Assembly (NCBI RefSeq): GCF_900188445.1
Contig: NZ_FZOR01000004.1
Location: forward strand, 62,001-126,000
Length of the DNA stretch: 64,000 nt
Direction of reading: 5' to 3'
DNA from: Actinomadura meyerae
GTDB taxonomy: Bacteria > Actinomycetota > Actinomycetes > Streptosporangiales > Streptosporangiaceae
A program made the translations under genes and the position numbers. Of the stretch, positions 1 through 64,000 are shown piece by piece (the first letter of the stretch is position 1; every line of letters begins with the position of its first letter). The notes below the pieces were generated by a model. It was not told the origin of the DNA. It ran no database searches and saw only the letters and a program-made list of their open reading frames with translations.

Positions 1-758
1 TCCAGGTCCTCGCGCTGCGGCCCGCCGGCGACGGCGAGCTCGGCGTCCGGGACGTGCACGAGGGCGCGCAGCGCGGTGGCGACGTCCCCGGTCTCCAGGT
101 CGTCGCACACCATCACCAGGCGCGGCCGGCCGCCGTGCGGCATGGCCGGGCCGACCTGGGAGAACAGGTCGCCGTCCACGCCGTAGGGGACGACCGAGAC
201 CGACGGGCGCGGCACGCCCATCCGCACGATCTGCCCGGCCTCCTCGGCGTGCCCGGCGAGGACGATGTCGGCGTCGCGCCCGATGGCCTTCTCCAGCCGG
301 TCGCGGTGCGGGTGCACGCGGCGCCCGGCGCGGCGGTCGGACGCGGCCACCCCGTGGTAGCTCTGCGCGAACGGGATGCCGAGCTCGCGGGCGACGGCGC
401 AGGCGGCGAGGCCGCCGATCCAGCCGTGCGCGTGCACGATGTCGGGGCGCCCGGCCCCGGACCAGCGGCGGCGCAGCCCGTCGGCGAAGTCGCGGAGGTG
501 CGCGAGCAGCTCCTCGTCCGGCAGCGGGCGGGCCGGCCCGGCGTCGAGGTGGACGAGGGCGGCGCCCGGGGCGAGCCGGGTGCGGCCGCGGGCGGACGGG
601 TCCTGCCGCCGCGCGTAGACCGTGACCTGGTTCGGCTCCCCGTCCGAGACGAGCGGGCGGGTGAGCGAACGAGCGAGATCCCGGACGTGGATGGACTGCT
701 GGTGTTCGCCGTCGAGGTCGGAGGCGGACACCAGAGCGATGTTGAGCGTGCGATGCAT
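1..758 (-). CDS. GT4-family glycosyltransferase, 3' end outside window
   Basis: Only the first 252 codons are visible; the gene runs off the left edge. The N-terminus (MHRTLNIALVSASDLDGEHQ) and the segment DIVHAHGWIGGLAACAVAREL followed by IPFAQSYHG are typical of the acceptor-binding N-terminal Rossmann domain of GT4 retaining glycosyltransferases (MshA/sucrose-synthase-like group). VPYGVDGDLF marks the linker to the nucleotide-sugar-binding domain, which lies outside. The ATG at 756-758 follows a GGAGGA ribosome site about six bases upstream, which fixes the start. Such enzymes transfer sugar from an NDP- or UDP-sugar to a small molecule or glycan in the cytoplasm. The substrate cannot be told from this fragment. 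It stands alone and divergent from the next gene. Confidence 0.85.
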   Translation of the reverse strand, partial: MHRTLNIALVSASDLDGEHQQSIHVRDLARSLTRPLVSDGEPNQVTVYARRQDPSARGRTRLAPGAALVHLDAGPARPLPDEELLAHLRDFADGLRRRWSGAGRPDIVHAHGWIGGLAACAVARELGIPFAQSYHGVAASDRRAGRRVHPHRDRLEKAIGRDADIVLAGHAEEAGQIVRMGVPRPSVSVVPYGVDGDLFSQVGPAMPHGGRPRLVMVCDDLETGDVATALRALVHVPDAELAVAGGPQREDL

Positions 759-794
759 GACGGATCCTCCGGGACAACACAGGGGAAGCACGGA

Positions 795-815
795 GGTATC
801 TGCGTCGTAGACACC
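795..815. promoter_or_regulatory. Imperfect inverted repeat upstream of glycosyltransferase
   Basis: GGTATCT, a 7-base spacer, then AGACACC form an inverted repeat with one mismatch, 37 bases upstream of the glycosyltransferase start. It lies in the AT-richer divergent gap (759-947) and could be an operator. No regulator can be assigned. Confidence 0.3.
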
Positions 816-913
816 TGCTCGGCCAGTTTCATTTCCACCGGCACTCACTGTCAAACCTGGCGAAACGGCACCCGGCCCGGTCCGACCCCATGAAACCACC
901 ACCGACCTGCGGC

Positions 914-950
914 GATACTGGACCAGATGGCGGTGATACTGGACCAGATG
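914..950 (+). repeat. 21-bp tandem duplication spanning the start codon
   Basis: The 16-mer GATACTGGACCAGATG occurs at 914-929 and again at 935-950, a period of 21 bases. Each copy ends in ATG, and the two ATGs (927 and 948) are in the same frame, so the duplication has created two candidate starts seven codons apart for the next gene. Neither has a strong purine-rich ribosome site. Confidence 0.85.
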
Positions 951-1571
951 AGTGACGAACCGATCTGGTATGTGGCCTACGGCTCGAACCTCTACCGGGA
1001 GAGGTTCCGCTGCTACCTCGCTGGCGGCCGGCCGCGCGGCGCCGCCCGCGGCTACGCCGGCTGCCGCGACCCGCGGCCCGCCCGCGCCGAGCAGTCGATC
1101 ACGATCCCGGGCGGGATCTACTTCGCGCACACGTCCGTGACCTGGGGCGGCGGGATGGCCTTCTACGACCCCGCCCTGCCCGGACGCGCCGCCGCCCGCG
1201 CCTACCTGCTCACCCGCGCCCAGTTCTGCGACGTCCTGTCCCAGGAGATGCACGGCGACGCGGGCACCGACCACGACCTCACCGAGGTCCTGGCGACCGG
1301 GCGCCAGTGCCTCGGGCCCGGCCGCTACGAGACCGTCCTGAAGGTGGGCGAGCGGGCGGGCCGCCCCATGCTGACCTTCACCGCGCCCCACCCGGCGCCG
1401 CCGACCGCGCCGACCGCCGCGTACCTGGCCATGCTCGGCAACGGGCTGCGCGAGGCGCACGGCTGGCCCGCCGCCCGCGCCGCGTCCTACCTGGCCGGAC
1501 GGCCCGGCGCCCGCGGCGCCTGGGCCCCCGGAGCCATCGCGGAGCTGCTCCGCCAGGTTCCCGGCGCGTAG
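948..1571 (+). CDS. Gamma-glutamylcyclotransferase-like (AYGSN) protein
   Basis: About 207 residues, beginning MSDEPIWYVAYGSNLYRERF. The AYGSN motif close to the N-terminus is the signature of the gamma-glutamylcyclotransferase/AIG2 fold, where it binds the gamma-glutamyl or similar group. The rest (a Gly/Pro-rich barrel region and a C-terminal helix ending LLRQVPGA) fits an actinobacterial branch without a proven reaction, so I give no substrate. I prefer the ATG at 948 because homologous proteins begin just before the W-Y/F-AYGSN strand; the ATG at 927 would add MAVILDQ, which comes purely from the start-codon duplication. The gene is transcribed toward the peroxiredoxin gene 42 bases downstream and may share a transcript. 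Confidence 0.65.
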   Translation: MSDEPIWYVAYGSNLYRERFRCYLAGGRPRGAARGYAGCRDPRPARAEQSITIPGGIYFAHTSVTWGGGMAFYDPALPGRAAARAYLLTRAQFCDVLSQEMHGDAGTDHDLTEVLATGRQCLGPGRYETVLKVGERAGRPMLTFTAPHPAPPTAPTAAYLAMLGNGLREAHGWPAARAASYLAGRPGARGAWAPGAIAELLRQVPGA

Positions 1572-1613
1572 CTCCCCGCGTGCAGGTTCCGGGCGTGCGT
1601 GTAGGTTCCGGGC

Positions 1614-2063
1614 ATGAACGTCGGTGACATCGTTGACGATTTCGAGCTGCCCGACGAGATGGGCGAGCCCCGCACCCTGACCGGCCTGCTGGAGAAGGGC
1701 CCGGTGGTCCTGTTCTTCTATCCGGCCGCGATGACCCCCGGCTGCACCGCCGAGGCGTGCCACTTCCGCGACCTGGTCGCCGAACTCGCCGCGGCGGGCG
1801 GCCATCCGGTCGGCATCAGCGCCGACCCGGTCGGCAAGCAGAAGGAGTTCGCCGACCGGCACTCCCTCGGCTACCCGCTGCTGTCGGACCCGTCCGGCGA
1901 GGTCCGCGCCCGCTTCGGCGTCAAGCGCGGCGTGGCGCTGCTGCCCACCCGGCGCCGGACCTTCGTCATCGGGACCGACCGGCGCGTCCGCGCCGTGGTC
2001 AAGAGCGAGGTGCGGATGAACGTGCACGCCGACAAGGCCCTCGCCGCCCTCCGCGCCCTCTAG
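1614..2063 (+). CDS. bcp: BCP/PrxQ-type peroxiredoxin
   Basis: A 149-residue thiol peroxidase of the AhpC/TSA superfamily. The sequence FFYPAAMTPGCTAEACHFRD contains the peroxidatic Cys44 in the canonical T-P-G-C motif and Cys49, the resolving cysteine five residues later that marks the PrxQ/BCP subgroup. The fold continues with SADPVGKQKEFAD, YPLLSDPSGEVRARFGV and a conserved Arg near RRTFVIG. It should reduce hydrogen or alkyl peroxides in the cytoplasm using thioredoxin or a related thiol donor. The length matches the family. Just upstream, AGGTTCCGGGC occurs twice (in 1582-1613), the second copy ending two bases from the ATG; there is no clear Shine-Dalgarno. Confidence 0.9.
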   Translation: MNVGDIVDDFELPDEMGEPRTLTGLLEKGPVVLFFYPAAMTPGCTAEACHFRDLVAELAAAGGHPVGISADPVGKQKEFADRHSLGYPLLSDPSGEVRARFGVKRGVALLPTRRRTFVIGTDRRVRAVVKSEVRMNVHADKALAALRAL

Positions 2064-2097
2064 GGGCCGCGCCCTCCAAGGCCCGTAGCAGCGCCCG

Positions 2098-3738
2098 CTA
2101 GGCGGCCGGGTGCCGTGGGACGACCGGGAGGACGACGGCGGACGGACGGCCGGGGTCGTGGAAGATCTCCTGGTCGGCGGTGAGCATCTCGGTGGCGGTG
2201 CCGATGGGGGCGCCGGTGCCGGGGTTGCGGGCGACGCGCGGGTAGGCGCCGCTCGCGACCTGGACGCGGACGCGGTGGCCGCGGCGGAAGCGGTGCCCGG
2301 CGGGCCACAGCTCGACGGCGACCCGCCGCACCCCGTCGGCCCCGGCCTCCGGGGTGCCGGGGACGAGCCGCCGCATGCCCTCGCAGAGGTTGAGCGACAC
2401 GCCGTCCGGGTCGACGTCGCAGAGCCGGACGACGAAGTCGGTGTGCTCCCGGTTCGAGCGGATGTGCAGGTCGGCGGTGACCGGGCCGATGATCTCCAGG
2501 TCGTCGTCCAGGACCTCGGAGGTGTAGGTGAGCACGTCGCGCCGGCGCTCCAGCCGCCGCTGGTCGGTGGACGGCCGGGTCTCGCCGAGCAGCGTGGGCC
2601 CGCCGAGGAACGGCGTCGGGTGGTTCGGGTCGTACCGGTAGGCGTCGGGCTCGGACTCGGGCGGGGCGGCGGTGGACAGCGCCCCGCCCGGCCGCAGGTG
2701 CCAGCGCTCCTCGCGCATGCCGGGGACGGGCCAGTCGGGGAACTCGCGCCACTCGTCCGCGCCGGTGATGTAGAGCCGGACGGGGTTCTCCCGCAGCCCG
2801 GACGGGTCGTCGAGGAGGTGGGCGCGGAACCAGGCGATGGAGTCGGCGACCGAGCCGCGCATCATCCGCTGGTCGGCGTGGAACCAGGGGCCGATCGTCA
2901 GGTAGGGGCGGCGGCCGGCGGCGCGCAGGGCCGCGTAGTCCTTCATCTGCCAGGGCAGGAAGATGTCGTACCAGCCGCCCGTCATATTCACCGGCGCCGT
3001 GACCTTCGACACGGTCGGGCTGAAGTCGCGCTTGTCCCAGAACGGGGTGTCGGGCCCGTTGACCAGGAGGTCCTGGAAGAAGCGCTGCTGGGCGCCGGTC
3101 GCGAGCCGGTCGAGCTCGGCGATCGGGCGCCCGGACAGGGTGGCGCGGCGGGCTCGGCGCGGCGACATGATGCCGGTGGTGATGCCGGACAGGGAGTTCT
3201 TCATCCGCGCGGTCAGGTCGACCCAGATCAGCGCCGACTCCAGCGCGAAGGTGCCGCCGACGTTGACCGCGTCGCGGAAGGTGGAGGCGGTGACCTGCAT
3301 CGACAGGGCCTTCAGCTCGGGCCCGGCGTCGGCGGCGACGGCCCACTGCACGTAGCCGAGGTAGCTCGGGCCGTGCATGGCGAACGTCCCGCCGAACCAG
3401 GGCTGCGAGCGCAGCCACTCGATGGTGGCGAGGCCGTCCTCGCGCTCGTCGAGCGCCTCGAACACGCCGCCGGACCCGAAGCCGCCGCGGACGCTCTGCA
3501 CCACCGCCTGGAAGCCGTGCGAGGCGAACGCCTGCCCGCACATCAGCCCGAACGGCCCGCGCCTGCCGTACGGGGACCGGACGAGCACGACGGGCGCCCC
3601 GTCGACGTCCACCGGGGCGTACCGGTCGGCCAGCAGCGTGACCCCGTCGGCGGCGGGGACGGCGAGGTCGCGCTCGACCGTCACCCGGTGGGGGCCGTTG
3701 CGCAGTCCCAGCGCCGTGACCCCCAGCCGGCGCATCAT
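2098..3738 (-). CDS. CocE/NonD-family X-Pro dipeptidyl-peptidase-like hydrolase (S15)
   Basis: About 546 residues, alpha/beta-hydrolase of the CocE/S15 type. The nucleophile motif is GPSYLGYVQW with Ser125 (numbering from the 3738 start). The acid is in GGWYDIFLPWQ and the histidine in TIGPWFHADQ, the same order as the Ser-Asp-His triad of cocaine esterase. The C-terminal half has the jelly-roll region (VRLYITGADEWREFPDWP, VTADLHIRSNREHTDFVVRL) found in this family. It should hydrolyse an ester or N-acyl bond of unknown substrate. The frame is open to a GTG at 3795, but the paired ATGs at 3738/3735, just after a GGTGGGA stretch, match the usual family N-terminus (MRRLGV..). It is convergent with the peroxiredoxin gene. 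Confidence 0.85.
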   Translation of the reverse strand: MMRRLGVTALGLRNGPHRVTVERDLAVPAADGVTLLADRYAPVDVDGAPVVLVRSPYGRRGPFGLMCGQAFASHGFQAVVQSVRGGFGSGGVFEALDEREDGLATIEWLRSQPWFGGTFAMHGPSYLGYVQWAVAADAGPELKALSMQVTASTFRDAVNVGGTFALESALIWVDLTARMKNSLSGITTGIMSPRRARRATLSGRPIAELDRLATGAQQRFFQDLLVNGPDTPFWDKRDFSPTVSKVTAPVNMTGGWYDIFLPWQMKDYAALRAAGRRPYLTIGPWFHADQRMMRGSVADSIAWFRAHLLDDPSGLRENPVRLYITGADEWREFPDWPVPGMREERWHLRPGGALSTAAPPESEPDAYRYDPNHPTPFLGGPTLLGETRPSTDQRRLERRRDVLTYTSEVLDDDLEIIGPVTADLHIRSNREHTDFVVRLCDVDPDGVSLNLCEGMRRLVPGTPEAGADGVRRVAVELWPAGHRFRRGHRVRVQVASGAYPRVARNPGTGAPIGTATEMLTADQEIFHDPGRPSAVVLPVVPRHPAA

Positions 3739-3932
3739 TCCCACCGCTACCACGCGATCGATCGTATCCGCCACATCGGCCGACCCCGCGGCCACATGTC
3801 CCCGCGATACGCCCCGGAGCCCGCCGCGCCTTCACTACGATCAAGACTCACAACTCGGCAAATCGGGATCTTACGGGCCGCATGCGGCCGGCGCGGCCGG
3901 CCCCGGCCCCGGTTGGGAGAGTTTCACACGTC

Positions 3933-5009
3933 ATGGCTGACCTGGGCGATCTGAGCTGGACGCGCGTCATCGCCGCCGCCGTCGTGATGGCGGCGGCGCT
4001 GGCGATCGCCGTCCTCCTGCGGCTGCTGACCGGGCGGCTGACCCGGCGGGCGGGCGACACCCGGTGGGCCTGGGACGACCTCGCCGCCCGCCTGATCCGC
4101 GACCTGGCGATGCCGCTCGCGGTGCTGATCGGGCTGTGGACGGCGGCGAAGGTGCTGGAGCTGCCGCGCGGCACCCTGGACGTCATCGCCAGGATCCTCA
4201 CCGCGGTGACGATCCTCGTGGTCTCGCTGGCGATGGCCCGGCTGATCGCCGCGTCGGTGACCTCGATCGCGATGGCCCGGCAGGGCGTCGCCGCGAACGT
4301 CACGATCTTCGCCAACATCACCCGGGTGATCGTGCTCGGCATCGGCGTGCTGGTGATGCTGCAGAGCATCGGGGTGTCGATCACGCCGCTGCTCGGCGCC
4401 CTGGGCGTCGGCGGTCTCGCGGTCGCGCTGGCCCTGCAGGACACGCTCGCCAACCTGTTCGCGGGCGTGCACGTCCTCGCGTCCAAGACGATCGAGCCCG
4501 GCGACTACATCAAGCTGGCCACCGGCCAGGAGGGCTACGTCGTCGACATCAACTGGCGCAACACCTCCATCCGGACGCTGTCGGACAACATCGAGGTCAT
4601 CCCGAACCAGCGCTTCTCCGACACGATCCTCACCAACTACCACCGGCCCGCGCAGGACATGTCGGTCCTGGTGTACGCCAAGGTGCCCTACGAGGTCGAC
4701 CTGGACGCGGTGGAGGAGATGCTGGTCAGGGTCGGCCACGAGGTCATGAACGACGTGCAGGGCGGCGTCGCCGACTCCAACGTCCTCGTGCGGTTCGACG
4801 ACTTCAACGACTCCTCGGTGGGCTTCCACGTGATCCTGCGGTCCAGCGAGTTCGGCGACCAGTTCGCGATCAAGCACGAGTTCCTCAAGCGCCTGCACCG
4901 CACGCTCCGCGAGGAGGGCATCGCGCCGCCGTACTGGCACCACCGCGTGGTCGTGGACGAGCCGTCGTCCGCCCCCGCCGCGACCCGCGCCAACGGGATG
5001 GCGCGCTGA
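3933..5009 (+). CDS. MscS-family mechanosensitive ion channel
   Basis: About 358 residues. Three to four hydrophobic helices occupy the N-terminal half. The pore helix is visible in TPLLGALGVGGLAVALALQDTLANLFAGVHV, the Gly/Ala-rich TM3 of MscS, followed by the beta domain (PGDYIKLATGQEGYVVDINWRNT; IEVIPNQRFSDTILTNY) and a C-terminal alpha/beta domain. It would open under membrane tension to release solutes in hypo-osmotic shock; some family members are only weakly gated. The longest frame opens at 3882, but ATG 3933 is preceded by GGGAGAG and begins a normal channel N-terminus (MADLGDLSWTRVI). It ends four bases from the convergent TetR gene. Confidence 0.9.
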   Translation: MADLGDLSWTRVIAAAVVMAAALAIAVLLRLLTGRLTRRAGDTRWAWDDLAARLIRDLAMPLAVLIGLWTAAKVLELPRGTLDVIARILTAVTILVVSLAMARLIAASVTSIAMARQGVAANVTIFANITRVIVLGIGVLVMLQSIGVSITPLLGALGVGGLAVALALQDTLANLFAGVHVLASKTIEPGDYIKLATGQEGYVVDINWRNTSIRTLSDNIEVIPNQRFSDTILTNYHRPAQDMSVLVYAKVPYEVDLDAVEEMLVRVGHEVMNDVQGGVADSNVLVRFDDFNDSSVGFHVILRSSEFGDQFAIKHEFLKRLHRTLREEGIAPPYWHHRVVVDEPSSAPAATRANGMAR

Positions 5010-5013
5010 CGCG

Positions 5014-5592
5014 TCAGGGCCGGACGATCGGCATCAGCACCTCGTCCACGACCGACGCCACGTAGGCGTCGGTGAGGGGCCCGCCGCCGATCAGGTTGTT
5101 GTAGACGATCACCGCCGGCCCGACGTTGGCGATCTGCCGGGTCGCCGCGCCGGGCCGGATCTCGCCGCGCTCGGCGGCCTCCACCAGCGCCTCGTAGAGC
5201 AGCTCCCGGACGGGCCGGGACAGCCGCTCGTGGACGACCTCGTGCACGAGCCCCTTGCCCGTGTCCGCGTCCTCCTTGAGGATCATGAACGCGGCGCCCC
5301 GGCAGGCGACCAGGGTGTCACGCGTGCAGGTCAGGATCGCGACCATGTCCTCGCGCACGCTGCCGGTGCGCGGCGCGGTCGGCGGCTCGGGCAGCACGTG
5401 CTTGAGCGCGTCGGTGATCAGCTCGTCCTTGGACTTCCACCGCCGGTACAGCGCGGCCTTGCCGGTGCGGGCGGCCGCCGCGACGCCCTCCATCGTCAGC
5501 CGCCGGTAGCCGGCCCGCTCCAGTTCGGCGAACACGGCGTCGTAGATCGCCGCTTCCAGGTCGGTGCCGCGGCGGCGGGTGGCAGGGGTCAC
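5014..5592 (-). CDS. TetR/AcrR-family repressor
   Basis: 192 residues starting at a GTG (5590-5592) with GGGGAG just upstream. The N-terminal helix-turn-helix is clear: AAIYDAVFAELERAGYRRLT, then MEGVAAAARTGKAALYRRW and KSKDELITDAL, the TetR DNA-binding signature at residues about 13-62. The C-terminal half (TetR_C-like) binds an unknown ligand. It is divergent from the DHA2 exporter at 5701 with two near-identical operator-like sites between them, so it most likely represses itself and the exporter. A longer frame reading through it from 7497 is only a shadow. Confidence 0.92.
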   Translation of the reverse strand: MTPATRRRGTDLEAAIYDAVFAELERAGYRRLTMEGVAAAARTGKAALYRRWKSKDELITDALKHVLPEPPTAPRTGSVREDMVAILTCTRDTLVACRGAAFMILKEDADTGKGLVHEVVHERLSRPVRELLYEALVEAAERGEIRPGAATRQIANVGPAVIVYNNLIGGGPLTDAYVASVVDEVLMPIVRP

Positions 5593-5600
5593 GACCCGCT

Positions 5601-5677
5601 CCCCACAATAGTGAACGCAACCGTTCTCTTTTGCGCGCATCGGTGGTAGGTTCCCCACATAGTGTACGTCGCCGTTC
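5601..5677. promoter_or_regulatory. Two operator copies between tetR and MFS genes
   Basis: Two related 25/26-mers lie in the divergent gap. Copy 1 (5601-5626) contains CCCCACAATAGTGAACG and ends CGTTC; copy 2 (5653-5677) contains CCCCACATAGTGTACG and ends CGTTC. In copy 1 GAACG and CGTTC form a perfect inverted repeat around four bases, the expected half-sites for a TetR dimer. The copies are about 51 bases apart, near five helical turns. The likely promoters of both genes lie inside this interval. Confidence 0.7.
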
Positions 5678-5700
5678 CTTAATTCTCGGGAAGGACCGCT

Positions 5701-7245
5701 GTGACCGCGTCCAACGAGCGGACGGCCGCGCCCCCGGAGACCGCAACTCCGGGAAAGGCCGCCGCCTCCCATCATCGCCCAGGAGCCGTCCTCGCCGTGA
5801 TCGCGGGCTGCCAGCTCATGATCGGCGTGGACAGCTCCGTCGTCACCATCGCGCTGCCGGAGGTGCAGCGCGGCCTCGGCCTGTCGACCGGGGGCCTCGC
5901 CTGGGTCCAGAACGCCTACATGCTCGCCTTCGGCGGCCTGCTGCTGCTCGGCGGCCGCGCCGGCGACGTGTTCGGCCGCCGCCGCGCGTTCACCGCCGGG
6001 ATCGCGCTGTTCACCGCCGCGTCCCTGCTCGGCGGGCTGGCGGGCGCGGGCTGGTGGCTGATCGCCGCCCGCGCCGGCCAGGGCGTCGCCGCCGCCGTCG
6101 CCGCGCCGAGCGCGATGGCGCTGATCGCGCAGCACTTCAGCGGCCAGGCCCGGGTACGGGCGCTGAGCGTCTTCTCCGCCGTGACCGGAGCCGGCGCCGC
6201 GGTGGGCATGGTCGCGGGCGGGCTGCTGACCGAGGCCGGCTCCTGGCGGTGGGTGTTCTTCGTGAACGTCCCCGCCGGGCTCGTCCTGCTGCCGGCCGCG
6301 CTGCGCGTCCTCGGCGGGACCCGGCGCCGCCCCGGCCGCGCCGAATCCGGCCGCGCCGGCCATCCCGGTCTCGCCCGTCCCGGTCTCGCCCGTCCCGGTC
6401 TCGCCCGTCCCGGTCTCGCCCGTCCCGGTCTCGCCCGTCCCGGTCTCGGCCGTTTCGACCTGGGCGGGGCCGTCACGTCCACCGGCGGCCTCACCGCGCT
6501 CGTCTACGCGCTGATCCGGGCCGGGTCGGACGGGTGGGGCGACCGGCGCGCGCTCGCCGCGTTCGGCGCCGCCGCCGTGCTGCTGGCCGCCTTCGTGCTG
6601 ACCGAGCGGCGCGCCCGCCGCCCGGTGATGCCGCTGTGGCTGCTGACCGGCCGCGACCGCGCCGCGTCCTACCTCGCCCAGCTCCTGCTGACCGCCGCGA
6701 TGTTCGGCTCGTTCTTCTTCCTCACCCAGTACCTGCAGCAGGTCCTGCACTACGGCCCGCTGCGCGCCGGAGCGGCGTTCCTGCCGATGGTCGGCACGCA
6801 GTTCGCGGTCGTCCGGCTGGCGCCGCGGCTGATGGCGCGCGTCGGCGCCCGGCCGGTCGTCATCGCGGGCGCGCTGCTGATCGCCACCGGGCTGCTGTGG
6901 CTGTCCCGGCTGTCGCCCGGCGACGGCTACGCCGCCGGGGTGCTGGTGCCGTTCCTGCTGATGGGCGCGGGCGGCGGGATGTCGGTCATGCCGCTGAACG
7001 CGGTGATCCTCGCCAGCGTGGAGCCCGAGCACGCGGGGTCGGCGTCCGGCATCGCCCAGACGATGCTGTGGACGGGCGGCTCGCTGGGGTCGGCCGCCAT
7101 GGTCACCGCCTACGGCGCGGCGTCCGGCCACGGCGTCGCGCAGGGCATGGACGCCGCGTTCGCCGCCGGCGGGCTGTTCGCCGCCGCGGCGCTCGCCGTG
7201 GCGGTGCTGGTGCTGCGCGTGCCTCCGGTGAGTCCCGGCCGGTGA
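5701..7245 (+). CDS. DHA2-type MFS drug exporter
   Basis: 514 residues, about 14 hydrophobic segments. GVDSSVVTIALPEVQRGLGL opens helix 1 and the loop 2-3 motif GGRAGDVFGRRRAF is the MFS motif A. The GTG at 5701 follows GGGAAGGA at seven bases. The family exports cationic or amphipathic drugs using proton motive force. The central cytoplasmic loop between helices 6 and 7 (about residues 205-250) is stretched by a pentapeptide repeat, LARPG, encoded by a 15-bp tandem array. Expression is probably controlled by the divergent TetR protein through the paired operators. Confidence 0.9.
   Translation: MTASNERTAAPPETATPGKAAASHHRPGAVLAVIAGCQLMIGVDSSVVTIALPEVQRGLGLSTGGLAWVQNAYMLAFGGLLLLGGRAGDVFGRRRAFTAGIALFTAASLLGGLAGAGWWLIAARAGQGVAAAVAAPSAMALIAQHFSGQARVRALSVFSAVTGAGAAVGMVAGGLLTEAGSWRWVFFVNVPAGLVLLPAALRVLGGTRRRPGRAESGRAGHPGLARPGLARPGLARPGLARPGLARPGLGRFDLGGAVTSTGGLTALVYALIRAGSDGWGDRRALAAFGAAAVLLAAFVLTERRARRPVMPLWLLTGRDRAASYLAQLLLTAAMFGSFFFLTQYLQQVLHYGPLRAGAAFLPMVGTQFAVVRLAPRLMARVGARPVVIAGALLIATGLLWLSRLSPGDGYAAGVLVPFLLMGAGGGMSVMPLNAVILASVEPEHAGSASGIAQTMLWTGGSLGSAAMVTAYGAASGHGVAQGMDAAFAAGGLFAAAALAVAVLVLRVPPVSPGR
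6364..6453 (+). repeat. Six 15-bp tandem units inside the MFS gene
   Basis: The unit CCCGGTCTCGCCCGT occurs six times head to tail, the last copy with one change (GGCCGT). Being a multiple of three it keeps the frame and encodes PGLAR repeats in the central loop of the exporter. The first five copies are identical to the base, which suggests recent slippage and a length-variable locus. Confidence 0.95.
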
Positions 7246-7258
7246 CTCCCGGCGCCGG

Positions 7259-8098
7259 TCACGCGGGCGGGGGAGCGACCTCGTCGAACCAGGCGAGGAT
7301 CTCGGTGTCGCCGAACATCCGCGCCGTCTCGGCGGCCGACGGCGACCCCGCCCGCGGGTCGGCGCCCGCGTCCAGCAGGGCCCGCACGACCGCCGTCTCC
7401 CGCTTGAACACCGCGCCCGCGAGGGGCCGCTGCCCGCGGTCGTTGGCGCGCTCGGGGTCGGCGCCGCGCGCGGCGAGGGCCCGGACCGTCTCCGCATGGC
7501 CGTGGTAGGCCGCGAGCATGAGGAGCGTGTCGCCCCGCTCGTTGCACAGGTTCACCGGCGTCCCCGCGTCCACGTAGCCGATGAGCCGCCCGGTGTCACC
7601 GGCCCGCGCCAGGTCGAACATCCGGTCGGCGAACCCGTCCGCCTCCGGGAATGCGTCGGCGAGGATGCTCTCCGCCGTGAGCAGCCCGCCGAGGCTGTTC
7701 TCGCCGTAGGAGAGCCGCTTCTCCAGCGAGACCAGCGCGCCGTCCTCGGGGAACGAGGCGAACCGCACCTCGTCCGCCAGCGACTGCATGATCAGCAGCC
7801 CGCGGCCGTGCTCGGCCGACAGGTCGGGCAGCGGGACGCGCCCGGCGTCGAACCCGGTGCCCGAATCGATCACCTTGATGGTGCAGCGGCGGTCCTGGAT
7901 GGTGGCGCGCACCGTGTAGCGGGCGCCGTGGTCGGCGTGCTGGATGACGTTGCTGCACGCCTCGGTCAGCATCATCTCGATGTCGTCCCGGATGTGCTCC
8001 TCGACCCCGAGTGCGGCGAGCGCCGCGTCCAGGAGCCTCCGCGTGGCCGGGACGCTCGCGGCGTCCCGGGGAAGCAGGAGATCCAGGCTGATTTCCAC
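7259..8098 (-). CDS. RsbW-like HATPase fused to ankyrin repeats
   Basis: About 279 residues. The N-terminal 120 or so residues are a GHKL ATPase of the anti-sigma-factor kinase type: the N-box is MMLTEACSNVIQHA and the G boxes are KVIDSGTGFDAG and SAEHGRGLLIMQ. From about residue 170 there are three to four ankyrin repeats (GDTLLMLAAYHGHAETVRAL; GADPERANDRGQRPLAGAVF; RALLDAGADPRAG). The kinase would bind or phosphorylate an anti-anti-sigma partner, with the ankyrin part as a protein-binding arm. I prefer the GTG at 8098 (GGAG five bases upstream, start of the conserved VEISLDLLLP strand); the frame is open to an ATG at 8146. Confidence 0.8.
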   Translation of the reverse strand: MEISLDLLLPRDAASVPATRRLLDAALAALGVEEHIRDDIEMMLTEACSNVIQHADHGARYTVRATIQDRRCTIKVIDSGTGFDAGRVPLPDLSAEHGRGLLIMQSLADEVRFASFPEDGALVSLEKRLSYGENSLGGLLTAESILADAFPEADGFADRMFDLARAGDTGRLIGYVDAGTPVNLCNERGDTLLMLAAYHGHAETVRALAARGADPERANDRGQRPLAGAVFKRETAVVRALLDAGADPRAGSPSAAETARMFGDTEILAWFDEVAPPPA

Positions 8099-8171
8099 AT
8101 CAACTCCGTCCGTCCCCCTGGATCGTGCCCTTTCGGCCACGCTCAAACATCCGGGCGGGACGGCGCGGCGG

Positions 8172-8861
8172 TCACTTCTGCGCGGTGGGGCGGGGCGCGT
8201 ACTCGTCCACGTACTCCTGGCCCGACAGCGCCTGGATCGCGTCCATGATCTCGTCGGTGACCTGCCGGGCGGCCTTGCCGCGCGGGACGCCCTCGTCCCG
8301 GCCCCGGAAGTCCATCGGCGGGCCGACGCGCAGCGCGATCCGGCCGGGCCGGGGGACGGCCCGCCCCAGCGGCTGCACCCGGTCGGTGCCGATGATCCCG
8401 ACCGGGACGACGGGCGCGCCGGTCCGCATCGCCAGCCGCGCCACCCCCGTGCGGCCCCGGTAGAGCCGCCCGTCGGGGGAGCGGGTGCCCTCGGGGTGGA
8501 TCGCGAACACCCCGCCGCGCGCCAGCACCGCCGCCGCCGTGTCGAGCGCGTCCAGCGCCGCCCGCCCGCCAGACCGGTCGACCGCGATCGCCCCGACGCC
8601 GCGGAAGAACGTCGCCGTGGCGCGCCCCTTCAGCCCCTGCCCGGTGAAGTACTCGTGCTTGCCGAGGAAGTGGACCCGGCGCGGCAGGATCAGCGGCACC
8701 GCGAACGAGTCGAGGAACGCCAGGTGGTTCGCCGCGATGATCACCGGGCCCGTGCGCGGGACGTGCCGCAGGCCGCTCACCCGGGGCAGGAACGCGACGC
8801 GCATGGCGGGTCCCATGACGACGTACTTCATCAGCGGATAGACGAGGCGCTCGGGGTCCAT
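8172..8861 (-). CDS. plsC: 1-acyl-sn-glycerol-3-phosphate acyltransferase
   Basis: 229 residues. Motif I, NHLAFLDS (catalytic NHxxxxD), and motif III, HPEGTRSPDGRLYRG (phosphate binding), are both present with family spacing; VVPVGIIGTD is motif IV. It acylates lysophosphatidic acid or a similar acceptor at the inner membrane face in phospholipid synthesis. Actinomycetes carry several paralogues, so the exact acceptor is uncertain. The start MDPERLVYPLMKYVVMGP at 8861 gives a normal length. It is downstream of the GPP34 gene on the same strand with a gap of about 100 bases. Confidence 0.9.
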   Translation of the reverse strand: MDPERLVYPLMKYVVMGPAMRVAFLPRVSGLRHVPRTGPVIIAANHLAFLDSFAVPLILPRRVHFLGKHEYFTGQGLKGRATATFFRGVGAIAVDRSGGRAALDALDTAAAVLARGGVFAIHPEGTRSPDGRLYRGRTGVARLAMRTGAPVVPVGIIGTDRVQPLGRAVPRPGRIALRVGPPMDFRGRDEGVPRGKAARQVTDEIMDAIQALSGQEYVDEYAPRPTAQK

Positions 8862-8959
8862 GTCGCAGAAGGCTATGGGCCGCGCGGCCCCCGCCGCCGG
8901 TGGGTCGCGATACAAACCGGGACCCCCGGATCTTGTAGGAAACCGCAATGGCGCGCCGG

Positions 8960-9586
8960 TCAGCCTTCGGCGGCCGACGCGTCCAGGGCCCGGATCAGCC
9001 GGCCGACGGCCGGGGCCGCCGGGCCGCTGCGCGCGGTCAGCTCCTCGATCCGCCGCCGGTGCCGCCGCCGGTCGGTCCGCGGCAGCACCGAGCCGAGCTC
9101 GCCCGCCGCCGCGAGCGCCACCGCCGCCGCGTCGTAGCTGTTCACGTGCGCGACCGGGCGCCCCCGCAGGGCCGACGAGGCGCCGCCCCACAGCTGCTTC
9201 ACCACCCGAGGGTCCTTCACGGTGATCTCCTGGCGCGGGACGAGGCCGAGCACCCGGGTGCGGCGCACCCGGATCCAGCCGTCCCGCTCCAGCTCGTCCC
9301 GGACCGCCGCGACGATCGCCTTGGCGTCCGTGCGCACCCAGTGCCGCCAGGGCCGGGGCCGGGACGCCGCGATCTGCGCCGCCACCCCGTACGGGTCGTC
9401 CCCCGGCGTCCCCGGGACGGGGCGGCGCCGCTCCTCCTGCAGCCGCCCGTCCAGGTACAGCTCGGTCAGCGCGGCGCCGCGCAGCAGGTAGCCGAGCCGC
9501 ACGCCGCCGCTGGTCATCTTCCGCTTCCGCAGGTCGTACGCCAGCAGGTACATCCGCGCCGGCAGCGTCTCCGGAACCTCGACCAT
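8960..9586 (-). CDS. GPP34/Vps74-like family protein
   Basis: 208 residues with the GPP34 (GOLPH3) pattern: LPARMYLLAYDLRKRKMTSG at the N-terminus, LGYLLRGAALTELYLDGRL, and a basic helical C-terminal half. In eukaryotes this fold binds PI4P at the Golgi; actinobacteria carry many copies whose role is unknown, perhaps at the membrane or in secondary metabolism. The ATG at 9586 lies two bases after the stop of the ribbon-helix-helix gene, so the two are co-transcribed and probably translationally coupled. Confidence 0.85.
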   Translation of the reverse strand: MVEVPETLPARMYLLAYDLRKRKMTSGGVRLGYLLRGAALTELYLDGRLQEERRRPVPGTPGDDPYGVAAQIAASRPRPWRHWVRTDAKAIVAAVRDELERDGWIRVRRTRVLGLVPRQEITVKDPRVVKQLWGGASSALRGRPVAHVNSYDAAAVALAAAGELGSVLPRTDRRRHRRRIEELTARSGPAAPAVGRLIRALDASAAEG

Positions 9587-9588
9587 GG

Positions 9589-9873
9589 CTAGTCCTCGCT
9601 CCCGCCGCCCGGCGGGTCGTCCTCGTCCTCGTCCCCGTGCCCGGGGCCGTCCCCGGGCGTGTCCCCCTCGGGGGGTTCCGGCCGCCTGCGCGGGCGGCCG
9701 GGCCCCCGCATCCGCTGCGCCGACCCCGGCATCCGGCCCGCGTCGGCGAGCGCCCGCCGCAGCAGGAACTCGATCTGCGCGTTGGTGCTGCGCAGCTCGT
9801 CCGCCGCCCAGCGGGCCAGCGCGTCGTGCACGGCCGGGTCGAGCCGCAGCAGGATCTTCTTCCGCTCCGCCAC
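9589..9873 (-). CDS. Ribbon-helix-helix small protein with acidic tail
   Basis: 94 residues. MAERKKILLRLDPAVHDALA and RWAADELRSTNAQIEFLLRR form the short beta strand plus two helices of Arc/MetJ-like DNA-binding proteins. The second half is a Pro/Gly/Asp/Glu-rich disordered tail. The start is a GTG at 9871-9873. In actinomycetes this little gene regularly accompanies an SPFH-domain gene, here immediately upstream, so it may regulate the operon. It could also be taken for an orphan antitoxin, but no toxin is next to it. Confidence 0.8.
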   Translation of the reverse strand: MAERKKILLRLDPAVHDALARWAADELRSTNAQIEFLLRRALADAGRMPGSAQRMRGPGRPRRRPEPPEGDTPGDGPGHGDEDEDDPPGGGSED

Positions 9874-9885
9874 TGCTACGCGCGG

Positions 9886-10800
9886 TCACTGGTAGAGGCT
9901 GCCGGTGTTGACCACCGGCTGGGCGTCCCGGTCGGCGCACAGGACGACCAGCAGGTTGCTGACCATGGCCGCCTTGCGCTCCTCGTCCAGGTCCACCACG
10001 TTCTCCTCGTCCAGCCGGTCGAGCGCGAGCTGCACCATGCCGACCGCGCCCTCCACGATCCGCTGCCGCGCCGCCACGACCGCGCCCGCCTGCTGCCGGC
10101 GCAGCATCGCCTGCGCGATCTCCGGCGCGTACGCCAGCCGGGTGATCCGGGACTCGATGATGTCCACCCCGGCGGAGGCGACCCGCTGCGCGAGCTCCTC
10201 CGACAGCTGCGCGGTGATCTCGTCGGCGTTGTCGCGCAGCGAGGTGCGGTCGGCGGCGTCGTAGGGGAAGCTGCCCGCGATGTGCCGGACGGCCGCCTCG
10301 GTCTGGAACGCGACGAACTCCACGAAGTCGTCCACCTCGAACACCGCCCGCGCGGTATCGGCGACCTGCCACACCACCACGGCCGAGATCTCGATCGGGT
10401 TCCCGTCCAGGTCGTTGACCTTGGCGAGCCCGGTCTCGTGGTTGCGGATCCGGGTGGAGACCCGGCGCCGCTCGGTCAGCGGGTTCACCCACCGCAGCCC
10501 GTCGGTGCGGACCGTCCCGGAGTAGCGCCCGAGCAGTTGGAGCACCCGCGCCTCGCCCGGCGCGACGGGCGTCAGCCCGGCCGTGAGGACCAGCCCCGCG
10601 AGCACCAGCAGGCCGCCCACGGTGCCGCCGACGGCGATGGCGGCGGCACCGCCGGCCGCCACCCCGACGGCGATCGACGCGCCGCCCACGGCCATCCACA
10701 GCAGGGCGACGCCCAGCATCAGCCAGCCGCCGCGGTCGCGCGCCGGCCGCTCCTCGATCTTCGGCCTCGGCATCTCCACCTGCGTCACCACGTCCGCCAT
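9886..10800 (-). CDS. SPFH/band 7 domain membrane protein
   Basis: About 304 residues from the ATG at 10800. Two hydrophobic segments ([20 protein letters not shown] and [14 protein letters not shown]) form a membrane hairpin, then the SPFH domain runs through [34 protein letters not shown] and [19 protein letters not shown]. Such proteins scaffold membrane microdomains. First gene of an operon with the ribbon-helix-helix and GPP34 genes. The start is ambiguous because the RBS-ATG unit is repeated: in-frame ATGs lie at 10800, 10815 and 10830 and the frame opens at 10875. The most downstream ATG gives the family-like N-terminus [17 protein letters not shown]. Confidence 0.88.
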
Positions 10801-10830
10801 CCCGTCCTCCTGCATCCCGTCCTCCTGCAT
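10801..10830 (-). repeat. Tandem repeat of ribosome-binding site plus start codon
   Basis: Read on the minus strand, the unit ATGCAGGAGGACGGG occurs twice in a row directly before the ATG at 10800. Each unit supplies GGAGGA four to five bases before the next in-frame ATG, so the gene has two complete initiation signals at 10815 and 10800, plus an ATG at 10830 with a weaker site. Confidence 0.9.
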
Positions 10831-10914
10831 CCCGTCCACGTGCGTCCCGCCCGCGTGCGTTCCGCTTGCACGCATTCCGCCCGCTTACCGTTCGGTTATC
10901 ACCAGCATAGCAAA

Positions 10915-10924
10915 GTGATATCAC
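10915..10924. promoter_or_regulatory. Perfect palindrome GTGATATCAC upstream of SPFH operon
   Basis: GTGATATCAC is a perfect 10-base palindrome in a local AT-rich patch. On the minus strand it is followed by TTTGCTATG and TGATAAC, giving possible -35/-10 elements. It probably marks the promoter or an operator of the SPFH operon. Confidence 0.45.
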
Positions 10925-10963
10925 ATTTCCAGTGGACGGGGCGGCGGGGCCGCCCCGCCCCGC

Positions 10964-12502
10964 TCAGGGGAGCGGGACGAGGTCGGGCTCCTCGGCGTCC
11001 TCGATGACCTTGGGGACGCCCCGCAGCGTCACCAGCGCGAACACGGCCACCGCGGCGGCGAAGCCCGCGCTGCACACCAGCGCGGCGTGCATGCCGTCCA
11101 CGAACGCCTCGCGGGCCGCGGTGGCGACCTGCGCGCCGAGCGCGGACGGGAGGTGCGCGGCGGCCTGCAGGGCGGCGGCCAGCGAGTCCCGCGCGGCGGC
11201 CGCGGCGGGCGCCGGGACGCCGCCGGGCAGGTCAAGGACGTTGCGGTACACGGCGGTCAGCACGCTGCCGAGGACCGCCATGCCGAGCGCGCCGCCCAGC
11301 TCGGTCGCCGTCTCGGCGATCGCCGAGGCGGAGCCCGAGCGCTCCTTCGGCACCGAGGCGAGCACGGTGTCGGCGGTGACCGTCATCGCCAGGCCCATCC
11401 CGAGGCCGGCCAGCAGCATGGACGGGAGCATCAGCCAGTACGAGGTGTGCAGGCCGATCACCAGGTAGAGGGAGAACCCGACGGCCGACAGCAGCATGCC
11501 GGCGGCGACGACGCGGGCGCGGCCGAGCGCGCCGATCAGCGGCGGGGCGAGCAGGGCGCCGCCAATCATTGCCCCGGCCGCGCCGGGCAGCCCGGCCAGG
11601 CCCGCCTTCAGCGGCGACCAGCCGAGCGCGAGCTGGAAGAACAGCGAGAAGATCAGCGACTGGGCGACCAGGGTGAACATCGCGAACATGTTGGTGGCCA
11701 CGGACCCGGCGAACGCGGCGCGGCGGAACAGCCGGACGTCGATCAGCGGGTGGGCCGTCCGGGTCTGCCGGACGAGGAACGCGGCCAGCGCCGCCACCCC
11801 GATCGCCAGCGCGACGTAGACGCGGGTCTCGTCCAGGCCGTGCGCGGCGGCCTCCTTGATCGCGTACACCGCGCCGAGCACGCCGGCGACCGACAGCGGC
11901 ACGCTCACCAGGTCCAGCCGGCCCGGGGCGGGGTTGCGCGACTCCGGCAGCACGACCAGCCCGGCGACCAGCACCACGGCCATGATCGGCACGTTGATCA
12001 TGAAGACCGAGCCCCACCAGAAGTGGTCGAGCAGCGCGCCCGCCACGACCGGGCCGAGGCCGACGGCGAGGCCCGCGACGCCGCTGAACGCGCCGACGAC
12101 CGCCGTCCGCTCCTTCGGGTCGGGGAAGGCCCGGCGGATCAGCGACAGGCCGGACGGCATCAGCGTCGCCCCCGCGACGCCGAGCAGCGCGCGGGCCGCG
12201 ATCAGCAGTTCGGCGCTCGGCGCGTAGGCGGTCACCGCGGACGCCGCGGCGAACAGCGCGGTGCCCATCAGCAGCAGCTTCTTGTGCCCGATCCGGTCGC
12301 CGACGCCGCCCATGGTGATCAGCAGGCCGGCGAGGGTGAAGCCGTAGGCGTCGGCGATCCACAGGATCTGGGTGGCCGAGGGGTCCAGGTCGGCGCTGAG
12401 GTGCGGGACGGCCTGGTTCAGCGCGGTCAGGTCGATGTTCGGCACGAGCGCCGCCAGCAGGCAGATCGCGAACGTGCCCCATTTGCGGGCCGAGGTGTTC
12501 AT
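10964..12502 (-). CDS. DHA2-type MFS exporter (QacA/SmvA-like)
   Basis: About 512 residues and 14 hydrophobic segments. Helix 1 carries NIDLTALNQAVPHLSADL, the motif seen in QacA/SmvA-type exporters, and ITMGGVGDRIGHKKLLLMG is MFS motif A. RALLGVAGATLMPSGLSLIRRAF and the later GSASAIAETATELGGALGMA are typical of multidrug exporters of the DHA2 family. It should expel quaternary ammonium or dye-like compounds by proton antiport. I place the start at the ATG 12502 (MNTSARKWGTFAICLLA); the frame is open to a GTG at 12541. No regulator is adjacent. Confidence 0.88.
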   Translation of the reverse strand: MNTSARKWGTFAICLLAALVPNIDLTALNQAVPHLSADLDPSATQILWIADAYGFTLAGLLITMGGVGDRIGHKKLLLMGTALFAAASAVTAYAPSAELLIAARALLGVAGATLMPSGLSLIRRAFPDPKERTAVVGAFSGVAGLAVGLGPVVAGALLDHFWWGSVFMINVPIMAVVLVAGLVVLPESRNPAPGRLDLVSVPLSVAGVLGAVYAIKEAAAHGLDETRVYVALAIGVAALAAFLVRQTRTAHPLIDVRLFRRAAFAGSVATNMFAMFTLVAQSLIFSLFFQLALGWSPLKAGLAGLPGAAGAMIGGALLAPPLIGALGRARVVAAGMLLSAVGFSLYLVIGLHTSYWLMLPSMLLAGLGMGLAMTVTADTVLASVPKERSGSASAIAETATELGGALGMAVLGSVLTAVYRNVLDLPGGVPAPAAAAARDSLAAALQAAAHLPSALGAQVATAAREAFVDGMHAALVCSAGFAAAVAVFALVTLRGVPKVIEDAEEPDLVPLP

Positions 12503-12569
12503 GCCCGCAACGGTCGCGGGCGGCGCTGACCGTTCCCGCACCGTCCGCTGACGGCGGGGTGCGCGGGCC

Positions 12570-12621
12570 GTCAGCGCTCACCGGTCGGGCCGTCAGCGCT
12601 CACCGGTCGGGCCGTCAGCGC
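12570..12621. repeat. 22-bp tandem repeat in intergenic region
   Basis: The unit GTCAGCGCTCACCGGTCGGGCC occurs at 12570-12591 and 12592-12613 and again in part to 12621. It sits between the exporter start and the stop of the convergently placed SARP regulator gene and has no clear hairpin. Confidence 0.85.
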
Positions 12622-12654
12622 CGCGCCCGGCGGGCCGTCAGCGCCCGTCCGGCG

Positions 12655-15600
12655 TCACGTCCGCCCGGCTCCCGCGCCCGCCGGGTCCGGGCCCGCCGGG
12701 TCCGCGCCCGCCGGGTCCGGGCCGGCGAGGATCGCGGCGGCCCGGTCGCGGGGGAGGGCGGCGGCCTCCGCGAAGGCGCGCTCGAAGGCGGTGTCGCCGA
12801 TCAGGCCGCGGGCCGCGGCGGCGACGCGCTCGGCGTCGGGCCCGCCCGCGGTGTGGACGCCGCGCAGCGCCTCCGCCACGCCGAGCAGCAGGGCCGCGCG
12901 CTCCCCGTCCCCGTCCGCGGCGGCCGCCCCCGCCAGCCCGGCCGCCAGGGCCGTCCGGTAGACGAAGACGGGGTGGTCGAGCGACATGTCGAGGGCCTCG
13001 CGGAACAGCGCGCGGGCCCGCCCGGTGTCGCCCTCCTCGACCGCCAGCCAGCCCAGCCCGACGAGCGCCGCGCCCCGCGCCGCGGCGGCGATGAACCGCT
13101 CCGACGCGAGGCCGGTCAGGGCCTGCTCGTACAGCCGCCGCGCCTCGGCGAGGTCGCCGCGCAGCCGCGCCACCTCGCCGAGCCCGTGGTGGCCGGCGGC
13201 GACCTTGTCGGGCGCGCCGGCCCGGCGGGCGAGCTCGATGCCGCGCTCCAGGTCGGCCCGCGCGGCCTCCGGCGTCCCGTCCTCGATCAGCACCCGCGCC
13301 CGCTGGTAGAGCAGGTCGGCGGTGTCCTCCAGCGCGCCGAGCGGCGCGAGGATCCCCAGCGCCTCGTCCAGCATCGCGAGGGCGCGGTCATGGTCGCCGC
13401 GCCAGCCGGCCGCCTGCGCGAGGGTGTCGAGCACGTTGGCGATGCCCCACTGGTCGCCGCACTCCCGGAAGAGCCGCAGCGCCTCGCCGCACCGCTCCTC
13501 CATGGTGGCGACGTCCCCGTCGTGCTGGGCGACGAACCCGTCGCTCATCGCGACCAGCGCGCGCGTCCACGGGTCGTCCCCGATCTGCCGGGTGAACACC
13601 GCGTAGTCGGTGCGCTCGGGCCCGGCGGTCAGCGCCCACAGGACGATCACGACCGGATACCGCACCGCCCGGTCGATGCCTCGCAGCAGCACCGCGGCGC
13701 GGTCGAGCCACGCCACGGCCCGCTCGCCGGAGATCCCGCCGGCGACCGCGTTGGTGACGCAGAGGACGTACTCCTCCTCCATCCCCTCCGGCGGTTCGTC
13801 GCCGAGCGCGTCGAGCAGGCCGGCCGCCAGCGCCGCGCCCTCCACCCGGCCGCGCAGCCACCAGTACCAGGACAGGGACGCCACCGTCCGCAGCGCGAGC
13901 GCGGGGTCGGCGCGCACGCTCCACCGCAGCGCCGCGTGCAGGTTCGCGTGGTCGGCGGCGAGACGCTCCAGCCACTCGCGCTGCCCGGCCCCGCGCAGGT
14001 GCGGCTCGGCGCGCCGGGCCAGCTCCGCGAAGTACCCGGCGTGCGCGCGCTCGAACCGCTCCCTCTCGCCCGCCTCGGCGAGGCGCTCGGCGCAGAACGC
14101 CCGGACCGTGTCGAGCATCCGGTACCGCGACCCGTCGCTCTGCACCAGCGACTTGTCGGCCAGCTCGACCAGCAGCTCGTCGGCGTCGTCGAGGCCGCAG
14201 ACCCCGGCCGCCGCCTCCAGCGTCATTCCGCCGGAGAACACCGTCAGCCGCCGGGCGAGGGCGCGCTCGGCCCCGTCGAGGAGGTCCCAGCTCCACTCGA
14301 CGACCGCGCGCAGCGTCTGGTGGCGCGGCACCGCCGCCCGGTCCCCGCGCGACAGCAGCCGGAACCGGTCGTCCAGCCGCGTCGCGACCTCGGCGACCGG
14401 CAGGGACCGCAGCCGCGCCGCCGCCAGCTCGATCGCCAGCGGAAGCCCGTCCAGCGCCCGGCAGATCCGCAGGACGTCCGCGGCGTTGCCCCCGTCCACC
14501 GAGAACCCGGGACGGACCGCCTCGGCCCGGTCGAGGAACAGCCGCACCGCCGGGTAGTCCCGCACCGCCCCGGCCGGGGCGCCGTCCGGCGGCAGCTCCA
14601 GCGGCGGCACCGGCCGCAGCGCCTCGCCGGTGATCGCGAGCGCCTCCCGGCTCGTCGCCAGCACCCGCAACCGCGGGCACGCGCTCAGCAGCCGCCGCGC
14701 GATCGGCGCGACGGCGGCCACGACGTGCTCGCAGTTGTCCAGGATGAGCAGCACGCGCCGCCCCTCCAGGGCCGTGACGAGGCGCTCCAGCGCGTCCGGC
14801 TGCGGCTCGCCGGGGGCGGGCAGCATCCCGCCCTCGCGCAGCCCGAGCGCGCCGAGCAGTGCCTTCGGCACCTCGGCCGCGACGGCCGGCGCCAGGTCGA
14901 CGAAGCGGACCTCGCCGCCCTCCCGCGCCGCCGCCTCGATCGCCAGCCGCGTCTTGCCCGCGCCGCCCGGCCCGAGCAGCGTGACGAGCCGCCCGTGCGC
15001 GAGCATCTTGCGGACGCGCCGCAGCTCCTCCTCGCGCCCGACGAAGCTGGTGAGCTGCGCGGGCAGGTTCGAGCGGACCGGCTCGGGGCCGGCGGCCCCG
15101 CCGCGCAGCACGGCGAGGTGCGCCTCGGCCAGCTCCTTCGACGGGTCGGCGCCCAGCTCCTCGGCGAGCGCGCGCCGCCCGTCCTCGAACACCGCGAGCG
15201 CCTCGGCCTGCCGCCCGCCCGCGTGCAGCGCCCTGATCAGCAGCGCCCGCGCCCGCTCGCGCAGCGGCTGCGCGGCCACCAGGTCGCGCAGTGCCGCGAC
15301 CACCGCCTCGGCGTCGCCGCCCTCCAGCCGCGCCTCGGCGAGGCCCTCGACGGCCGACGCCCGCGCCTCCTCCAGCCGCGCCGCCTGCGCCGCGGCGAAC
15401 GGCGCGTCCACGTCCGCCAGGGCCGGGCCGCGCCACAGCCCGAGCGCCTCCTCCAGCAGCGCGGCCCGCTCCCCGGCCGCCGCCGCGCGCCGCGCGTCGG
15501 CGGTGAGCCGCTCGAACCGGTGGACGTCGACGTCCTCGCGCTCGACGGCGATCCGGTACCCGGCGGCGAGCCCCTCGACCGGCGCCGCGTCGCCGAGCGC

Positions 15601-15885
15601 GCGGCGCAGCCGCGACACCTGCGACTGGAGCGCGTTCGCCGCGCCGCTCGGCGGATCCTCCCCGTAGAGGCCGTCGATGAGCCGCTCCGCCGGGACGGCG
15701 CGCCCGGCGTCCAGGAGCAGCATCGCGAGCAGCGCCCGGACCCGGGGCCCGCCGATCGGCACGGCATCCCCGCCCGTCCGGGCCCCGGCATCCCCGCCCG
15801 TCCGGACCCCGGCATCCCCGCCCGTCCGGACCCCGGCATCCCCGCCCGTCCGGGCCTCGACCGCTCCAAGGATGGCGAACTGCAT
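12655..15885 (-). CDS. SARP/AfsR-type regulator: winged helix, BTAD, NB-ARC, TPR
   Basis: About 1076 residues. Residues 1-110 are an OmpR-type winged helix (FAILGAVEAR.. then PIGGPRVRALLAMLLLDAGR). Residues 110-270 are the bacterial transcriptional activation domain (AALLEEALGLWRGPALADVD; ELGADPSKELAEAHLAVLRG). An NB-ARC/AAA module follows with Walker A LLGPGGAGKTRLA near residue 300 and LILDNCEHV, and the C-terminal 500 residues are TPR-like helices. Such proteins activate nearby or pathway genes. The loop between the first two strands is expanded by four copies of an RTGGDAG(V/A) octapeptide from a 24-bp DNA repeat. The C-terminus is PDPAG-rich. I start at ATG 15885 (MQFAILG) rather than 15903. 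The epoxide-hydrolase-like gene is divergent, 50 bases away. Confidence 0.9.
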   Translation of the reverse strand: MQFAILGAVEARTGGDAGVRTGGDAGVRTGGDAGARTGGDAVPIGGPRVRALLAMLLLDAGRAVPAERLIDGLYGEDPPSGAANALQSQVSRLRRALGDAAPVEGLAAGYRIAVEREDVDVHRFERLTADARRAAAAGERAALLEEALGLWRGPALADVDAPFAAAQAARLEEARASAVEGLAEARLEGGDAEAVVAALRDLVAAQPLRERARALLIRALHAGGRQAEALAVFEDGRRALAEELGADPSKELAEAHLAVLRGGAAGPEPVRSNLPAQLTSFVGREEELRRVRKMLAHGRLVTLLGPGGAGKTRLAIEAAAREGGEVRFVDLAPAVAAEVPKALLGALGLREGGMLPAPGEPQPDALERLVTALEGRRVLLILDNCEHVVAAVAPIARRLLSACPRLRVLATSREALAITGEALRPVPPLELPPDGAPAGAVRDYPAVRLFLDRAEAVRPGFSVDGGNAADVLRICRALDGLPLAIELAAARLRSLPVAEVATRLDDRFRLLSRGDRAAVPRHQTLRAVVEWSWDLLDGAERALARRLTVFSGGMTLEAAAGVCGLDDADELLVELADKSLVQSDGSRYRMLDTVRAFCAERLAEAGERERFERAHAGYFAELARRAEPHLRGAGQREWLERLAADHANLHAALRWSVRADPALALRTVASLSWYWWLRGRVEGAALAAGLLDALGDEPPEGMEEEYVLCVTNAVAGGISGERAVAWLDRAAVLLRGIDRAVRYPVVIVLWALTAGPERTDYAVFTRQIGDDPWTRALVAMSDGFVAQHDGDVATMEERCGEALRLFRECGDQWGIANVLDTLAQAAGWRGDHDRALAMLDEALGILAPLGALEDTADLLYQRARVLIEDGTPEAARADLERGIELARRAGAPDKVAAGHHGLGEVARLRGDLAEARRLYEQALTGLASERFIAAAARGAALVGLGWLAVEEGDTGRARALFREALDMSLDHPVFVYRTALAAGLAGAAAADGDGERAALLLGVAEALRGVHTAGGPDAERVAAAARGLIGDTAFERAFAEAAALPRDRAAAILAGPDPAGADPAGPDPAGAGAGRT
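15763..15858 (-). repeat. Four 24-bp units inside the SARP DNA-binding domain
   Basis: A 24-base unit beginning GGCATCCCCGCCCGTCCGG (plus strand) is repeated four times at 15763, 15787, 15811 and 15835, with one or two changes. It is in frame and adds roughly 30 residues to the loop between strand 1 and helix 1 of the winged-helix domain, which is normally very short. Confidence 0.92.
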
Positions 15886-15935
15886 GCCCGGATTCTCCCG
15901 CACTACCGTGGTACTCCCGACTCTGGAGGAACGCC

Positions 15936-16367
15936 ATGACCGAGATCCAGATCGTCACCGACTTCCTCTCCGCGCTCGAGGACTTGGACGTCGACCGCGC
16001 CCTGTCGCACGCGGCGCCCGGCATGGTCTACCAGAACGTCCCGCTGCCGCCCGCCCGCGGCCTGCCCGCCGTCGAGAAGACGCTCCGCTCCATGACCCGC
16101 TACGGGACGGGGTTCGAGGCCCGCGTCCACAACATCGCCGCGAACGGCCCGGTGGTGCTCACCGAGCGCACCGACGTCCTGGAGTGCAAGGCGTGGCGCG
16201 CCGAGTTCTGGGTCTGCGGCACCTTCGAGGTGCACGACGGCCGCATCACCCTGTGGCGCGACTACTTCGACTGGACGACGTTCCTGGCCGCGTCCGCCAA
16301 GGGCCTCGGCGGCGTCCTGCGCTCCGCCCTCGGCGCCCGCCCGCGTCCGCGCCCCACGCCGCGCTGA
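15936..16367 (+). CDS. Limonene-1,2-epoxide hydrolase/SnoaL-like protein
   Basis: 143 residues. The small NTF2-like fold of limonene-epoxide hydrolase is recognisable, with Tyr32 and Asn34 in MVYQNVPLPP, Arg78 and Asp80 in LTERTDVLE, and an Asp in ITLWRDYFDW. These match the Tyr-Asn-Arg-Asp-Asp set that activates water in the Rhodococcus enzyme, with nearly the same spacing. It probably hydrolyses an epoxide of unknown nature. The ATG follows GGAGG at the right distance. It is divergent from the SARP regulator and could be its target. Confidence 0.8.
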   Translation: MTEIQIVTDFLSALEDLDVDRALSHAAPGMVYQNVPLPPARGLPAVEKTLRSMTRYGTGFEARVHNIAANGPVVLTERTDVLECKAWRAEFWVCGTFEVHDGRITLWRDYFDWTTFLAASAKGLGGVLRSALGARPRPRPTPR

Positions 16368-16481
16368 CGCGGTTCCGGGGGAGCGGCGGCCCGGGTCGCG
16401 CACCCTAGCGCAAACTTGCCAGCATTTCCTGTCACGGTTGCTACAAGCCCTGGTCCCGTACCGTTCGCCATCATCCTCGGC

Positions 16482-17534
16482 ATGAGACGCGCATGGACGA
16501 TCGGAGCGGTGGCGGCCCTCGTCGCCGGGCTGGCCGCCGCGCCCGCCCGCGCGGACGAGAGCCCCTGGCGGACGGCGGACGCGCCGTGGGGGCTGTGGCC
16601 CGAGAGCGGCCTGAACCAGGTGGCCGCGCTTGGGCCGGGGGACGTCTGGGCGGCCGGGTTCGAGGGCCTGGCCTGCATCGACTGGTCCATCCCCGGCTTC
16701 GGCGCGGGCTCGGTGTGCAGTTCCAACGCGGTCGTCCGCCACTGGAACGGCTCCCGGTGGGAGAACCGCAACCCGCCCGGCGCCTGGAACCTGGAGATCG
16801 GGGACGTCGACGCCTCCTCTCCCGGCAACGTCTGGATCGCCGGCCGCAACGGGAACGGCGGGTACGTCGCCCGCTGGGACGGATCCCGCTGGACGCAGAT
16901 CACGCTGCCCGAGGCGTGCAGGCGCGCGGAGTACCTCCAGCTCGAAGCCGTGGACGACGGCGTCTGGGCCACCAACGGCTGCATCGCCCGCTGGAAGGAC
17001 GGCGCGTGGACGACGTATGACAGCACCATCGGATTCGTCCACCAGACCTTCGCGGTGAGCGACACCGAGCTGTGGGCCGGCGGCAGCCGCCTCGGCCCCT
17101 ACCGGCCCATCGTCGTCCGCTGGGACGGCAAGGAGTGGGTCGACGCGGATGTCCCGGAGGGTTACACCACCCTGCTGGTGGCCGGCCCCGGCCACGTCTG
17201 GGTGCAGGGCCCGGGCAAGAGCGAGCTGATGCACCGCACCGCCGCGGGCTGGACCGCCGCCCCCAAGCCTCCGTCCGCCTACCTCCCGTACCGCCTCGGT
17301 GAGGACGGCTCCCTCTGGACCGGGACGGACCCGAGCAAACCCGGAGCCGTCTTCTACCGCTTCGACGGCGCGCAGTGGCAGACGATCCCGATGCCCGCGC
17401 GGACCGGAACCGGCTCGCGCGAGCGGGGCGGCTTCGACTACACCGCCGTCCCCGGCACGGGCACCGGCATGATCGGCGCCGGGACGGCCCCCGGCGGCGG
17501 CCCCCTGATCATGACGAACCGGCCCGCTTCCTGA
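16482..17534 (+). CDS. Secreted repeat (propeller-like) protein
   Basis: About 350 residues with a signal peptide: MRRAWTIGAVAALVAGLAAA followed by PARADES, a likely AxA cleavage. The mature part has repeated W-D/N-G-x-x-W units (HWNGSRWENR, RWDGSRWTQI, RWKDGAWTTY, RWDGKEWVDA) alternating with G(D/N)VW(A/I)AG strands, as in bacterial beta-propeller or WD-like extracellular proteins. No catalytic motif is visible; a binding or structural role outside the cell is likely. The ATG at 16482 places the signal peptide at the start; the open frame reaches back to 16416. Confidence 0.75.
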   Translation: MRRAWTIGAVAALVAGLAAAPARADESPWRTADAPWGLWPESGLNQVAALGPGDVWAAGFEGLACIDWSIPGFGAGSVCSSNAVVRHWNGSRWENRNPPGAWNLEIGDVDASSPGNVWIAGRNGNGGYVARWDGSRWTQITLPEACRRAEYLQLEAVDDGVWATNGCIARWKDGAWTTYDSTIGFVHQTFAVSDTELWAGGSRLGPYRPIVVRWDGKEWVDADVPEGYTTLLVAGPGHVWVQGPGKSELMHRTAAGWTAAPKPPSAYLPYRLGEDGSLWTGTDPSKPGAVFYRFDGAQWQTIPMPARTGTGSRERGGFDYTAVPGTGTGMIGAGTAPGGGPLIMTNRPAS

Positions 17535-17560
17535 CGTGCGCGGGGGTACTGCGCGCGCGG

Positions 17561-17611
17561 TAGCCGGGCTTTCGTCCGCGCGCAGGAGTCGCGCGCGGCG
17601 GTACCCGGCTA
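17561..17611. other. Nested inverted repeat upstream of histidine kinase gene
   Basis: TAGCCGGG (17561-17568) pairs with CCCGGCTA (17604-17611), and inside it CCGCGCGC (17576-17583) pairs with GCGCGCGG (17591-17598) around a 7-base loop. It ends 10 bases before the kinase ATG, so it could terminate the secreted-protein transcript or act as an operator or 5'-leader hairpin for the two-component genes. Confidence 0.6.
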
Positions 17612-17621
17612 GCGTGCGCGT

Positions 17622-18752
17622 ATGAGCACAGCCATGTCCGGCGTCTGGCGCCGGACCAGAGGGTGGGTGGGCGCGGCCGGGCTGGCCGCGGTGCTGCTGA
17701 TCAGCGCGCTGGCCGAGGAGCCGCCCGGCACCGGCCTCGACGCGCTCGGGTACGCGCTGGTCGTGGTGAGCGGCCTGGTGCCGGCCGCCGGGCGCCGCGC
17801 CCCGATCGCCGTCTTGGCCGTCACCGGACTCTGCGCCGTGGGCTACAAGGCGGTCGGCTTCGACGTGCCCGCCGTCGCGTACCTGGTCGCCGTCTACACC
17901 GCCGTGCGCTCCGGGCACCGGCTCGTCACCCTCGCGGCGAGCGTCGCGCTGCTGCTCGCGCTGCCCGTCGCGGCCATGGCCTCCCCGGCGGACGGGCCGA
18001 TGAGCGAGGCGTTCGCGCAGGCGCGGGGCGTCCTGGAACTGGCCTGGCTGATCGCCGCCGGCGCCGCGGGGGAGGCGCTGCGGCAGGCCGAGCTGCGGGC
18101 CGACGAGGCCGAGCGCACCCGCGAGGAGGCCGCCCGGCTGCGCGCCACCCAGGAGCGCCTGCACATCGCGCGGGAGCTGCACGACTCCCTCACCCACCAG
18201 ATCTCGGTCATCAAGGTGCAGGCCGGCGTCGCCGTCCACCTGGCCCGCAAGAACGGCGAGGAGGTGCCGGAGGCCCTGCTCGCGATCCAGGACGCGGGCC
18301 GCGAGGCGACCCGCGAGCTGCGCGCCACCCTGGAGACGCTGCGGGGCGACGCCGAGCCCGCCGCGCACGGCCTCGACCGCGTCCCGGACCTGGTCGAGCG
18401 CGCGCGGACGACGGGCCTGCGGGCGACGCTGACGATCGAGGGCCGGCGGCACGAGGTGCCCGCCGCGGTCGACCGGACCGCCTACCGGATCGTCCAGGAG
18501 TCGCTCACCAACACCGTCCGGCACGCCTCCGCCGAGACCGCGGCGGTCCGGATCGACTACCGGCCCGGCACCCTCGCCGTCCGCGTCGACGACGACGGCA
18601 AGGCCCGGCCGGGCACGGCCCCGGTGCCGGGCGTCGGGCTGCTCGGGATGCGCGAGCGCGTCACCGCCCTCGGCGGCCGGCTCCGCGCCGAGCCGCGCGA
18701 CGAGGGCGGCTTCAGCGTCCAGGCCGAGTTCCCCGTGGGACGGCCGTCGTGA
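17622..18752 (+). CDS. Sensor histidine kinase (HisKA_3/DesK-like)
   Basis: 376 residues. Four to five hydrophobic helices in the first 140 residues form the membrane sensor. A coiled segment (AELRADEAERTREEAARLRA) leads to the dimerisation helix with the phospho-accepting His in ARELHDSLTHQISVIKVQAG. The HATPase domain shows the N-box QESLTNTVRHASAETAAV, the G1 box RVDDDGKARPG and GVGLLGMRERVTALGG. It should autophosphorylate and pass phosphate to the response regulator encoded by the next gene, whose GTG overlaps this stop codon (GTGA). The signal is unknown. Confidence 0.93.
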   Translation: MSTAMSGVWRRTRGWVGAAGLAAVLLISALAEEPPGTGLDALGYALVVVSGLVPAAGRRAPIAVLAVTGLCAVGYKAVGFDVPAVAYLVAVYTAVRSGHRLVTLAASVALLLALPVAAMASPADGPMSEAFAQARGVLELAWLIAAGAAGEALRQAELRADEAERTREEAARLRATQERLHIARELHDSLTHQISVIKVQAGVAVHLARKNGEEVPEALLAIQDAGREATRELRATLETLRGDAEPAAHGLDRVPDLVERARTTGLRATLTIEGRRHEVPAAVDRTAYRIVQESLTNTVRHASAETAAVRIDYRPGTLAVRVDDDGKARPGTAPVPGVGLLGMRERVTALGGRLRAEPRDEGGFSVQAEFPVGRPS

Positions 18753-19411
18753 TCCGCGTCGTGCTGTGCGACGACCAGTCGCTGCTGCGCCGGGGCTTCC
18801 GCGCGCTGCTCGACGCCGAGGACGACATCGAGGTGGTCGCCGAGGCCGCCGACGGCGCGGAGGGCCTGGAGCAGATCGCCAGGCACCTGCCCGACATCGC
18901 CCTCGTCGACATCCAGATGCCCGTCATGGACGGCATCGAGACGACCCGCCGCATCGCCGCCGACCCGGCGCTGTCCGGCGTGCACGTCGTCATCCTGACC
19001 AACTACGGCCTCCACGAGTACGTCTTCAACGCGCTCCGCGCCGGGGCGGCGGGGTTCCTCGTCAAGGACATCGAGCCGGAGGACCTCCTGCACGCGGTGC
19101 GCGTCGCCGCGCGGGGCGACGCGCTGCTCGCGCCGTCCATCACCCGGATGCTGATCAGCCGCTACGTCGCCCGGCCGCTCGACGCGGACGCCGGCACCGG
19201 GCTGGCGGAGCTGACCAACCGCGAGCGGGAGGCCGTCGCCCTGGCCGCGCACGGCCTCAGCAACGACGAGATCGCCCGGAACATGGTGATCAGCCCGCTG
19301 ACCGCCAAGACCCACATCAACCGGGCGATGACGAAGCTGGGCGCGCGCGACCGCGCCCAGCTCGTCGTCCTCGCCTACGAATCCGGCCTGGTGGCCCCCG
19401 GCGGGCGCTGA
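18749..19411 (+). CDS. NarL/LuxR-family response regulator
   Basis: 220 residues from the GTG overlapping the kinase stop. The receiver domain has the acidic pair in VVLCDDQSLLRRGFRALLDA, the phospho-acceptor Asp in DIALVDIQMPVMDGIET, and the conserved Thr and Lys (VILTNYG; GFLVKD). The LuxR helix-turn-helix is LTNREREAVALAAHGLSNDE followed by IARNMVISPLTAKTHINRAM. It regulates transcription on phosphorylation by the coupled kinase. Possible targets are the adjacent MMPL transporter or itself; this is inference from position only. Confidence 0.93.
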   Translation: MIRVVLCDDQSLLRRGFRALLDAEDDIEVVAEAADGAEGLEQIARHLPDIALVDIQMPVMDGIETTRRIAADPALSGVHVVILTNYGLHEYVFNALRAGAAGFLVKDIEPEDLLHAVRVAARGDALLAPSITRMLISRYVARPLDADAGTGLAELTNREREAVALAAHGLSNDEIARNMVISPLTAKTHINRAMTKLGARDRAQLVVLAYESGLVAPGGR

Positions 19412-19415
19412 GGGC

Positions 19416-21521
19416 TCAGACCGGCACCTCCTCACCGGCCCGCTCGGTCGGCGCCGGCACCGCCGCGCGCCGGCCCGGCATCCACCAGTTCGCCTTGCCG
19501 CACAGCTCCATCACCGCCGGGACGAGCACCATCCGGACCACGGTGGCGTCGATGAGCACCGCGACCGCCATGCCCAGGCCGATCTGCTTGACCGACACGT
19601 CCGGGCCGAGCAGCGAGGTCGTGAACACCGCGACCATGATGGCGGCCGCCGCGGTGATGACCTTGGCGGTCCGGGCCAGCCCCCGCGTCACGGCCGTGCG
19701 GGTGTCGCCGCACCGCTCGTACTCCTCCCGGATCCGCGACACCAGGAAGACCTCGTAGTCCATGGACAGCCCGAACAGCAGCGGGAACATCATCATCGGC
19801 ACCCACGTCGTGACCGGCATCTCGGTCGGGAACCCGATGACCGCGCCGAGCCACCCCCACTGCACCACCGCGACCAGCACGCCGTAGGCGGCACCGATCG
19901 ACAGCAGGTTCAGCACGGCCGCCTGGAGGGCGATCGTGACCGACCGGACCAGCGCGACCAGCAGCACCAGCGACAGCGCGATGACGACGCCGATCATCAG
20001 CGGCAGCCGCGCGCCGACGTCGTCGGAGAAGTCGATCGCGCCCGCGTTCGGCCCGCCGAGGTAGACCCCGTCCGGCAGGACCTCTTCCCGCAGCTCGTGC
20101 ACCAGGTCCGCCGTGGCCTCGTCCTGGTAGCCGGTCTTGGGGAAGGCGATGAAGGTGGCGGCCTTCCCGTCCCGGCTGACCTCCGGCGGCGTGACGTAGG
20201 CGATGCCCTCCCGCGCGCGGACGGCCCCGGCGACGGGACCCAGGTCCGCGTTCCCGGACGCGAAGACCAGCGGCGCACCGAAGCCCGGCCCGAACCCCTC
20301 GGTGAGGATCTCGTGCGCCGCGTAGCTGCTCCGGTCGTGCGGCTGGACGCTGGCGTCCGGCAGGCTCAGCCGCATCGACAGCGCCGGAGCCGCCAGCACC
20401 AGCAGCCCCGCGCCGGCCAGCACCGCGGCGGCCAGCGGCCTGCGCTGCACCGCGCCCGCCCACCGCTCGGCGAGCGGCCGCCGCTCCCGGACCTTGCGCA
20501 CCGCGCCGATCCGGCGCCCGGTGAAGCCGAGGAACGCCGGCGTCAGCGTCACCGCCGCGGCCATCGTGACCAGCACGGTCACCGACGCCGCCACGGCCAC
20601 GCCGGTCATCAGCCGCTGCCCCATGGCGGTCAGCCCCAGCAGCGCGATCACGACGGTCAGCCCGGCGAACAGCACCGCGTGCCCCGCCGTGGTGATGGCC
20701 TTGACCACGGCCCCCTCCGGCTCGGCGCCGTCCGCCAAAGCCTCCTTGTAGCGGGTCACGATGAACAGCGCGTAGTCGATGCCGATGCCGAGCCCGACGA
20801 GCGCCGCGACGAGCACCGTGAAGTCCGGCGACGGCACCAGGTGCCCCACCAGCTTCATCAGGGCGATGCCGCCGGTGATCGCCATCAGCGCGGTCACGAT
20901 CGGCAGGCCCATCGCGACCAGCGACCCGAACGCGATGAACAGGATCACCGCCGCCGCCACCACTCCCACGCTCTCCGCGGGCCCCTGCGGCGGCGTCTCG
21001 GCCTTCTCCGCCATGTCCCCGGCCAGCCCGAGCGCCACACCGCCGCCGGACGCGTCCTTGACCGCGTCCACCAGCGGCTTCACGTCCGACTTCGCCGGGT
21101 CGACGTCCGTCAACGGGACGGTCGTCCGCGCGATCCGCCGGTCCTCGGTCACCAGGCTCGGGTCGTCGTAGGGCGACACGACCGGGCCGGTGACGGGCGA
21201 TGCGTCCAGCTTCGCGACGACCTCCTCCACCGTCCTGCGCGCGGCCGGGTCGTCGATCCCCTTCTCCGCCTTGACCGCCAGCGTGAGCGTGTCGCCCTGC
21301 CGCTCGGGGAAGTGCTTCTCGATCAGCGCCTGCGCCTTGGCGGACCCGGAGTCCCCGCCGGAGAAGTCGTTGTCGGACTGCGCCCCGTACCCGAACCCGG
21401 CGACCGCCGTGGCGATCACCCCGGCCACCCACATCAGCAGCACCAGCCGGCGGCGCCGGTAGCAGAACCGGGCGAGCCTCGCCAGAGCCCCGCCCGGGGC
21501 GGAAGCCTCGATCGGCATCAT
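19416..21521 (-). CDS. MMPL-family RND transporter
   Basis: 701 residues, with two halves each having one helix, a large extracytoplasmic domain and five clustered helices. Recognisable stretches are RRLVLLMWVAGVIATAVAGF (helix 1), GLGIGIDYALFIVTRYKEAL (helix 4 with the Asp-Tyr pair used in proton relay) and FGLSMDYEVFLVSRIREEYE in the second half. MMPL proteins export lipids, peptides or drugs. The start ATG pair at 21521/21518 follows AAGGAG. It is convergent with the response regulator gene, four bases apart. Confidence 0.92.
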   Translation of the reverse strand: MMPIEASAPGGALARLARFCYRRRRLVLLMWVAGVIATAVAGFGYGAQSDNDFSGGDSGSAKAQALIEKHFPERQGDTLTLAVKAEKGIDDPAARRTVEEVVAKLDASPVTGPVVSPYDDPSLVTEDRRIARTTVPLTDVDPAKSDVKPLVDAVKDASGGGVALGLAGDMAEKAETPPQGPAESVGVVAAAVILFIAFGSLVAMGLPIVTALMAITGGIALMKLVGHLVPSPDFTVLVAALVGLGIGIDYALFIVTRYKEALADGAEPEGAVVKAITTAGHAVLFAGLTVVIALLGLTAMGQRLMTGVAVAASVTVLVTMAAAVTLTPAFLGFTGRRIGAVRKVRERRPLAERWAGAVQRRPLAAAVLAGAGLLVLAAPALSMRLSLPDASVQPHDRSSYAAHEILTEGFGPGFGAPLVFASGNADLGPVAGAVRAREGIAYVTPPEVSRDGKAATFIAFPKTGYQDEATADLVHELREEVLPDGVYLGGPNAGAIDFSDDVGARLPLMIGVVIALSLVLLVALVRSVTIALQAAVLNLLSIGAAYGVLVAVVQWGWLGAVIGFPTEMPVTTWVPMMMFPLLFGLSMDYEVFLVSRIREEYERCGDTRTAVTRGLARTAKVITAAAAIMVAVFTTSLLGPDVSVKQIGLGMAVAVLIDATVVRMVLVPAVMELCGKANWWMPGRRAAVPAPTERAGEEVPV

Positions 21522-21538
21522 CGTCTCCTTGAGTCATC

Positions 21539-21553
21539 GGACGTCCAGTCCAA
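21539..21553. promoter_or_regulatory. Palindrome GGACGTCC upstream of MMPL gene
   Basis: GGACGTCC (21539-21546) is a perfect palindrome and on the minus strand is preceded by TTGGAC, giving the string TTGGACTGGACGTCC about 20 bases before the ATG. Similar sites in front of actinobacterial MMPL genes are often operators of TetR-type repressors; no such gene is adjacent. The gap 21522-21693 contains nothing else I can assign. Confidence 0.35.
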
Positions 21554-21693
21554 TGCTCGAGAGCGGACGCCTCCGCGTCGTCGTCCCAGAGCGGTCACTA
21601 TGCGGCTCGCCGTACTGCGCCCGATGTACTCCCGTCGCGGTACGCGCAGGACCCGGACTCAGAAAAAGACCGCACATCCAGCCGTCTGCGGCG

Positions 21694-24600
21694 TCAGCGC
21701 AGGACGATGCGATCGGGAAGACCGTCGATCAAACCCTCCGTCTGAAGCTTCACCAGGTCCTCCGAGAAGGCGCGGGTGATGTCGGGCCCCCTGCGGTTCC
21801 AGCCGAAGAACCGGGCGGTGTGGGTGGTCAGTTCGGTCTCGGTCATGCCGGGGGATTCGCCGATGACGCCGAGCAGCGCCAGCCGCCGTTCCCGGGGCGG
21901 CACCTCGGCGACTCTGCGGAGGACGCCGTCACCGGGTTCGCGGGGAACGGTCTCGCGTCCTCGCAAGGTGATGGTCTCGCCGTCCTGTTCGACGGCCGGA
22001 TCGTGCCTCAGCAGGTCACCGAGCGCCTTGTCGAGGTTGGCGCGGATGCGCGCGCCGAGCCGTTCGACGCCCCAGACCGTCGCCGCCCTCCGGTAGAGGA
22101 CGTCGCGCTGGACGGGCGCCTCGACGTCGAGTACCTCGCGGAAGATGCGCTGGAGCAGGCCGCGCGACTCCGGGACGTGCATCTCGTAGTAGTAGAGGTG
22201 CCCCTCCACACGGGCTCGGCGGTAGCGGGCCGCCCAGCCGCGTTCCTGCTCCTCGGCGGCGGGTTCCATGGTGACCCGGGGTTGCTCCGCCTCCCACGGC
22301 GGCTCGGGGCCGCTCTCGGCCGTGCTCTGCCCATCGCCGGGCTCCGGCTTCTCCGTCATCAGGGCGATGGCCGATTCGACGGCTTCGCGCAGCCGTGCCT
22401 CGGCCTCGGGCCGGTTGCGGTACCAGTCGGTCCCCCAGATGCGGTACAGCTTCCACCCGAGGCCGCGCAGCACTTCCTCCCGCAGGCGGTCGCGGTCCCT
22501 CGCCGCCTTGGACGAGTGGTACATGGCGCCGTCGCACTCGATGCCCAGGGCGAACCGGCCCGGCAGGGCTGGGTGGCGCACCGCCATGTCGATCCGGTAG
22601 CCGCCGACGCCCACCTGCGGCTGGACGTCGTATCCCCAGTCCCTCAGCACGTCGAGCACCGACTCTTCGAACGGGCTCTCGGGCGCCGCGTCGTCGGCGA
22701 GCGGTCCCTGCTCCAGGACGGCGGGTCCGTGCTCGGCGTAGTCGAGGTAGCGCTTGAAATGGTCGAGGCTCCGGTTGGTGCCCTCGCGGATCTCGGAACC
22801 GGAGATCGAGGAGATGACCTCGACACGGCGGCGGGCGCGGGTCACGGCGACGTTGAGCCGCCGCCAGCCGTTCTCCCGGTTGAGGGGCCCGAACGCCATG
22901 GTGAGCCGCCCGTCCGGGCCGCGCCCGTATCCGACGGAGATGATGACGACGTCCCGCTCGTCGCCCTGGACGGTCTCCAGATTCTTGACGAAGAACCCGT
23001 TGAGGCGATCCTCGGCGAAGAATCGTTCGAGTTCGGGATGGCCGGCGCGGGCCCGTTCCACCGCGTCCTCGATGGCGTGCGCCTGGGCGTCCGACATCGC
23101 CACCACGCCGAGGCTCAGGTGGGGCCGGGTCCGGTAGTGGTGCAGGACGCGTTCGGCGACGGCGTCCGCCTCGATGGGGTTGCGGCGGCTGCGCCCGCGC
23201 TCGTAGACGCCAGGGACCTTGGTGAAGGTGACCCCGACGTCGTCACCGGACTCGAACGCCCCGGGGAAGGTCACCAGGCCGCCGCCGTAGAACCGGCGGT
23301 TGCTGAAGGCGATGAGCCCTTCGTGCCGGCTGCGGTAGTGCCAGGACAGCGGCAGGCTGCGGATGAGGCCGCTGCCCTTGCACATGTCGAGGAGCGAATC
23401 GAAGGAGTCGGGGACGTCCTCGTCGTACTCGTCGTCGCCCGAGTCGTCGCTCTGGGCGAAGAAGTCCGTCGGTGGCAGCTGCTTCTGGTCGCCGGCCACG
23501 ATGAGCGAGTCGCCGCGGTAGACGCAGTTGACCGCGTCCTGGGGGAGCACCTGCGACGCCTCGTCGAAGATGACGACGTCGAAGCGGTATCCGGGCGGCA
23601 GGAACTGGCTGACCGTCAGCGGGCTCATCATGAAGCAGGGCTTCACCAGCGGGACGATGTCGGGCGTCCGGTCGAGCAGCGTCCGCACGGGCATGTGCCT
23701 GCTCTTCTTCTCCGCCTCCCGCTGGATGACGGCGGCCTGCCCGACGTTGGGCCGGGGGCGGCGCGCGTTGCATGCCTCGATCACCTGGGCGTGGGCGTTG
23801 GCGACCAGGGCCCGGTCCAGGTCGCGGAACAGCTCGACCAGCTTGTCGCGCTCGACGGCCCGGACGGGCGTGAGCCGCGAGTCGGCGGCCATGGTCTGCT
23901 CCGCCCACGCTTCGAGGACGGCCCGTTCGGTGGCCCGCGAGAAGACCGCGCCGTCCAGCCCCTTCTCGGCGGCCCTGACGATCAGCCCGTCGAGCCCGTG
24001 GCGGCGGAGGACTTCGCGGGCGTCGCGGAAGGAGCGCCACTCGTCGGGGCCGGACCGGTCCGCGGCGAACCGGTCGGTGAGTTCGGCGAAGGCCTCGGGG
24101 GTGCCGGTGAGCCCGGCCTGCAGGGCGGGGCGCCGCGAGGCGCCGAAGAGCTGGACGAAGTCCGTGGCTGCGGCGCGGAACGCGCTCCACGCCGTGCGCA
24201 GTTCTTCATCTGGACCCGACGAAAGGAGCGCGCGGGCCGCCCGCTCCGGCATGGGCTCGTCAGATGACCGCACGCCAGCGACCCAGTCGAGCGCAGCGCC
24301 GAGAGCCGTCGGGTCCGTGTCCAGTCCGGCGTAGAGAGGGCCGAGCAGCTGCTCGTCGCCGGCCCTGCGGGCCAGGAACGCCTCGCGTTCGGCGCGCACC
24401 GCCTCCACCCGGGCGGCTATGCGGCGCGCCTGGCCGAACGTGAGCGGTCCGGAGGCGGCGAGCACCGGCTGCACGGCGGCGATGAGATCCGCTCCCACCG
24501 CCAGCGGCCCGAGGTGGGCCGTGTACCAGGCCGCGGCGTCGGCGAGGGTCCCGGTGGCGAGTCGCGGCCGCCCGCCGGGCTGGGGCGCCGGGACGAGTGT

Positions 24601-27168
24601 CCGCCGCCACCGGTCGAGCCGTTCGCGGACCTGATCGGCGGCGGCATGGACACCGGCGTCGGGTCGGCCGTCGGCGCAGACCTGGCGGGCGAGGGCCGGT
24701 GGGACGGAAGAGCCGCCCGCGATGTGGGCGATCTCCTCAGCGCTGTTCAGCAGCCCGCGGATGCGTGGGAAGTCGGTGTGCTCGCCTTGCCAGTAGCGGC
24801 CGAGAACCGGGCCCTTCGAGGCGGCCGCGCTGTTCAGGGCCGCCGCGGCCTCGTACCAGGCGAGGGCTTGCGGCAGCCGTTCGGCTGCCTCCTTGCTCCA
24901 CTCGCCGCGGACGGTCATCCCTGCCAGAAGCCGTTTGTCATCGCGGTGGGAAGCGGAGATCTTCGCGATGCCACGGGTCTCGATGAATCGTCGGACGATG
25001 GCGGGGAAGTCCGCGACGCCGAGGATGTTCTCGGTGAACACCCGGTCGGCCGCGGCTCTGGCCCGGACGAGGGCCGTGACGTGGTGCTCGAGTTCGGCGG
25101 CCGCGCCGGCCGCGGCGATTCTGCCGTCCCGGGTCAGCCAGGCCGCCTCCGGGCGGTCCTGCTGCCGCGCGAAGTCGGTGAGCCTGCACAACGCGAGTGC
25201 CTGATCGGTGGTGTCGGGGGTCGGCATGCCGTAGACGGCGGCGATGTCCGCCAGAGGCGCCTGGACGTCGCGGAGCATGAGCGCCGTTTCCTGGAACTGA
25301 GTGGCGAGTCCGCGAAGTCGCCCCTCCGTGAGGCCGGACAGATCGAGCCCCTCGACCGGCAGTTCGGCGAGCGCCGCCTCATCAACGGTCGGCGAGATCA
25401 CGAGATCGGCCGGCAGGCGGTCCCAAGCGGCGCCGATCCCGTCGGCCGCGGCTCTGAACGAGGCACGGAGACCGGCGAGGCGGGTGGTGAAGTCGGCGAC
25501 CTCGATCCGCAACGCCGCCAGGTCGGGCGCGGTGAGCCACGCCTCCGGGACGTCTGGGCGGTCGGCCGTCGCGTCGAGGAGGGCGAGCAGGCGTTCGGCG
25601 GCGCCCAGTTCCGCGAGCCCCAGCGGCTCGGTGAGTCCGGTGTGCGCGGCGAGGCGGCGCTGGAGCGTTTCGGCGCGCTCGCGCAGCAGCTCGAGTCGCG
25701 TTTGCGGGTGCCCGCCTCCGGTGAGGTCCCGCCACATGAACGCGGTGCCTTCGGCGACCGGCCGCCATGCGTCGCCCAGCCGTTCGGCGGCGGTGCGGAT
25801 GTCCCGGAGCCCCTCGGCGGTCAGGCCGTCCGGAAGGGCGGTCGGCAGCGGCGGGACGTCGGCCAGCGCGCTCAGCCGCCCGATCACCTCGTGCAGGGTC
25901 AGTCCGAGCGGCGGCCGGGTCTCGTTCATCGCCGCCGCGTAGGCGGACAGCTCCCTGCGGGTGCGCAGAAGGCGCTGCCGGTCCTCATTCGCCCCGGCGC
26001 GGACGGCCTTGGGACGCCGCGCGAGGGCGTCTCCGAGTGTCCTGGCGACCTCCTTGCGGCTCGCGTGGTGGCTGTGCAGCGCCAGGACGAACGCGCCGAG
26101 GCCCACGGAGTCCAGGCGGTTGCGGACCACGTCCAGCGCGGCGGCCTTCTCACTGACGAACAGGACGCTGCGCCCCTGGTGCATGAGCGCCGCGATCATG
26201 TTGGCGATGGTCTGGCTCTTCCCGGTGCCCGGCGGGCCGTCCATGATGAACGACCGGCCGTCGAGCGCCGCCGCGACGCACTGGCGCTGCGACGAGTCGG
26301 CGTCCAGGACCAGCGGCGTCAGCTCGGGCGGCTGGAGCTCGTCGATCCTGTCGGCGTCGAGGGGGTCGAAGTACAGCGCGTCGTCGGGCAGCCGTGCGGC
26401 CTCACCGAGCCCGATGGCCTGTACAAGGGGGTGGGCCAGGATCTGGTCCTCGTGGTCCAGCAGGTCCCGGTACATCGCCTCCTTGTGGGAGCGGAACGTG
26501 GCGAGCACGACGTCCTCGGTGACCTCCCAGTCCCGGTGGCCCGCGACGGCGGCGCGGACGGCGGCGAGGGTGCCGGGCAGGTCCTTCATGCCGTCGGGGT
26601 CGGGCCAGTCGAGGCCCAGCTGCCCCATCTTGACGGCCAGTGCGGGGTTGGGGGCCGCGTCCTCGCTCTGTTCCGTGACCAGCCGGAACAAGCCCGGGCC
26701 GAGCCGGTCGAGCCGCACCGGGACGAGCAGCAACGGCGCCTGGTTGAAGCCCTCCGCGCCGGGCTCGCGCCATTTGAGGAACGCCACGCCGAGCTGGAGG
26801 GTCCACAGCCCGGTGTCGTTGAACATCTGGTTGGAGTCGCGGTAGAGCCTGCGGAGCGCGGAGTCGAGTGCGGGCTGCGTGCGCTTCTGGGTGACGATGC
26901 CGGTCGTGTCCGCCGGCGTGACGAGGCCCTCGTCCTCGGTGCCGTCCTCGGTGTTGTCCTCCGGCAGCGGGGCGAACCGCAGCCCGGCGTCGAGGCTGGT
27001 GATAAGCAGCCCGGCCTGCGGGGACCGGATGGCGAGTGTGGCCGTGCGGGTGTGCCGGAAGTTCAGCAGCCGGTTCCGCCCGGTGAGGTCGATCAGGTCG
27101 TTGCGCCACTTACCCAGCACGTTCCGCAACTGGGTGCGCGGCAGCTCGTCCATCACGGAGCCCCCCAT
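21694..27168 (-). CDS. DUF4011 - SF1 helicase - Vsr-like endonuclease - DUF3320 protein
   Basis: 1824 residues. The N-terminus (WRNDLIDLTGRNRLLNFRHT) is DUF4011. The SF1 helicase core starts with Walker A MDGPPGTGKSQT near residue 310; motif II is FDVVIFDEASQVLPQDA, then PLSWHYRSRHEGLIAFSN and the UvrD/Upf1-like GDERDVVIISVGYG and LNVAVTRARRRVEVISSI. A Vsr/DUF559-like nuclease follows with ALGIECDGAMYHSS and acidic RIDMAV, then a DUF3320 winged region (RRARVEGHLYYYEMHVPESR). Proteins of this plan sit in defence islands; I recall one named Hhe among anti-phage candidates but cannot verify it here. It probably unwinds and cuts foreign DNA. ATG 27168 follows AAGGA. Confidence 0.9.
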   Translation of the reverse strand: MGGSVMDELPRTQLRNVLGKWRNDLIDLTGRNRLLNFRHTRTATLAIRSPQAGLLITSLDAGLRFAPLPEDNTEDGTEDEGLVTPADTTGIVTQKRTQPALDSALRRLYRDSNQMFNDTGLWTLQLGVAFLKWREPGAEGFNQAPLLLVPVRLDRLGPGLFRLVTEQSEDAAPNPALAVKMGQLGLDWPDPDGMKDLPGTLAAVRAAVAGHRDWEVTEDVVLATFRSHKEAMYRDLLDHEDQILAHPLVQAIGLGEAARLPDDALYFDPLDADRIDELQPPELTPLVLDADSSQRQCVAAALDGRSFIMDGPPGTGKSQTIANMIAALMHQGRSVLFVSEKAAALDVVRNRLDSVGLGAFVLALHSHHASRKEVARTLGDALARRPKAVRAGANEDRQRLLRTRRELSAYAAAMNETRPPLGLTLHEVIGRLSALADVPPLPTALPDGLTAEGLRDIRTAAERLGDAWRPVAEGTAFMWRDLTGGGHPQTRLELLRERAETLQRRLAAHTGLTEPLGLAELGAAERLLALLDATADRPDVPEAWLTAPDLAALRIEVADFTTRLAGLRASFRAAADGIGAAWDRLPADLVISPTVDEAALAELPVEGLDLSGLTEGRLRGLATQFQETALMLRDVQAPLADIAAVYGMPTPDTTDQALALCRLTDFARQQDRPEAAWLTRDGRIAAAGAAAELEHHVTALVRARAAADRVFTENILGVADFPAIVRRFIETRGIAKISASHRDDKRLLAGMTVRGEWSKEAAERLPQALAWYEAAAALNSAAASKGPVLGRYWQGEHTDFPRIRGLLNSAEEIAHIAGGSSVPPALARQVCADGRPDAGVHAAADQVRERLDRWRRTLVPAPQPGGRPRLATGTLADAAAWYTAHLGPLAVGADLIAAVQPVLAASGPLTFGQARRIAARVEAVRAEREAFLARRAGDEQLLGPLYAGLDTDPTALGAALDWVAGVRSSDEPMPERAARALLSSGPDEELRTAWSAFRAAATDFVQLFGASRRPALQAGLTGTPEAFAELTDRFAADRSGPDEWRSFRDAREVLRRHGLDGLIVRAAEKGLDGAVFSRATERAVLEAWAEQTMAADSRLTPVRAVERDKLVELFRDLDRALVANAHAQVIEACNARRPRPNVGQAAVIQREAEKKSRHMPVRTLLDRTPDIVPLVKPCFMMSPLTVSQFLPPGYRFDVVIFDEASQVLPQDAVNCVYRGDSLIVAGDQKQLPPTDFFAQSDDSGDDEYDEDVPDSFDSLLDMCKGSGLIRSLPLSWHYRSRHEGLIAFSNRRFYGGGLVTFPGAFESGDDVGVTFTKVPGVYERGRSRRNPIEADAVAERVLHHYRTRPHLSLGVVAMSDAQAHAIEDAVERARAGHPELERFFAEDRLNGFFVKNLETVQGDERDVVIISVGYGRGPDGRLTMAFGPLNRENGWRRLNVAVTRARRRVEVISSISGSEIREGTNRSLDHFKRYLDYAEHGPAVLEQGPLADDAAPESPFEESVLDVLRDWGYDVQPQVGVGGYRIDMAVRHPALPGRFALGIECDGAMYHSSKAARDRDRLREEVLRGLGWKLYRIWGTDWYRNRPEAEARLREAVESAIALMTEKPEPGDGQSTAESGPEPPWEAEQPRVTMEPAAEEQERGWAARYRRARVEGHLYYYEMHVPESRGLLQRIFREVLDVEAPVQRDVLYRRAATVWGVERLGARIRANLDKALGDLLRHDPAVEQDGETITLRGRETVPREPGDGVLRRVAEVPPRERRLALLGVIGESPGMTETELTTHTARFFGWNRRGPDITRAFSEDLVKLQTEGLIDGLPDRIVLR

Positions 27169-27782
27169 GGTCGTCCTTCTCCCCTTCGGCGGGGCCCACC
27201 GGCGAGGTCTCTGCCGGGGACCGGAGCGATTCCGGCAGCGCGCTTCCCACGACCCCTGGTTCGGGTGGTAGGCGTGAGGCCCCCTCGCGAACAGTGTGAC
27301 GCTCAGGCCCGCTGAGCGGTTGACCGCTGCCGGTCAGCACGGCTGGTCTTGTGAATCTAATCGACCATCAGACTATGTGTTGAGGGCCGATCACTTGTAG
27401 AGTGAGCGCCGGTAATGGCGGTCGTCTTGTGGAGGAGGTCCCCGTGAAGCAGGGCGCCGGCCTCGCTCGACGCTCCGCCGGCCTGGTTGACCGGAGACGC
27501 TGTCCGATTACGGTCAGTCGTGTCAGGCCCCGCGCCGGGGCAGGGCCGACATCGCCTCCTGACCAGGGATATCCCTCCTTGAACCCCCTCCGACCTGGGA
27601 TGACGGCACAGCGCAAGCCGTGCCTCCCGGTTCAGTGGCGAGAAACCCGCTGGGGGACCCGCATCAATTCCGCGGCGCGGCCGCCCGAGAACGCTGCCCT
27701 CGCCTCGTGCGCCCGCCTATCCTGGCCACCCGGCCGGACGTCCGGCCGGATGCCCCCGGTCAGCGTCGTCCTGGGAAGGCGG
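27169..27782. promoter_or_regulatory. 614-base divergent control region with stem-loop and promoter
   Basis: This gap separates the DUF4011 helicase and the kinase. GCTGA-GCGGT / ACCGC..TCAGC (27311-27338) forms a two-part hairpin suited to an operator. TTGTGA (27349-27354) and GACTAT (27371-27376) are 16 bases apart and could be a rightward promoter. A GTG at 27444 behind GGAGGAGG is in frame with the kinase and would add 113 residues (see findings). The rest shows no recognisable gene. Confidence 0.4.
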
Positions 27783-28808
27783 ATGCCGATGAAGCCGCTC
27801 GAACCGTCCGATCCACGGATGATCGGCGGCATCGAGGTGCACGGCAGGCTCGGCCAGGGCGGGATGGGCACCGTCTACTTCGGGGTGACGCCGGACGCCG
27901 AGCAGGTCGCCGTCAAGGTGATCCGCGACGGCCTGACGGGCGACGGCATCCGGGAGAGGTTCGACCGCGAGGTGCTCGCGCTGGGGATGGTGCAGGGCCC
28001 GCGCGTCGCGGGCCTGGTGGCGGCGTCCGAGCCGGGCGCCGAGCCCCCGTGGCTGGCGATGGAGTACGTGCGGGGCGCGACCCTCAAGGAGTACCTGGAC
28101 GGCCGCCCCCTGCTCACGGCGGAGATGGGCGCGGTACTGGGCGTCCTGATGGCCGAGGCGCTCACCGAGATCCACGGGGCCCGCATCCTGCACCGCGACG
28201 TGAAGCCGGGCAACGTCCTGCTCGGCCCGGACGGGCCCAAGCTCATCGACTTCGGCCTCGTCGACCTGGCGGAGGCGGAGGACGGCCTAACCCAGACCGG
28301 CATGCGGCTCGGCACGCCCGTCTTCATGCCGCCCGAGCAGGTCGAGTCGGCGAAGGGCCTCACCCCGGCGGCCGATGTGTACTCGACGGGCGCCACGCTG
28401 CTCTACGCGCTGACCGGGCACTACCCCTACGCGCTGAAGGGCGGGCACGCCCTCTACAGCGCGATCATGAACCCCGAGCAGCGGCCGGACGTGTCGGGGC
28501 TGCCCGCGTCGCTGGCGCCGGCGATCGAGGCGATGCTGGAGCACGCCCCGGAGTCCCGGCCGACCCCGGCGGAGGCGTCCGCCGAGTTCTGCCGCGTGCT
28601 GGACGCCGCCGGCCTGTCGGTGAACGACGCCCGCGTCCATTTCGCGACGCTCACCTATATCGCGCGGCCCGACGACCCGCCGTCCGACATCGATCCGCCC
28701 CGGCGCCCCGCCCGCCCGCGGCATCGGGAGCACTCGGTGCCCCGCCCGGTCGTCGCCTCGCTCGCGGACCGGCTGGCCCTCGCCTACGCCCCCGGCCCCA
28801 CACTCTGA
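27783..28808 (+). CDS. Hanks-type Ser/Thr protein kinase
   Basis: 341 residues, a soluble kinase with no transmembrane segment. The Gly-rich loop is GRLGQGGMGTVYFG, the ATP Lys is in QVAVKVIRDG, the catalytic loop is ILHRDVKPGNVLL, the metal-binding motif is LIDFGLVD, and the activation segment ends GTPVFMPPEQ. All catalytic residues are present. The tail after the kinase domain is short and Pro/Arg-rich. The ATG at 27783 follows GGGAAGG. It lies about 60 bases upstream of the DrmD-like gene in the same direction and is probably part of the defence operon, as a regulator or sensor. Confidence 0.88.
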   Translation: MPMKPLEPSDPRMIGGIEVHGRLGQGGMGTVYFGVTPDAEQVAVKVIRDGLTGDGIRERFDREVLALGMVQGPRVAGLVAASEPGAEPPWLAMEYVRGATLKEYLDGRPLLTAEMGAVLGVLMAEALTEIHGARILHRDVKPGNVLLGPDGPKLIDFGLVDLAEAEDGLTQTGMRLGTPVFMPPEQVESAKGLTPAADVYSTGATLLYALTGHYPYALKGGHALYSAIMNPEQRPDVSGLPASLAPAIEAMLEHAPESRPTPAEASAEFCRVLDAAGLSVNDARVHFATLTYIARPDDPPSDIDPPRRPARPRHREHSVPRPVVASLADRLALAYAPGPTL

Positions 28809-28869
28809 CCGGCGGCCCGCACCACCGCCCGTACGCCCTCTCGTGAACGACCCGTTAGGAGCCCGCCGA

Positions 28870-31647
28870 GTGACCTCCTCCGCAGAGACCGCGACCCCGT
28901 ACGCGCCGGGCGCGCGCATCGAGGTCCGCGACGCGGAGTGGATGGTGCGCACCTGCACCCCCACACCCCGTGACGGCTACAAGATCACCGCCGTGGGGGT
29001 CTCGGAGTTCGTCCGGGACGAGGACGCGGTCTTCTTCACCGGGATCGACGACGTCGTCCAGCTCCGTCCCGAGGACACCCAGCTCGTCGCCGACACGTCC
29101 TCGGCGTTCGCGCGCAGCCGCCTCTACCTGGAGTCGGTGCTGCGCCGCACGCCGCTGCCGCAATCCGAGCGGGGCCTGGCGCTCGCCGACCGGTTCCTCC
29201 TCGACCCGCTCACCTACCAGCAGCGGCCGGCGGAACTCGCGCTCCAGGGGCTGCGGCCGCGCATCCTGCTCGCGGACGTCGTCGGCCTCGGCAAGACCCT
29301 GGAGATCGGACTGATCCTGGCGGAGCTGATCCGCCGGGGCCGCGGCGAGCGCATCCTGGTCGTGACGCCGCAGCAGGTCCTGGAGCAGTTCCAGCACGAG
29401 CTGTGGACGCGGTTCGCGATCCCGCTCGTGCGGCTCGACTCGGTCGGCATCGAGCGGATCCAGCGCGACATCCCGGCCGGTCGCAACCCGTTCCTGTACT
29501 ACAAGCGCGTCATCATCTCCGTCGACACCCTCAAGAACCAGGGCCGGTACGGGCAGCACCTGGAGAACATGCACTGGGACGCCGTCGTGATCGACGAGTC
29601 CCACAACCTCATCAACGAGGGCAACCTCCGCAACAAGCTGGCCCGCCTCCTCGCCCGCCGCACCGACGCGCTGCTGCTGGCGAGCGCGACCCCGCACAAC
29701 GGCGACGCCACGTCGTTCGCCGAGCTGATCGGGCTGCTCGACCCGGCAGCCATCGCGGACCCGAAGAAGTACTCGGCGTCCGACATCGACCACCTCTACA
29801 TCCGCCGGACGAAGATCAGCGACGAGGTCCGCGACCGGATCCGCGGCCGGTGGCCCGACCGCGGCCCGTCCATCTCGCTGCGAACCCCGGCAACGCCCAA
29901 GGAAGAGGCGGTCTTCGCGGAGCTGGCCGAGGTCTGGCTGCCCGGCCCCGACCGCGACGGGGGCTCCGTGGTCGACACCGACCGCCGCCTGTTCCCCTAC
30001 ACCCTGGCCAAGGCGTTCCTGTCGTCGCACGTGGCGCTCGGCACGACCGTCGCCAAGCGGCTGAAGAACGCGACCGAGCCGCGCGAGATCGATGCGCTGA
30101 ACAACCTGGCGTTCCTGGTCGACCAGATGGGCGACGGCGACTCCGCCAAGCTCAAGGCCCTCGTGGACGAGCTGAAGAGCATCGGCGTGAAGGCCAAGGG
30201 CACGATGCGGGCGGTCGTGTTCTCCGAGAGCATCCCGACCCTGGAGTGGCTCGCCCGGACGGTCCCCGCCGAACTCGGGCTCGCCGCCGACCAGGTGCGG
30301 ATCATGCACGGCGGCTTCTCCGACCAGCGGCAGCAGGAGATCGTCGAGGAGTTCTCCCTATCCGACAGCAAGGTCCGGCTGCTGTTCACCGGGGACGTGG
30401 CGTCCGAGGGCGTGAACCTGCACCGCCAGTGCCACCACCTGATCCACTACGACCTGCCGTGGAGCCTGATCCGGATCGAGCAGCGCAACGGCCGCATCGA
30501 CCGGTACGGGCAGCGGCACGAGCCGCAGTTCCGCGCGATCGTCCTGACCTCGGCGACCGAGGGCGCGCTGGACGACACGACCGTCGCCGAGAAGCTCCTC
30601 AAGCGGGAGGAGGAGGCGCACCGCAGCATCGGGACGGCGGAGGCCGTCACCCGCGAGTTCACGGCGAAGAAGGAGGAGGACCGGCTCATCAAGGACCTCC
30701 TCAAGGGCAAGTCGGTGGAGGAGTCCCTCGCGGAGGCGCCGCCGGTCGACTTCATGGCCGAGCTGTTCGGCGCCGTGGAGCAGGGCGAGGCGCGCGCGGA
30801 GGTGAAGCGCGCCCGCGTCCCGAAGCTGTTCGGGTCGACGGAGGAGTTCGTCCGGGAGGCGCTGCGCACCGTCTGCCCGGCCCTGCGCGTCGACGACGAC
30901 GGCGGGCTGCTGGCGTTCGAGCCGCCCTCCGACCTCGTGCACCGGCTGTCCGCGCTGCCGGCGTCCTACCTGCGCACCCACAAGATCACCGAGCGGATGA
31001 AGGTCACCTTCGACCGGGACCTCGCGCAGCGCAAGCTGGACGAGGCCCGCCGCACCAAGACCATGTGGCCGGACATCGCGTACCTGTCCGACCTGCATCC
31101 GATGGTGGAGTGGCTGGTCGACAAGGTGCAGGTGCAGCTCGTCCGCAGGCAGGCGCCCGTCATCGCCGCGAAGGTGGACGAGCCGACGTTCCTCGTCCAG
31201 GGCATCTACTCCAACGCGCTCGGCCAGCCCACGGTGGTCGACTGGATGGCGGTCAGCGGCCTGCCCGGCGCACCGGTCGTCCGGGACATGACCGAGGTCC
31301 TCACCGAGGCCGGGGTCGGCCCCACGATGATCAACACGAACCGGGCGCCGGACTTCGAGCGCCTGACGCCCCTCATCGAGCCGGCGATCCAGGCCGCGCG
31401 CCGCCACCTGGACGAGCATCGCGACCGGCACGACGACGAGGTGGCGCGGCCGCTGCGGGAGTACGACGGGCAGCTCGAACTGTGGGAGCGGGAGAGCTTG
31501 AAGAGCCTGGACGGGACGTCGCACGGCGCGAGGAAGCGGAGCCAGGTGTTCGACACCGTCGCCGATCAGAAGCGGTTGCTGGAAAGTCTGGAGACGACGG
31601 GGGAGCCCTTGCTGCGCATCCTCGCCGTGCTTGAGGGGGACTCGTGA
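28870..31647 (+). CDS. drmD: SNF2-like helicase, DISARM DrmD-like
   Basis: About 925 residues. Motif I is ILLADVVGLGKTLEIGLILA, motif II is AVVIDESHNLINEG, motif III is LLASATPHNGDATSF, and the second RecA domain has FTGDVASEGVNLHR and IRIEQRNGRIDRYGQ. This is the RapA/SNF2 type of SF2 translocase. Direct coupling to an Eco57I-type methylase (GTGA overlap with the next gene) is the layout of class 1 DISARM, where DrmD precedes DrmMI. In DISARM it is thought to act on incoming DNA together with DrmAB; the detailed role here is inferred. The GTG at 28870 has AGGAG upstream; the frame also opens at 28843. Confidence 0.85.
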   Translation: MTSSAETATPYAPGARIEVRDAEWMVRTCTPTPRDGYKITAVGVSEFVRDEDAVFFTGIDDVVQLRPEDTQLVADTSSAFARSRLYLESVLRRTPLPQSERGLALADRFLLDPLTYQQRPAELALQGLRPRILLADVVGLGKTLEIGLILAELIRRGRGERILVVTPQQVLEQFQHELWTRFAIPLVRLDSVGIERIQRDIPAGRNPFLYYKRVIISVDTLKNQGRYGQHLENMHWDAVVIDESHNLINEGNLRNKLARLLARRTDALLLASATPHNGDATSFAELIGLLDPAAIADPKKYSASDIDHLYIRRTKISDEVRDRIRGRWPDRGPSISLRTPATPKEEAVFAELAEVWLPGPDRDGGSVVDTDRRLFPYTLAKAFLSSHVALGTTVAKRLKNATEPREIDALNNLAFLVDQMGDGDSAKLKALVDELKSIGVKAKGTMRAVVFSESIPTLEWLARTVPAELGLAADQVRIMHGGFSDQRQQEIVEEFSLSDSKVRLLFTGDVASEGVNLHRQCHHLIHYDLPWSLIRIEQRNGRIDRYGQRHEPQFRAIVLTSATEGALDDTTVAEKLLKREEEAHRSIGTAEAVTREFTAKKEEDRLIKDLLKGKSVEESLAEAPPVDFMAELFGAVEQGEARAEVKRARVPKLFGSTEEFVREALRTVCPALRVDDDGGLLAFEPPSDLVHRLSALPASYLRTHKITERMKVTFDRDLAQRKLDEARRTKTMWPDIAYLSDLHPMVEWLVDKVQVQLVRRQAPVIAAKVDEPTFLVQGIYSNALGQPTVVDWMAVSGLPGAPVVRDMTEVLTEAGVGPTMINTNRAPDFERLTPLIEPAIQAARRHLDEHRDRHDDEVARPLREYDGQLELWERESLKSLDGTSHGARKRSQVFDTVADQKRLLESLETTGEPLLRILAVLEGDS

Positions 31648-34600
31648 CGTACGACTCGATCGTCAACCGCGGCGACTACTTCTCGGCCCACTACCTGGCC
31701 GAGGTTCTCCCCAAGGACCTGAAGAAGAAGGACGGGCTGCTCGCCCGCTGGGCCGACGCCGAGAAGGACGGGAAGCCGACCCCGCGCACCGGCCTGCGCG
31801 GCCTCAAGCGCAGCTACTTCAAGGACCGTCCGTTCTTCGCGGACGTCCTGGAGACCGTCCGCGAGGGCAAGGACGTCCCGAAGATCGAGGAGTGGAAGAA
31901 GGCCCTCCACGAGCTGCACGGCGACATCCTCCGCGCCCTGGGCTTCAACGCCGAGCCCCGCGTCCTTACGGTCGAGCGGTCGGACAAGCAGTACGAGGTC
32001 GCCGTCGCGCACGCCGAACCGGCCGACCGTCCGAGCGTCGTCGCGATCGAGTGTGGATGGGCTCCCGACGTCGACGCCGCCCTCGACATCACCGACGCCG
32101 GACGGCTCCTCACCCCCGTCGAACTCGACCACCCGCACATGCTCCGCACGGGGGACAAGCTGGCGTCGTGGCTGTTCGCCGCCGACGAGCCGCCCCGCTA
32201 CGTGCTGATCCTCGCGGGCGGCGTGGTCGTCCTGGCGGACCGGATGACCTGGGGCGAGGGACGCTACCTCGCCGTCAGCCTGGACGTCGCGCTCGGCCGC
32301 AGCACCGCCGCGACCGCCGAGATCGAGACCATCGCCGCCCTGTTCAGCGCGGACTCGCTGCTCCCGCCCGAGGAGGGCGGGTCCGAGCCCCTCGCCGAAC
32401 TGCTCTCCGGCTCCCGCCAGCACGCCGTCGGCGTGTCCAAGGAGCTTCGAGAAGGACTCCGCGAATCCGTCGAGATCATCGCCAACGAGGTCCTCGACCG
32501 GATGCGGGAACAAGGCGTCCGCCCCGAAGACGTCATGGAACCGGCGGCCTTCGCCAAGGAACTCGGCCGCGAAGCCCTCCGCTACCTGTACCGGATCCTG
32601 TTCCTGCTGTACGCCGAGGCCCGCCCGGAACTCGGCATCCTCCCCACCGACGACGAGGCGTACGTCAGGGGCTACAGCATGGCCCGCCTCGGCGACCTCA
32701 TCGTCCGCGACCTGGTGTCGGAGGAGTCGCGCCGCAGCGTCCACCTCTACGAGTCACTCGACCTGCTGTTCCGCATGGTCAACGAGGGCCACAACCCGCG
32801 CGGCGCGGGCCGCACGCTCGACTCCGAGGGCGAAGGACTCCGCTTCGAACCCTTGAAGTCGGACCTGTTCGACCCCGACCGCACCCGCTTCATCGGCAAG
32901 GCCGCGATCGACCTGGACGAGGACGACCCCGACTCCACACCCATCGACACCCGCCTCCGCAACGAGGCTCTGTATAAAGTGCTGCGCCTCCTCATGCTCG
33001 CCAAGGGCAAGCGAAAGGAACGCGGCGGCTTCATCTCGTACGCGCAGCTCGGCATCAATCAGTTGGGTGCGGTGTACGAGGGGCTGATGTCGTACACGGG
33101 GTTCATCGCGAAGGAGGAGCTGTACGAGGTCGCCAAGAACGGTGACCCGAAGGACGGCTCCTGGATGATTCCCGCCTCCAAGGTCGACGACTACGAGGAC
33201 GCCGTCTTCGTCCGCCGCGTGGACGAGAACGGCTTCAAGACCGACGAGCGCGTCCGCTACAAGCCCGGTGCGTTCGTCTACCGGCTCGCCGGCCGTGACC
33301 GCCAGACCAGTGCGTCCTACTACACGCCTGAGTCACTGACGCAGGTCACCGTGCAGCTCGCGCTTCGCGAACGCCTCGACCAGGACGGGACGGTCACCAA
33401 GGCTCGCGAGATCCTCGACTGGACGATCTGCGAGCCCGCCCTCGGGTCCGGCGCGTTCCTCAACGAGGCCATCAACCAGGTCGCCGCCGAGTACCTCAAG
33501 AGGCGCCAGGCCGAGAAGAACCAGAGCCTCGAACCCGACCGCTACGCGGAAGAACTCCAGAAGGTCAAGGCGTACATCGCCTTGCACAACTCGTATGGGG
33601 TGGACCTCAACGAGACGGCCGTCGAACTGGCCGAGGTCTCGCTGTGGCTGAACGTTATGCACCAGGGGCTTCAAGCACCGTGGTTCGGCCTCCACCTGCG
33701 CCGGGGCAACTCGCTCATCGGCGCGGGCCGCCGCCTGTACGAGCCGCAGCATCTGAAGAAGAGGGCGTGGCTCACCACCGCTCCGAAGGACCACCCGTTC
33801 CGCGATGGCCCGATCCCCGACGGCCACATCCACCACTTCCTGCTGCCCGCCCAGGGCTGGGGAGCGGTGGCGAGCGAGAAAGAGGCCAAGAACCTCGCGC
33901 CCGAGGACGCCAAGCGCCTCGCCGACTGGCGCAAGGGGATGCTCAAGGACCCGTCCACCAAGAAGAGGCAGGGACAGAAGCTCACCCAGGTTCAGCGCCT
34001 CCAGGGCCTCGCCCGCCGCGCGGAGTACCTGTGGGAGTTGGTCATCAAGCGGTTGGAGCTGTCGGAGAGGGACATCAGCCGCCGCATCCACGTCTGGGGA
34101 GCGGACGACCTCCGCGAGCCGGGGGAGGAGATCGTCTCCCGCGAGCGGATCCTTGAAGACCTGAAGTCCCCGGGCACGCCCTTCTGGCGGCTCAAAACGT
34201 TGATGGACGCGTGGTGCGCCCTGTGGTTCTGGCCCCTGGACAAGGCCTGCGTGTTGGACGGTTCGGACGGCATCTACGAGCGGTTGAAGGGCAATGTCCT
34301 CGACAGCATGCCCCCTGCAGCCGTCGAGGTTGAGGCACCGGACCCCGACCCGGCCGGGTTCCCGCAAAACTGGGAAGCGGCATCACTCTTCGGGGAAACT
34401 CCTGTTCAGATCCCGATCAACCAGCCGAAGCCGCGGCCCAAGTCACCCCGCAAGCCTGCTCGCGTCGAGCGCCGCTCAGTGATCCCGCTCGCCGACCTGG
34501 ACGACTGGCTCGACTTCGCCGAGGCCCTCCTCGGCGCACATGACATCCCGGGAGACTCCCTCGGCGCCCACTTCGCCTCACTGGGGGAGCTGGGCGAGCA

Positions 34601-36668
34601 TGAAGACCAGCTCCCTGCCTGGATGGGCATGGACAACGAATTCAAGCTCAACGAACGCTTCCCGTGGATGAGAACCGTCGAGGAGATCGCCAGTCAGCAA
34701 GGCTTCTTCCACTGGGAACTACAGTTCGCCCAGGTCTTCAACAGGGGCGGCTTTGACCTCCAAGTAGGTAATCCTCCGTGGGTTCGCCCTCGTTGGGTAG
34801 AGGCGCCCATATTGGCTGAACTGGAACCCTGGTTCATGCTGGCAGAAAAAGCGTCTACGAGTCTATCGCAGGAGCGGAAAAATGCTTGTCTTGCGGACGA
34901 TGGCGCTCGCCCGTTCTATCTAGACGAACTTACCAAAGTCGCTGCAACGCTCGACTTCCTTGGAATGGAGGCGACATATCCGCTATTGGATGGCACCCAG
35001 CCGGATTACTATCGCGCGTTTATGATCCGCACATGGGCTAATCTGCGGAGAGGTGGCAGCGCTGGACTGATTCACCCTGACACACACTTCGGAGGCATTA
35101 AAGAGGGGAGGCTTCGAGCGGCCTCCTATCGACACCTCCGCATTCATGGAAGCTTTGTTAATGCTGCTAATTGGGCCTTTGATGCGGGTAGAACACTCGA
35201 ATTTGGTGTTCACATTTATGGTGACAGTCGATCCATTGGGTTCTACCACCTAAGTCAACTGTATGCGGCGAACGTGCTGTCGGAATCGCTTGATCACGAT
35301 GGCGCCGGCCCGAGTCCACGCCAGAAATTTCAGGGCACTTGGGATAGGCGTCCTCACCTAGACCGCGTAATCTGGGTGGATGCGGATCTTTTGGGTCGAT
35401 GGAAAAAGTTGACTGGTGCGGCGAAGCTCCCTATAGAGGAGACGCACCTGCTCTACCCTATTACGGGTTCGGAAAACGAAGCGATCCAGGTGATCGCAAG
35501 TTACCGTTGCCGACTTGCTGACCTGTCACCTTCTATTAGCCGCGGTCATGATGAGGCTCGGGCGCGCACTGCCGGAGTCATTCGCCATTGGGTTGGGCGA
35601 CCAGAATCGCTGGACGAACTTGTGTTGCAAGGATCGCATATCGGTATCGCCAATCCATTCTACAAAGAACCAAAGGAGTCGTTCAAGAATGGGAAGGATT
35701 GGCGCGCATGGGATCTGCTAGAATTGCCGGAACATGCTATCCCTCGGGCTGTGTATCGACGTGCCTGCGATACGGATAGGTATCTCGCCTTGCAGGATAC
35801 TTGGAACGGTCGACGCTATGCCGAGTATTATCGAGTCGCTTGGCGGCGTATGATCGATCCGAAAAGCACTGAAAGGTCTCTTTTTTCCGCTCTAATCCCG
35901 CCAGGGCCTACCCATGTGCATGTGGTACATTCCCTGGCAATTCCAGGAAATGTCGTAGCTACTGCCTTGACTGCAGGTTTCTGGGCATCTTTGCCGATTG
36001 ACTATATTCTACGCATAACAGGTCGGTCGGAGCTCCAATACGCTGAGGCTAACTCGATGCCTGCAGCTAACGCAGACCATCCACTCGCCTCAGCGTTGCT
36101 TCTGCGCACGCTTCGATTGAACTGCCTAACTTCGGCCTACCGACCACTATGGGAAGAGTTGTACGACCCGCGCTGGGCTGAAGAATCATGGGCTGTGGCG
36201 TGGCCGGGACTGCCCCGTCTGTCGGTCGCTGATAATGAATGGAGCACGGCCACCGCCCTTAGGACGGAACGCGCCCGAAGGGCTGCCTTGGTCGAAATTG
36301 ATGCGCTAGTCGCTGTCTGGCTGGGTATATCCGCAGAACAACTGTCCGCAATATACCAGTCACGGTATCCAATTCTGGCTGACCGAGAGGCGAATATGTG
36401 GTTCGACGCGGCTGGTCGCAGGATAGCAGCTGATCCATACGCGTACGGGGCTGGGCAAATTGGAGATGCATATCAAAAGCTAATGGCCTTTATGGATGGA
36501 TCCCAAGAGGTAAGCCTTCCCGAAGGTTATGAGGAGCCGTTTCACAAGGCGGATCGAGAGACTGAGTATCGGCAGGCACACGCTGCATTCTCGGAGCGGC
36601 TGGAGCGGGCAAAGCGTGAGGGGTGGACCCCCGACAAGGGACTTGTCGGGCATGATGCAGGTTCGTGA
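31644..36668 (+). CDS. drmMI: Eco57I-type adenine-N6 methyltransferase, DISARM DrmMI-like
   Basis: 1674 residues, GTG start overlapping the DrmD-like stop. The SAM-binding motif I is WTICEPALGSGAFLNEAINQ near residue 595, preceded by the motif X-like SASYYTPESLT. YGVDLNETAVELAEVSLWLN carries motifs II-III and the catalytic motif IV is NPPWVRPRW near residue 1042, with a long insert in between. The C-terminal 600 residues should hold target recognition. It would methylate adenine in host DNA to protect it. Base composition changes sharply at about 34,740, exactly at motif IV: upstream is GC-rich like the neighbours, downstream has many A/T-ending codons. The gene is intact across the change. 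BREX/Pgl PglX is the main alternative, but no PglZ is present. Confidence 0.87.
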   Translation: MTYDSIVNRGDYFSAHYLAEVLPKDLKKKDGLLARWADAEKDGKPTPRTGLRGLKRSYFKDRPFFADVLETVREGKDVPKIEEWKKALHELHGDILRALGFNAEPRVLTVERSDKQYEVAVAHAEPADRPSVVAIECGWAPDVDAALDITDAGRLLTPVELDHPHMLRTGDKLASWLFAADEPPRYVLILAGGVVVLADRMTWGEGRYLAVSLDVALGRSTAATAEIETIAALFSADSLLPPEEGGSEPLAELLSGSRQHAVGVSKELREGLRESVEIIANEVLDRMREQGVRPEDVMEPAAFAKELGREALRYLYRILFLLYAEARPELGILPTDDEAYVRGYSMARLGDLIVRDLVSEESRRSVHLYESLDLLFRMVNEGHNPRGAGRTLDSEGEGLRFEPLKSDLFDPDRTRFIGKAAIDLDEDDPDSTPIDTRLRNEALYKVLRLLMLAKGKRKERGGFISYAQLGINQLGAVYEGLMSYTGFIAKEELYEVAKNGDPKDGSWMIPASKVDDYEDAVFVRRVDENGFKTDERVRYKPGAFVYRLAGRDRQTSASYYTPESLTQVTVQLALRERLDQDGTVTKAREILDWTICEPALGSGAFLNEAINQVAAEYLKRRQAEKNQSLEPDRYAEELQKVKAYIALHNSYGVDLNETAVELAEVSLWLNVMHQGLQAPWFGLHLRRGNSLIGAGRRLYEPQHLKKRAWLTTAPKDHPFRDGPIPDGHIHHFLLPAQGWGAVASEKEAKNLAPEDAKRLADWRKGMLKDPSTKKRQGQKLTQVQRLQGLARRAEYLWELVIKRLELSERDISRRIHVWGADDLREPGEEIVSRERILEDLKSPGTPFWRLKTLMDAWCALWFWPLDKACVLDGSDGIYERLKGNVLDSMPPAAVEVEAPDPDPAGFPQNWEAASLFGETPVQIPINQPKPRPKSPRKPARVERRSVIPLADLDDWLDFAEALLGAHDIPGDSLGAHFASLGELGEHEDQLPAWMGMDNEFKLNERFPWMRTVEEIASQQGFFHWELQFAQVFNRGGFDLQVGNPPWVRPRWVEAPILAELEPWFMLAEKASTSLSQERKNACLADDGARPFYLDELTKVAATLDFLGMEATYPLLDGTQPDYYRAFMIRTWANLRRGGSAGLIHPDTHFGGIKEGRLRAASYRHLRIHGSFVNAANWAFDAGRTLEFGVHIYGDSRSIGFYHLSQLYAANVLSESLDHDGAGPSPRQKFQGTWDRRPHLDRVIWVDADLLGRWKKLTGAAKLPIEETHLLYPITGSENEAIQVIASYRCRLADLSPSISRGHDEARARTAGVIRHWVGRPESLDELVLQGSHIGIANPFYKEPKESFKNGKDWRAWDLLELPEHAIPRAVYRRACDTDRYLALQDTWNGRRYAEYYRVAWRRMIDPKSTERSLFSALIPPGPTHVHVVHSLAIPGNVVATALTAGFWASLPIDYILRITGRSELQYAEANSMPAANADHPLASALLLRTLRLNCLTSAYRPLWEELYDPRWAEESWAVAWPGLPRLSVADNEWSTATALRTERARRAALVEIDALVAVWLGISAEQLSAIYQSRYPILADREANMWFDAAGRRIAADPYAYGAGQIGDAYQKLMAFMDGSQEVSLPEGYEEPFHKADRETEYRQAHAAFSERLERAKREGWTPDKGLVGHDAGS

Positions 36669-36795
36669 GCTTCGAAAGGCCAACGTGCGTACGAGAGTCG
36701 CTCGACGTTGATGGTGAAATGAGTCCTTCTAAGCCGTGCGTGATACGGTCGCTCCCAGCAGTCGAAGTAGTGCCGAAACTCCATGACGAGGTCAA

Positions 36796-37515
36796 ATGAT
36801 ATCGCAGCAGGCGGTTGTCAAGCTCCAAGAACTGAGAAAAGAAGCTCAGGAACAAGGTGTCCAACTCAATCGATCAGGAACCTTTGCTTCCTGGAAAGGG
36901 CGAGTGCAGTCTGTTCTGACGAGGTCGCTTGGGGTTGACCACCATCTGGTCATCGCCTTTAGCGCGGTTAAATACACTCCGGGAATGTGGACTGAAGGCA
37001 GTACGCAAACCTATTTCGACAGGAGCTTTGAAATAGGTTTGCGAGAGGCTTGCGGGTTGATTGATGCGGCCATATTTGAACTTGAAGATGCTGGCACGAG
37101 TGACGAGGCGGTGGATGAAACAGCCTTTGATCCCGATCTTTGGGCTCACGTGCAAAGGCATGTGCAGAATGAGGATTGGCAGACGGTGGCTAGTCAGACT
37201 GCGATTTTTGTCGAAGACCGTGTTCGTCAATGGTGCGGCAACCCTATGAAACCAAATGGTCAATCGCTAGTCGGAAAGGGTCTTTTTGGCAAGGTGTTCG
37301 CTGACGACGCTCAATTCAGGCTGGGCAAAGAGTCCGGTGAATGGGAGGGGTGGCGGATGCTTGGAATGGGATTCGCACAAGCTCTAGGTAATGTTGATCG
37401 ACACAATATCCAGAAGCGTGATGATGCCAAGCGCTACGCTTTTGGGGTGCTGGGTACTGGAAGCCTTATCCTCACCCAGTTAAGGCACCAGCACGGCGAT
37501 GACTTGAGCATATAG
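36796..37515 (+). CDS. TIGR02391 (Ymh) family protein
   Basis: 239 residues, low GC. The C-terminal half has the TIGR02391 pattern: RVRQWCGNPMKPNGQSLVGKG, LFGKVFADDAQFRLG, EGWRMLGMGFAQALGNVDRH and GTGSLILTQLRHQH. The family is common in restriction and phage-defence neighbourhoods, and no enzymatic activity is proven; related domains are suspected of nucleic-acid binding. The N-terminal half (KLQELRKEAQEQGVQLNRSG; AVKYTPGM) is not recognised. The gene follows the methylase on the same strand within the same low-GC tract, so it may have arrived with the methylase specificity region. Confidence 0.8.
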   Translation: MISQQAVVKLQELRKEAQEQGVQLNRSGTFASWKGRVQSVLTRSLGVDHHLVIAFSAVKYTPGMWTEGSTQTYFDRSFEIGLREACGLIDAAIFELEDAGTSDEAVDETAFDPDLWAHVQRHVQNEDWQTVASQTAIFVEDRVRQWCGNPMKPNGQSLVGKGLFGKVFADDAQFRLGKESGEWEGWRMLGMGFAQALGNVDRHNIQKRDDAKRYAFGVLGTGSLILTQLRHQHGDDLSI

Positions 37516-37529
37516 GTGGCGGGTGAAGG

Positions 37530-37543
37530 CTGTGTTATCACAG
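37530..37543. terminator. Small hairpin after TIGR02391 gene
   Basis: CTGTG-TTAT-CACAG is a perfect 5-bp stem with a 4-base loop, 15 bases after the stop codon. There is no T run, so termination would be weak. The remainder of 37516-37710 shows nothing recognisable. Confidence 0.35.
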
Positions 37544-37710
37544 TACTTCGGGCGAAGCGGGGTAGGACTGTGGCTGGGACACGCTTGCGTCTTCGCGGGC
37601 CAAAGCATCCTGCCGAAGTTCGATGCGGGACGACGTTGCAAGTCGACCTCGGCCCGGTCGCCCTTATGGTCCAGTTCGTAAGGACGACCGTCCGCAGGTT
37701 GGAGTGCAGG

Positions 37711-38136
37711 TCAGGGTTTGAGGCGGGCCCAAACCCACTTGCCGCCGGACGGGTCGGGGGTGTGGCCGCACTCGGTAGCGAGGGCGGTGACGATCGGGAG
37801 TCCCCGGCCGCCGTTGTCGTCCCAGTTCTCCTCGGAGACATCCAGCGTGTCGAGCGTCAGCTCGATCAGCGGATGCACTCGTGGAACGGTCGGGCTCGCG
37901 TCCCATACGGCGATGAGGACGCCGGCGGTGTCGCGGCTGCACTGGTAGCGGATCTCCTTGCCGGGCGTTGCCGCCACGGCGTTGGTGATCAATTCCGAGG
38001 CGATTAGGAATGCATCGTCCGATATGTGGACGTAGCCCCATTTGTCGAGTCTCGGTCGCGTCAGCGTGCGAGCCAGGCCCGGTGCAGCGTTCGACGCCAA
38101 CATGGGAACCAGCAGGCAGTCCGGCGTTGTGATCAT
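37711..38136 (-). CDS. HATPase_c anti-sigma-factor-type ATP-binding protein
   Basis: 141 residues starting MITTPDCLLVPMLASN, with GGAAGGA before the ATG. The N-box IASELITNAVAATPGKEI and the G box WDDNGGRGLPIVTALATE are those of single-domain GHKL ATPases (RsbW-like) abundant in streptomycetes and relatives. It is divergent from a DUF5753 helix-turn-helix gene followed by DUF397, a regulatory set repeated many times in these genomes. It could bind a sigma factor or antagonist; partner unknown. Confidence 0.88.
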   Translation of the reverse strand: MITTPDCLLVPMLASNAAPGLARTLTRPRLDKWGYVHISDDAFLIASELITNAVAATPGKEIRYQCSRDTAGVLIAVWDASPTVPRVHPLIELTLDTLDVSEENWDDNGGRGLPIVTALATECGHTPDPSGGKWVWARLKP

Positions 38137-38190
38137 TTTCGCCCGGTCCTTCCTGGGGGAGTTCACGAATCGTCCCTCCAGGATCACCGT

Positions 38191-38229
38191 TTGTGGCTAA
38201 GGTGGGTTGTATACGTAAACTCTCTAAAC
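38191..38229 (+). promoter_or_regulatory. AT-rich divergent promoter region of the DUF5753 gene
   Basis: TTTGTGGC, then GTATACGTAAACTCTCTAAAC, stands out as AT-rich in GC-rich surroundings just before GGGAGG and the GTG start of the helix-turn-helix gene. TATACG could be a -10 element; the spacing to TTGTGG is short for a standard -35. Confidence 0.4.
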
Positions 38230-38244
38230 AATGGGAGGTCCTCG

Positions 38245-39096
38245 GTGACCGCCGCTGATGAGATCGACCCCACGTCCTCCCTGCATGCTTGGATAGCCTA
38301 CGACCTGCGGGTTTACCGAAAAAGGCATGGTATGACCGGTACCCAGGTCGGGCAGATCATCGGGTACGTTCGTTCTCATGTTTCGAACCTGGAAGCGGGC
38401 CGGGTCCAGCTAGAGATGAAGCAGGCTCGGCTGCTCGACGAGGCATGGGATACCGGCGGTCATTTCGAGCGTCTGGTTACATTTGCCCGCAAAGGGCATG
38501 ATCCGAACTGGTTTTTGCAGCACGGCCAGTATGAGGCTGCGTCGAGCGTCATCCGGATCTACCAGGGGCAGATCATCCCGCCGCCCCTCCAGACCGTGGA
38601 CTACATGCGTGCTCTCCTTGCGGAGAGCGATGCGGAGGACGTCGAACAGGCCGTCCGGTCCCGCATGGCGCGGCAAGACGCCATCCTGTCGCGGCCGTCC
38701 CCGCCCTATGTTTGGGTGTTGATAGACGAGGACGCCGTGACTTCCGAGATCGGTGGCCGGGACGTGATGTGTGGCCAGCTCGGGCACCTGCTTGAACTTG
38801 GGAAACTGCCCAACGTGTCGGTACGGCTGATCCTCAAGGCGGTTGGTGCGCACCTGGGGCTGGATGGTCCGTTCCGCCTCATCACCGTGAAGAACCGCCA
38901 GGTCGCCTACGTCGGTGCTCGGCGGGGCGGGCGGCTGATCGAGGACGCAGCGGAAGTACAGGAACTCGCCGTAGATTACGAACGAATCGGGTTCAAGGCC
39001 CTATCTGAGGACGCCTCCCGGACCCGTATCGCTGAGATCTTGGAGGTGGCGAGTGCAGACCAATTGGCGGAAGAGCTCCCGAAGCGGGGCGATTAA
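38245..39096 (+). CDS. XRE helix-turn-helix protein with DUF5753
   Basis: 283 residues from the GTG at 38245 (GGGAGG upstream). The Xre-type helix-turn-helix is at about residues 18-70 (DLRVYRKRHGMTGTQVGQII; GYVRSHVSNLEAGRVQLEM). The remainder is DUF5753, seen as IRIYQGQIIPPPLQTVDYMR, SRMARQDAILSRPSPPYVW and GRDVMCGQLGHLLELGKLPN. These proteins act with DUF397 partners in developmental or antibiotic regulation in streptomycetes. The frame is open to 38026 but that would cross the divergent promoter. Confidence 0.9.
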   Translation: MTAADEIDPTSSLHAWIAYDLRVYRKRHGMTGTQVGQIIGYVRSHVSNLEAGRVQLEMKQARLLDEAWDTGGHFERLVTFARKGHDPNWFLQHGQYEAASSVIRIYQGQIIPPPLQTVDYMRALLAESDAEDVEQAVRSRMARQDAILSRPSPPYVWVLIDEDAVTSEIGGRDVMCGQLGHLLELGKLPNVSVRLILKAVGAHLGLDGPFRLITVKNRQVAYVGARRGGRLIEDAAEVQELAVDYERIGFKALSEDASRTRIAEILEVASADQLAEELPKRGD

Positions 39097-39247
39097 CGAT
39101 GAGGCGTGTGTCGAGGTGGCAGGAGTGATCAGTGGTGTCGCTATCCGGGATTCGAAGGATCCCGATGGTGGGCGGCTGACCGTGAGCAGCGACCGGTTCG
39201 GATACCTGCTCCAGCAGATCAAGGCGGGAGCACTCGACCGGACCTGA
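39053..39247 (+). CDS. DUF397 protein
   Basis: 64 residues beginning with GTG: MQTNWRKSSRSGAINDEACV, then VAIRDSKDPDGGRLTVSSDR. WRKSSRS and the V-x-x-RDSKDPDG strand are the DUF397 signature. It overlaps the end of the DUF5753 gene by 44 bases, the usual translationally coupled pair. Members (for example the BldB group) are small regulators that may antagonise the helix-turn-helix partner. Confidence 0.9.
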   Translation: MQTNWRKSSRSGAINDEACVEVAGVISGVAIRDSKDPDGGRLTVSSDRFGYLLQQIKAGALDRT

Positions 39248-39258
39248 TGAGAACGCGG

Positions 39259-39295
39259 GCCGGTCTTGGAGCGACTCGCTCGCTTCAAGACCGGC
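39259..39295 (+). terminator. Strong stem-loop after DUF397 gene
   Basis: GCCGGTCTTGGAGCGA pairs with TCGCTTCAAGACCGGC, 16 bp with one mismatch, around a CTCGC loop. It starts 12 bases after the DUF397 stop. No T tract follows, which is common for actinomycete terminators. The rest of 39248-39528 holds the helicase-start relic and no other gene. Confidence 0.7.
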
Positions 39296-39333
39296 CAGCT
39301 CGGGCGGGGAGCGACGGATGGAGAGGGGCGCGG

Positions 39334-39414
39334 GATGAGGCCGGCGTTGGCGGCCGATGAGGTTCGGGGAATCTGACGCAGTAACTCACGACGACGTTGG
39401 CGCTGGCGGACAAG
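39334..39414 (+). pseudogene. Relic copy of the giant helicase 5' end (left direct repeat)
   Basis: This segment matches 43996-44077, the first about 27 codons of the 2213-residue helicase, with five mismatches and one missing base. It begins ATGAGGCCGGCGTTGGCGGC; the missing C after GTTCGG throws the frame into TGA at codon 14, so it encodes only MRPALAADEVRGI. After GCTGGCGGACAAG the similarity stops. It is a dead fragment that marks the left edge of the three-gene minus-strand cassette. Confidence 0.85.
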
Positions 39415-39528
39415 TACCGGATGGGCAGTCCGCCGCCCGCACGGCCTGGGCGACCTTCGTTAGGACGGGGACCGCCTCCCGCCGAACCCGCGACGGAACG
39501 CTCCGCGCTGTCCGACGGGTACGGGTGG

Positions 39529-40719
39529 TCAGGTCTCCGGCGGTCGGCGGTGCCAGACCACCGCCATGCCCGCCTTGGGCAGGATCCAGTCGTCCACGCT
39601 GACACTGATGACCCGCGTGCGGTCGAGCCCCGGGGCGTAGCTGATGGACGCGGGACGAGTCGCGCCGAAGTAGTCCAGGGCGCGGATCCGCTCGATGCCG
39701 GGGACGGCCACGCTGATCGAGTACGTGGCGCCGAACGTCGGCTTCGGAACCTCGAAACTCAGCAGGTTGCCGTTGGCGAGCACCTTGGCGCTGAACGAGT
39801 ACTGGACCAGGATCTGCTGGCCGTCGTCGAAATCCTCGGTCGGGATGTGGCCGACGTACTCGCGTTCGATGTCGCTGCGGGCGAAGGAGACCGGCCGCCC
39901 GCCGAATGTGGCGTCGATGAAGGTGAACCCGGCGCTCCAGTCGTCGTCGAACTCCCCCGTCGAGGGGAGCCGCCAGACCGCGCCCATGTCCTGCGCCCTC
40001 AACGCCACGTCGTACTCGTCCTTCCATCTGGCGACACGGAAGGCGAAACGCGTCCTGCGCACGTTGGTCGTGTAGTAGGCGAACTGGAAGAAGACCTCGT
40101 AGTAGTCGTGCTCCCGGCCGCCGGAGCCGCCGGGCACGAGTTCTAGGATCTCGGCGCGGACGACCAGGCTCCGCCATATCTCTTCGGACTCGAACACCCC
40201 GGTACGGAGCTTGCGGGAGATGACCCGTCCCAGTTCGGGGTTCCCCGAGCGCAGCCGCGAGGCGGTCTCGATCACGTGGTCGAGTTCCTCGGGGGACAGG
40301 CGTAGGGTCTCCACGTTCTCGCTCGCCGCCATCGACTGGGCGACCGCCAGTTTCACGTCCTCCTGCTGCTCGTCCAGCACGGTGCGCACGTGCTCGACGA
40401 ACCTGTCCTCGGCGATCTGGTTCAGCAGTACCTGGAACAGGGTCAGCGTGATCCCGACCTGGAAGATCGCCACACCGACATCGGTGATGCGCAGCTTGGT
40501 CCACAGGTCGTCCTGGCCACCGCCGATGACGAGATGGTCACCGCGGACCGCGACCTCGGTCGCGTTGTGGGGCGCGAGCAGGATGAGGAGTAACCCCACC
40601 GCCGTGGCGAGCAGCCCGAGCAGCAGGCCCCGGCTGCGATAGAGATCGCCCAGTGCGTTGACCAGGTTCCTGCGCACCGGATCCTCCCGGCGCTCCCGCA
40701 CTTCGCTTTCGGCACTCAT
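39529..40719 (-). CDS. Two-TM membrane protein of unknown function
   Basis: 396 residues that I do not recognise. Two hydrophobic helices lie near the N-terminus (GLLLGLLATAVGLLLILLAP and ITDVGVAIFQVGITLTLFQV), followed by a soluble region of about 300 residues rich in beta pattern (FFQFAYYTTNVRRTRFAFRV; ILVQYSFSAKVLANGNLLSF). The N-terminus (VRRNLVNALGDLYRSRG) is amphipathic. The ATG at 40719 gives a natural start. It is the last gene of a minus-strand set with the HEXXH protein (38 bases upstream) and the radical SAM gene. It could anchor the set at the membrane. Confidence 0.75.
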   Translation of the reverse strand: MSAESEVRERREDPVRRNLVNALGDLYRSRGLLLGLLATAVGLLLILLAPHNATEVAVRGDHLVIGGGQDDLWTKLRITDVGVAIFQVGITLTLFQVLLNQIAEDRFVEHVRTVLDEQQEDVKLAVAQSMAASENVETLRLSPEELDHVIETASRLRSGNPELGRVISRKLRTGVFESEEIWRSLVVRAEILELVPGGSGGREHDYYEVFFQFAYYTTNVRRTRFAFRVARWKDEYDVALRAQDMGAVWRLPSTGEFDDDWSAGFTFIDATFGGRPVSFARSDIEREYVGHIPTEDFDDGQQILVQYSFSAKVLANGNLLSFEVPKPTFGATYSISVAVPGIERIRALDYFGATRPASISYAPGLDRTRVISVSVDDWILPKAGMAVVWHRRPPET

Positions 40720-40757
40720 GGGCGGTTCGCCTTTCGTCGGCTCCGTCGGGACCCTCG

Positions 40758-41918
40758 TCAGTCCGCGAGCGGCAGGTAGCGGATGACCGCGACTCCGCTC
40801 GTACGCTCCAGCTCCAGGTACCGGCCGACGTTGGAGTATCCGATGCGCTCGCCGTCCTGGACGAACAGCGCGGACTTCGCGCCGAGCCGTTCCAGGACGG
40901 GCCGTCCGCAATCCGGGTCGACACCTGCGCGCCGGCACACCTCCACGGCCGTCAGGCCCGCCTCCGCGTTGATGGCCAGCAGGCACTCCAGCGGGGAGAA
41001 GACATGTGAGGGCGGGAAGCCCAGGGTGGTGAACTCCACCAGCCGGGTCGTCTCCTCATCCCAGTTCCCTCGCGGGAGGTCAAGGTCGCGATGGGTCCCC
41101 GTCACCACGTGCCTTTCGGCGTCGTGGACGGCCGCCCGCCCCCGCCCGACCAGCTCAACGAGCCCGTCGACGCCGAACTCCCGGTAGAGGAGAGCGGCCT
41201 GCCGCGTGTGGTCGAGGTACACCGACCAGAGCTTGTCGCGTTCGGCTCCGTGCCTGCCGTAGACGAGCAGATTGCGGATCACCGGCTCCGGCAGCACGGC
41301 GAGAGAGCCGTAACAGGTGCCGAGTATCTCCGCGATCCCCTCCTCGAGTCCCATCGCGAAGACCTCGGGGTCGGTCTGCCCCGTCACCGTGTGGACGACC
41401 TCGTGCGCGAAGAGGGCCTCGCTGTACAGCGGCCGCAACCGGTCTCGGCGGAAGTAGACGCCGGTGGGGATGCCGAAGTTCTCCTCGTCCTCCCGGTCCG
41501 GGGAGAAGGCCGACCAGGTGAACCTGTTGAACGGCTCGGGGAACTCGTCGACCACCCGGAGCGGCGCGTCCGTGACCGCGAGCCCGGCCGCCGTCAGCCG
41601 CCGCTGGATGAGCGGGCTCCGGTCGTCGAGGCGCCGGGTCACCGTCTCCCACCTGCCGATCTCCGACAGATCCACCGTGGCCAGCGACTCGAGGTCGCGG
41701 GCGGCCAGCTCTGCGACGGCCTCGGCGTCGGAGCGGATGACGGCGTCGCCGCGAAGCGACGCCGCCGCGGCCTTGACCCGGCGCTGGGCGGTGTCCGCGT
41801 CGGCGGACCCGGTCAGGTCCATGACCCGCCCCAGCAGGTCGACGAAGCGTTCGACGTTGGCGAAGCGGCACTGCCGCTGGTAGATGGCCCCGTAGAGGAA
41901 GTCGGAAACTGCCGGCAT
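40758..41918 (-). CDS. HEXXH putative metalloprotease
   Basis: 386 residues. The segment LFAHEVVHTVTG holds HEXXH and, about 25 residues on, LEEGIAEILGTCYG supplies a downstream Glu as in gluzincin zinc proteases (HEXXH...E). No signal peptide or transmembrane helix is evident, so it is probably cytoplasmic. The N-terminal 150 residues (FANVERFVDLLGRVMDLTGS; ADTAQRRVKAAAASLRGDAV) and the C-terminal part are not recognised. The ATG at 41918 follows AGGAGG at a rather long distance. Position between a radical SAM gene and a membrane protein suggests a peptide-processing role, but that is speculation. Confidence 0.7.
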   Translation of the reverse strand: MPAVSDFLYGAIYQRQCRFANVERFVDLLGRVMDLTGSADADTAQRRVKAAAASLRGDAVIRSDAEAVAELAARDLESLATVDLSEIGRWETVTRRLDDRSPLIQRRLTAAGLAVTDAPLRVVDEFPEPFNRFTWSAFSPDREDEENFGIPTGVYFRRDRLRPLYSEALFAHEVVHTVTGQTDPEVFAMGLEEGIAEILGTCYGSLAVLPEPVIRNLLVYGRHGAERDKLWSVYLDHTRQAALLYREFGVDGLVELVGRGRAAVHDAERHVVTGTHRDLDLPRGNWDEETTRLVEFTTLGFPPSHVFSPLECLLAINAEAGLTAVEVCRRAGVDPDCGRPVLERLGAKSALFVQDGERIGYSNVGRYLELERTSGVAVIRYLPLAD

Positions 41919-42040
41919 CGCTGCATCGCCTCCTGGCCCCTGGGCGCCGCAGGCGCCGTACGGAAAGTCAATTGCGCGTCTCGCGGGCGACTTGCCCGGT
42001 CAGGACCTTCGCCGGTCCTCACCAAGCAAGTCGCGCCCGC

Positions 42041-42073
42041 TCAGCCTCCACCGCTATTGCCCATGACCCACAT
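42041..42073 (-). CDS. Possible 10-codon ORF with good ribosome site
   Basis: ATG at 42071-42073 is preceded by AAGAAGGGAG at a normal distance and encodes MWVMGNSGGG then TGA. It overlaps the end of the radical SAM gene in another frame. The strong ribosome site and the Trp/Gly-rich content are the only evidence; it may be chance. Confidence 0.25.
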   Translation of the reverse strand: MWVMGNSGGG

Positions 42074-43620
42074 GGCTTCTCCCTTCTTTCGTTCCTTCAC
42101 GGCGGCCCGCGATGCGTCGCACACGTTCGGTGAGCTCCGCGCAGTCGCGACGCACTCCAGCGCCGATCCCCTCGGCCGATCGCGGGTCCTCCTCCGCCTG
42201 GACCGCTTCCAGGCAGGTGAACGCCGCGGTGACCAGGGCGCCCGCGATGTCGTCCAGGACCGCCTTCAAGGCGTGCGCGCGGGCGATGTCCTCGCCGCAA
42301 GGCGAGGTGGCCGCCTCGAAGAGTGCCTTCTGAGCTTCGAACTCGACGGACTCGAACGGACGGAGGACTTCCTGGAAGGCAGAATACAATACGGCGACGC
42401 CGGGATTCTCGAAATCGTAGTAGAGCCGGTAGCGATCCTCATGGAAGGCGACACCGCGTCGCTGGAAATACGTCGTCAGCGGAGCGCCGGGATACAGCTC
42501 CAGCCGATTGGCGATGCGCCGGTGCGTCCCGATCCGGTTTCGGGCCAGGAAGGCGAGGTTGGTTCGGATCCCATCGAGTTCCGAGAGGGGCTGGAACATG
42601 ATGAAGCCGGTCGAGAAATCGATGTCGAGTGCCCGTAGCAGGCGAATCGCGCGCTCGGCCTCATCGTTGGTCGTCTTCTTGGCGAACAGTGCGATGTCGG
42701 TGTCGTTCGCCGACTCGACGCCGATGAGGACGTGCCGGATCCCGACCTCGCGCAGCGTTGACAGAACTCCGTCGTCCAGCTCGTTGATGCGGCATTCGAT
42801 CGAAAACTTGATCTGGTGTTCCCGCCGCCGCAGCAGCTCGGCGAATTCGAAGGCCCGCTCGCGCCCCCGGCCGTCGCCGCCGAGGAAGTCGTCGTCCACG
42901 AAGCTGATCGTGTGCACCCCATGGCCGGTGACCAGATCGGACACCTCTTCCACGATGCTCGCGGCCGAGCGCGCGCCACCGCGGAAGTCTGTGATAGCGG
43001 TTGCCGTAGTTTCCCGACTGGCAGAAAGTGCAGTGTGCCGCGCAGCCCCGGCTCGTGCTCATGGTGGCGTGGCCGTCGCGATAGCCGCCGCGTTCCGTGC
43101 CCCGGTACGGGAACGGCAGGTCGTCCAGCACCCGGACCGGTGGCCGGATGCCGGCGGACGTGACGCGGTCGGCTTGCCTGTAACACAGTCCTTTCACCTC
43201 TGAGACCGGTCCGCCCGTGTCGATCGCCTGCCAGAGTTCACCCACGAGTTCGTCACCTTCGTGCATGCAGGCGGAGTCGATCTCCGGGCAGTCGTCCAAT
43301 ACTCTGCTCCAGAGAGACTCCAGCCCTTGACCGCCGACGATGATGTGCGCACCGGGGCTGACGGTGCGCAATTCCCTGGCGAGAGCCATGGCGTCCGGTA
43401 TCTGCCTGGTGAACAGGACTCCCAGGCCGATCAGTGACGAGCGGGCGGCGGTCTCGCGCACATCCGCCGGGACGGGGGTGGGGCACTCTTCCCGGACCTC
43501 GACCTCCACCCGCGAGCGCGCGAGCGCGGCCGCGACCGACCTCAAGCCGAGACTCTCGGCCGCCAGGTAGGCGGTTGTGTCATAAGCCGGAGAAAGGAAT
43601 AATGCCCTTGGTTCGGTCAT
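42054..43620 (-). pseudogene. B12-binding-type radical SAM protein, one-base frameshift
   Basis: Two frames together give a protein of about 520 residues. The first (43620 to about 42,970) has a B12-binding-like N-terminus (GLRSVAAALARSRVEVEVRE; HIIVGGQGLESLW) and the radical SAM cluster motif SRGCAAHCTFCQSGNYGN (CxxxCxxC). The second (from about 42,970 to 42054) continues SAASIVEEVSDLVTGHG, FVDDDFLGG, the SAM-binding HVLIGVESAND and the C-terminal part. The break is in a GCGCGC run at 42968-42976, where one extra base separates WRA and SAAS. This is either a real inactivating mutation or a sequencing slip. The enzyme class methylates or rearranges unreactive carbons; the substrate is unknown. 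Confidence 0.8.
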
Positions 43621-43625
43621 TTCGC

Positions 43626-43745
43626 TTATCCATCTGCGGCCATTTGCAGGGCGTATCTTGTGATGGTCCAGGCGATGCTGCTGTGAACGTGATTATAGCC
43701 GTCGGCGGCCTGCTGTCTGTACCGGTCGAGTCTGGAGGGGTACAT
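43626..43745 (-). CDS. Possible 39-residue ORF directly upstream of radical SAM gene
   Basis: ATG at 43743-43745 opens MYPSRLDRYRQQAADGYNHV and ends ALQMAADG, with the stop five bases before the radical SAM ATG. Tight spacing suggests coupling, and the composition looks protein-like but with more A/T-ending codons than the neighbours. There is no clear ribosome site, and the same frame stays open to 43952. It could be a precursor peptide, a small accessory protein or noise. The rest of 43746-43995 contains an AT-rich patch (about 43,780) that may be the cassette promoter and nothing else I can identify. Confidence 0.3.
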   Translation of the reverse strand: MYPSRLDRYRQQAADGYNHVHSSIAWTITRYALQMAADG

Positions 43746-43995
43746 GTAACGGTGATAGAATGCTGTCCTTTGTCCTCGGTTATTTATGGATGCCCGAAAT
43801 GGGGTCGGCTCCCTTTGCCGTCTCCTTCTGGTGGACCGTGCCGGCTCCTGGCCGAGCGGGCGGCCCGGGAGCGGGCGACCTCCTGCGGAAGGCGTGCCCT
43901 GAGTGACCGCTGACGGCCAAGCTGACCTGCCCGGACTGGGCGGAACCGTCATCGGCCGTCGATAACCTGTCGCGGGTGGACGAGGGGGCGATGTA

Positions 43996-44077
43996 GATGA
44001 GGCCGACGTTGGCGGCCGATGAGGTTCGGCGGAATGTGACGCAGTACCTCACGACGACGTTCGCGCTGGCGGACGAG
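43996..44077 (+). repeat. Right direct repeat: 5' end of giant helicase
   Basis: The intact counterpart of 39334-39414, starting at the helicase ATG. The two copies flank 4.6 kb of minus-strand genes. Similarity is about 93% over 82 bases and weak but visible for some 20 bases further upstream (GAGGGG-rich ribosome site region). Confidence 0.85.
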
Positions 44078-47000
44078 CAGGTCCGCGACGGATTGAAAAG
44101 CTTCCTCAACCATCCAGAACAGGGCATTTTCCGTGGCCCCTACCTGCGCATCCGCACTCCCTTCCGCGTCGAGCCGGACGGGTGGCGGGGGCTGCTCCAG
44201 TGGGCGCCGGCCGGGTTCGTCCCGTACCGGCATCAGGCCGCCGCGTTCCGGCGCCTGACGACGTTCAACCACAGGCCCGAGCCAACGCTGATCACGACGG
44301 GGACCGGCTCCGGCAAGACCGAGTCGTTCCTTATCCCGGTGCTCGACCATTGCCGCAGGGCCCGCGCGCAGGGCAGGACGGGTGTGAAGGCCGTCCTCCT
44401 GTACCCGATGAACGCCCTCGCCACCGACCAGGCCCAGCGGCTCAACGACTACCTCCAGCAGCCCGGCCTGGGCGACGTCACCGCGGGCCTCTACATCGGT
44501 GACACCCCGGAGACCGGCTACCCCCGCGTCTACACGCAGCGTGCGGAGATCCGGCGGTCGCGGCCCGACATCCTCATCACCAACTACAAGATGCTCGACC
44601 TCCTCCTCCAGCGCGCCGACGACCTCCAGCTCTGGGAGGACGCCGACCTCGCCTACGTCGTCGTGGACGAGTTCCACACCTACGACGGCGCTCAGGGCAC
44701 CGACGTGGCGATGCTGCTCCGCCGCCTCGCGTCCGCGCTCGGGCACAGCGAACCGGGCAGGCCGCTCGGCAGGATCTGCCCGGTCGCGACGAGCGCGACG
44801 CTGGGGGAGAGCGGGGACGGCGCCGAGATCCGGCGGGTCGCCGAGGCCGTGTTCGGCGCGCCGTTCGGCCCCGACTCGGTGATCGGGGAGGACCGGCAGA
44901 GCACCGAGGAGTTCATCGAAGAAGCCGGGATCGACTACACATTGCCGTTGCCCGACCCGCAGGAACTTGCGGCCATTCGCGACCCGCACGGCGACGACGG
45001 CGCCATGGGGCAGATCATGCAGGCCGTCACGGGGCGGGACTCGCTCACCCCGCAGGAACTCGGCAGCGTACTGCGGCAGCACATCCTCACCAGCGCCGTC
45101 CTGGAAGTCCTCGACGGGAAACCCCACACGCTCGGGGAGATCCTCGAACTCCTCCCGCGCAAGGGCGCCTACAGCTGGGGCACGGCGATACGGCTGTCCC
45201 CGGTGAACGCGGCGACGGCGCTCGCGCGGTTCGTCGCCCTGCTGTCCGAAGCGCGCGACCCGCAGGACCCGAACCGCCCGTTCCTGCACGTCGAAACGCA
45301 CCTGTGGGTGCGGTCCGTGACGCGGCTGCTCCGCGCGGTCGGGCCCCGGCCCGGCTTCGCCTGGTACGGGGAGGCCCCGCCGCTCGACGCGGAGACCACC
45401 ATCACCGGCGGCAGCCGAGAGATGCTGCCCGCCGTGTACTGCCGCCACTGCGGACGGTCCGGATGGGCGGCCATCTCCCCGGAACGCGACCCGCAGGACC
45501 TCGTCACCGATCCGGTGCGCGTCTACCGGTCCGGTATCTCCGAAAAGCGGCTCGTCCGGCCGCTGATCACCGCGACGCGGGGCGAGGTGGAGGCGCGGGC
45601 GGCGGGAGAGAAGAGCGGCCCCAACGTCCTCGTGCTCGCGGCGAACGGCCGGCACATCCGGCCGCTGGACCCGGAGAAAGACCTGGAGAACTCCGCAAAG
45701 GCCGACTTCCGCGACGTGTTCGTCCTCGCCGACATCGCCCACAACAAGGAGAGCAACCGGGACGCCGAGAACGACCGCTGCCCCGCCTGCGGCATGGAGC
45801 AGGGCACCCGGTTCCTCGGCTCCGGGCTGGCGGCGCTCGCGTCCGTCGCGGTGACGGAGCTGTTCACCGGCGGCCAGCTCCAGAAGCAGGAACGCAAGAC
45901 CCTCCTGTTCAACGACTCGGTGCAGGACGCCGCGCACCGGGCCGGGTTCGTCGCCAACCGGTCGTTCGGGTTCTCCCTCCGCCTGCTGCTGGCGTCCCAG
46001 CTGGACGACGCCGAGGGGCCGAAACCGCTGCACGAGCTGATCGCCGACACCGTCAAGGAGGCCGGCGTCCCCGAATACCTGCCCTCGGTGGTGCCGCCCG
46101 ACCTGCACGACCGCGACGACGTCGACGCGCTCCTCGCCGGCGAGACCGAAGGGTCCGCGCGCACCTGGACGCTGATCGGGGAGCGGCTCGCCTTCTCGTC
46201 CGTCCTGGAATTCGGGCTCCGCTCCCGGCAGGGCCGCACGCTCGAACTCACCCGCACCGTCGCCGCCGAAGTCGCCGTCGACGACATCGACCGCATCGCC
46301 GACCTCGCCCGCGACCTCCAGCTCGCCGGACCCGCCGCGCTCACCGGCCTCCCCGGCCACGACACCTACGTCGCCTACGTTCGCGGGCTCCTGGAACGCA
46401 TGCGGATGCGCGGCGCCATCAAGCACCACTGGCTCGACGCCTGGATCGACGGCGCCGGAACCAAGCGGTACATGACCATCTGGGGCAAGCGCCCCGACGG
46501 GATGCCCGCGTTCCCGCGCGGCCTGTCCGCGCCGCGGTTCGTGCTCGGCGCGCCGAAGAACGGCAGCGAGTTCGACGGGATCGCCGGGCGGCAGAGCTGG
46601 TTCCAGGACTGGACGGCCCGCTGCCTCGGCATCGAGCACGGCGCCTCCGGCCACTACCTGTCCCGGCTGCTGGACGTCCTCACCGGCGAGGACGTCATCG
46701 CCCGCCGCACCGCCGGGGACGGGGCCACCCCCGTCTACGGGCTGCGGCCCGGGCACGTCCAGGTGCGCAAACTCGACGACGACCAGGTCGAGAACGCCGG
46801 CGTGTACTGCCCCGTCTGCAACTGGCAGCAGACCGTCCACCCCGACGGCCTGCGCGAATGGGTCGAGGCGCCCTGCCCCCGCTACCGCTGCACCGGACGC
46901 CTCGACACCGACACGCGCCGCAGCGACCTGTACGAGAACGACTACTACCGCGGCCTCTACCGCAGCGCCCGCCCGTTCAGCGTCATCACCGCCGAGCACA

Positions 47001-50000
47001 CCGGCCAGCTCACCCGGCCGCAGCGCGAGGACGTCGAACGGAGATTCCGCGACGGCACCCGCTACAGCGACCCGAACGTCCTGGCGTGCACCCCGACGCT
47101 GGAACTCGGCATCGACATCGGCGACCTGTCCGCGGTCGTCCTCGCGTCGCTGCCGCGGTCCCCGGCCAACTACGTCCAGCGGGTGGGACGCGCCGGACGC
47201 AAGAGCGGCAACGCCTTCCTGCTCACGCTCATCGGGCGCAACCCCCGCGACCGCTACTACCTGACCGACCCCACCGACATGATCGCGGGCGACATCGTCC
47301 CGCCCGGCTGCCACCTGTCCGCCGTCGAGATCCTCCAGCGCCAGTACGTCGCGCACCTCGCCGACCTCGCCGCCCGCGAACGCTTCGACGGGCTGCCGCC
47401 CATGCCGCGGCTCGCGTCCGCGCTGTTCGGCGAGTCCGGCTGGCTGACCGCGTTCCAGGACGCCGTCCTGCCCGAAGGCGACGCCCTCGCCGACGAGTTC
47501 CTCGCCCTGTTCGCCCAGGGCGACCCCGAGACCGGCGTCACCGAGGAAGCCGCCCGGCGGCTCCGCGACTTCGCCGTCACCGGCCTCAAGGACAGCATCG
47601 CCACCGCCGGCCGGATCTGGGACGAGCGGCTCGCCGACCTGCGCGCCCGCCTCGACGTCATCGACGCCGCCATCGCCGCGATGATCGACTCCGACCGGCA
47701 GCAGCGCACCCGCCGCGGCGAGCTGCGCGCCGAACGCCGCGCCGTCCAGGCCCGCATCGGCGAGATCGGCCGCGGCGACGCCCACGGCACCCTCGTCGAA
47801 CTCGGGCTGCTGCCCAACTACTCGCTCATCGACACCTCCACCGCGCTGGAGGCCACCCTCACCTGGGAGGAACGCGTCGGCGACGACGCGGACGAGGCGC
47901 CCGCCCCCGCCGACCGGCAGCGCCCCGACGGCGCGCGAAGCAACAGGACGCGCGGCGACCGGCGCTTCCACAGCGAACTCCGCGAATACGAGCGCTCCGC
48001 GTCCACCGCCCTCACCGAACTCGCCCCCGGCAACCACTTCTACATCCGCGGCTACCGCCACGAGATCACCGGCCTCGACATCGGCACCCCGCAGCGGCCC
48101 GCCTACCGGCAGTGGCGCGTCTGCCAGGAATGCGGCTACGTCCGCACCACCGCCGCCGCCGAGGACCACAGCCCCTGCCCCCGCTGCGGCAACGAGCGCA
48201 TCGGCGACAGCAGCGGCCTGCACACCGTCCTCGTCCCCACCCGCGTCACCGCCCACGACCTCCGCGACGACGCGCGCATCCGCGACGACCACGACGACCG
48301 GCAGCGCCGCTACTACGAGACCGCCGTCGCCGTCGACATCCCCAGCGACGAGATCGAGCCCGGCGCCTGGCGGCACGCCCGGCGCGTCTTCGGCGTCGAC
48401 TTCACCCGCCGCGCCGTCATCCGCCGCTTCAACCTCGGGTCGCTGCGCATGGACCGCCCCGCCGGCGACCCGTTCGCCGGAGAGCAGCGGCGGCTGAACC
48501 CGTTCCACGTCTGCCGGACGTGCGGCGGCGCCACCGCAGGCGGGCCGCCCGACCGCGACGGCGGCCCCACCGGGACCAGCTCCGGATACGACGCGTCCCC
48601 GAGCCACCACCGCCCCTGGTGCCCGCAGCGGCGCGGCGGCGACGTCGAGCACGAACCGCTGATCCTCGCGCACGAGCTGCGCACCGAGGCGCTGCGGATC
48701 CTCGTGCCCATCGCCACCACGATGATCCCCGAGCGGACCGTCACGTTCGAGGCGGCGCTGATGGCCGGGATCGCCCGCAAGTACGGCGGCGACCCGGCCC
48801 ACCTCCGGATCGCCATCGCCACCATGCCCGACCAACTGCACCACAGCGGGCACAAGCGGCGCTTCCTCGTCCTGCACGACACGCTGCCCGGCGGTACCGG
48901 CTACCTGCACCGCATGTCCACCGAGGCGGGCTTCCGCGAAGTGCTGCACGAGGCGTACGAGGTCGTGTTCAACTGCCCCTGCGCCAACGAGCAGGGCAAG
49001 GCCGCCTGCCACCGCTGCCTCCTCCGCCACGTCCGCGGCGAGGACTTCGACAAGGCCGACCGCGGCCTCGCCGTCGAGATGCTCGCCGAGCTCCTGGAGG
49101 ATTGGGAGACCGCGTCCGTCGCCAGCACCGACGACATCTCCCTCGTCAACCAGGTGGAGAGCGAACTGGAGGCCCGGTTCCTCGACGCCCTGATGCGGTG
49201 GGCGCGCAGGCCCGGCAGCGGCCGCGCTCTCAGCCCCGGCCCCCGGCTCAACGACCGCCGCACCGCCGACCTGCGCATCACCTCCGGCGACGACGTCGTC
49301 CACTGGCAGGTCATCCTGCAGAACACCATCAAGGAGACCCGGCCCGACGTCTACTTCAAACGGCTCGACGGCGCGCCCCTCGAAGTCGCCGTCTACCTCG
49401 ACGGCTACAACTACCACGCCGCCCCGCACGCCGGCCGGCTCGCCGACGACGCCGCCAAACGCGCCCGGCTCCGCGCCCACGGCCGCGTCGTCTTCCAGAT
49501 CACCTGGGACGACGTCGAACACTGGGAGAGCGGCCTGTTCCCCGAATCGCCCGCCTGGATCCCGTACCAGGGCATCGCGCAGGGACGCGCCCGGGAGGGC
49601 TACCTCAACGGCGGCGGCGACCCCGCCGAACTCGCCGACCTGATCTGGGCCAACCCGATCCAGACGCTGCTGGCCTTCCTGTCCGACCCCGACACCGGCC
49701 GCTGGCGGCGCCGCGCCGAAGCCGCCGTCACCGGCCTCGTCATGCCCGGCGCCGAGATGCGCCGCGCCGCGCCCGACGGGATCGGCGACCTGCTCACCGC
49801 CGCCGTCCGCGGCGACGACCTGCCCCAACCCCCGCCCGGCGACCTGATGCTCGCCCGCACCGCGGATGCCTCCGGCTGCCCCCTCACCGTCGTCGGCGAC
49901 CTCCGCACCCGCGCCTGGACGGCCCTCGCCGTCATCGACGACCGGACCGACGCGATCACCGCCGACGAGGACGCCCACCGCCGCCGCTGGCACGCCTGGC

Positions 50001-50638
50001 TGTACTGGGGGAACCTCCTCCAGTTCCTGTCGTACGGGGAAGGCGACGGCGTCCAGCTCGCACGCACCGACCTCTCCGCATTCGACCCCGCCGCGCTCGC
50101 CGTCACCGGCGGCGCGGGCCTGCTGTCGGTGCTCAGCCTGCTGCCGCCCGACGCCGACGACCTGCCGCCCGGCAGCGTCCCCGAAAGCCCCCCGGAACCC
50201 GGGCGCACCACACCCGACACGCACCCGCCGCTGGCACCCCGGGCGGGCGCGGCCCCGGCGGGCGCGTCCGGGGCGAGCGAGGTGACGGTACCGGCGAGTA
50301 CCGGGGGGTCCCCACCGGACGGCGGCTCCGCGCCGGACCCCGCCTGGGCCGAGGCGCTCGACCTGCTCGACCCCGACGAGCCTCGCCTCGCCGACCTGGC
50401 GCGCTGCCTGATGGCCCACGGCGTCCCAGCCCCCGAGGTCGGCTACGAACTGGGCGACCAGGCGTGGCAGGCCGAACTGGCCTGGCCGGACGCCAAGGTC
50501 GCCGTCGTCCTCGCGGGCAACGACGACGAGGCCACAGGCCGGTACCACGCCTACGCGAGGGCAGGCTGGGAGACCCGCGCGGCGGCCTGGTGGGACTGTG
50601 ACGAACTGGCGGAACGAATCAAGGCGGCGAACCCATGA
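43997..50638 (+). CDS. Giant DEAD/DEAH helicase with DUF1998 and nuclease-like C-terminus
   Basis: 2213 residues. Motif I is LITTGTGSGKTESFLIPVLD (near 100), then LLYPMNALATDQAQRL, motif II VVVDEFHTYDGAQGTD (near 223) and VATSATLGE. The second RecA domain has CTPTLELGIDIGDLSAVVLA and VQRVGRAGRK (near 1035-1070). Several zinc-finger-like cysteine sets occur (YCRHCGRSG, CPACGME, YCPVCNW, CQECGY/CPRCGN). DUF1998 runs to CPCANEQGKAACHRCLLRHV near 1660. Beyond it, RPDVYFKR...LEVAVYLDGYNYH (near 1785-1808) resembles a PD-(D/E)XK/Vsr-type core. Architecture fits Druantia DruE or a DrmA-DrmB fusion. GAGGGGG precedes the ATG and it is coupled (ATGA) to the UvrD gene. Expected role: unwinding and degrading foreign DNA. 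Confidence 0.87.
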   Translation: MRPTLAADEVRRNVTQYLTTTFALADEQVRDGLKSFLNHPEQGIFRGPYLRIRTPFRVEPDGWRGLLQWAPAGFVPYRHQAAAFRRLTTFNHRPEPTLITTGTGSGKTESFLIPVLDHCRRARAQGRTGVKAVLLYPMNALATDQAQRLNDYLQQPGLGDVTAGLYIGDTPETGYPRVYTQRAEIRRSRPDILITNYKMLDLLLQRADDLQLWEDADLAYVVVDEFHTYDGAQGTDVAMLLRRLASALGHSEPGRPLGRICPVATSATLGESGDGAEIRRVAEAVFGAPFGPDSVIGEDRQSTEEFIEEAGIDYTLPLPDPQELAAIRDPHGDDGAMGQIMQAVTGRDSLTPQELGSVLRQHILTSAVLEVLDGKPHTLGEILELLPRKGAYSWGTAIRLSPVNAATALARFVALLSEARDPQDPNRPFLHVETHLWVRSVTRLLRAVGPRPGFAWYGEAPPLDAETTITGGSREMLPAVYCRHCGRSGWAAISPERDPQDLVTDPVRVYRSGISEKRLVRPLITATRGEVEARAAGEKSGPNVLVLAANGRHIRPLDPEKDLENSAKADFRDVFVLADIAHNKESNRDAENDRCPACGMEQGTRFLGSGLAALASVAVTELFTGGQLQKQERKTLLFNDSVQDAAHRAGFVANRSFGFSLRLLLASQLDDAEGPKPLHELIADTVKEAGVPEYLPSVVPPDLHDRDDVDALLAGETEGSARTWTLIGERLAFSSVLEFGLRSRQGRTLELTRTVAAEVAVDDIDRIADLARDLQLAGPAALTGLPGHDTYVAYVRGLLERMRMRGAIKHHWLDAWIDGAGTKRYMTIWGKRPDGMPAFPRGLSAPRFVLGAPKNGSEFDGIAGRQSWFQDWTARCLGIEHGASGHYLSRLLDVLTGEDVIARRTAGDGATPVYGLRPGHVQVRKLDDDQVENAGVYCPVCNWQQTVHPDGLREWVEAPCPRYRCTGRLDTDTRRSDLYENDYYRGLYRSARPFSVITAEHTGQLTRPQREDVERRFRDGTRYSDPNVLACTPTLELGIDIGDLSAVVLASLPRSPANYVQRVGRAGRKSGNAFLLTLIGRNPRDRYYLTDPTDMIAGDIVPPGCHLSAVEILQRQYVAHLADLAARERFDGLPPMPRLASALFGESGWLTAFQDAVLPEGDALADEFLALFAQGDPETGVTEEAARRLRDFAVTGLKDSIATAGRIWDERLADLRARLDVIDAAIAAMIDSDRQQRTRRGELRAERRAVQARIGEIGRGDAHGTLVELGLLPNYSLIDTSTALEATLTWEERVGDDADEAPAPADRQRPDGARSNRTRGDRRFHSELREYERSASTALTELAPGNHFYIRGYRHEITGLDIGTPQRPAYRQWRVCQECGYVRTTAAAEDHSPCPRCGNERIGDSSGLHTVLVPTRVTAHDLRDDARIRDDHDDRQRRYYETAVAVDIPSDEIEPGAWRHARRVFGVDFTRRAVIRRFNLGSLRMDRPAGDPFAGEQRRLNPFHVCRTCGGATAGGPPDRDGGPTGTSSGYDASPSHHRPWCPQRRGGDVEHEPLILAHELRTEALRILVPIATTMIPERTVTFEAALMAGIARKYGGDPAHLRIAIATMPDQLHHSGHKRRFLVLHDTLPGGTGYLHRMSTEAGFREVLHEAYEVVFNCPCANEQGKAACHRCLLRHVRGEDFDKADRGLAVEMLAELLEDWETASVASTDDISLVNQVESELEARFLDALMRWARRPGSGRALSPGPRLNDRRTADLRITSGDDVVHWQVILQNTIKETRPDVYFKRLDGAPLEVAVYLDGYNYHAAPHAGRLADDAAKRARLRAHGRVVFQITWDDVEHWESGLFPESPAWIPYQGIAQGRAREGYLNGGGDPAELADLIWANPIQTLLAFLSDPDTGRWRRRAEAAVTGLVMPGAEMRRAAPDGIGDLLTAAVRGDDLPQPPPGDLMLARTADASGCPLTVVGDLRTRAWTALAVIDDRTDAITADEDAHRRRWHAWLYWGNLLQFLSYGEGDGVQLARTDLSAFDPAALAVTGGAGLLSVLSLLPPDADDLPPGSVPESPPEPGRTTPDTHPPLAPRAGAAPAGASGASEVTVPASTGGSPPDGGSAPDPAWAEALDLLDPDEPRLADLARCLMAHGVPAPEVGYELGDQAWQAELAWPDAKVAVVLAGNDDEATGRYHAYARAGWETRAAAWWDCDELAERIKAANP

Positions 50639-52836
50639 CCACGCAGGGCGAGGCCACGCTGCGGCTGCTCGACAAGGCCGACAAGGAGATCCAGAAGCTG
50701 CCGCGCGTCGTCAAAGGCGCGATCTACGAATTCCAGCACGACTTCCGCAAGAACCCCGACGCGCGGGGCCTGCGGCTCAAGCGGCTCCAAGGCCACGACC
50801 GGCTCTACTCCGCCCGGATCAGCGCCGAATACCGGGCACTGCTCCTGCACGCCGGCAACCGCGACTACATCCTCGTCGCCGTCCGCCACCGCAAGGACGT
50901 CTACGACAACCTCGACCGCTACCAGTACAAGATCAACGACGTGACGGGCGGGATCGAGTTCGTCGACCTCGTCAGCATCGAGGAGAACGTCACCACGCCG
51001 CCGCGCGCCGTGCCCGCGGCGGAACCGGCCGCGCCCGCGGAGGCGCCGCCGCTGTTCGCCGAGTTCACCGACGACCAGCTCCTCCAGCTCGGCGTCGCCG
51101 CCTCCCTGCTCCCGCTGATCCGGAAGATCACCACGGAGGAGGAGCTGCTCGGCCTCACCGAGCTCGCCCCGGCGCTCACCGAGGAAGTGCTCCTCGAACT
51201 GTACTTCGGCAGGACGTTCGACGAGGTCCTCGACAAGATCACCGCACCGGTCCGGGCCGAGGACGACGTCGACACCGAGGACTACGCCACCGCCCTCAGC
51301 CGCCCCGCCACCCGCGTCACCACGTCCGACACCGAACTGCGGGCCGTCCTCGAAGACGACTTCGGCCGCTGGAAGGTCTTCCTCCACCCGAGCCAGCGCA
51401 AGCTCGTCGAACGCGCCTACAAGGGCTCCGCCCGAGTCAGCGGCGGCCCCGGCACCGGCAAGACCATCGTCGCGCTCCACCGCGTCAAGCACCTCGTCGA
51501 CCGGCTCCCGCCCGGCGACGACAAACCCGTCCTGCTCACCACCTACAACAAGAACCTCGCCGCCGACCTGCGCAAACGCCTCCTCGAACTCGGCGGCCCC
51601 GAGACCGTGTCCCGGGTCGACATCGTCAACATCGACAAGCTCGCCGCCGACGTCGTCGCCCGCGCCGAACCCGGCGGCAAGCGCCGCTGGATCGACGACG
51701 CCAAAGCCGTCCAGGAATGGCGCGACCTGCTCCTCGAACTCGGCGAGACCCGCTGGGACCCCGAATTCCTGCACGCCGAATGGACCCACGTCATCCTCGG
51801 CATGGCCGGCAACTCCCGCACCGACTACTTCCGCACCCGCCGCCCCGGACGCGGACGCAGCATCGGCCGCGCCCAGCGCGCCGAGATCTGGCGGCTCGTC
51901 GAGAAGTTCCGGCTCCGCCTCGACGAGAAGAACCTGTGGACCTACCGGCAGGTCGCCGAACACGCCGCCCGCCTCGAACAGGCACGCGCCGAGAAGATGC
52001 GCCGGCACCGGGAGGGCGACCTCAACATCCACCGCGAGGACGCCTCCGTCGCCCGCCTGCGCCCCCGCTACACCCACATCGTCGTCGACGAGGCGCAGGA
52101 CCTCGCCGCCGCGCACTGGAAGATGCTCCGCGCCATGGTCCCCGAGGGGCCCGACGACATCTTCCTCGTCGGCGACGTCCACCAGCGGCTCTACGACAAC
52201 TACGTCTCGCTGAGCGTCCTCGGCATCAACATCCGCGGGCGCCGCTCCTCCCGGCTCACGCTCAGCTACCGCACCACCCACGAGATCCTCGGCTCCGCCG
52301 TCCGGCTCCTTGGCGAGGAGTCCTGGGACGACCTCGACGGCGAAACCGACGAACTCGGCGGCTACCGCTCCGTCCTGCGCGGCTCCCGTCCCGTCCTGCA
52401 CGGCGCGGCGACCTGGGAGGACGAGCAGGACCACATCGCCGCCACGGTCAGCGAGCTGATCGACGGGCCCGCGCCGTCCATCGCGATCAGCGTCCCGGAA
52501 CGCGCCATGGTCGCCGAGATGGAGGCCCGCCTCGCCCGCGCGGGCATCGCCGCCGCCTCCATCGGACCCGACGGGCCGCGCGTCGACGACGTCGTCCACA
52601 TCGGCACCATGCACCGCTTCAAGGGCCTCGAATACCAGCACGTGATCGTCGCCGGGGTCTCCGAGGGGCTCGTCCCGCAGTCCTACCTGCGCAGATGGGA
52701 GCAGTCGGACCCGGCCCGGTACCGGCGGGAACTCCAGCGCGCCCGGTCCCTGCTGTTCGTCGCCGCCACCCGCGCCCGCGACACCCTCCACATCACCTGG
52801 CACGGCGCACCGAGCCCGTTCCTGGGGGACCGGTGA
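50635..52836 (+). CDS. RelE/ParE-like domain fused to UvrD-type SF1 helicase
   Basis: 733 residues. Residues 1-95 look like a RelE/ParE toxin fold: LLDKADKEIQKLPRVVKGAI, GLRLKRLQGHDRLYSARISA and EYRALLLHAGNRDYILVAVR followed by HRKDVYDNL. A linker (100-240) leads to an SF1 helicase with Walker A RVSGGPGTGKTIVALHRVKH (near 268), motif II IVVDEAQDLAAAHW, motif III LVGDVHQRLYDNYV, then TLSYRTTHEIL, IGTMHRFKGLEYQHVIVAGV and LLFVAATRARDTL. All helicase motifs are intact. The ATG overlaps the giant helicase stop, so they are co-expressed. The N-terminal domain may act as an RNase or binding module; which one is unknown. Confidence 0.87.
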   Translation: MTTQGEATLRLLDKADKEIQKLPRVVKGAIYEFQHDFRKNPDARGLRLKRLQGHDRLYSARISAEYRALLLHAGNRDYILVAVRHRKDVYDNLDRYQYKINDVTGGIEFVDLVSIEENVTTPPRAVPAAEPAAPAEAPPLFAEFTDDQLLQLGVAASLLPLIRKITTEEELLGLTELAPALTEEVLLELYFGRTFDEVLDKITAPVRAEDDVDTEDYATALSRPATRVTTSDTELRAVLEDDFGRWKVFLHPSQRKLVERAYKGSARVSGGPGTGKTIVALHRVKHLVDRLPPGDDKPVLLTTYNKNLAADLRKRLLELGGPETVSRVDIVNIDKLAADVVARAEPGGKRRWIDDAKAVQEWRDLLLELGETRWDPEFLHAEWTHVILGMAGNSRTDYFRTRRPGRGRSIGRAQRAEIWRLVEKFRLRLDEKNLWTYRQVAEHAARLEQARAEKMRRHREGDLNIHREDASVARLRPRYTHIVVDEAQDLAAAHWKMLRAMVPEGPDDIFLVGDVHQRLYDNYVSLSVLGINIRGRRSSRLTLSYRTTHEILGSAVRLLGEESWDDLDGETDELGGYRSVLRGSRPVLHGAATWEDEQDHIAATVSELIDGPAPSIAISVPERAMVAEMEARLARAGIAAASIGPDGPRVDDVVHIGTMHRFKGLEYQHVIVAGVSEGLVPQSYLRRWEQSDPARYRRELQRARSLLFVAATRARDTLHITWHGAPSPFLGDR

Positions 52837-53336
52837 AGATCGGCGACCGCTACACGCGCGGCAGGCCCCTCGGCGTCGGCGGCATGGGGCAGATCTTCGA
52901 GGGCACCGACGACCGCCTCAACCGCCGGGTCGCCATCAAGGTCATCCGCCCCGGCCTGCCCGACCGCTCCGCCGCCCGCCGCCGCTTCTACCGCGAGGCC
53001 CGCATCCTCGCCCGCCTCCGCCACCCCGGCATCCCCGCCCTGTACGACTTCGGCGCCCACGACGACGATCTGTTCATCGTCATGGAGCTCGTCCCGGGCG
53101 CGGTAAGCCTCCGCGACCTCATCGCCGAACGCGGCGACGACCTCCTGCCCGTCCCTTGGGCCGCCCTCATCGGCGCCCAGTTCTGCGCCGCCCTGGCCGC
53201 CGCGACCGCCGCCGCCGTCGTGCACGCGCTGCTGCCGCACGTCCGCGACCTGCCCCCACTACCGGGCTACTACACCCCGGCCCCGGACGACCCGGCCCAC
53301 CTCTACGCCAAGGCCCTGTCCACCCTCACCGGCTGA
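52833..53336 (+). CDS. Truncated Ser/Thr kinase lacking the catalytic loop
   Basis: 167 residues, GTG overlapping the UvrD stop. The N-lobe is complete: GRPLGVGGMGQIFEGTDDRL, VAIKVIRPGL with the ATP Lys, YREARILARLRHPGIPALYD and FIVMELVPGAVSLRDLIAER. After GAQFCAALAAATAAAVVH, where HRDxKPxN should follow, the sequence goes to ALLPHVRDLPPLPGYYTP and a short tail ending LSTLTG. No HRD, DFG or APE motif is present, so it cannot be an active kinase. This looks like an in-frame internal deletion of about 130 residues in a once complete kinase. Whether it still acts as a binding protein is unknown. Confidence 0.8.
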   Translation: MKIGDRYTRGRPLGVGGMGQIFEGTDDRLNRRVAIKVIRPGLPDRSAARRRFYREARILARLRHPGIPALYDFGAHDDDLFIVMELVPGAVSLRDLIAERGDDLLPVPWAALIGAQFCAALAAATAAAVVHALLPHVRDLPPLPGYYTPAPDDPAHLYAKALSTLTG

Positions 53337-53353
53337 CCCACGAAAGGCGACGG

Positions 53354-54178
53354 ATGTCCGAAGGAAGGCTGCTGAGCGACGCGTCCATCGGTGCGATCGC
53401 GGACCTCGCCCGCTCGACGCCCGACGTCGAACGCGTCCTCGGCGACGCCGGCATCACACTGGAGGTGCTGCCGCCGGTCCGCGACCGGGGCGCGGTGATC
53501 GTCCCCAACGTCAGGCAGCGGCTGGTCAGGACACTCAAGGCACTCGACCTGGCGGACCGCTCCACGGTGAACTCGGTACTGGCCGCCGCGGCGAAACTCT
53601 CCGAGATCTACCAGAACGCGCCGAACGCCACTCCGGGGAGGCTCGCCCGGCTGCGCGACTGCCTCGCCGCCGACGGCTACCACGTCGACAAGGCGGGCGA
53701 CCCCATGGCCGCGATCCGCTCACTGGCCGACACCGCCGGGCGGGTACTCGCGGACGCGTCCGCGATCCGTGCCGAACTCACCCGCCTGGAACGCAACCTC
53801 GGCGCCGACCCCAGCCAGGACATCGGGGCGGCCAAGCGCCTGATCGAGTCGACCGCGAAGATCATCATCGTGCGGACGGGGGGCACCGTCCCTCGTAACG
53901 CGAAGGTGCCCGACCTGATCGACAGGGCGTTGACGAGCGTGGACACCTGGTCGACCAGTAAACACCGGAACATCCAAGAGATCTTGGGCAGCCTGAAGCA
54001 GGCGGCGATCGGCGTCAACAGACTGCGCAACAATGCGGGCGACGGGCACGGCGGTGTGACCGCCGTGACGGGCATCGACGACCGGGACAGCCGTCTGGCC
54101 GTCCGGGTCGCCATCGCCTGGTGCGCCTACGTCCTGGACTGCTTCGGCGACCTCCCCGCTCACTCGTCCGCGGACTGA
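53354..54178 (+). CDS. Abortive infection (Abi_C-type) family protein
   Basis: 274 residues, ATG after AAGG. The C-terminal third has the Abi_C pattern: KIIIVRTGGTVPRNAKVPDL, IQEILGSLKQAAIGVNRLRN and NNAGDGHGGV, ending in helices (RVAIAWCAYVLDCF). The N-terminal part (LSDASIGAIADLARSTPDVE; KLSEIYQNAPNATPG) is helical. The family is tied to phage-triggered growth arrest in several Abi systems and may be an RNA-targeting or binding fold; activity here is unproven. It is the last plus-strand gene of the run and overlaps the converging DUF262 gene by 19 bases. Confidence 0.8.
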   Translation: MSEGRLLSDASIGAIADLARSTPDVERVLGDAGITLEVLPPVRDRGAVIVPNVRQRLVRTLKALDLADRSTVNSVLAAAAKLSEIYQNAPNATPGRLARLRDCLAADGYHVDKAGDPMAAIRSLADTAGRVLADASAIRAELTRLERNLGADPSQDIGAAKRLIESTAKIIIVRTGGTVPRNAKVPDLIDRALTSVDTWSTSKHRNIQEILGSLKQAAIGVNRLRNNAGDGHGGVTAVTGIDDRDSRLAVRVAIAWCAYVLDCFGDLPAHSSAD

Positions 54179-56262
54179 AGCCGCCCCGACTGCCGCATGT
54201 ACTCCGACCTGAGAGCGGACAGGGGGCGCACCACGTCGTCGACCGGGGTGTGCCAGAATTCCCACCCGTTCGCCGTCGTCCCCAGGACGGCCGCCGCCGC
54301 GGCGGACGGGGACTCGTAGATCTCGCCCTCGATCTCGATGAAGCCCTCCGACGTCACCAGCGCCGTCGCGTTCTCACCGTCGACTCGGCGATCGACGAGC
54401 GTCGCGCCCACCTCGAGAACACCCCGCTCGACAAGGTCGGAGAGCTGCACCCCGTGAAAGGTCCGGCGAACCGGGATCCGCGCCTGCCCGTCGGGGGACG
54501 GATAGTCGGGGGAGTAGTCCGGGTCGCCGAGAAGCGTGAACGCGTCCCGGATCACTCGCGCCATTCCGGCCTGCCTCGCCGACAGGAAGTCCTGGTATCC
54601 CATCTCCTCCCAGCCGTCCGGCAGGGCGTGCAGATACCGCTGGCGAAGGAGCTCGTCCTCGGTGAGACCGGACGCCTCGACCTCTGCGGGCCAGAAACGC
54701 GCCGGGTCGTCCTCACCGGAGCCTCTCTTCCAGTCGACCAGGGTCATGTTCGCGATGCGGTTGCTCAGCTGCGCCCCGCCGATCTGACCGGCGCGCTGCA
54801 GATGCGCCCGCGGGAACAGGTGGTGCCGCCGGATGCCGTTCTTGCTGGTCTTCGCGGGGTCGAGGACCGTGCGCACGCTCGTCCGCGAGAGGAGCACCGG
54901 CGCGTCATGGATGTTGAGAGCGGCCAGGTAGGCGGACAGGCTCGGTGACTTCGACGCCGACGTCGCCAGCTCGTTCGGCAGCCCGATGTTCCAGAAGTCG
55001 TTGGTGAGGGTGGAGTCGATGACCCGGTCGAGGGCGGCGCAGAAGGCGTCCGCGTCCCCATCGGGGAGAGCGCCGAACATGGCGAAGTCCCGCTCGGCCC
55101 GCGTCTCGAACGTGCCCGAATAGCGGGCGGTCATGTGCGCCATGAAGAACCAGCGGGCGATCACCGACTCCAGCCGTCGCGCCGGCACGGCGAAACGGCT
55201 GTGGCCGAACAGCCAGATCGCATACGTGAACAGCACGGCGTTGTCGCTCGACACCATCTTCGCGCCGCGGAAACCCGCACGCTCCAGGCACTGCAAGAAG
55301 GCATGCCAGTTCCCGAGGTCGAGGACGTGGAACTGGGCCTCGGCCAGATTCGCGAACTGCTCGTCGCGGCTCATTCCCGGCCCGCTCTTGCCGCGGAGGA
55401 GCTGGTACACCTGCTTGAGGACCGCGCGCCGGAAGGCCAGCCCGACGCTGACGCGGAGGAGCTGGTCCGGCTGCGGCCGCAGATACCAGTTGAACGCCGT
55501 TTCGCCGTTGAAGGTCGGCTGCCTCGCACTCCGGCAGAACTCCTCCAGGTCGACGCGTCCCTTCTCCCAGAAGACGCTCATCAGCGTGAGGATGAAGTCG
55601 GCCTGGTTGAGCGTCACTCCCTCGCTGTTGATCCGGACGAAGATCTCGGCGACCTGCTCCTCGTCGATCGACCGGGAGAGCTCCACCACCTTGAAGGAGT
55701 AGTTCTTGAGATCGCGGCAGCGGTCCAGCGCCTCGGTGAGGTGGTCCTGCTCCTCCTGCGCAACCTCCCGGCGCGAGGACAGGCGTTCGATGAACTTCCG
55801 GACGATGCCGTGGAACCCGGGCTCGGTCCACAGGACGCTGATGTCGGGAATGAACTCGGGATCCTTCTCGATGGCCGCGTCGGTGACCTCGAATCTGCCG
55901 TCCGCCGGACGGAACGCGATGCGGATCCGGGTCCTGTCGTAGTTCTCGCGCAGGACGTCGATGCCCTTCATGACCGCGTAGAGGGAGGTGAGCCGCTGCT
56001 GACCGTCGACGATGAGGTTGCGCGGCACGGCGTCCCCGCTGCCTATCCGCCGCGCACCCGGCTCCGCGTCGGTCTCCCAGAACAACAGGAAACCGACGGG
56101 GAAGCCCTTGTACATCGAATCGAAGAGCGACCGCACCTTGGTCGCCTTCCACACGAAGGGGCGCTGAATGTCGGGAAGGGCGACGTCTCCGCGGTCGATG
56201 GCCTCGACGAGATGGGCGACAGAGTAGTCCGTGGTCCGGAACAGCATTGCAGTCACGATCAC
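54160..56262 (-). CDS. DUF262 - HNH - RAMA domain protein (GmrSD-like)
   Basis: 700 residues. The DUF262 NTPase part has VALPDIQRPFVWKATKVRSL and LIVDGQQRLTSLYAVMKG, the DGQQR motif of GmrS, and VRINSEGVTLNQADFILTLM. The DUF1524-like HNH site is IRRHHLFPRAHL near residue 477 with a later Asn-rich strand (SNRIANMTLVDWKR). The C-terminal 90 residues resemble a RAMA domain (VQLSDLVERGVLEVGATLVD; GEIYESPSAAAAAVLG), predicted to read modified DNA. GmrSD proteins cut modified phage DNA, so this may be a modification-dependent nuclease. The ATG at 56247 (MLFRTTDYS) is an alternative start. Its end overlaps the Abi_C gene. Confidence 0.87.
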   Translation of the reverse strand: MIVTAMLFRTTDYSVAHLVEAIDRGDVALPDIQRPFVWKATKVRSLFDSMYKGFPVGFLLFWETDAEPGARRIGSGDAVPRNLIVDGQQRLTSLYAVMKGIDVLRENYDRTRIRIAFRPADGRFEVTDAAIEKDPEFIPDISVLWTEPGFHGIVRKFIERLSSRREVAQEEQDHLTEALDRCRDLKNYSFKVVELSRSIDEEQVAEIFVRINSEGVTLNQADFILTLMSVFWEKGRVDLEEFCRSARQPTFNGETAFNWYLRPQPDQLLRVSVGLAFRRAVLKQVYQLLRGKSGPGMSRDEQFANLAEAQFHVLDLGNWHAFLQCLERAGFRGAKMVSSDNAVLFTYAIWLFGHSRFAVPARRLESVIARWFFMAHMTARYSGTFETRAERDFAMFGALPDGDADAFCAALDRVIDSTLTNDFWNIGLPNELATSASKSPSLSAYLAALNIHDAPVLLSRTSVRTVLDPAKTSKNGIRRHHLFPRAHLQRAGQIGGAQLSNRIANMTLVDWKRGSGEDDPARFWPAEVEASGLTEDELLRQRYLHALPDGWEEMGYQDFLSARQAGMARVIRDAFTLLGDPDYSPDYPSPDGQARIPVRRTFHGVQLSDLVERGVLEVGATLVDRRVDGENATALVTSEGFIEIEGEIYESPSAAAAAVLGTTANGWEFWHTPVDDVVRPLSALRSEYMRQSGRLQSADE

Positions 56263-56457
56263 CTACGCGTTCGATTACCGGGATGAGTCAACCCTAGGCG
56301 CAGGGGATGCCCGCCGCCGTCGCTTTGCGGAAGGGGCATGCCCGGCCGCCGGAGCATCGTCACATAAGGCGTGAATCCATCATTTACCCACATAGAGCCA
56401 GCAACCGTGTCGTATCGGTCAATCGTCGTCTTACTCGGTCGGACACGGGTGGTTCGC

Positions 56458-56470
56458 TACCATCTGCGCG
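56458..56470 (+). promoter_or_regulatory. -10-like element and probable leaderless start
   Basis: TACCAT (56458-56463) in an AT-richer stretch lies six bases before the GTG at 56470. Transcription would begin at or next to the start codon, so the mRNA is likely leaderless; no ribosome site is visible. A -35 is not clear. Confidence 0.4.
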
Positions 56471-57729
56471 TGCCTGCTTCAGAGTCCACCCGTCGAAGGC
56501 TGTTCGAGCGTGGTGGCGGCCGGTGCGCGATGTGCCAGCGCTCCCTGGTGATCGAGGCCACGCCCGGCGGCGCCGACTACCACATCGCCGAAGCGGCGCA
56601 CATCGTCGCGGAGAAGCCCGGCGGGCCCCGGGGCGCCGTCGATCGGCCCGCCGACATCGACGGCATCGACAACCTGGTGCTCCTCTGCCCGTCCGACCAC
56701 CGCATGATCGACAAAGGGGACGGGCGGCGGGTGTGGTCGCGCCGCAAGCTCCTGCAACTCAAACGCGACCACGAGTCGTGGACGGCCGTGCTCGCCAGTC
56801 GGCCATCGACTCCCGCCGCCGGCCGTCACACGCGGAGCGGGCCGCCGGGCCCGGGTGATGTCATCGTCGTGGACGGCGAACCGTACCGGCTCTGCGCCGA
56901 GCGCGCCGTCCACCGAGATGTCGCCGACCACACGGAAGGCGCCTACGAGACGGCCGTGCACTCCGGCGGGTCGGGCACCTGGTGCCAGGGGCACGTGTAC
57001 GGGGAGGGCGCGACTGAAGGACATGCCTGGCTGCGCAGGTCAGACGCCCCTCCGGGGACGGACGGCCTGCGGGCCGCACTCGCCGATGAGGCAGCGCTGC
57101 TCCTCGAACTGCCCCCTCACTCCGGCCTGCCGTCCTTGCTGGGCCTGGAGATGACACCGCAGACGATCAGCCTGGTCACGGCGATGCCGTCGCCCGTGAC
57201 GCTCCGCGACCGTCTCACCCGCACCCGGCCGCTGCCCTCACATGACGAGCTGACCTTGCTGGCGGGCGCACTTCCACGCCTCGGCGACGCGCTCGGGGCA
57301 CTGCACGACCGCGGCCTGTCCCACAGGGCACTGAGCCCCGGAACGATCCTGATGCCGGAACCGGGCACCGCCCTGCTCCGCGACCTCGGCCTCGCCGCGA
57401 CCGCGCCGCGGGCGGGGGAGAAGGACGACCTCCACCACGCGCCTGAACAGGCAGCGGGCGCCACGCCGCCCGGACCGCCCGCCGATGTCCACCGCCTGGC
57501 GCGCATCCTCTACGAGCTGATCACCGGGCGCCCCGCGGGTCGCCGCGGACGCCACGTGGCGCCCTCGGTGCTCAACCCGGCCGTCCCCGCCAGGTGCGAC
57601 GGCATGTTCCTCCGGGCGCTGGACGCTGACCCCGCGCGAAGGCCTCCCGTTCGAGCCTTCGTATCGAGCCTGCGGACGGCGATCGAGACCCCCGATGGGC
57701 GGCGCTCCTCCCCGGACCGCCGGTACTGA
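56470..57729 (+). CDS. HNH endonuclease fused to a pseudokinase
   Basis: 419 residues from GTG 56470. The HNH module (1-105) shows GGGRCAMCQRS (Cys19, Cys22), IAEAAHIVAE (His44) and DNLVLLCPSDHRMID (Asn68, Cys73, His77). Residues 150-400 are a kinase-like fold: ALADEAALLLELPPHSGLPS, LGALHDRGLSHRALSPGTIL and RDLGLA, with the catalytic Asp replaced (HRA for HRD) and DLG for DFG. PADVHRLARILYELITGRPA is the kinase F-helix region. It is therefore a pseudokinase that may sense a ligand or partner and control the nuclease. The frame opens at 56371, but the promoter position favours 56470. It leads a plus-strand operon with the SF1 helicase. Confidence 0.8.
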   Translation: MPASESTRRRLFERGGGRCAMCQRSLVIEATPGGADYHIAEAAHIVAEKPGGPRGAVDRPADIDGIDNLVLLCPSDHRMIDKGDGRRVWSRRKLLQLKRDHESWTAVLASRPSTPAAGRHTRSGPPGPGDVIVVDGEPYRLCAERAVHRDVADHTEGAYETAVHSGGSGTWCQGHVYGEGATEGHAWLRRSDAPPGTDGLRAALADEAALLLELPPHSGLPSLLGLEMTPQTISLVTAMPSPVTLRDRLTRTRPLPSHDELTLLAGALPRLGDALGALHDRGLSHRALSPGTILMPEPGTALLRDLGLAATAPRAGEKDDLHHAPEQAAGATPPGPPADVHRLARILYELITGRPAGRRGRHVAPSVLNPAVPARCDGMFLRALDADPARRPPVRAFVSSLRTAIETPDGRRSSPDRRY

Positions 57730-57766
57730 CACCCCCGACGCACAACGGCCGAAACGGAGTGGCGTG

Positions 57767-60706
57767 GTGCCCGACCACCAAGTCGACCTGCCAAGCGCGA
57801 TCCATCTCATCTCCTCGATGCGCTTCGTCGAGAAATTGGCGGAGCGGCGGGCCCGTTACCCGTTCCTCCCCGACGTGGAGGGCATCAGGAGTGATCTCAG
57901 CGAGATGGCGCACCGGGGACCGGTTCCGGCGCGGGTGAAGAGCGGGCAGGCTGACCGGAGCGCCTTCCTCGAGATCTACATCGACGGCCGGTACGTCCTG
58001 GCCCTCTACGCCAGGGAGCGCGGGAACGGATACTCGGTCAGCAACGCCTATCCCATGAACTTCGGGCACCACGACGACATCGTCCGCGGCGCGTTGCTCA
58101 TCCAGGCCCCGGCATGGATCTACCACGACCGGATCCAGGAACTGCCGTTCGACGCCGACGCCCACTGGGACCTCCTGCAAGAGCGGTGGCGGCTGCTCAA
58201 CCGGGGCGGTACCGCCCCGAGGACCGCCGAGCCCACGACGCCGAAAGCGCACGAGGAGTTCCTCGACGCCCTCGACGCCGTGATCGAGAGTGGCCGCCGC
58301 GTCGAACTGGCCGCCGCCCGCACCGAAGGCATGATCTCCTACCGGCGGGTGGAGGCGTCCGCCGCGCGCCGCAGGTCCGCCCGGAGCGTCCACGACTTCC
58401 TGCTCACCGGAAGCCACCGCCCGCTCGTCGGCACCCGCCTGCACGTTCGCGGCGCGCCGGACCTGCGCGGACGCGTCGACCTTTTACGCGGCACCCTGAT
58501 GACCGTCCGCTTCGAACGCCCCGTGGACCTCGACGCGATCCCCCGGGTGGGCGCCTTCACCGAATCCCCCTCGACCATCCCGTTCGACCGGCAGGCGGAG
58601 GCGGTGCGCATGCTCCGCGACGGACACTCCGCGAACCCGCACCTGCTGGACGTCCTCGCCGCGCACCGGTTCCGGCCCTTCACCCCGTATGCGGCCGAGC
58701 CCGCCCGCGCCCTCGACGACAGCCAGCGATCGGCGTTCCGCAAGGCGCTCGCGGTGCCGGACGTCGGCCTGATCCTCGGGCCACCGGGCACCGGCAAGAC
58801 CCGCACGATCACCGAGATCGCCCGTGCGAGCGCGGCGAGGGGTGAACGGGTTCTCGTCACCTCCTACACCAACCGCGCCGTCGACAACGTGCTGCAGGAG
58901 TTGCCCACCGACCTGGTGGTACTGCGCGTCGGCCGGGAGGACGGCGTCACGCCCGGCTGTGAGCATCTGACACTGGAGGAACAGGCAGCGACGCTGCAGG
59001 GAGAGATCCTCCGCCGGACCGAGACGGCCTTCCGCTCCTACGCATCCGCCGAAGCGGATCAGGGCGAGGCGGCCGGCTGGTTGCGGCAACTGGACGCCTC
59101 GATCCATGCGCTGCACGAGGCGGAGGTCGACCAGCAGGAGGTCTCCGCCGCACTTCGGAGACGGTCCGACGAGCTCACCGCGCCGATGGACGAGCGGGCG
59201 CGCGACCTGAGCGCCGCCGCCGAAGAGCATCGTCGCGAACTCGCCGACCATGGTGCGTGCCTGGCCGCACTGGCCGACCGGCGCGAGCGCGCCGAGGCGA
59301 GGGCTCGCTGGCCGCTCATCGGTCCCCTGCTGCGGGGACGGGCGAACCGTCTCGCCGACGAGCATCGGCGAGGGCAACTCCATCGCGAGCACCTCGAGGC
59401 CACGCTCGACAGCGTCCTCCAGGACCGGGCGGCCGCCATCGAGGAGGCCCGGCGCATCCGCGAATCCTCGCCCGAGTTGTCGAAACTCCGCAGTGCGCTG
59501 GACGACGCGACGACCGAGGCCCATCGGCGTGCCCTGGCGGCGGCAGCGGACGCCGAAGAACTCCGGGCGCTGATCTACGGCGTCCCCGTCCCCGACCAGC
59601 CGGGCCCCGGCCTGCCCGAGCTGGACACGTTCCTTGAACTGGCCGCACGGGCCCTGGCCGTCATGCGCCGCCGCCTGGGCCTGCTGGCCGAATGGCGCGG
59701 GCATCTCGGCAGTCGTACCGAGCAGCTCTACCCGGAACTGATTCGCTACGCCGACGTGATCGGCGCGACCTGCATCGGCGCCGCCACCACCACCGCGCTC
59801 AAAGGGCTCGACTTCGCCCTCGCCATCGTCGACGAGGCCGGGCAGATCAGCACTCCCAACGTGCTCGTCCCCCTCGTGCGGGCGCGCCGCGCCGTCCTGG
59901 TCGGCGACCACAACCAGCTACCGCCCTTCGTCGACGAGCAGGTGGAGCGTTGGGCGCGACACGATCCCCGTGCGCACGGCCTCGTCACCAAGAGCGCCTT
60001 CGAGCTGCTCTTCCCCGGCGTACCCGAAGGACACCGCGAGATCCTGCGCTACCAGCGCCGCATGCCACCGGTCGTCGCGCGGTTCGTCTCCCGGCAGTTC
60101 TACAACGGTTTCCTGGAGTCGGACGTCGATCGCCCGCATCGCGACGCGCTCTTCGACTCGCCACTGGTGTTCGTCGACACCGCGGGCCTTCCCCAGCGGC
60201 GACGCCACGAACGCCGTCCCCGCCCGGACGAGCGCTGGGCCGATACCGGCTACGCCAACGACGCCGAGGCCGAGGTCATCACCGACCTCGTCGGCCACTA
60301 TGACGGGAGGGTCGCCGACTGGGCGGTGATCCTCCCCTACCAAGCCCAGGTCGGGCTGGTCACCGAGATGCTCGCCGGACGCATCGCCGACGAGGAGCGG
60401 GCGGCCGCCGGAGTCGGCACCGTCGACTCGTTCCAGGGCGGCGAACGCGACCTCATCGTCTTCGGATTCACCCGCAGCAACGCCAGGGGCGCCATCGGGT
60501 TCCTGGATGAGCTCCGCCGTGCCAACGTCGCGTTCTCCCGCCCCCGCAGGCTGCTGATCCTCGTGGGCGATTCCACGACCCTCATGCGCGCGGCCGACCC
60601 GGGTTTCCGGTCCATGGCCGAAGCGCTGCTCCGCCATGTCCACCACAACGGCGATTCGCGCGACGTCCGCGAGATCCGGCCGCTGATCGCACGACAGGAG
60701 GCATGA
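57767..60706 (+). CDS. SF1 (Upf1/DNA2-like) helicase
   Basis: About 979 residues. The N-terminal 330 residues are not recognised (FLEIYIDGRYVLALYARERG; RVDLLRGTLMTVRFERPVDL). Walker A is LILGPPGTGKTRTITEIARA near 337; a charged coiled-coil-like insert of about 200 residues follows; then motif II ALAIVDEAGQISTPNVLVPL, VLVGDHNQLPPFVDEQVERW, GTVDSFQGGERDLIVFGFTR and RRANVAFSRPRRLLILVGD. The helicase is intact. The GTG at 57767 has GGAG at seven bases; other starts are 57764 and 57695. It is coupled by ATGATG overlap to the next gene and preceded by the HNH-pseudokinase gene, suggesting a three-part defence unit. Confidence 0.87.
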   Translation: MPDHQVDLPSAIHLISSMRFVEKLAERRARYPFLPDVEGIRSDLSEMAHRGPVPARVKSGQADRSAFLEIYIDGRYVLALYARERGNGYSVSNAYPMNFGHHDDIVRGALLIQAPAWIYHDRIQELPFDADAHWDLLQERWRLLNRGGTAPRTAEPTTPKAHEEFLDALDAVIESGRRVELAAARTEGMISYRRVEASAARRRSARSVHDFLLTGSHRPLVGTRLHVRGAPDLRGRVDLLRGTLMTVRFERPVDLDAIPRVGAFTESPSTIPFDRQAEAVRMLRDGHSANPHLLDVLAAHRFRPFTPYAAEPARALDDSQRSAFRKALAVPDVGLILGPPGTGKTRTITEIARASAARGERVLVTSYTNRAVDNVLQELPTDLVVLRVGREDGVTPGCEHLTLEEQAATLQGEILRRTETAFRSYASAEADQGEAAGWLRQLDASIHALHEAEVDQQEVSAALRRRSDELTAPMDERARDLSAAAEEHRRELADHGACLAALADRRERAEARARWPLIGPLLRGRANRLADEHRRGQLHREHLEATLDSVLQDRAAAIEEARRIRESSPELSKLRSALDDATTEAHRRALAAAADAEELRALIYGVPVPDQPGPGLPELDTFLELAARALAVMRRRLGLLAEWRGHLGSRTEQLYPELIRYADVIGATCIGAATTTALKGLDFALAIVDEAGQISTPNVLVPLVRARRAVLVGDHNQLPPFVDEQVERWARHDPRAHGLVTKSAFELLFPGVPEGHREILRYQRRMPPVVARFVSRQFYNGFLESDVDRPHRDALFDSPLVFVDTAGLPQRRRHERRPRPDERWADTGYANDAEAEVITDLVGHYDGRVADWAVILPYQAQVGLVTEMLAGRIADEERAAAGVGTVDSFQGGERDLIVFGFTRSNARGAIGFLDELRRANVAFSRPRRLLILVGDSTTLMRAADPGFRSMAEALLRHVHHNGDSRDVREIRPLIARQEA

Positions 60707-61872
60707 TGAGGGATCCGCTCTACGACGCCGCCCGTGCCGTGGAGGACGCGGCCGCGATGCCCGGCACGACGCCCGTCCGCCTGCATCGGATCGCGCTGCC
60801 GCTGTTCGCCGTCGAGATCGACGCGCTCATCGAGGAACGCCAGCCGTACGACCTGCTCGACCGCTTCGTCGGCCGTGCCATCGCCGAGGCCGGGCTGCGG
60901 ACCGTGCCGGAGATCGCGGCCTTCCTCGGGCTGGACGAGGCGATGGTGGAACGCGTCCTGCGCTTCCTCGGTGGCGTGGGACACGTCGCCGGCCTTCCCG
61001 ACGGGAGCTACGCCCTCACCGACCTCGGCGCCCGGTCCGTCCGCGACGACACCCGCTACGTGCCCAAGCGCGACAGGCAGAAGCTCTACTTCGACGGAGT
61101 GCTCGGCGGCCCCCTCCCGGCCGCGTACTACGGGCGCAAGGTCGTCGTCTGGGACAGGGCGCAGGCCACCGAACAGAAGTGGCACCGCCTGATGAGCCAC
61201 GCGTGCGCCTTCCGCGAGGACGCCTTGCAGCGCCTCGCGGAGCGCCCCGACCGGCGGGACTTCAACGTCCCGGACGAACTTCGCGAGGTCGCCTTCCGCG
61301 CCCTCGACCACGCGTACCTTCCCTGCTACGTGATCCGCACCCGGACCTCGGGCGGGCCGTCCCTGCTGGCGTACTCCGCCGTCTCCGACACCCACGACGA
61401 GCATCTGGGCCGCCTCTGCCTCGGTTGGCCCGCACTGACCGGCACCCTCGACGCGGGTGACTCCAGCGACGTCCGCGCCGAGTTCGGTGGCTGGCTCGCC
61501 GAGCGCGACATCGACCCGGCCCAGCTGCGATGGACCGACGCAGGGACCCTGCGTCTCACCCTTCCCGCCACCCGCTTCAGGGCTCATACTGCGGCGGACG
61601 GCCGCAAGGGAACCTTCCCCTTGGTCCGCCTCGGCTCCTATGTGACAGCCCGCAGCCACGTACTGCAACTGTGGTGCGATGACCCCCGCCTGCGCCGCGC
61701 GGCCATCCTTGAGCGTGCGCTAAACCGCGTCACCGCGTCTAGGAAGCTCGGTGCCGCCGAGGCCGAAGACTTCCTCGCCCGTCTCAGCGTCCAGTTGGAG
61801 ACGTCCCCCGTCACGCTCGATGACCTTCGCCGTCACGCCTACCACAGCGGGGAGATTCCCTTGCCCTTCTGA
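60703..61872 (+). CDS. Unknown protein with N-terminal winged-helix-like region, partner of SF1 helicase
   Basis: 389 residues not recognised as a named family. Residues 40-115 look like a winged helix (PYDLLDRFVGRAIAEAGLRT; VPEIAAFLGLDEAMVERVLR; then SYALTDLGARSV). The rest is mixed alpha/beta (PLPAAYYGRKVVVWDRAQAT; AYLPCYVIRTRTSGGPSLL). The ATG overlaps the helicase stop, so the two proteins are made together and probably form a complex. It might bind DNA and load or regulate the helicase. No catalytic motif is evident. Confidence 0.75.
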   Translation: MMRDPLYDAARAVEDAAAMPGTTPVRLHRIALPLFAVEIDALIEERQPYDLLDRFVGRAIAEAGLRTVPEIAAFLGLDEAMVERVLRFLGGVGHVAGLPDGSYALTDLGARSVRDDTRYVPKRDRQKLYFDGVLGGPLPAAYYGRKVVVWDRAQATEQKWHRLMSHACAFREDALQRLAERPDRRDFNVPDELREVAFRALDHAYLPCYVIRTRTSGGPSLLAYSAVSDTHDEHLGRLCLGWPALTGTLDAGDSSDVRAEFGGWLAERDIDPAQLRWTDAGTLRLTLPATRFRAHTAADGRKGTFPLVRLGSYVTARSHVLQLWCDDPRLRRAAILERALNRVTASRKLGAAEAEDFLARLSVQLETSPVTLDDLRRHAYHSGEIPLPF

Positions 61873-61906
61873 CCGGTGACCGGTGCGACCCGCTCGGGCG
61901 CGCTGA

Positions 61907-62748
61907 TCAGTAGTCGGGGCGGCGGGCGGTGAAGGAGCCGACGGTGAACACTCCCGCGCCGCGGGCGGCGTCCAGTGCGCGTTTGCCCTCCTGGAAGCGC
62001 GCGCCGTCCGGGCCGTCGTAGGTGAGCCAGCGGGCGCGGTCCTCGGGCGGTGTGCTGCCCCAGCACTCGACGCCGGGGTACAGGTCCTCGGCGGTCAGGA
62101 CCTCGAAGCCCGCGTCGCCGATCATCGTGCGGTAGGAGTCCACGGTGCCGTGCCAGGGGATGCAGATGGCCTCCTCGACGGGCTTCATCCACCGCGCTAT
62201 CTCGTCGGGCGTCCGGTACGGGCCGAAGGGGCGCTGGAGCCAGTCCACGCCCAGCAGATGCCCGCCCGGCTTGAGGACGCGGTAGGCCGCGCGGAAGAAG
62301 GCGTCCTTGTCGGGCAGGTGGCAGACCGACTCGAACCAGGTGATGCAGTCGAAGGTGGCGTCGCCCCAGGCGTGAAGGGTCTTGTAGTCCTCGTCTCCGA
62401 TGGTCTCGAACGTGACCGTGGCCTCCAGGGCGGCCTCGGACGCGAGGCGGCGGGCCTGCGCGGTGAGCCACTCGTTGTTGCAGACGCCGGTCCAGTGGGC
62501 GCCGGTGATACCGCCATGTACACCGTCGCGCCGCCGACGCCCGACCCGAAGTCGAGTGCGCGGTCTCCCGGGCGGAGTCCGGCGGCGGAGACGAGGTGGC
62601 GTTCCAAATCCTGGGCGGCCTGGGCGGGGCTGAGGCCCCTCCGGTGCGCGGCCACGTCACCGTGGTGCCAGGTGGTGCCCATCAACCGCAGGTACGCAGG
62701 CCCGGCCGAGTCGTAGTAGTTCCGCACCTGCTGCTCGGTACCGTTCAT
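61907..62748 (-). pseudogene. SAM-dependent methyltransferase with one-base frameshift
   Basis: The first part reads MNGTEQQVRNYYDSAGPAYL, GTTWHHGDVAAHRRGLSPAQ and the SAM motif ALDFGSGVGGATVYMA, then the frame breaks at about 62,515. In the next frame it continues GITGAHWTGV, TFDCITWFESVCHLPDKDAF, LLGVDWLQRPFGPYRT and ends SFTARRPDY. One base is missing in ATGGC|GGTATC. If repaired it would be about 280 residues, resembling small-molecule C- or O-methyltransferases of secondary metabolism. The ATG overlaps the stop of the lyase gene (ATGA) and is preceded by AGGAGGAAG, so the two were a coupled pair. Confidence 0.8.
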
Positions 62749-64000
62749 ACTCTTCCTCCTCGGAGGCTTGCGGGGGCCATGTCGTGGGCCGGTTCGAGCC
62801 GGACGCGGAAGTGCCGGAGGATGGGGGCCTGCCCGGTGATGCGGTAGCCGGGCACACCGCCGGGGTCGTCGGCGATCCGTGCGAGGACGTCGCCGACATG
62901 GTCGAGGTGCCCGCGGGTGTAGACCCGGCGCGGCAGCGCGAGCCGGACCAGCTCGTACGGCGCGCTGATGACGGGTTCGCCGTGCTCGTCCTCCCGGCCC
63001 AGGTACAGCGAACCCAGTTCGGCCGAGCGGATCCCGCCCTCCAGGTACAGCTGGCAGGCCAGCGCCTGGCCGGGGAAGCGGTGTGCGGGGATGTGCGGGA
63101 GCAAGCGCCCGGCATTGAGGTAGATCGCGTGCAGCCCCGGCGGCTCGACGATGCCGACGCCCGCGGCGCGGGCGCGTCCGGCCAGGTGTGCGGCGGCCTG
63201 CTCGCGGGAGGCCAGGTGGCCGGGGTCGAGCGCCTCGGCCAGCCCGAGCGCCATCATGTCCAGGTCGCGGCCCGCCAGCCCGCCGTACGTGGGGAACCCT
63301 TCGGTGGCGATCAGCAGCAGCTCGCAGCGCTGGGCGAGCGCGCTGTCGCGCAACCCCAGGAATCCTCCGATGTGGACGATCCCATCCTTCTTGGCGCTCA
63401 TCAGGCAGCCGTCGGCCAGCCGGAACGCCTCCTGTGCCACCTGACGGGGCGTCCTGCCGCGGTAGGCGGCCTCCCGGCGGGTGACCAGCCAGGCGTTCTC
63501 GGCGAACCGGGCCGCGTCCAGGAACAGCGGGACGCCGTGGCGGCGGCACACCGCGGCGGTCTCGGCGAGGTTGGCCATGGAGACCGGCTGGCCGCCGCAT
63601 CCGTTGTTCGTGACCGTCATCAGCACCAGGACGACGCGGGACGCCTCCGGGCCTTCCAGGACGGCCCGCAGCGCCTCGATGTCGATGTTCCCCTTGAACG
63701 GCCCGGCGCCGTCCAGGTCCCGCGCCTGCGGGCAGGGGAGGTCGCGGGCCTCACCGCCGGCGAGTTCCACATTGGCGCGGGTCGTGTCGAAGTGGGTGTT
63801 GCTGAGGGTGAGTTTGCCCGGCCCCACCAGCGTGGAGAACAGGATGCGTTCGGCGGCCCGGCCCTGGTGCACCGGCAGGATGTGCGGATAGGACGTCAGC
63901 TCCTCGACGGCGTCGCGGAAGCGGTGGAACGACGCCGACCCGGCGTAGGACTCGTCGCTCGACATCGCCGCCGCGAGCTGCCCGGACGACAGGGCTCCGG
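62745..64000 (-). CDS. Tryptophanase/tyrosine phenol-lyase family enzyme, 5' end outside window
   Basis: At least 417 residues are visible; the frame continues past the right edge. SSDESYAGSASFHRF, HFDTTRANVELAGGEARDLP, TVTNNGCGGQPVSMANL and FLDAARFAENAWLV match the PLP beta-eliminating lyase family, and MSAKKDGIVHIGGFLGL contains the PLP-binding Lys in the tryptophanase motif S-x-K-K-D. It splits tryptophan (to indole, pyruvate, ammonia) or tyrosine (to phenol). I favour tryptophanase but cannot exclude the phenol-lyase. It is co-translated with the methyltransferase downstream. Confidence 0.88.
   Translation of the reverse strand, partial: GALSSGQLAAAMSSDESYAGSASFHRFRDAVEELTSYPHILPVHQGRAAERILFSTLVGPGKLTLSNTHFDTTRANVELAGGEARDLPCPQARDLDGAGPFKGNIDIEALRAVLEGPEASRVVLVLMTVTNNGCGGQPVSMANLAETAAVCRRHGVPLFLDAARFAENAWLVTRREAAYRGRTPRQVAQEAFRLADGCLMSAKKDGIVHIGGFLGLRDSALAQRCELLLIATEGFPTYGGLAGRDLDMMALGLAEALDPGHLASREQAAAHLAGRARAAGVGIVEPPGLHAIYLNAGRLLPHIPAHRFPGQALACQLYLEGGIRSAELGSLYLGREDEHGEPVISAPYELVRLALPRRVYTRGHLDHVGDVLARIADDPGGVPGYRITGQAPILRHFRVRLEPAHDMAPASLRGGRV

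Follow-up and report, generated by a model that had tools for sequence, protein, structure and literature searches.

Three consecutive genes are encoded on the forward strand of the window, which is a 64,000-nt stretch of Actinomadura meyerae DNA (GCF_900188445.1, NZ_FZOR01000004.1, positions 62,001-126,000, forward strand). Gene 1 (56470..57729, +; 419 aa) encodes a fusion of an HNH nuclease and a pseudokinase, based on its ORF, a homologue-based start and family matches. Gene 2 (57767..60706, +; 979 aa) encodes a UPF1/SMUBP-2-like SF1 helicase, based on families, a homologue-based start and motifs. Gene 3 (60703..61872, +; 389 aa) encodes an MkoB-like winged-helix protein, whose structural model has a pLDDT of 84.8. 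GC3 is 86-89% in each of the three genes, as expected for coding sequence. The upstream neighbour is a divergent GmrSD_N gene (ORF at 54160-56262, -), separated from the trio by an intergenic region of 207 bp (56263..56469), the presumed promoter. No match to a sigma-70-type promoter was found in this region. The neighbours of the trio within the window are defence-like genes (Pfam, PADLOC).

The best start of gene 1 is the GTG at 56470, because the conserved block of the close homologues L017 and L019 begins there. The frame of gene 2 is open from an ATG at 57695 to 60706, and its probable start is the GTG at 57767. Gene 2 of L017 and L019 begins with the block that follows this GTG in the window, and the protein has 979 aa in all three. 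Genes 1 and 2 are thus probably separated by a gap of 37 bp, with no overlap. Gene 3 overlaps gene 2 by 4 bp, and the ORFs agree with the original prediction of three consecutive genes of which the last two overlap. The same coupling of frames, in which a start codon shares 4 bp with the end of gene 2, is observed at 31 of the 37 loci compared.

The gene order is conserved. At every locus with an uninterrupted gene 3 (36/36), the three genes were found in this order; the locus of G010 is split over two contigs. Two loci have a broken gene 3, and the trio is present in one of them (L085, gene 3 in two frames). In L079 (G1384), a nearly complete gene 3 is likewise broken between two frames, and neither gene 1 nor gene 2 was found in the 9.3 kb examined, of which about 5.6 kb lies upstream. 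Another six loci with a partial gene 3 also lack gene 1, where L084, a contig of 4.4 kb, is uninformative. L062, L079, L080, L084 and L087-L089 (partial; L079 broken in two frames) are left out of the 37 loci, as are L027/L028, which are canonical or partial. In four of the 37 operons, one gene runs in two frames or is incomplete in one frame: gene 2 in L060 and L068, gene 1 in L072, and gene 3 in L085. The trio is confirmed as a real three-gene unit, as had been proposed.

In the genus, the search with gene 3 gave matches in 16 of 65 genomes, 11 of them full-length and five weak or partial (L012-L016). G017 (L015/L027), among these five, carries canonical Mokosh. Matches to gene 1 at E <= 1.2e-17, taken from the best-listed places of the 65 genomes with no more than 26 candidates scored in each, came from the 11 genomes with full gene 3, plus one HNH-only match. 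In the wider search, which scored a limited number of candidates in each genome and whose counts are lower bounds, presence in the family is patchy (at least 26 of 341 genomes, at least 20 of them full-length), and full-length gene 3 occurs in at least three families, all of one class. This range, three families of one class only in a lower-bound search, would suit a unit with no role in defence, such as an actinomycete module for DNA repair, plasmid maintenance or toxin-antitoxin-like addiction. So would the results against mobile elements, where gene 3 had no match in phages (limit E 1e-5) or plasmids (limit 1e-8) and gene 2 had none in plasmids (limit 1e-40). It is nevertheless very improbable that the trio is such a unit, because its patchy presence speaks against this and the effector repertoire, the relation to MkoB and the defence-like genes around it in the window point to conflict.

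The HNH effector domain of gene 1 (56491..56799, +) is assigned to the SAVED-HNH type by PADLOC, PDB matches and catalytic residues. It matches SAVED_HNH of PADLOC at 3e-24, with the best model matched over positions 7-112 of 368 only. Matches in the PDB are 9om4 (3e-17) and 7rwk ('SAVED domain-containing protein', 4.7e-14). No paper on structure 9OM4 was found in the literature searched. His44, Asn68 and the third HNH histidine, His77, are present, and the catalytic residues are retained in all ten HNH-type homologues. The HNH part of the structural model has low confidence. SAVED-HNH proteins are DNA endonucleases; HNH-SAVED is named Cap5, and REase-SAVED is named Cap4.

The C-terminal part of gene 1 is the pseudokinase (56845..57687, +), recognized by alignments, the structural model and Foldseek. 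Its match to Pfam Pkinase (7e-7) is just under the Pfam cut-off, and its predicted fold matches kinases (Foldseek, 1.2e-10). Together with the SAVED_HNH match, these results bear out the predicted fusion of an HNH nuclease to a kinase fold. In the alignments, the beta3 Lys is replaced by Arg near 57034, HRD by HRA near 57322, and DFG by DLG near 57382, all on the forward strand. The equivalent of the beta3 Lys, located by motif, is lost in 37/37 homologues (Arg in 36, His in one). The catalytic Asp of HRD is lost in 35/37, so the loss noted originally is a true one, and the catalytic Asn is lost in 36/37. The claim that DFG is lost as well does not hold, since DLG retains the metal-binding Asp and the Gly, and this Asp is kept in 36/37. 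The exception is L072, whose gene 1 is broken in two frames just at this site. Loss of the beta3 Lys can be considered a stronger sign of inactivity than the DFG change. Judged by its residues, the kinase is likely to be catalytically dead.

The N-terminus of gene 1 has been exchanged among the 37 loci. It is of the HNH type in 10, an LmuA-like REase in 16, PNP in four, TIR in one, and short or unassigned in six; the last group consists of four with a short GD motif and two singletons and has no recognised effector. The REase type matches LmuA (Lamassu) and Avs2 models of PADLOC, retains the motif D...QxK in 16/16 homologues, and presumably resembles Cap4. HNH and PNP domains match the PADLOC models 'Effector' and SAVED_HNH. 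The HNH as the defining feature was rejected, as 27 of the 37 loci carry a different N-terminus. The pseudokinase gene stays at these loci, which suggests that the HNH is one interchangeable part of gene 1. The original prediction was to fail if the helicase-partner pair were widespread without the HNH gene and if the HNH gene occurred in non-defence contexts. The outcome is divided. The pair does occur without HNH at those 27 loci, yet with the pseudokinase gene carrying another N-terminus. As to context, the HNH-only match in the genus, among the best-listed places of 65 genomes, is an HNH-NB-ARC-TPR protein of G006, which again appears to be an immunity-type architecture.

Of the 37 loci, 34 are in the trees, which leave out L060, L085 and the G010 locus that is split over contigs. 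The pseudokinase tree follows the helicase/winged-helix tree, and identities of the kinase correlate with those of helicase plus winged helix (r 0.904, 34 loci; reached in 0 of 2000 permutations). The parts of this chassis share one history. The HNH-type loci form a clade (100/100), and the TIR type is nested in the REase type. Six changes account for the seven N-terminal types, which is the least possible number, and the types are clustered on the tree. Such clustering implies that effector swapping, with at least six changes, is probably old and infrequent.

Exchange of effectors is characteristic of immunity by CBASS, Lamassu, Avs and NLR systems. STAND/NLR receptors, including the HNH-NB-ARC-TPR protein of G006, Avs and Lamassu, combine a constant core with a swappable effector as the trio does, and the REase of trio relatives is shared with LmuA and Avs2. 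Their switch is a STAND-type NTPase, whereas the core of the trio consists of helicase, winged helix and pseudokinase in three chains. No NB-ARC or NACHT was detected in the three proteins by Pfam; there are only sub-cut-off nSTAND matches to the P-loop of the helicase. CBASS of the SAVED type has an HNH effector in the same N-terminal position, as seen in SAVED_HNH models and structures, but the trio has a kinase fold in place of the SAVED domain. CBASS also has a CD-NTase cyclase, and no cyclase was found by Pfam among the 18 scanned ORFs of the window.

The pseudokinase could be likened to SAVED in CBASS as a small-molecule receptor, where the old ATP pocket binds a nucleotide and thereby frees the effector, and the signal is produced or regulated by the helicase. 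Candidate ligands would be ATP, a nucleotide with damage or some messenger yet to be named. The matches of HNH and PNP to 'Effector' and SAVED_HNH, that of REase to LmuA of Lamassu, and the DFG Asp retained in 36/37 are consistent with a receptor. It is unlikely, however, as the beta3 Lys is lost in 37/37 and the three-gene unit has no nucleotide cyclase; the retained Asp by itself is no proof of binding.

Gene 2 belongs to the Pfam families AAA_11/AAA_12 and matches UPF1/SMUBP-2/DNA2 helicases in the PDB. Its motifs, Walker A (GPPGTGKT) and Walker B (VDEAGQ), are intact, and they are found in 34/36 and 35/36 gene-2 homologues, respectively. It also matches NCBIfam PLuB (1.2e-44); no paper on PLuB was found in the literature searched. 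Gene 3 contains a MarR/DtxR-like winged helix at residues 46-117 (60838..61053, +), supported by the structural model, Foldseek and VIA (Z up to 12.8). Only the winged helix was found by Foldseek with the gene 3 model, with no match at E <= 0.001. VIA barely tests the protein beyond residues 46-117, and the rest of gene 3 is thus not evidence of a new fold. The helicase and the winged-helix partner are both as originally described.

Intact helicase motifs, a winged helix of the DNA-binding type, and an HNH nearest to SAVED-HNH proteins, which are generally known as DNA endonucleases, would agree with a direct restriction complex. The helicase and winged helix would find foreign DNA or R-loops, the HNH would degrade the target, the pseudokinase would be a scaffold, and the host would survive. 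The chance of this is small, because TIR and PNP are found in the HNH position. Members of these two families generally attack cellular NAD or nucleotides and do not degrade a target strand, so a general alarm fits better than target cleavage.

Gene 3 matches MkoB of PADLOC at 1.6e-18 over residues 28-186, corresponding only to the first ~170 of 610 profile positions. The MkoB match was obtained for 23 of 24 gene-3 homologues scanned, and the profile of 24 gene-3 proteins against one canonical MkoB gave a weak match (hhalign, probability 10%, E 0.003). Gene 2 matches the MkoA profile at 1.1e-106, and its region before the helicase core (184-452) aligns with the canonical MkoA of G017 at 1.7e-13. 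The helicase of MkoA is classed as SF1_Upf1 in the account of PMC10925250, and gene 2 is likewise an Upf1-family SF1 helicase. The order of kinase fold, UPF1-like SF1 helicase and MkoB-type winged-helix N-terminus is the same as in Mokosh type I; kinase and helicase correspond to a split MkoA and gene 3, in its N-terminal part only, to MkoB. The view that the system cannot be named was rejected on account of this relation to Mokosh type I. The MkoA profile is not specific, with matches in 13 of 14 control genomes. Of the 50 matches listed for the genome of the trio itself, 48 fall in the kinase part and none is gene 1. The kinase link to MkoA is not regarded as diagnostic.

A kinase-helicase fusion in one protein defines MkoA, as the layout of the PADLOC profile also indicates, and Mokosh probably requires kinase activity. 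The canonical pair in the same genus (L027 of G017) has a fused MkoA with VALK/HRD/DFG (8e-229), keeping both the beta3 Lys and the HRD Asp, and an MkoB (5e-57). In contrast, the window and the related loci each encode the kinase and the helicase in two genes. A helicase-fused MkoA split by a frameshift in this genome was rejected, as the two are separate in related loci too. The residues of gene 1 are not those of a competent Ser/Thr kinase, and gene 1 has an effector domain fused to the kinase, unlike Mokosh type I. Lacking the fusion and the active kinase, the trio is best considered a Mokosh-related variant rather than a member, with Mokosh type I as the closest known system. PMC10952713 names PLD and NERD among the domains of Mokosh type I. 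No PLD-like domain was found by Pfam in gene 3 or in the canonical comparator L027, and no HxK motif is invariant in alignment A1.

It is fairly likely that the trio serves intracellular immunity as a modular operon with kinship to Mokosh type I, with a helicase and winged helix that sense, a dead kinase that relays, and an exchangeable effector. The immune role is probably anti-phage, by abortive infection. The three proteins would form a complex. The UPF1-like helicase, as the putative sensor, and the MkoB-like winged-helix protein would be the constant part that surveys nucleic acid and senses infection. The catalytically dead pseudokinase would be the constant relay between this part and the N-terminal effector. 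Of the proposed nuclease under a pseudokinase sensor, the connection stands, as the nuclease is joined through a degenerate kinase to helicase and winged helix, but the pseudokinase is more likely a relay or adaptor than a sensor. It would gate the HNH endonuclease, which would be kept inactive before infection. On infection, the HNH would be released, cut the DNA of phage, host or both, and kill, and the outcome would be phage defence. The anatomy of the trio suggests the model outlined for Hachiman HamAB in PMC10925250, where a helicase sensor restrains a nuclease until infection or damage. The likeness is an analogy only, as HamAB in that outline has an SF2 Ski2-like helicase, a different nuclease and no kinase fold.

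Effector swapping on a helicase/pseudokinase core would, if true, be a new way for bacteria to couple nucleic-acid surveillance to cell killing, and the job of the kinase domain in Mokosh becomes a testable question. The natural series of dead kinases with intact effectors suggests that the core job of this domain may be allosteric relay over phosphorylation. In eukaryotes, RNA surveillance also depends centrally on pairs of UPF1-like helicases and kinases. The chances are about even that the trio represents an undescribed class of modular bacterial immune receptor, with a three-chain helicase/MkoB-like/pseudokinase chassis in which the pseudokinase takes the role of SAVED or STAND, receives the signal and licenses a plug-in effector. 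Kinase-fused Mokosh would then be the ancestor, or a derived form that retains phosphorylation. The plug-ins in such a class would be HNH, LmuA-type REase, PNP, TIR, and possibly amyloid-type or regulator coupling. In the search of genome contigs with gene 1, one distant kinase match was obtained, on a myxococcal contig (33% identity, residues 277-388).

The three consecutive genes on the forward strand of the window are a real, conserved operon related to Mokosh type I, the known defence system of MkoA (a kinase fused to a helicase) and MkoB. In this operon, a pseudokinase bears swappable effectors. All three genes lie where they had been placed by the original prediction. Gene 1 (56470-57729) encodes 419 aa counted from GTG 56470, most likely the start because the conserved block of its nearest homologues begins there. 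Its HNH domain is of the SAVED-HNH type (PADLOC SAVED_HNH, 3e-24; PDB 7rwk, 4.7e-14, and 9om4, 3e-17), that of the CBASS effector Cap5. Its kinase fold is matched by Pkinase (7.3e-7, below the curated cut-off) and by Foldseek (1.2e-10) with a predicted model that has low confidence in the HNH part. Gene 2, ending at 60706, encodes a UPF1/SMUBP-2/DNA2-type SF1 helicase. Although the open frame extends back to 57695, a start at GTG 57767 gives 979 aa in the window and in the homologous loci L017 and L019 alike, which makes an overlap of genes 1 and 2 unlikely. Gene 3 (60703-61872), 389 aa long, overlaps gene 2 by ATGA, and its residues 46-117 are a MarR/DtxR-like winged helix. GC3 is 86-89% in each gene.

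The distribution was searched with gene 3. Within the genus, 16 of the 65 genomes had a match, 11 of them full-length; it was further found in at least 26 of 341 genomes of the family (20 full-length), at least 12 of 35 of a second family (7/13 in one genus), and at least 5 of 392 (4 full-length) in one genus of a third family. The class sample gave at least 16/394 and the phylum sample at least 1/396, the latter being the window's own genome. These samples overlap, and the counts are lower bounds as the wider ones scored limited candidates per genome. The predicted three-gene unit is conserved: the order gene 1, gene 2, gene 3 is kept in 36/36 loci with uninterrupted gene 3, although in G010 the trio is spread over two contigs. 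Gene 3 is broken in two frames at L085, which has the trio, and at L079 (genome G1384), where it is nearly complete and neither gene 1 nor gene 2 was found in the 9.3 kb examined. At six more loci with only partial gene 3 (L062, L080, L084, L087, L088 and L089), gene 1 was not found, L084 being a 4.4 kb contig too short to tell. L080 has a 35-residue scrap of gene 2, and L089 a distant helicase match. These seven loci look like decaying copies and were left out of the counts below, which cover the 36 loci plus L085. A start codon that overlaps the gene 2 stop by 4 bp is present in 31/37 loci. Gene 2 of L060 and L068 and gene 1 of L072 are likewise interrupted, or do not run through completely in one frame.

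Kinase residues were scored in the 37 gene 1 proteins. The beta3 lysine position, taken as equivalent by motif, is Arg in 36 and His in one. The HRD aspartate is gone in 35 (L020 and L021 keep it as HGD), and the catalytic-loop asparagine in 36. These losses bear out the pseudokinase originally proposed. The supposed loss of DFG does not hold: DLG alone is no loss, and the aspartate and the glycine are each kept in 36/37, the exception being L072, where gene 1 is split over two frames at that place. Nucleotide binding by the pseudokinase is possible.

HNH is present in only 10 of the 37 gene 1 proteins; the remaining 27 keep the pseudokinase with a different N-terminus. The types were assigned by direct scanning of 11 proteins, including that of the window, and by blastp clustering of N-termini for the others. 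Sixteen have an LmuA-like REase (PADLOC LmuA up to 1.7e-47, and also Avs2), which resembles Mrr/Cap4 and gave a sub-threshold match to Mrr_cat. Four have a PNP-family domain (PNP_UDP_1, 5e-32), one a TIR (TIR_2, 6.5e-31), four a short GD-repeat motif, and two are singletons. One singleton, L057 (6631-8112, reverse strand), has a helical N-terminus that weakly matches T2SSF (0.0076) and may be an effector acting on membranes. The other, L058, has a short N-terminus with no recognised fused effector; by eye, its repeat looks like bacterial amyloid-signalling motifs. His/Asn/His is intact in 10/10 HNH-type proteins and D...QxK in 16/16 REase-type proteins. The single TIR keeps the Glu of SAEW, presumably catalytic. 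Walker A was found in 34/36 and Walker B in 35/36 gene 2 homologues. Selection has preserved the active sites of the helicase and of the effectors, whereas that of the kinase has decayed.

In the GD-motif type (L023-L026), a BTAD/SARP-type regulator gene lies upstream of gene 1, for example L024:8617-9897 on the reverse strand (BTAD, 2.2e-19). By tblastn, it was found in all four of these loci and was absent from all other oriented loci searched. The GD-repeat motif is common to the C-terminal tail of the regulator and the N-terminus of gene 1 (by eye, L024-L026), suggesting that a homotypic, possibly amyloid-like, coupling between the two replaces the fused effector.

The tree of the helicase and gene 3 (34/37 loci, 1394 columns, IQ-TREE) places the HNH loci in a single group (100/100) and the TIR within the REase group, where starred branches force two changes. 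The seven N-terminal types need six changes, the minimum possible. Groups in the kinase tree match those of this tree, and the identities of the kinase domain and of the remaining chassis are correlated (r 0.904, reached in 0/2000 permutations). The kinase of the TIR protein is nearest to those of its REase-bearing neighbours. Such matching histories indicate that the N-terminus changed while the chassis of kinase, helicase and winged-helix protein stayed stable. Within this sample, the exchanges are few and old.

The case for a relation to Mokosh rests on the MkoB match, a shared pre-helicase region and the gene order. Gene 3 residues 28-186 match MkoB (PADLOC, 1.6e-18), as do 23 of 24 gene 3 homologues scanned. 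Against this, profile comparison of 24 gene 3 proteins with one canonical MkoB (G017) gave 10% probability (E 0.003, residues 45-239). Residues 184-452 of the gene 2 protein match the canonical MkoA of G017 (1.7e-13), and gene 2 matches the MkoA profile in PADLOC (1.1e-106). The kinase part of gene 1 matches profile positions 50-282 (8e-11). This link is weak by itself, since the profile has matches in 13/14 control genomes and gene 1 is absent among the 50 matches listed for the window's own genome, 48 of which fall in the kinase part of the profile. The canonical pair in the same genus (L027 of G017) differs in having a fused MkoA with VALK/HRD/DFG (PADLOC, 8e-229), next to MkoB (5e-57). The trio is not assigned to Mokosh because its kinase and helicase are unfused and its kinase is a pseudokinase. 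There is a fair chance that it is a class of its own. No paper on this architecture appeared among the matches listed in a literature search that did not extend to bioRxiv as a collection or to the original Mokosh paper, so a description in print may exist.

An Abi_C/AbiJ-like gene (53156-54178) and a divergently oriented gene for a GmrSD_N protein with a RAMA domain at its end (54160-56262) adjoin the trio. Further upstream are probable defence genes for a Ser/Thr kinase (27402-28808), a 1674-aa Eco57I/PglX-like methyltransferase (31644-36668), and a 2213-aa DruE-like DEAD helicase with an MZB domain (PADLOC, 3e-95) and, after it, a UvrD-type helicase (both in 43997-52836). Given the GmrSD_N-RAMA, AbiJ/Abi_C, UvrD-type and DruE-like neighbours, the trio probably lies in a defence island.

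Most likely, the helicase would scan nucleic acid together with the winged-helix protein, and the three proteins may form a complex. When a phage signal arrives, the helicase would change the pseudokinase, and this in turn would license the HNH domain to cleave DNA and so halt infection. The occurrence of TIR and PNP in place of HNH speaks for a general alarm that shuts the cell down, not for target-strand cleavage. Among the best-listed places in the genus, the sole HNH-only match of gene 1 was an HNH-NB-ARC-TPR protein (G006, L090:5193-8072) with an NLR-like, receptor-like architecture. Effector domains of this kind are thus found joined to SAVED, to an NB-ARC protein and to the pseudokinase of the trio. 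Outside the window, its genome has a second UPF1-like helicase region (G000:C105:13223-16195; MkoA profile, 2.7e-79) in a 1312-aa frame.
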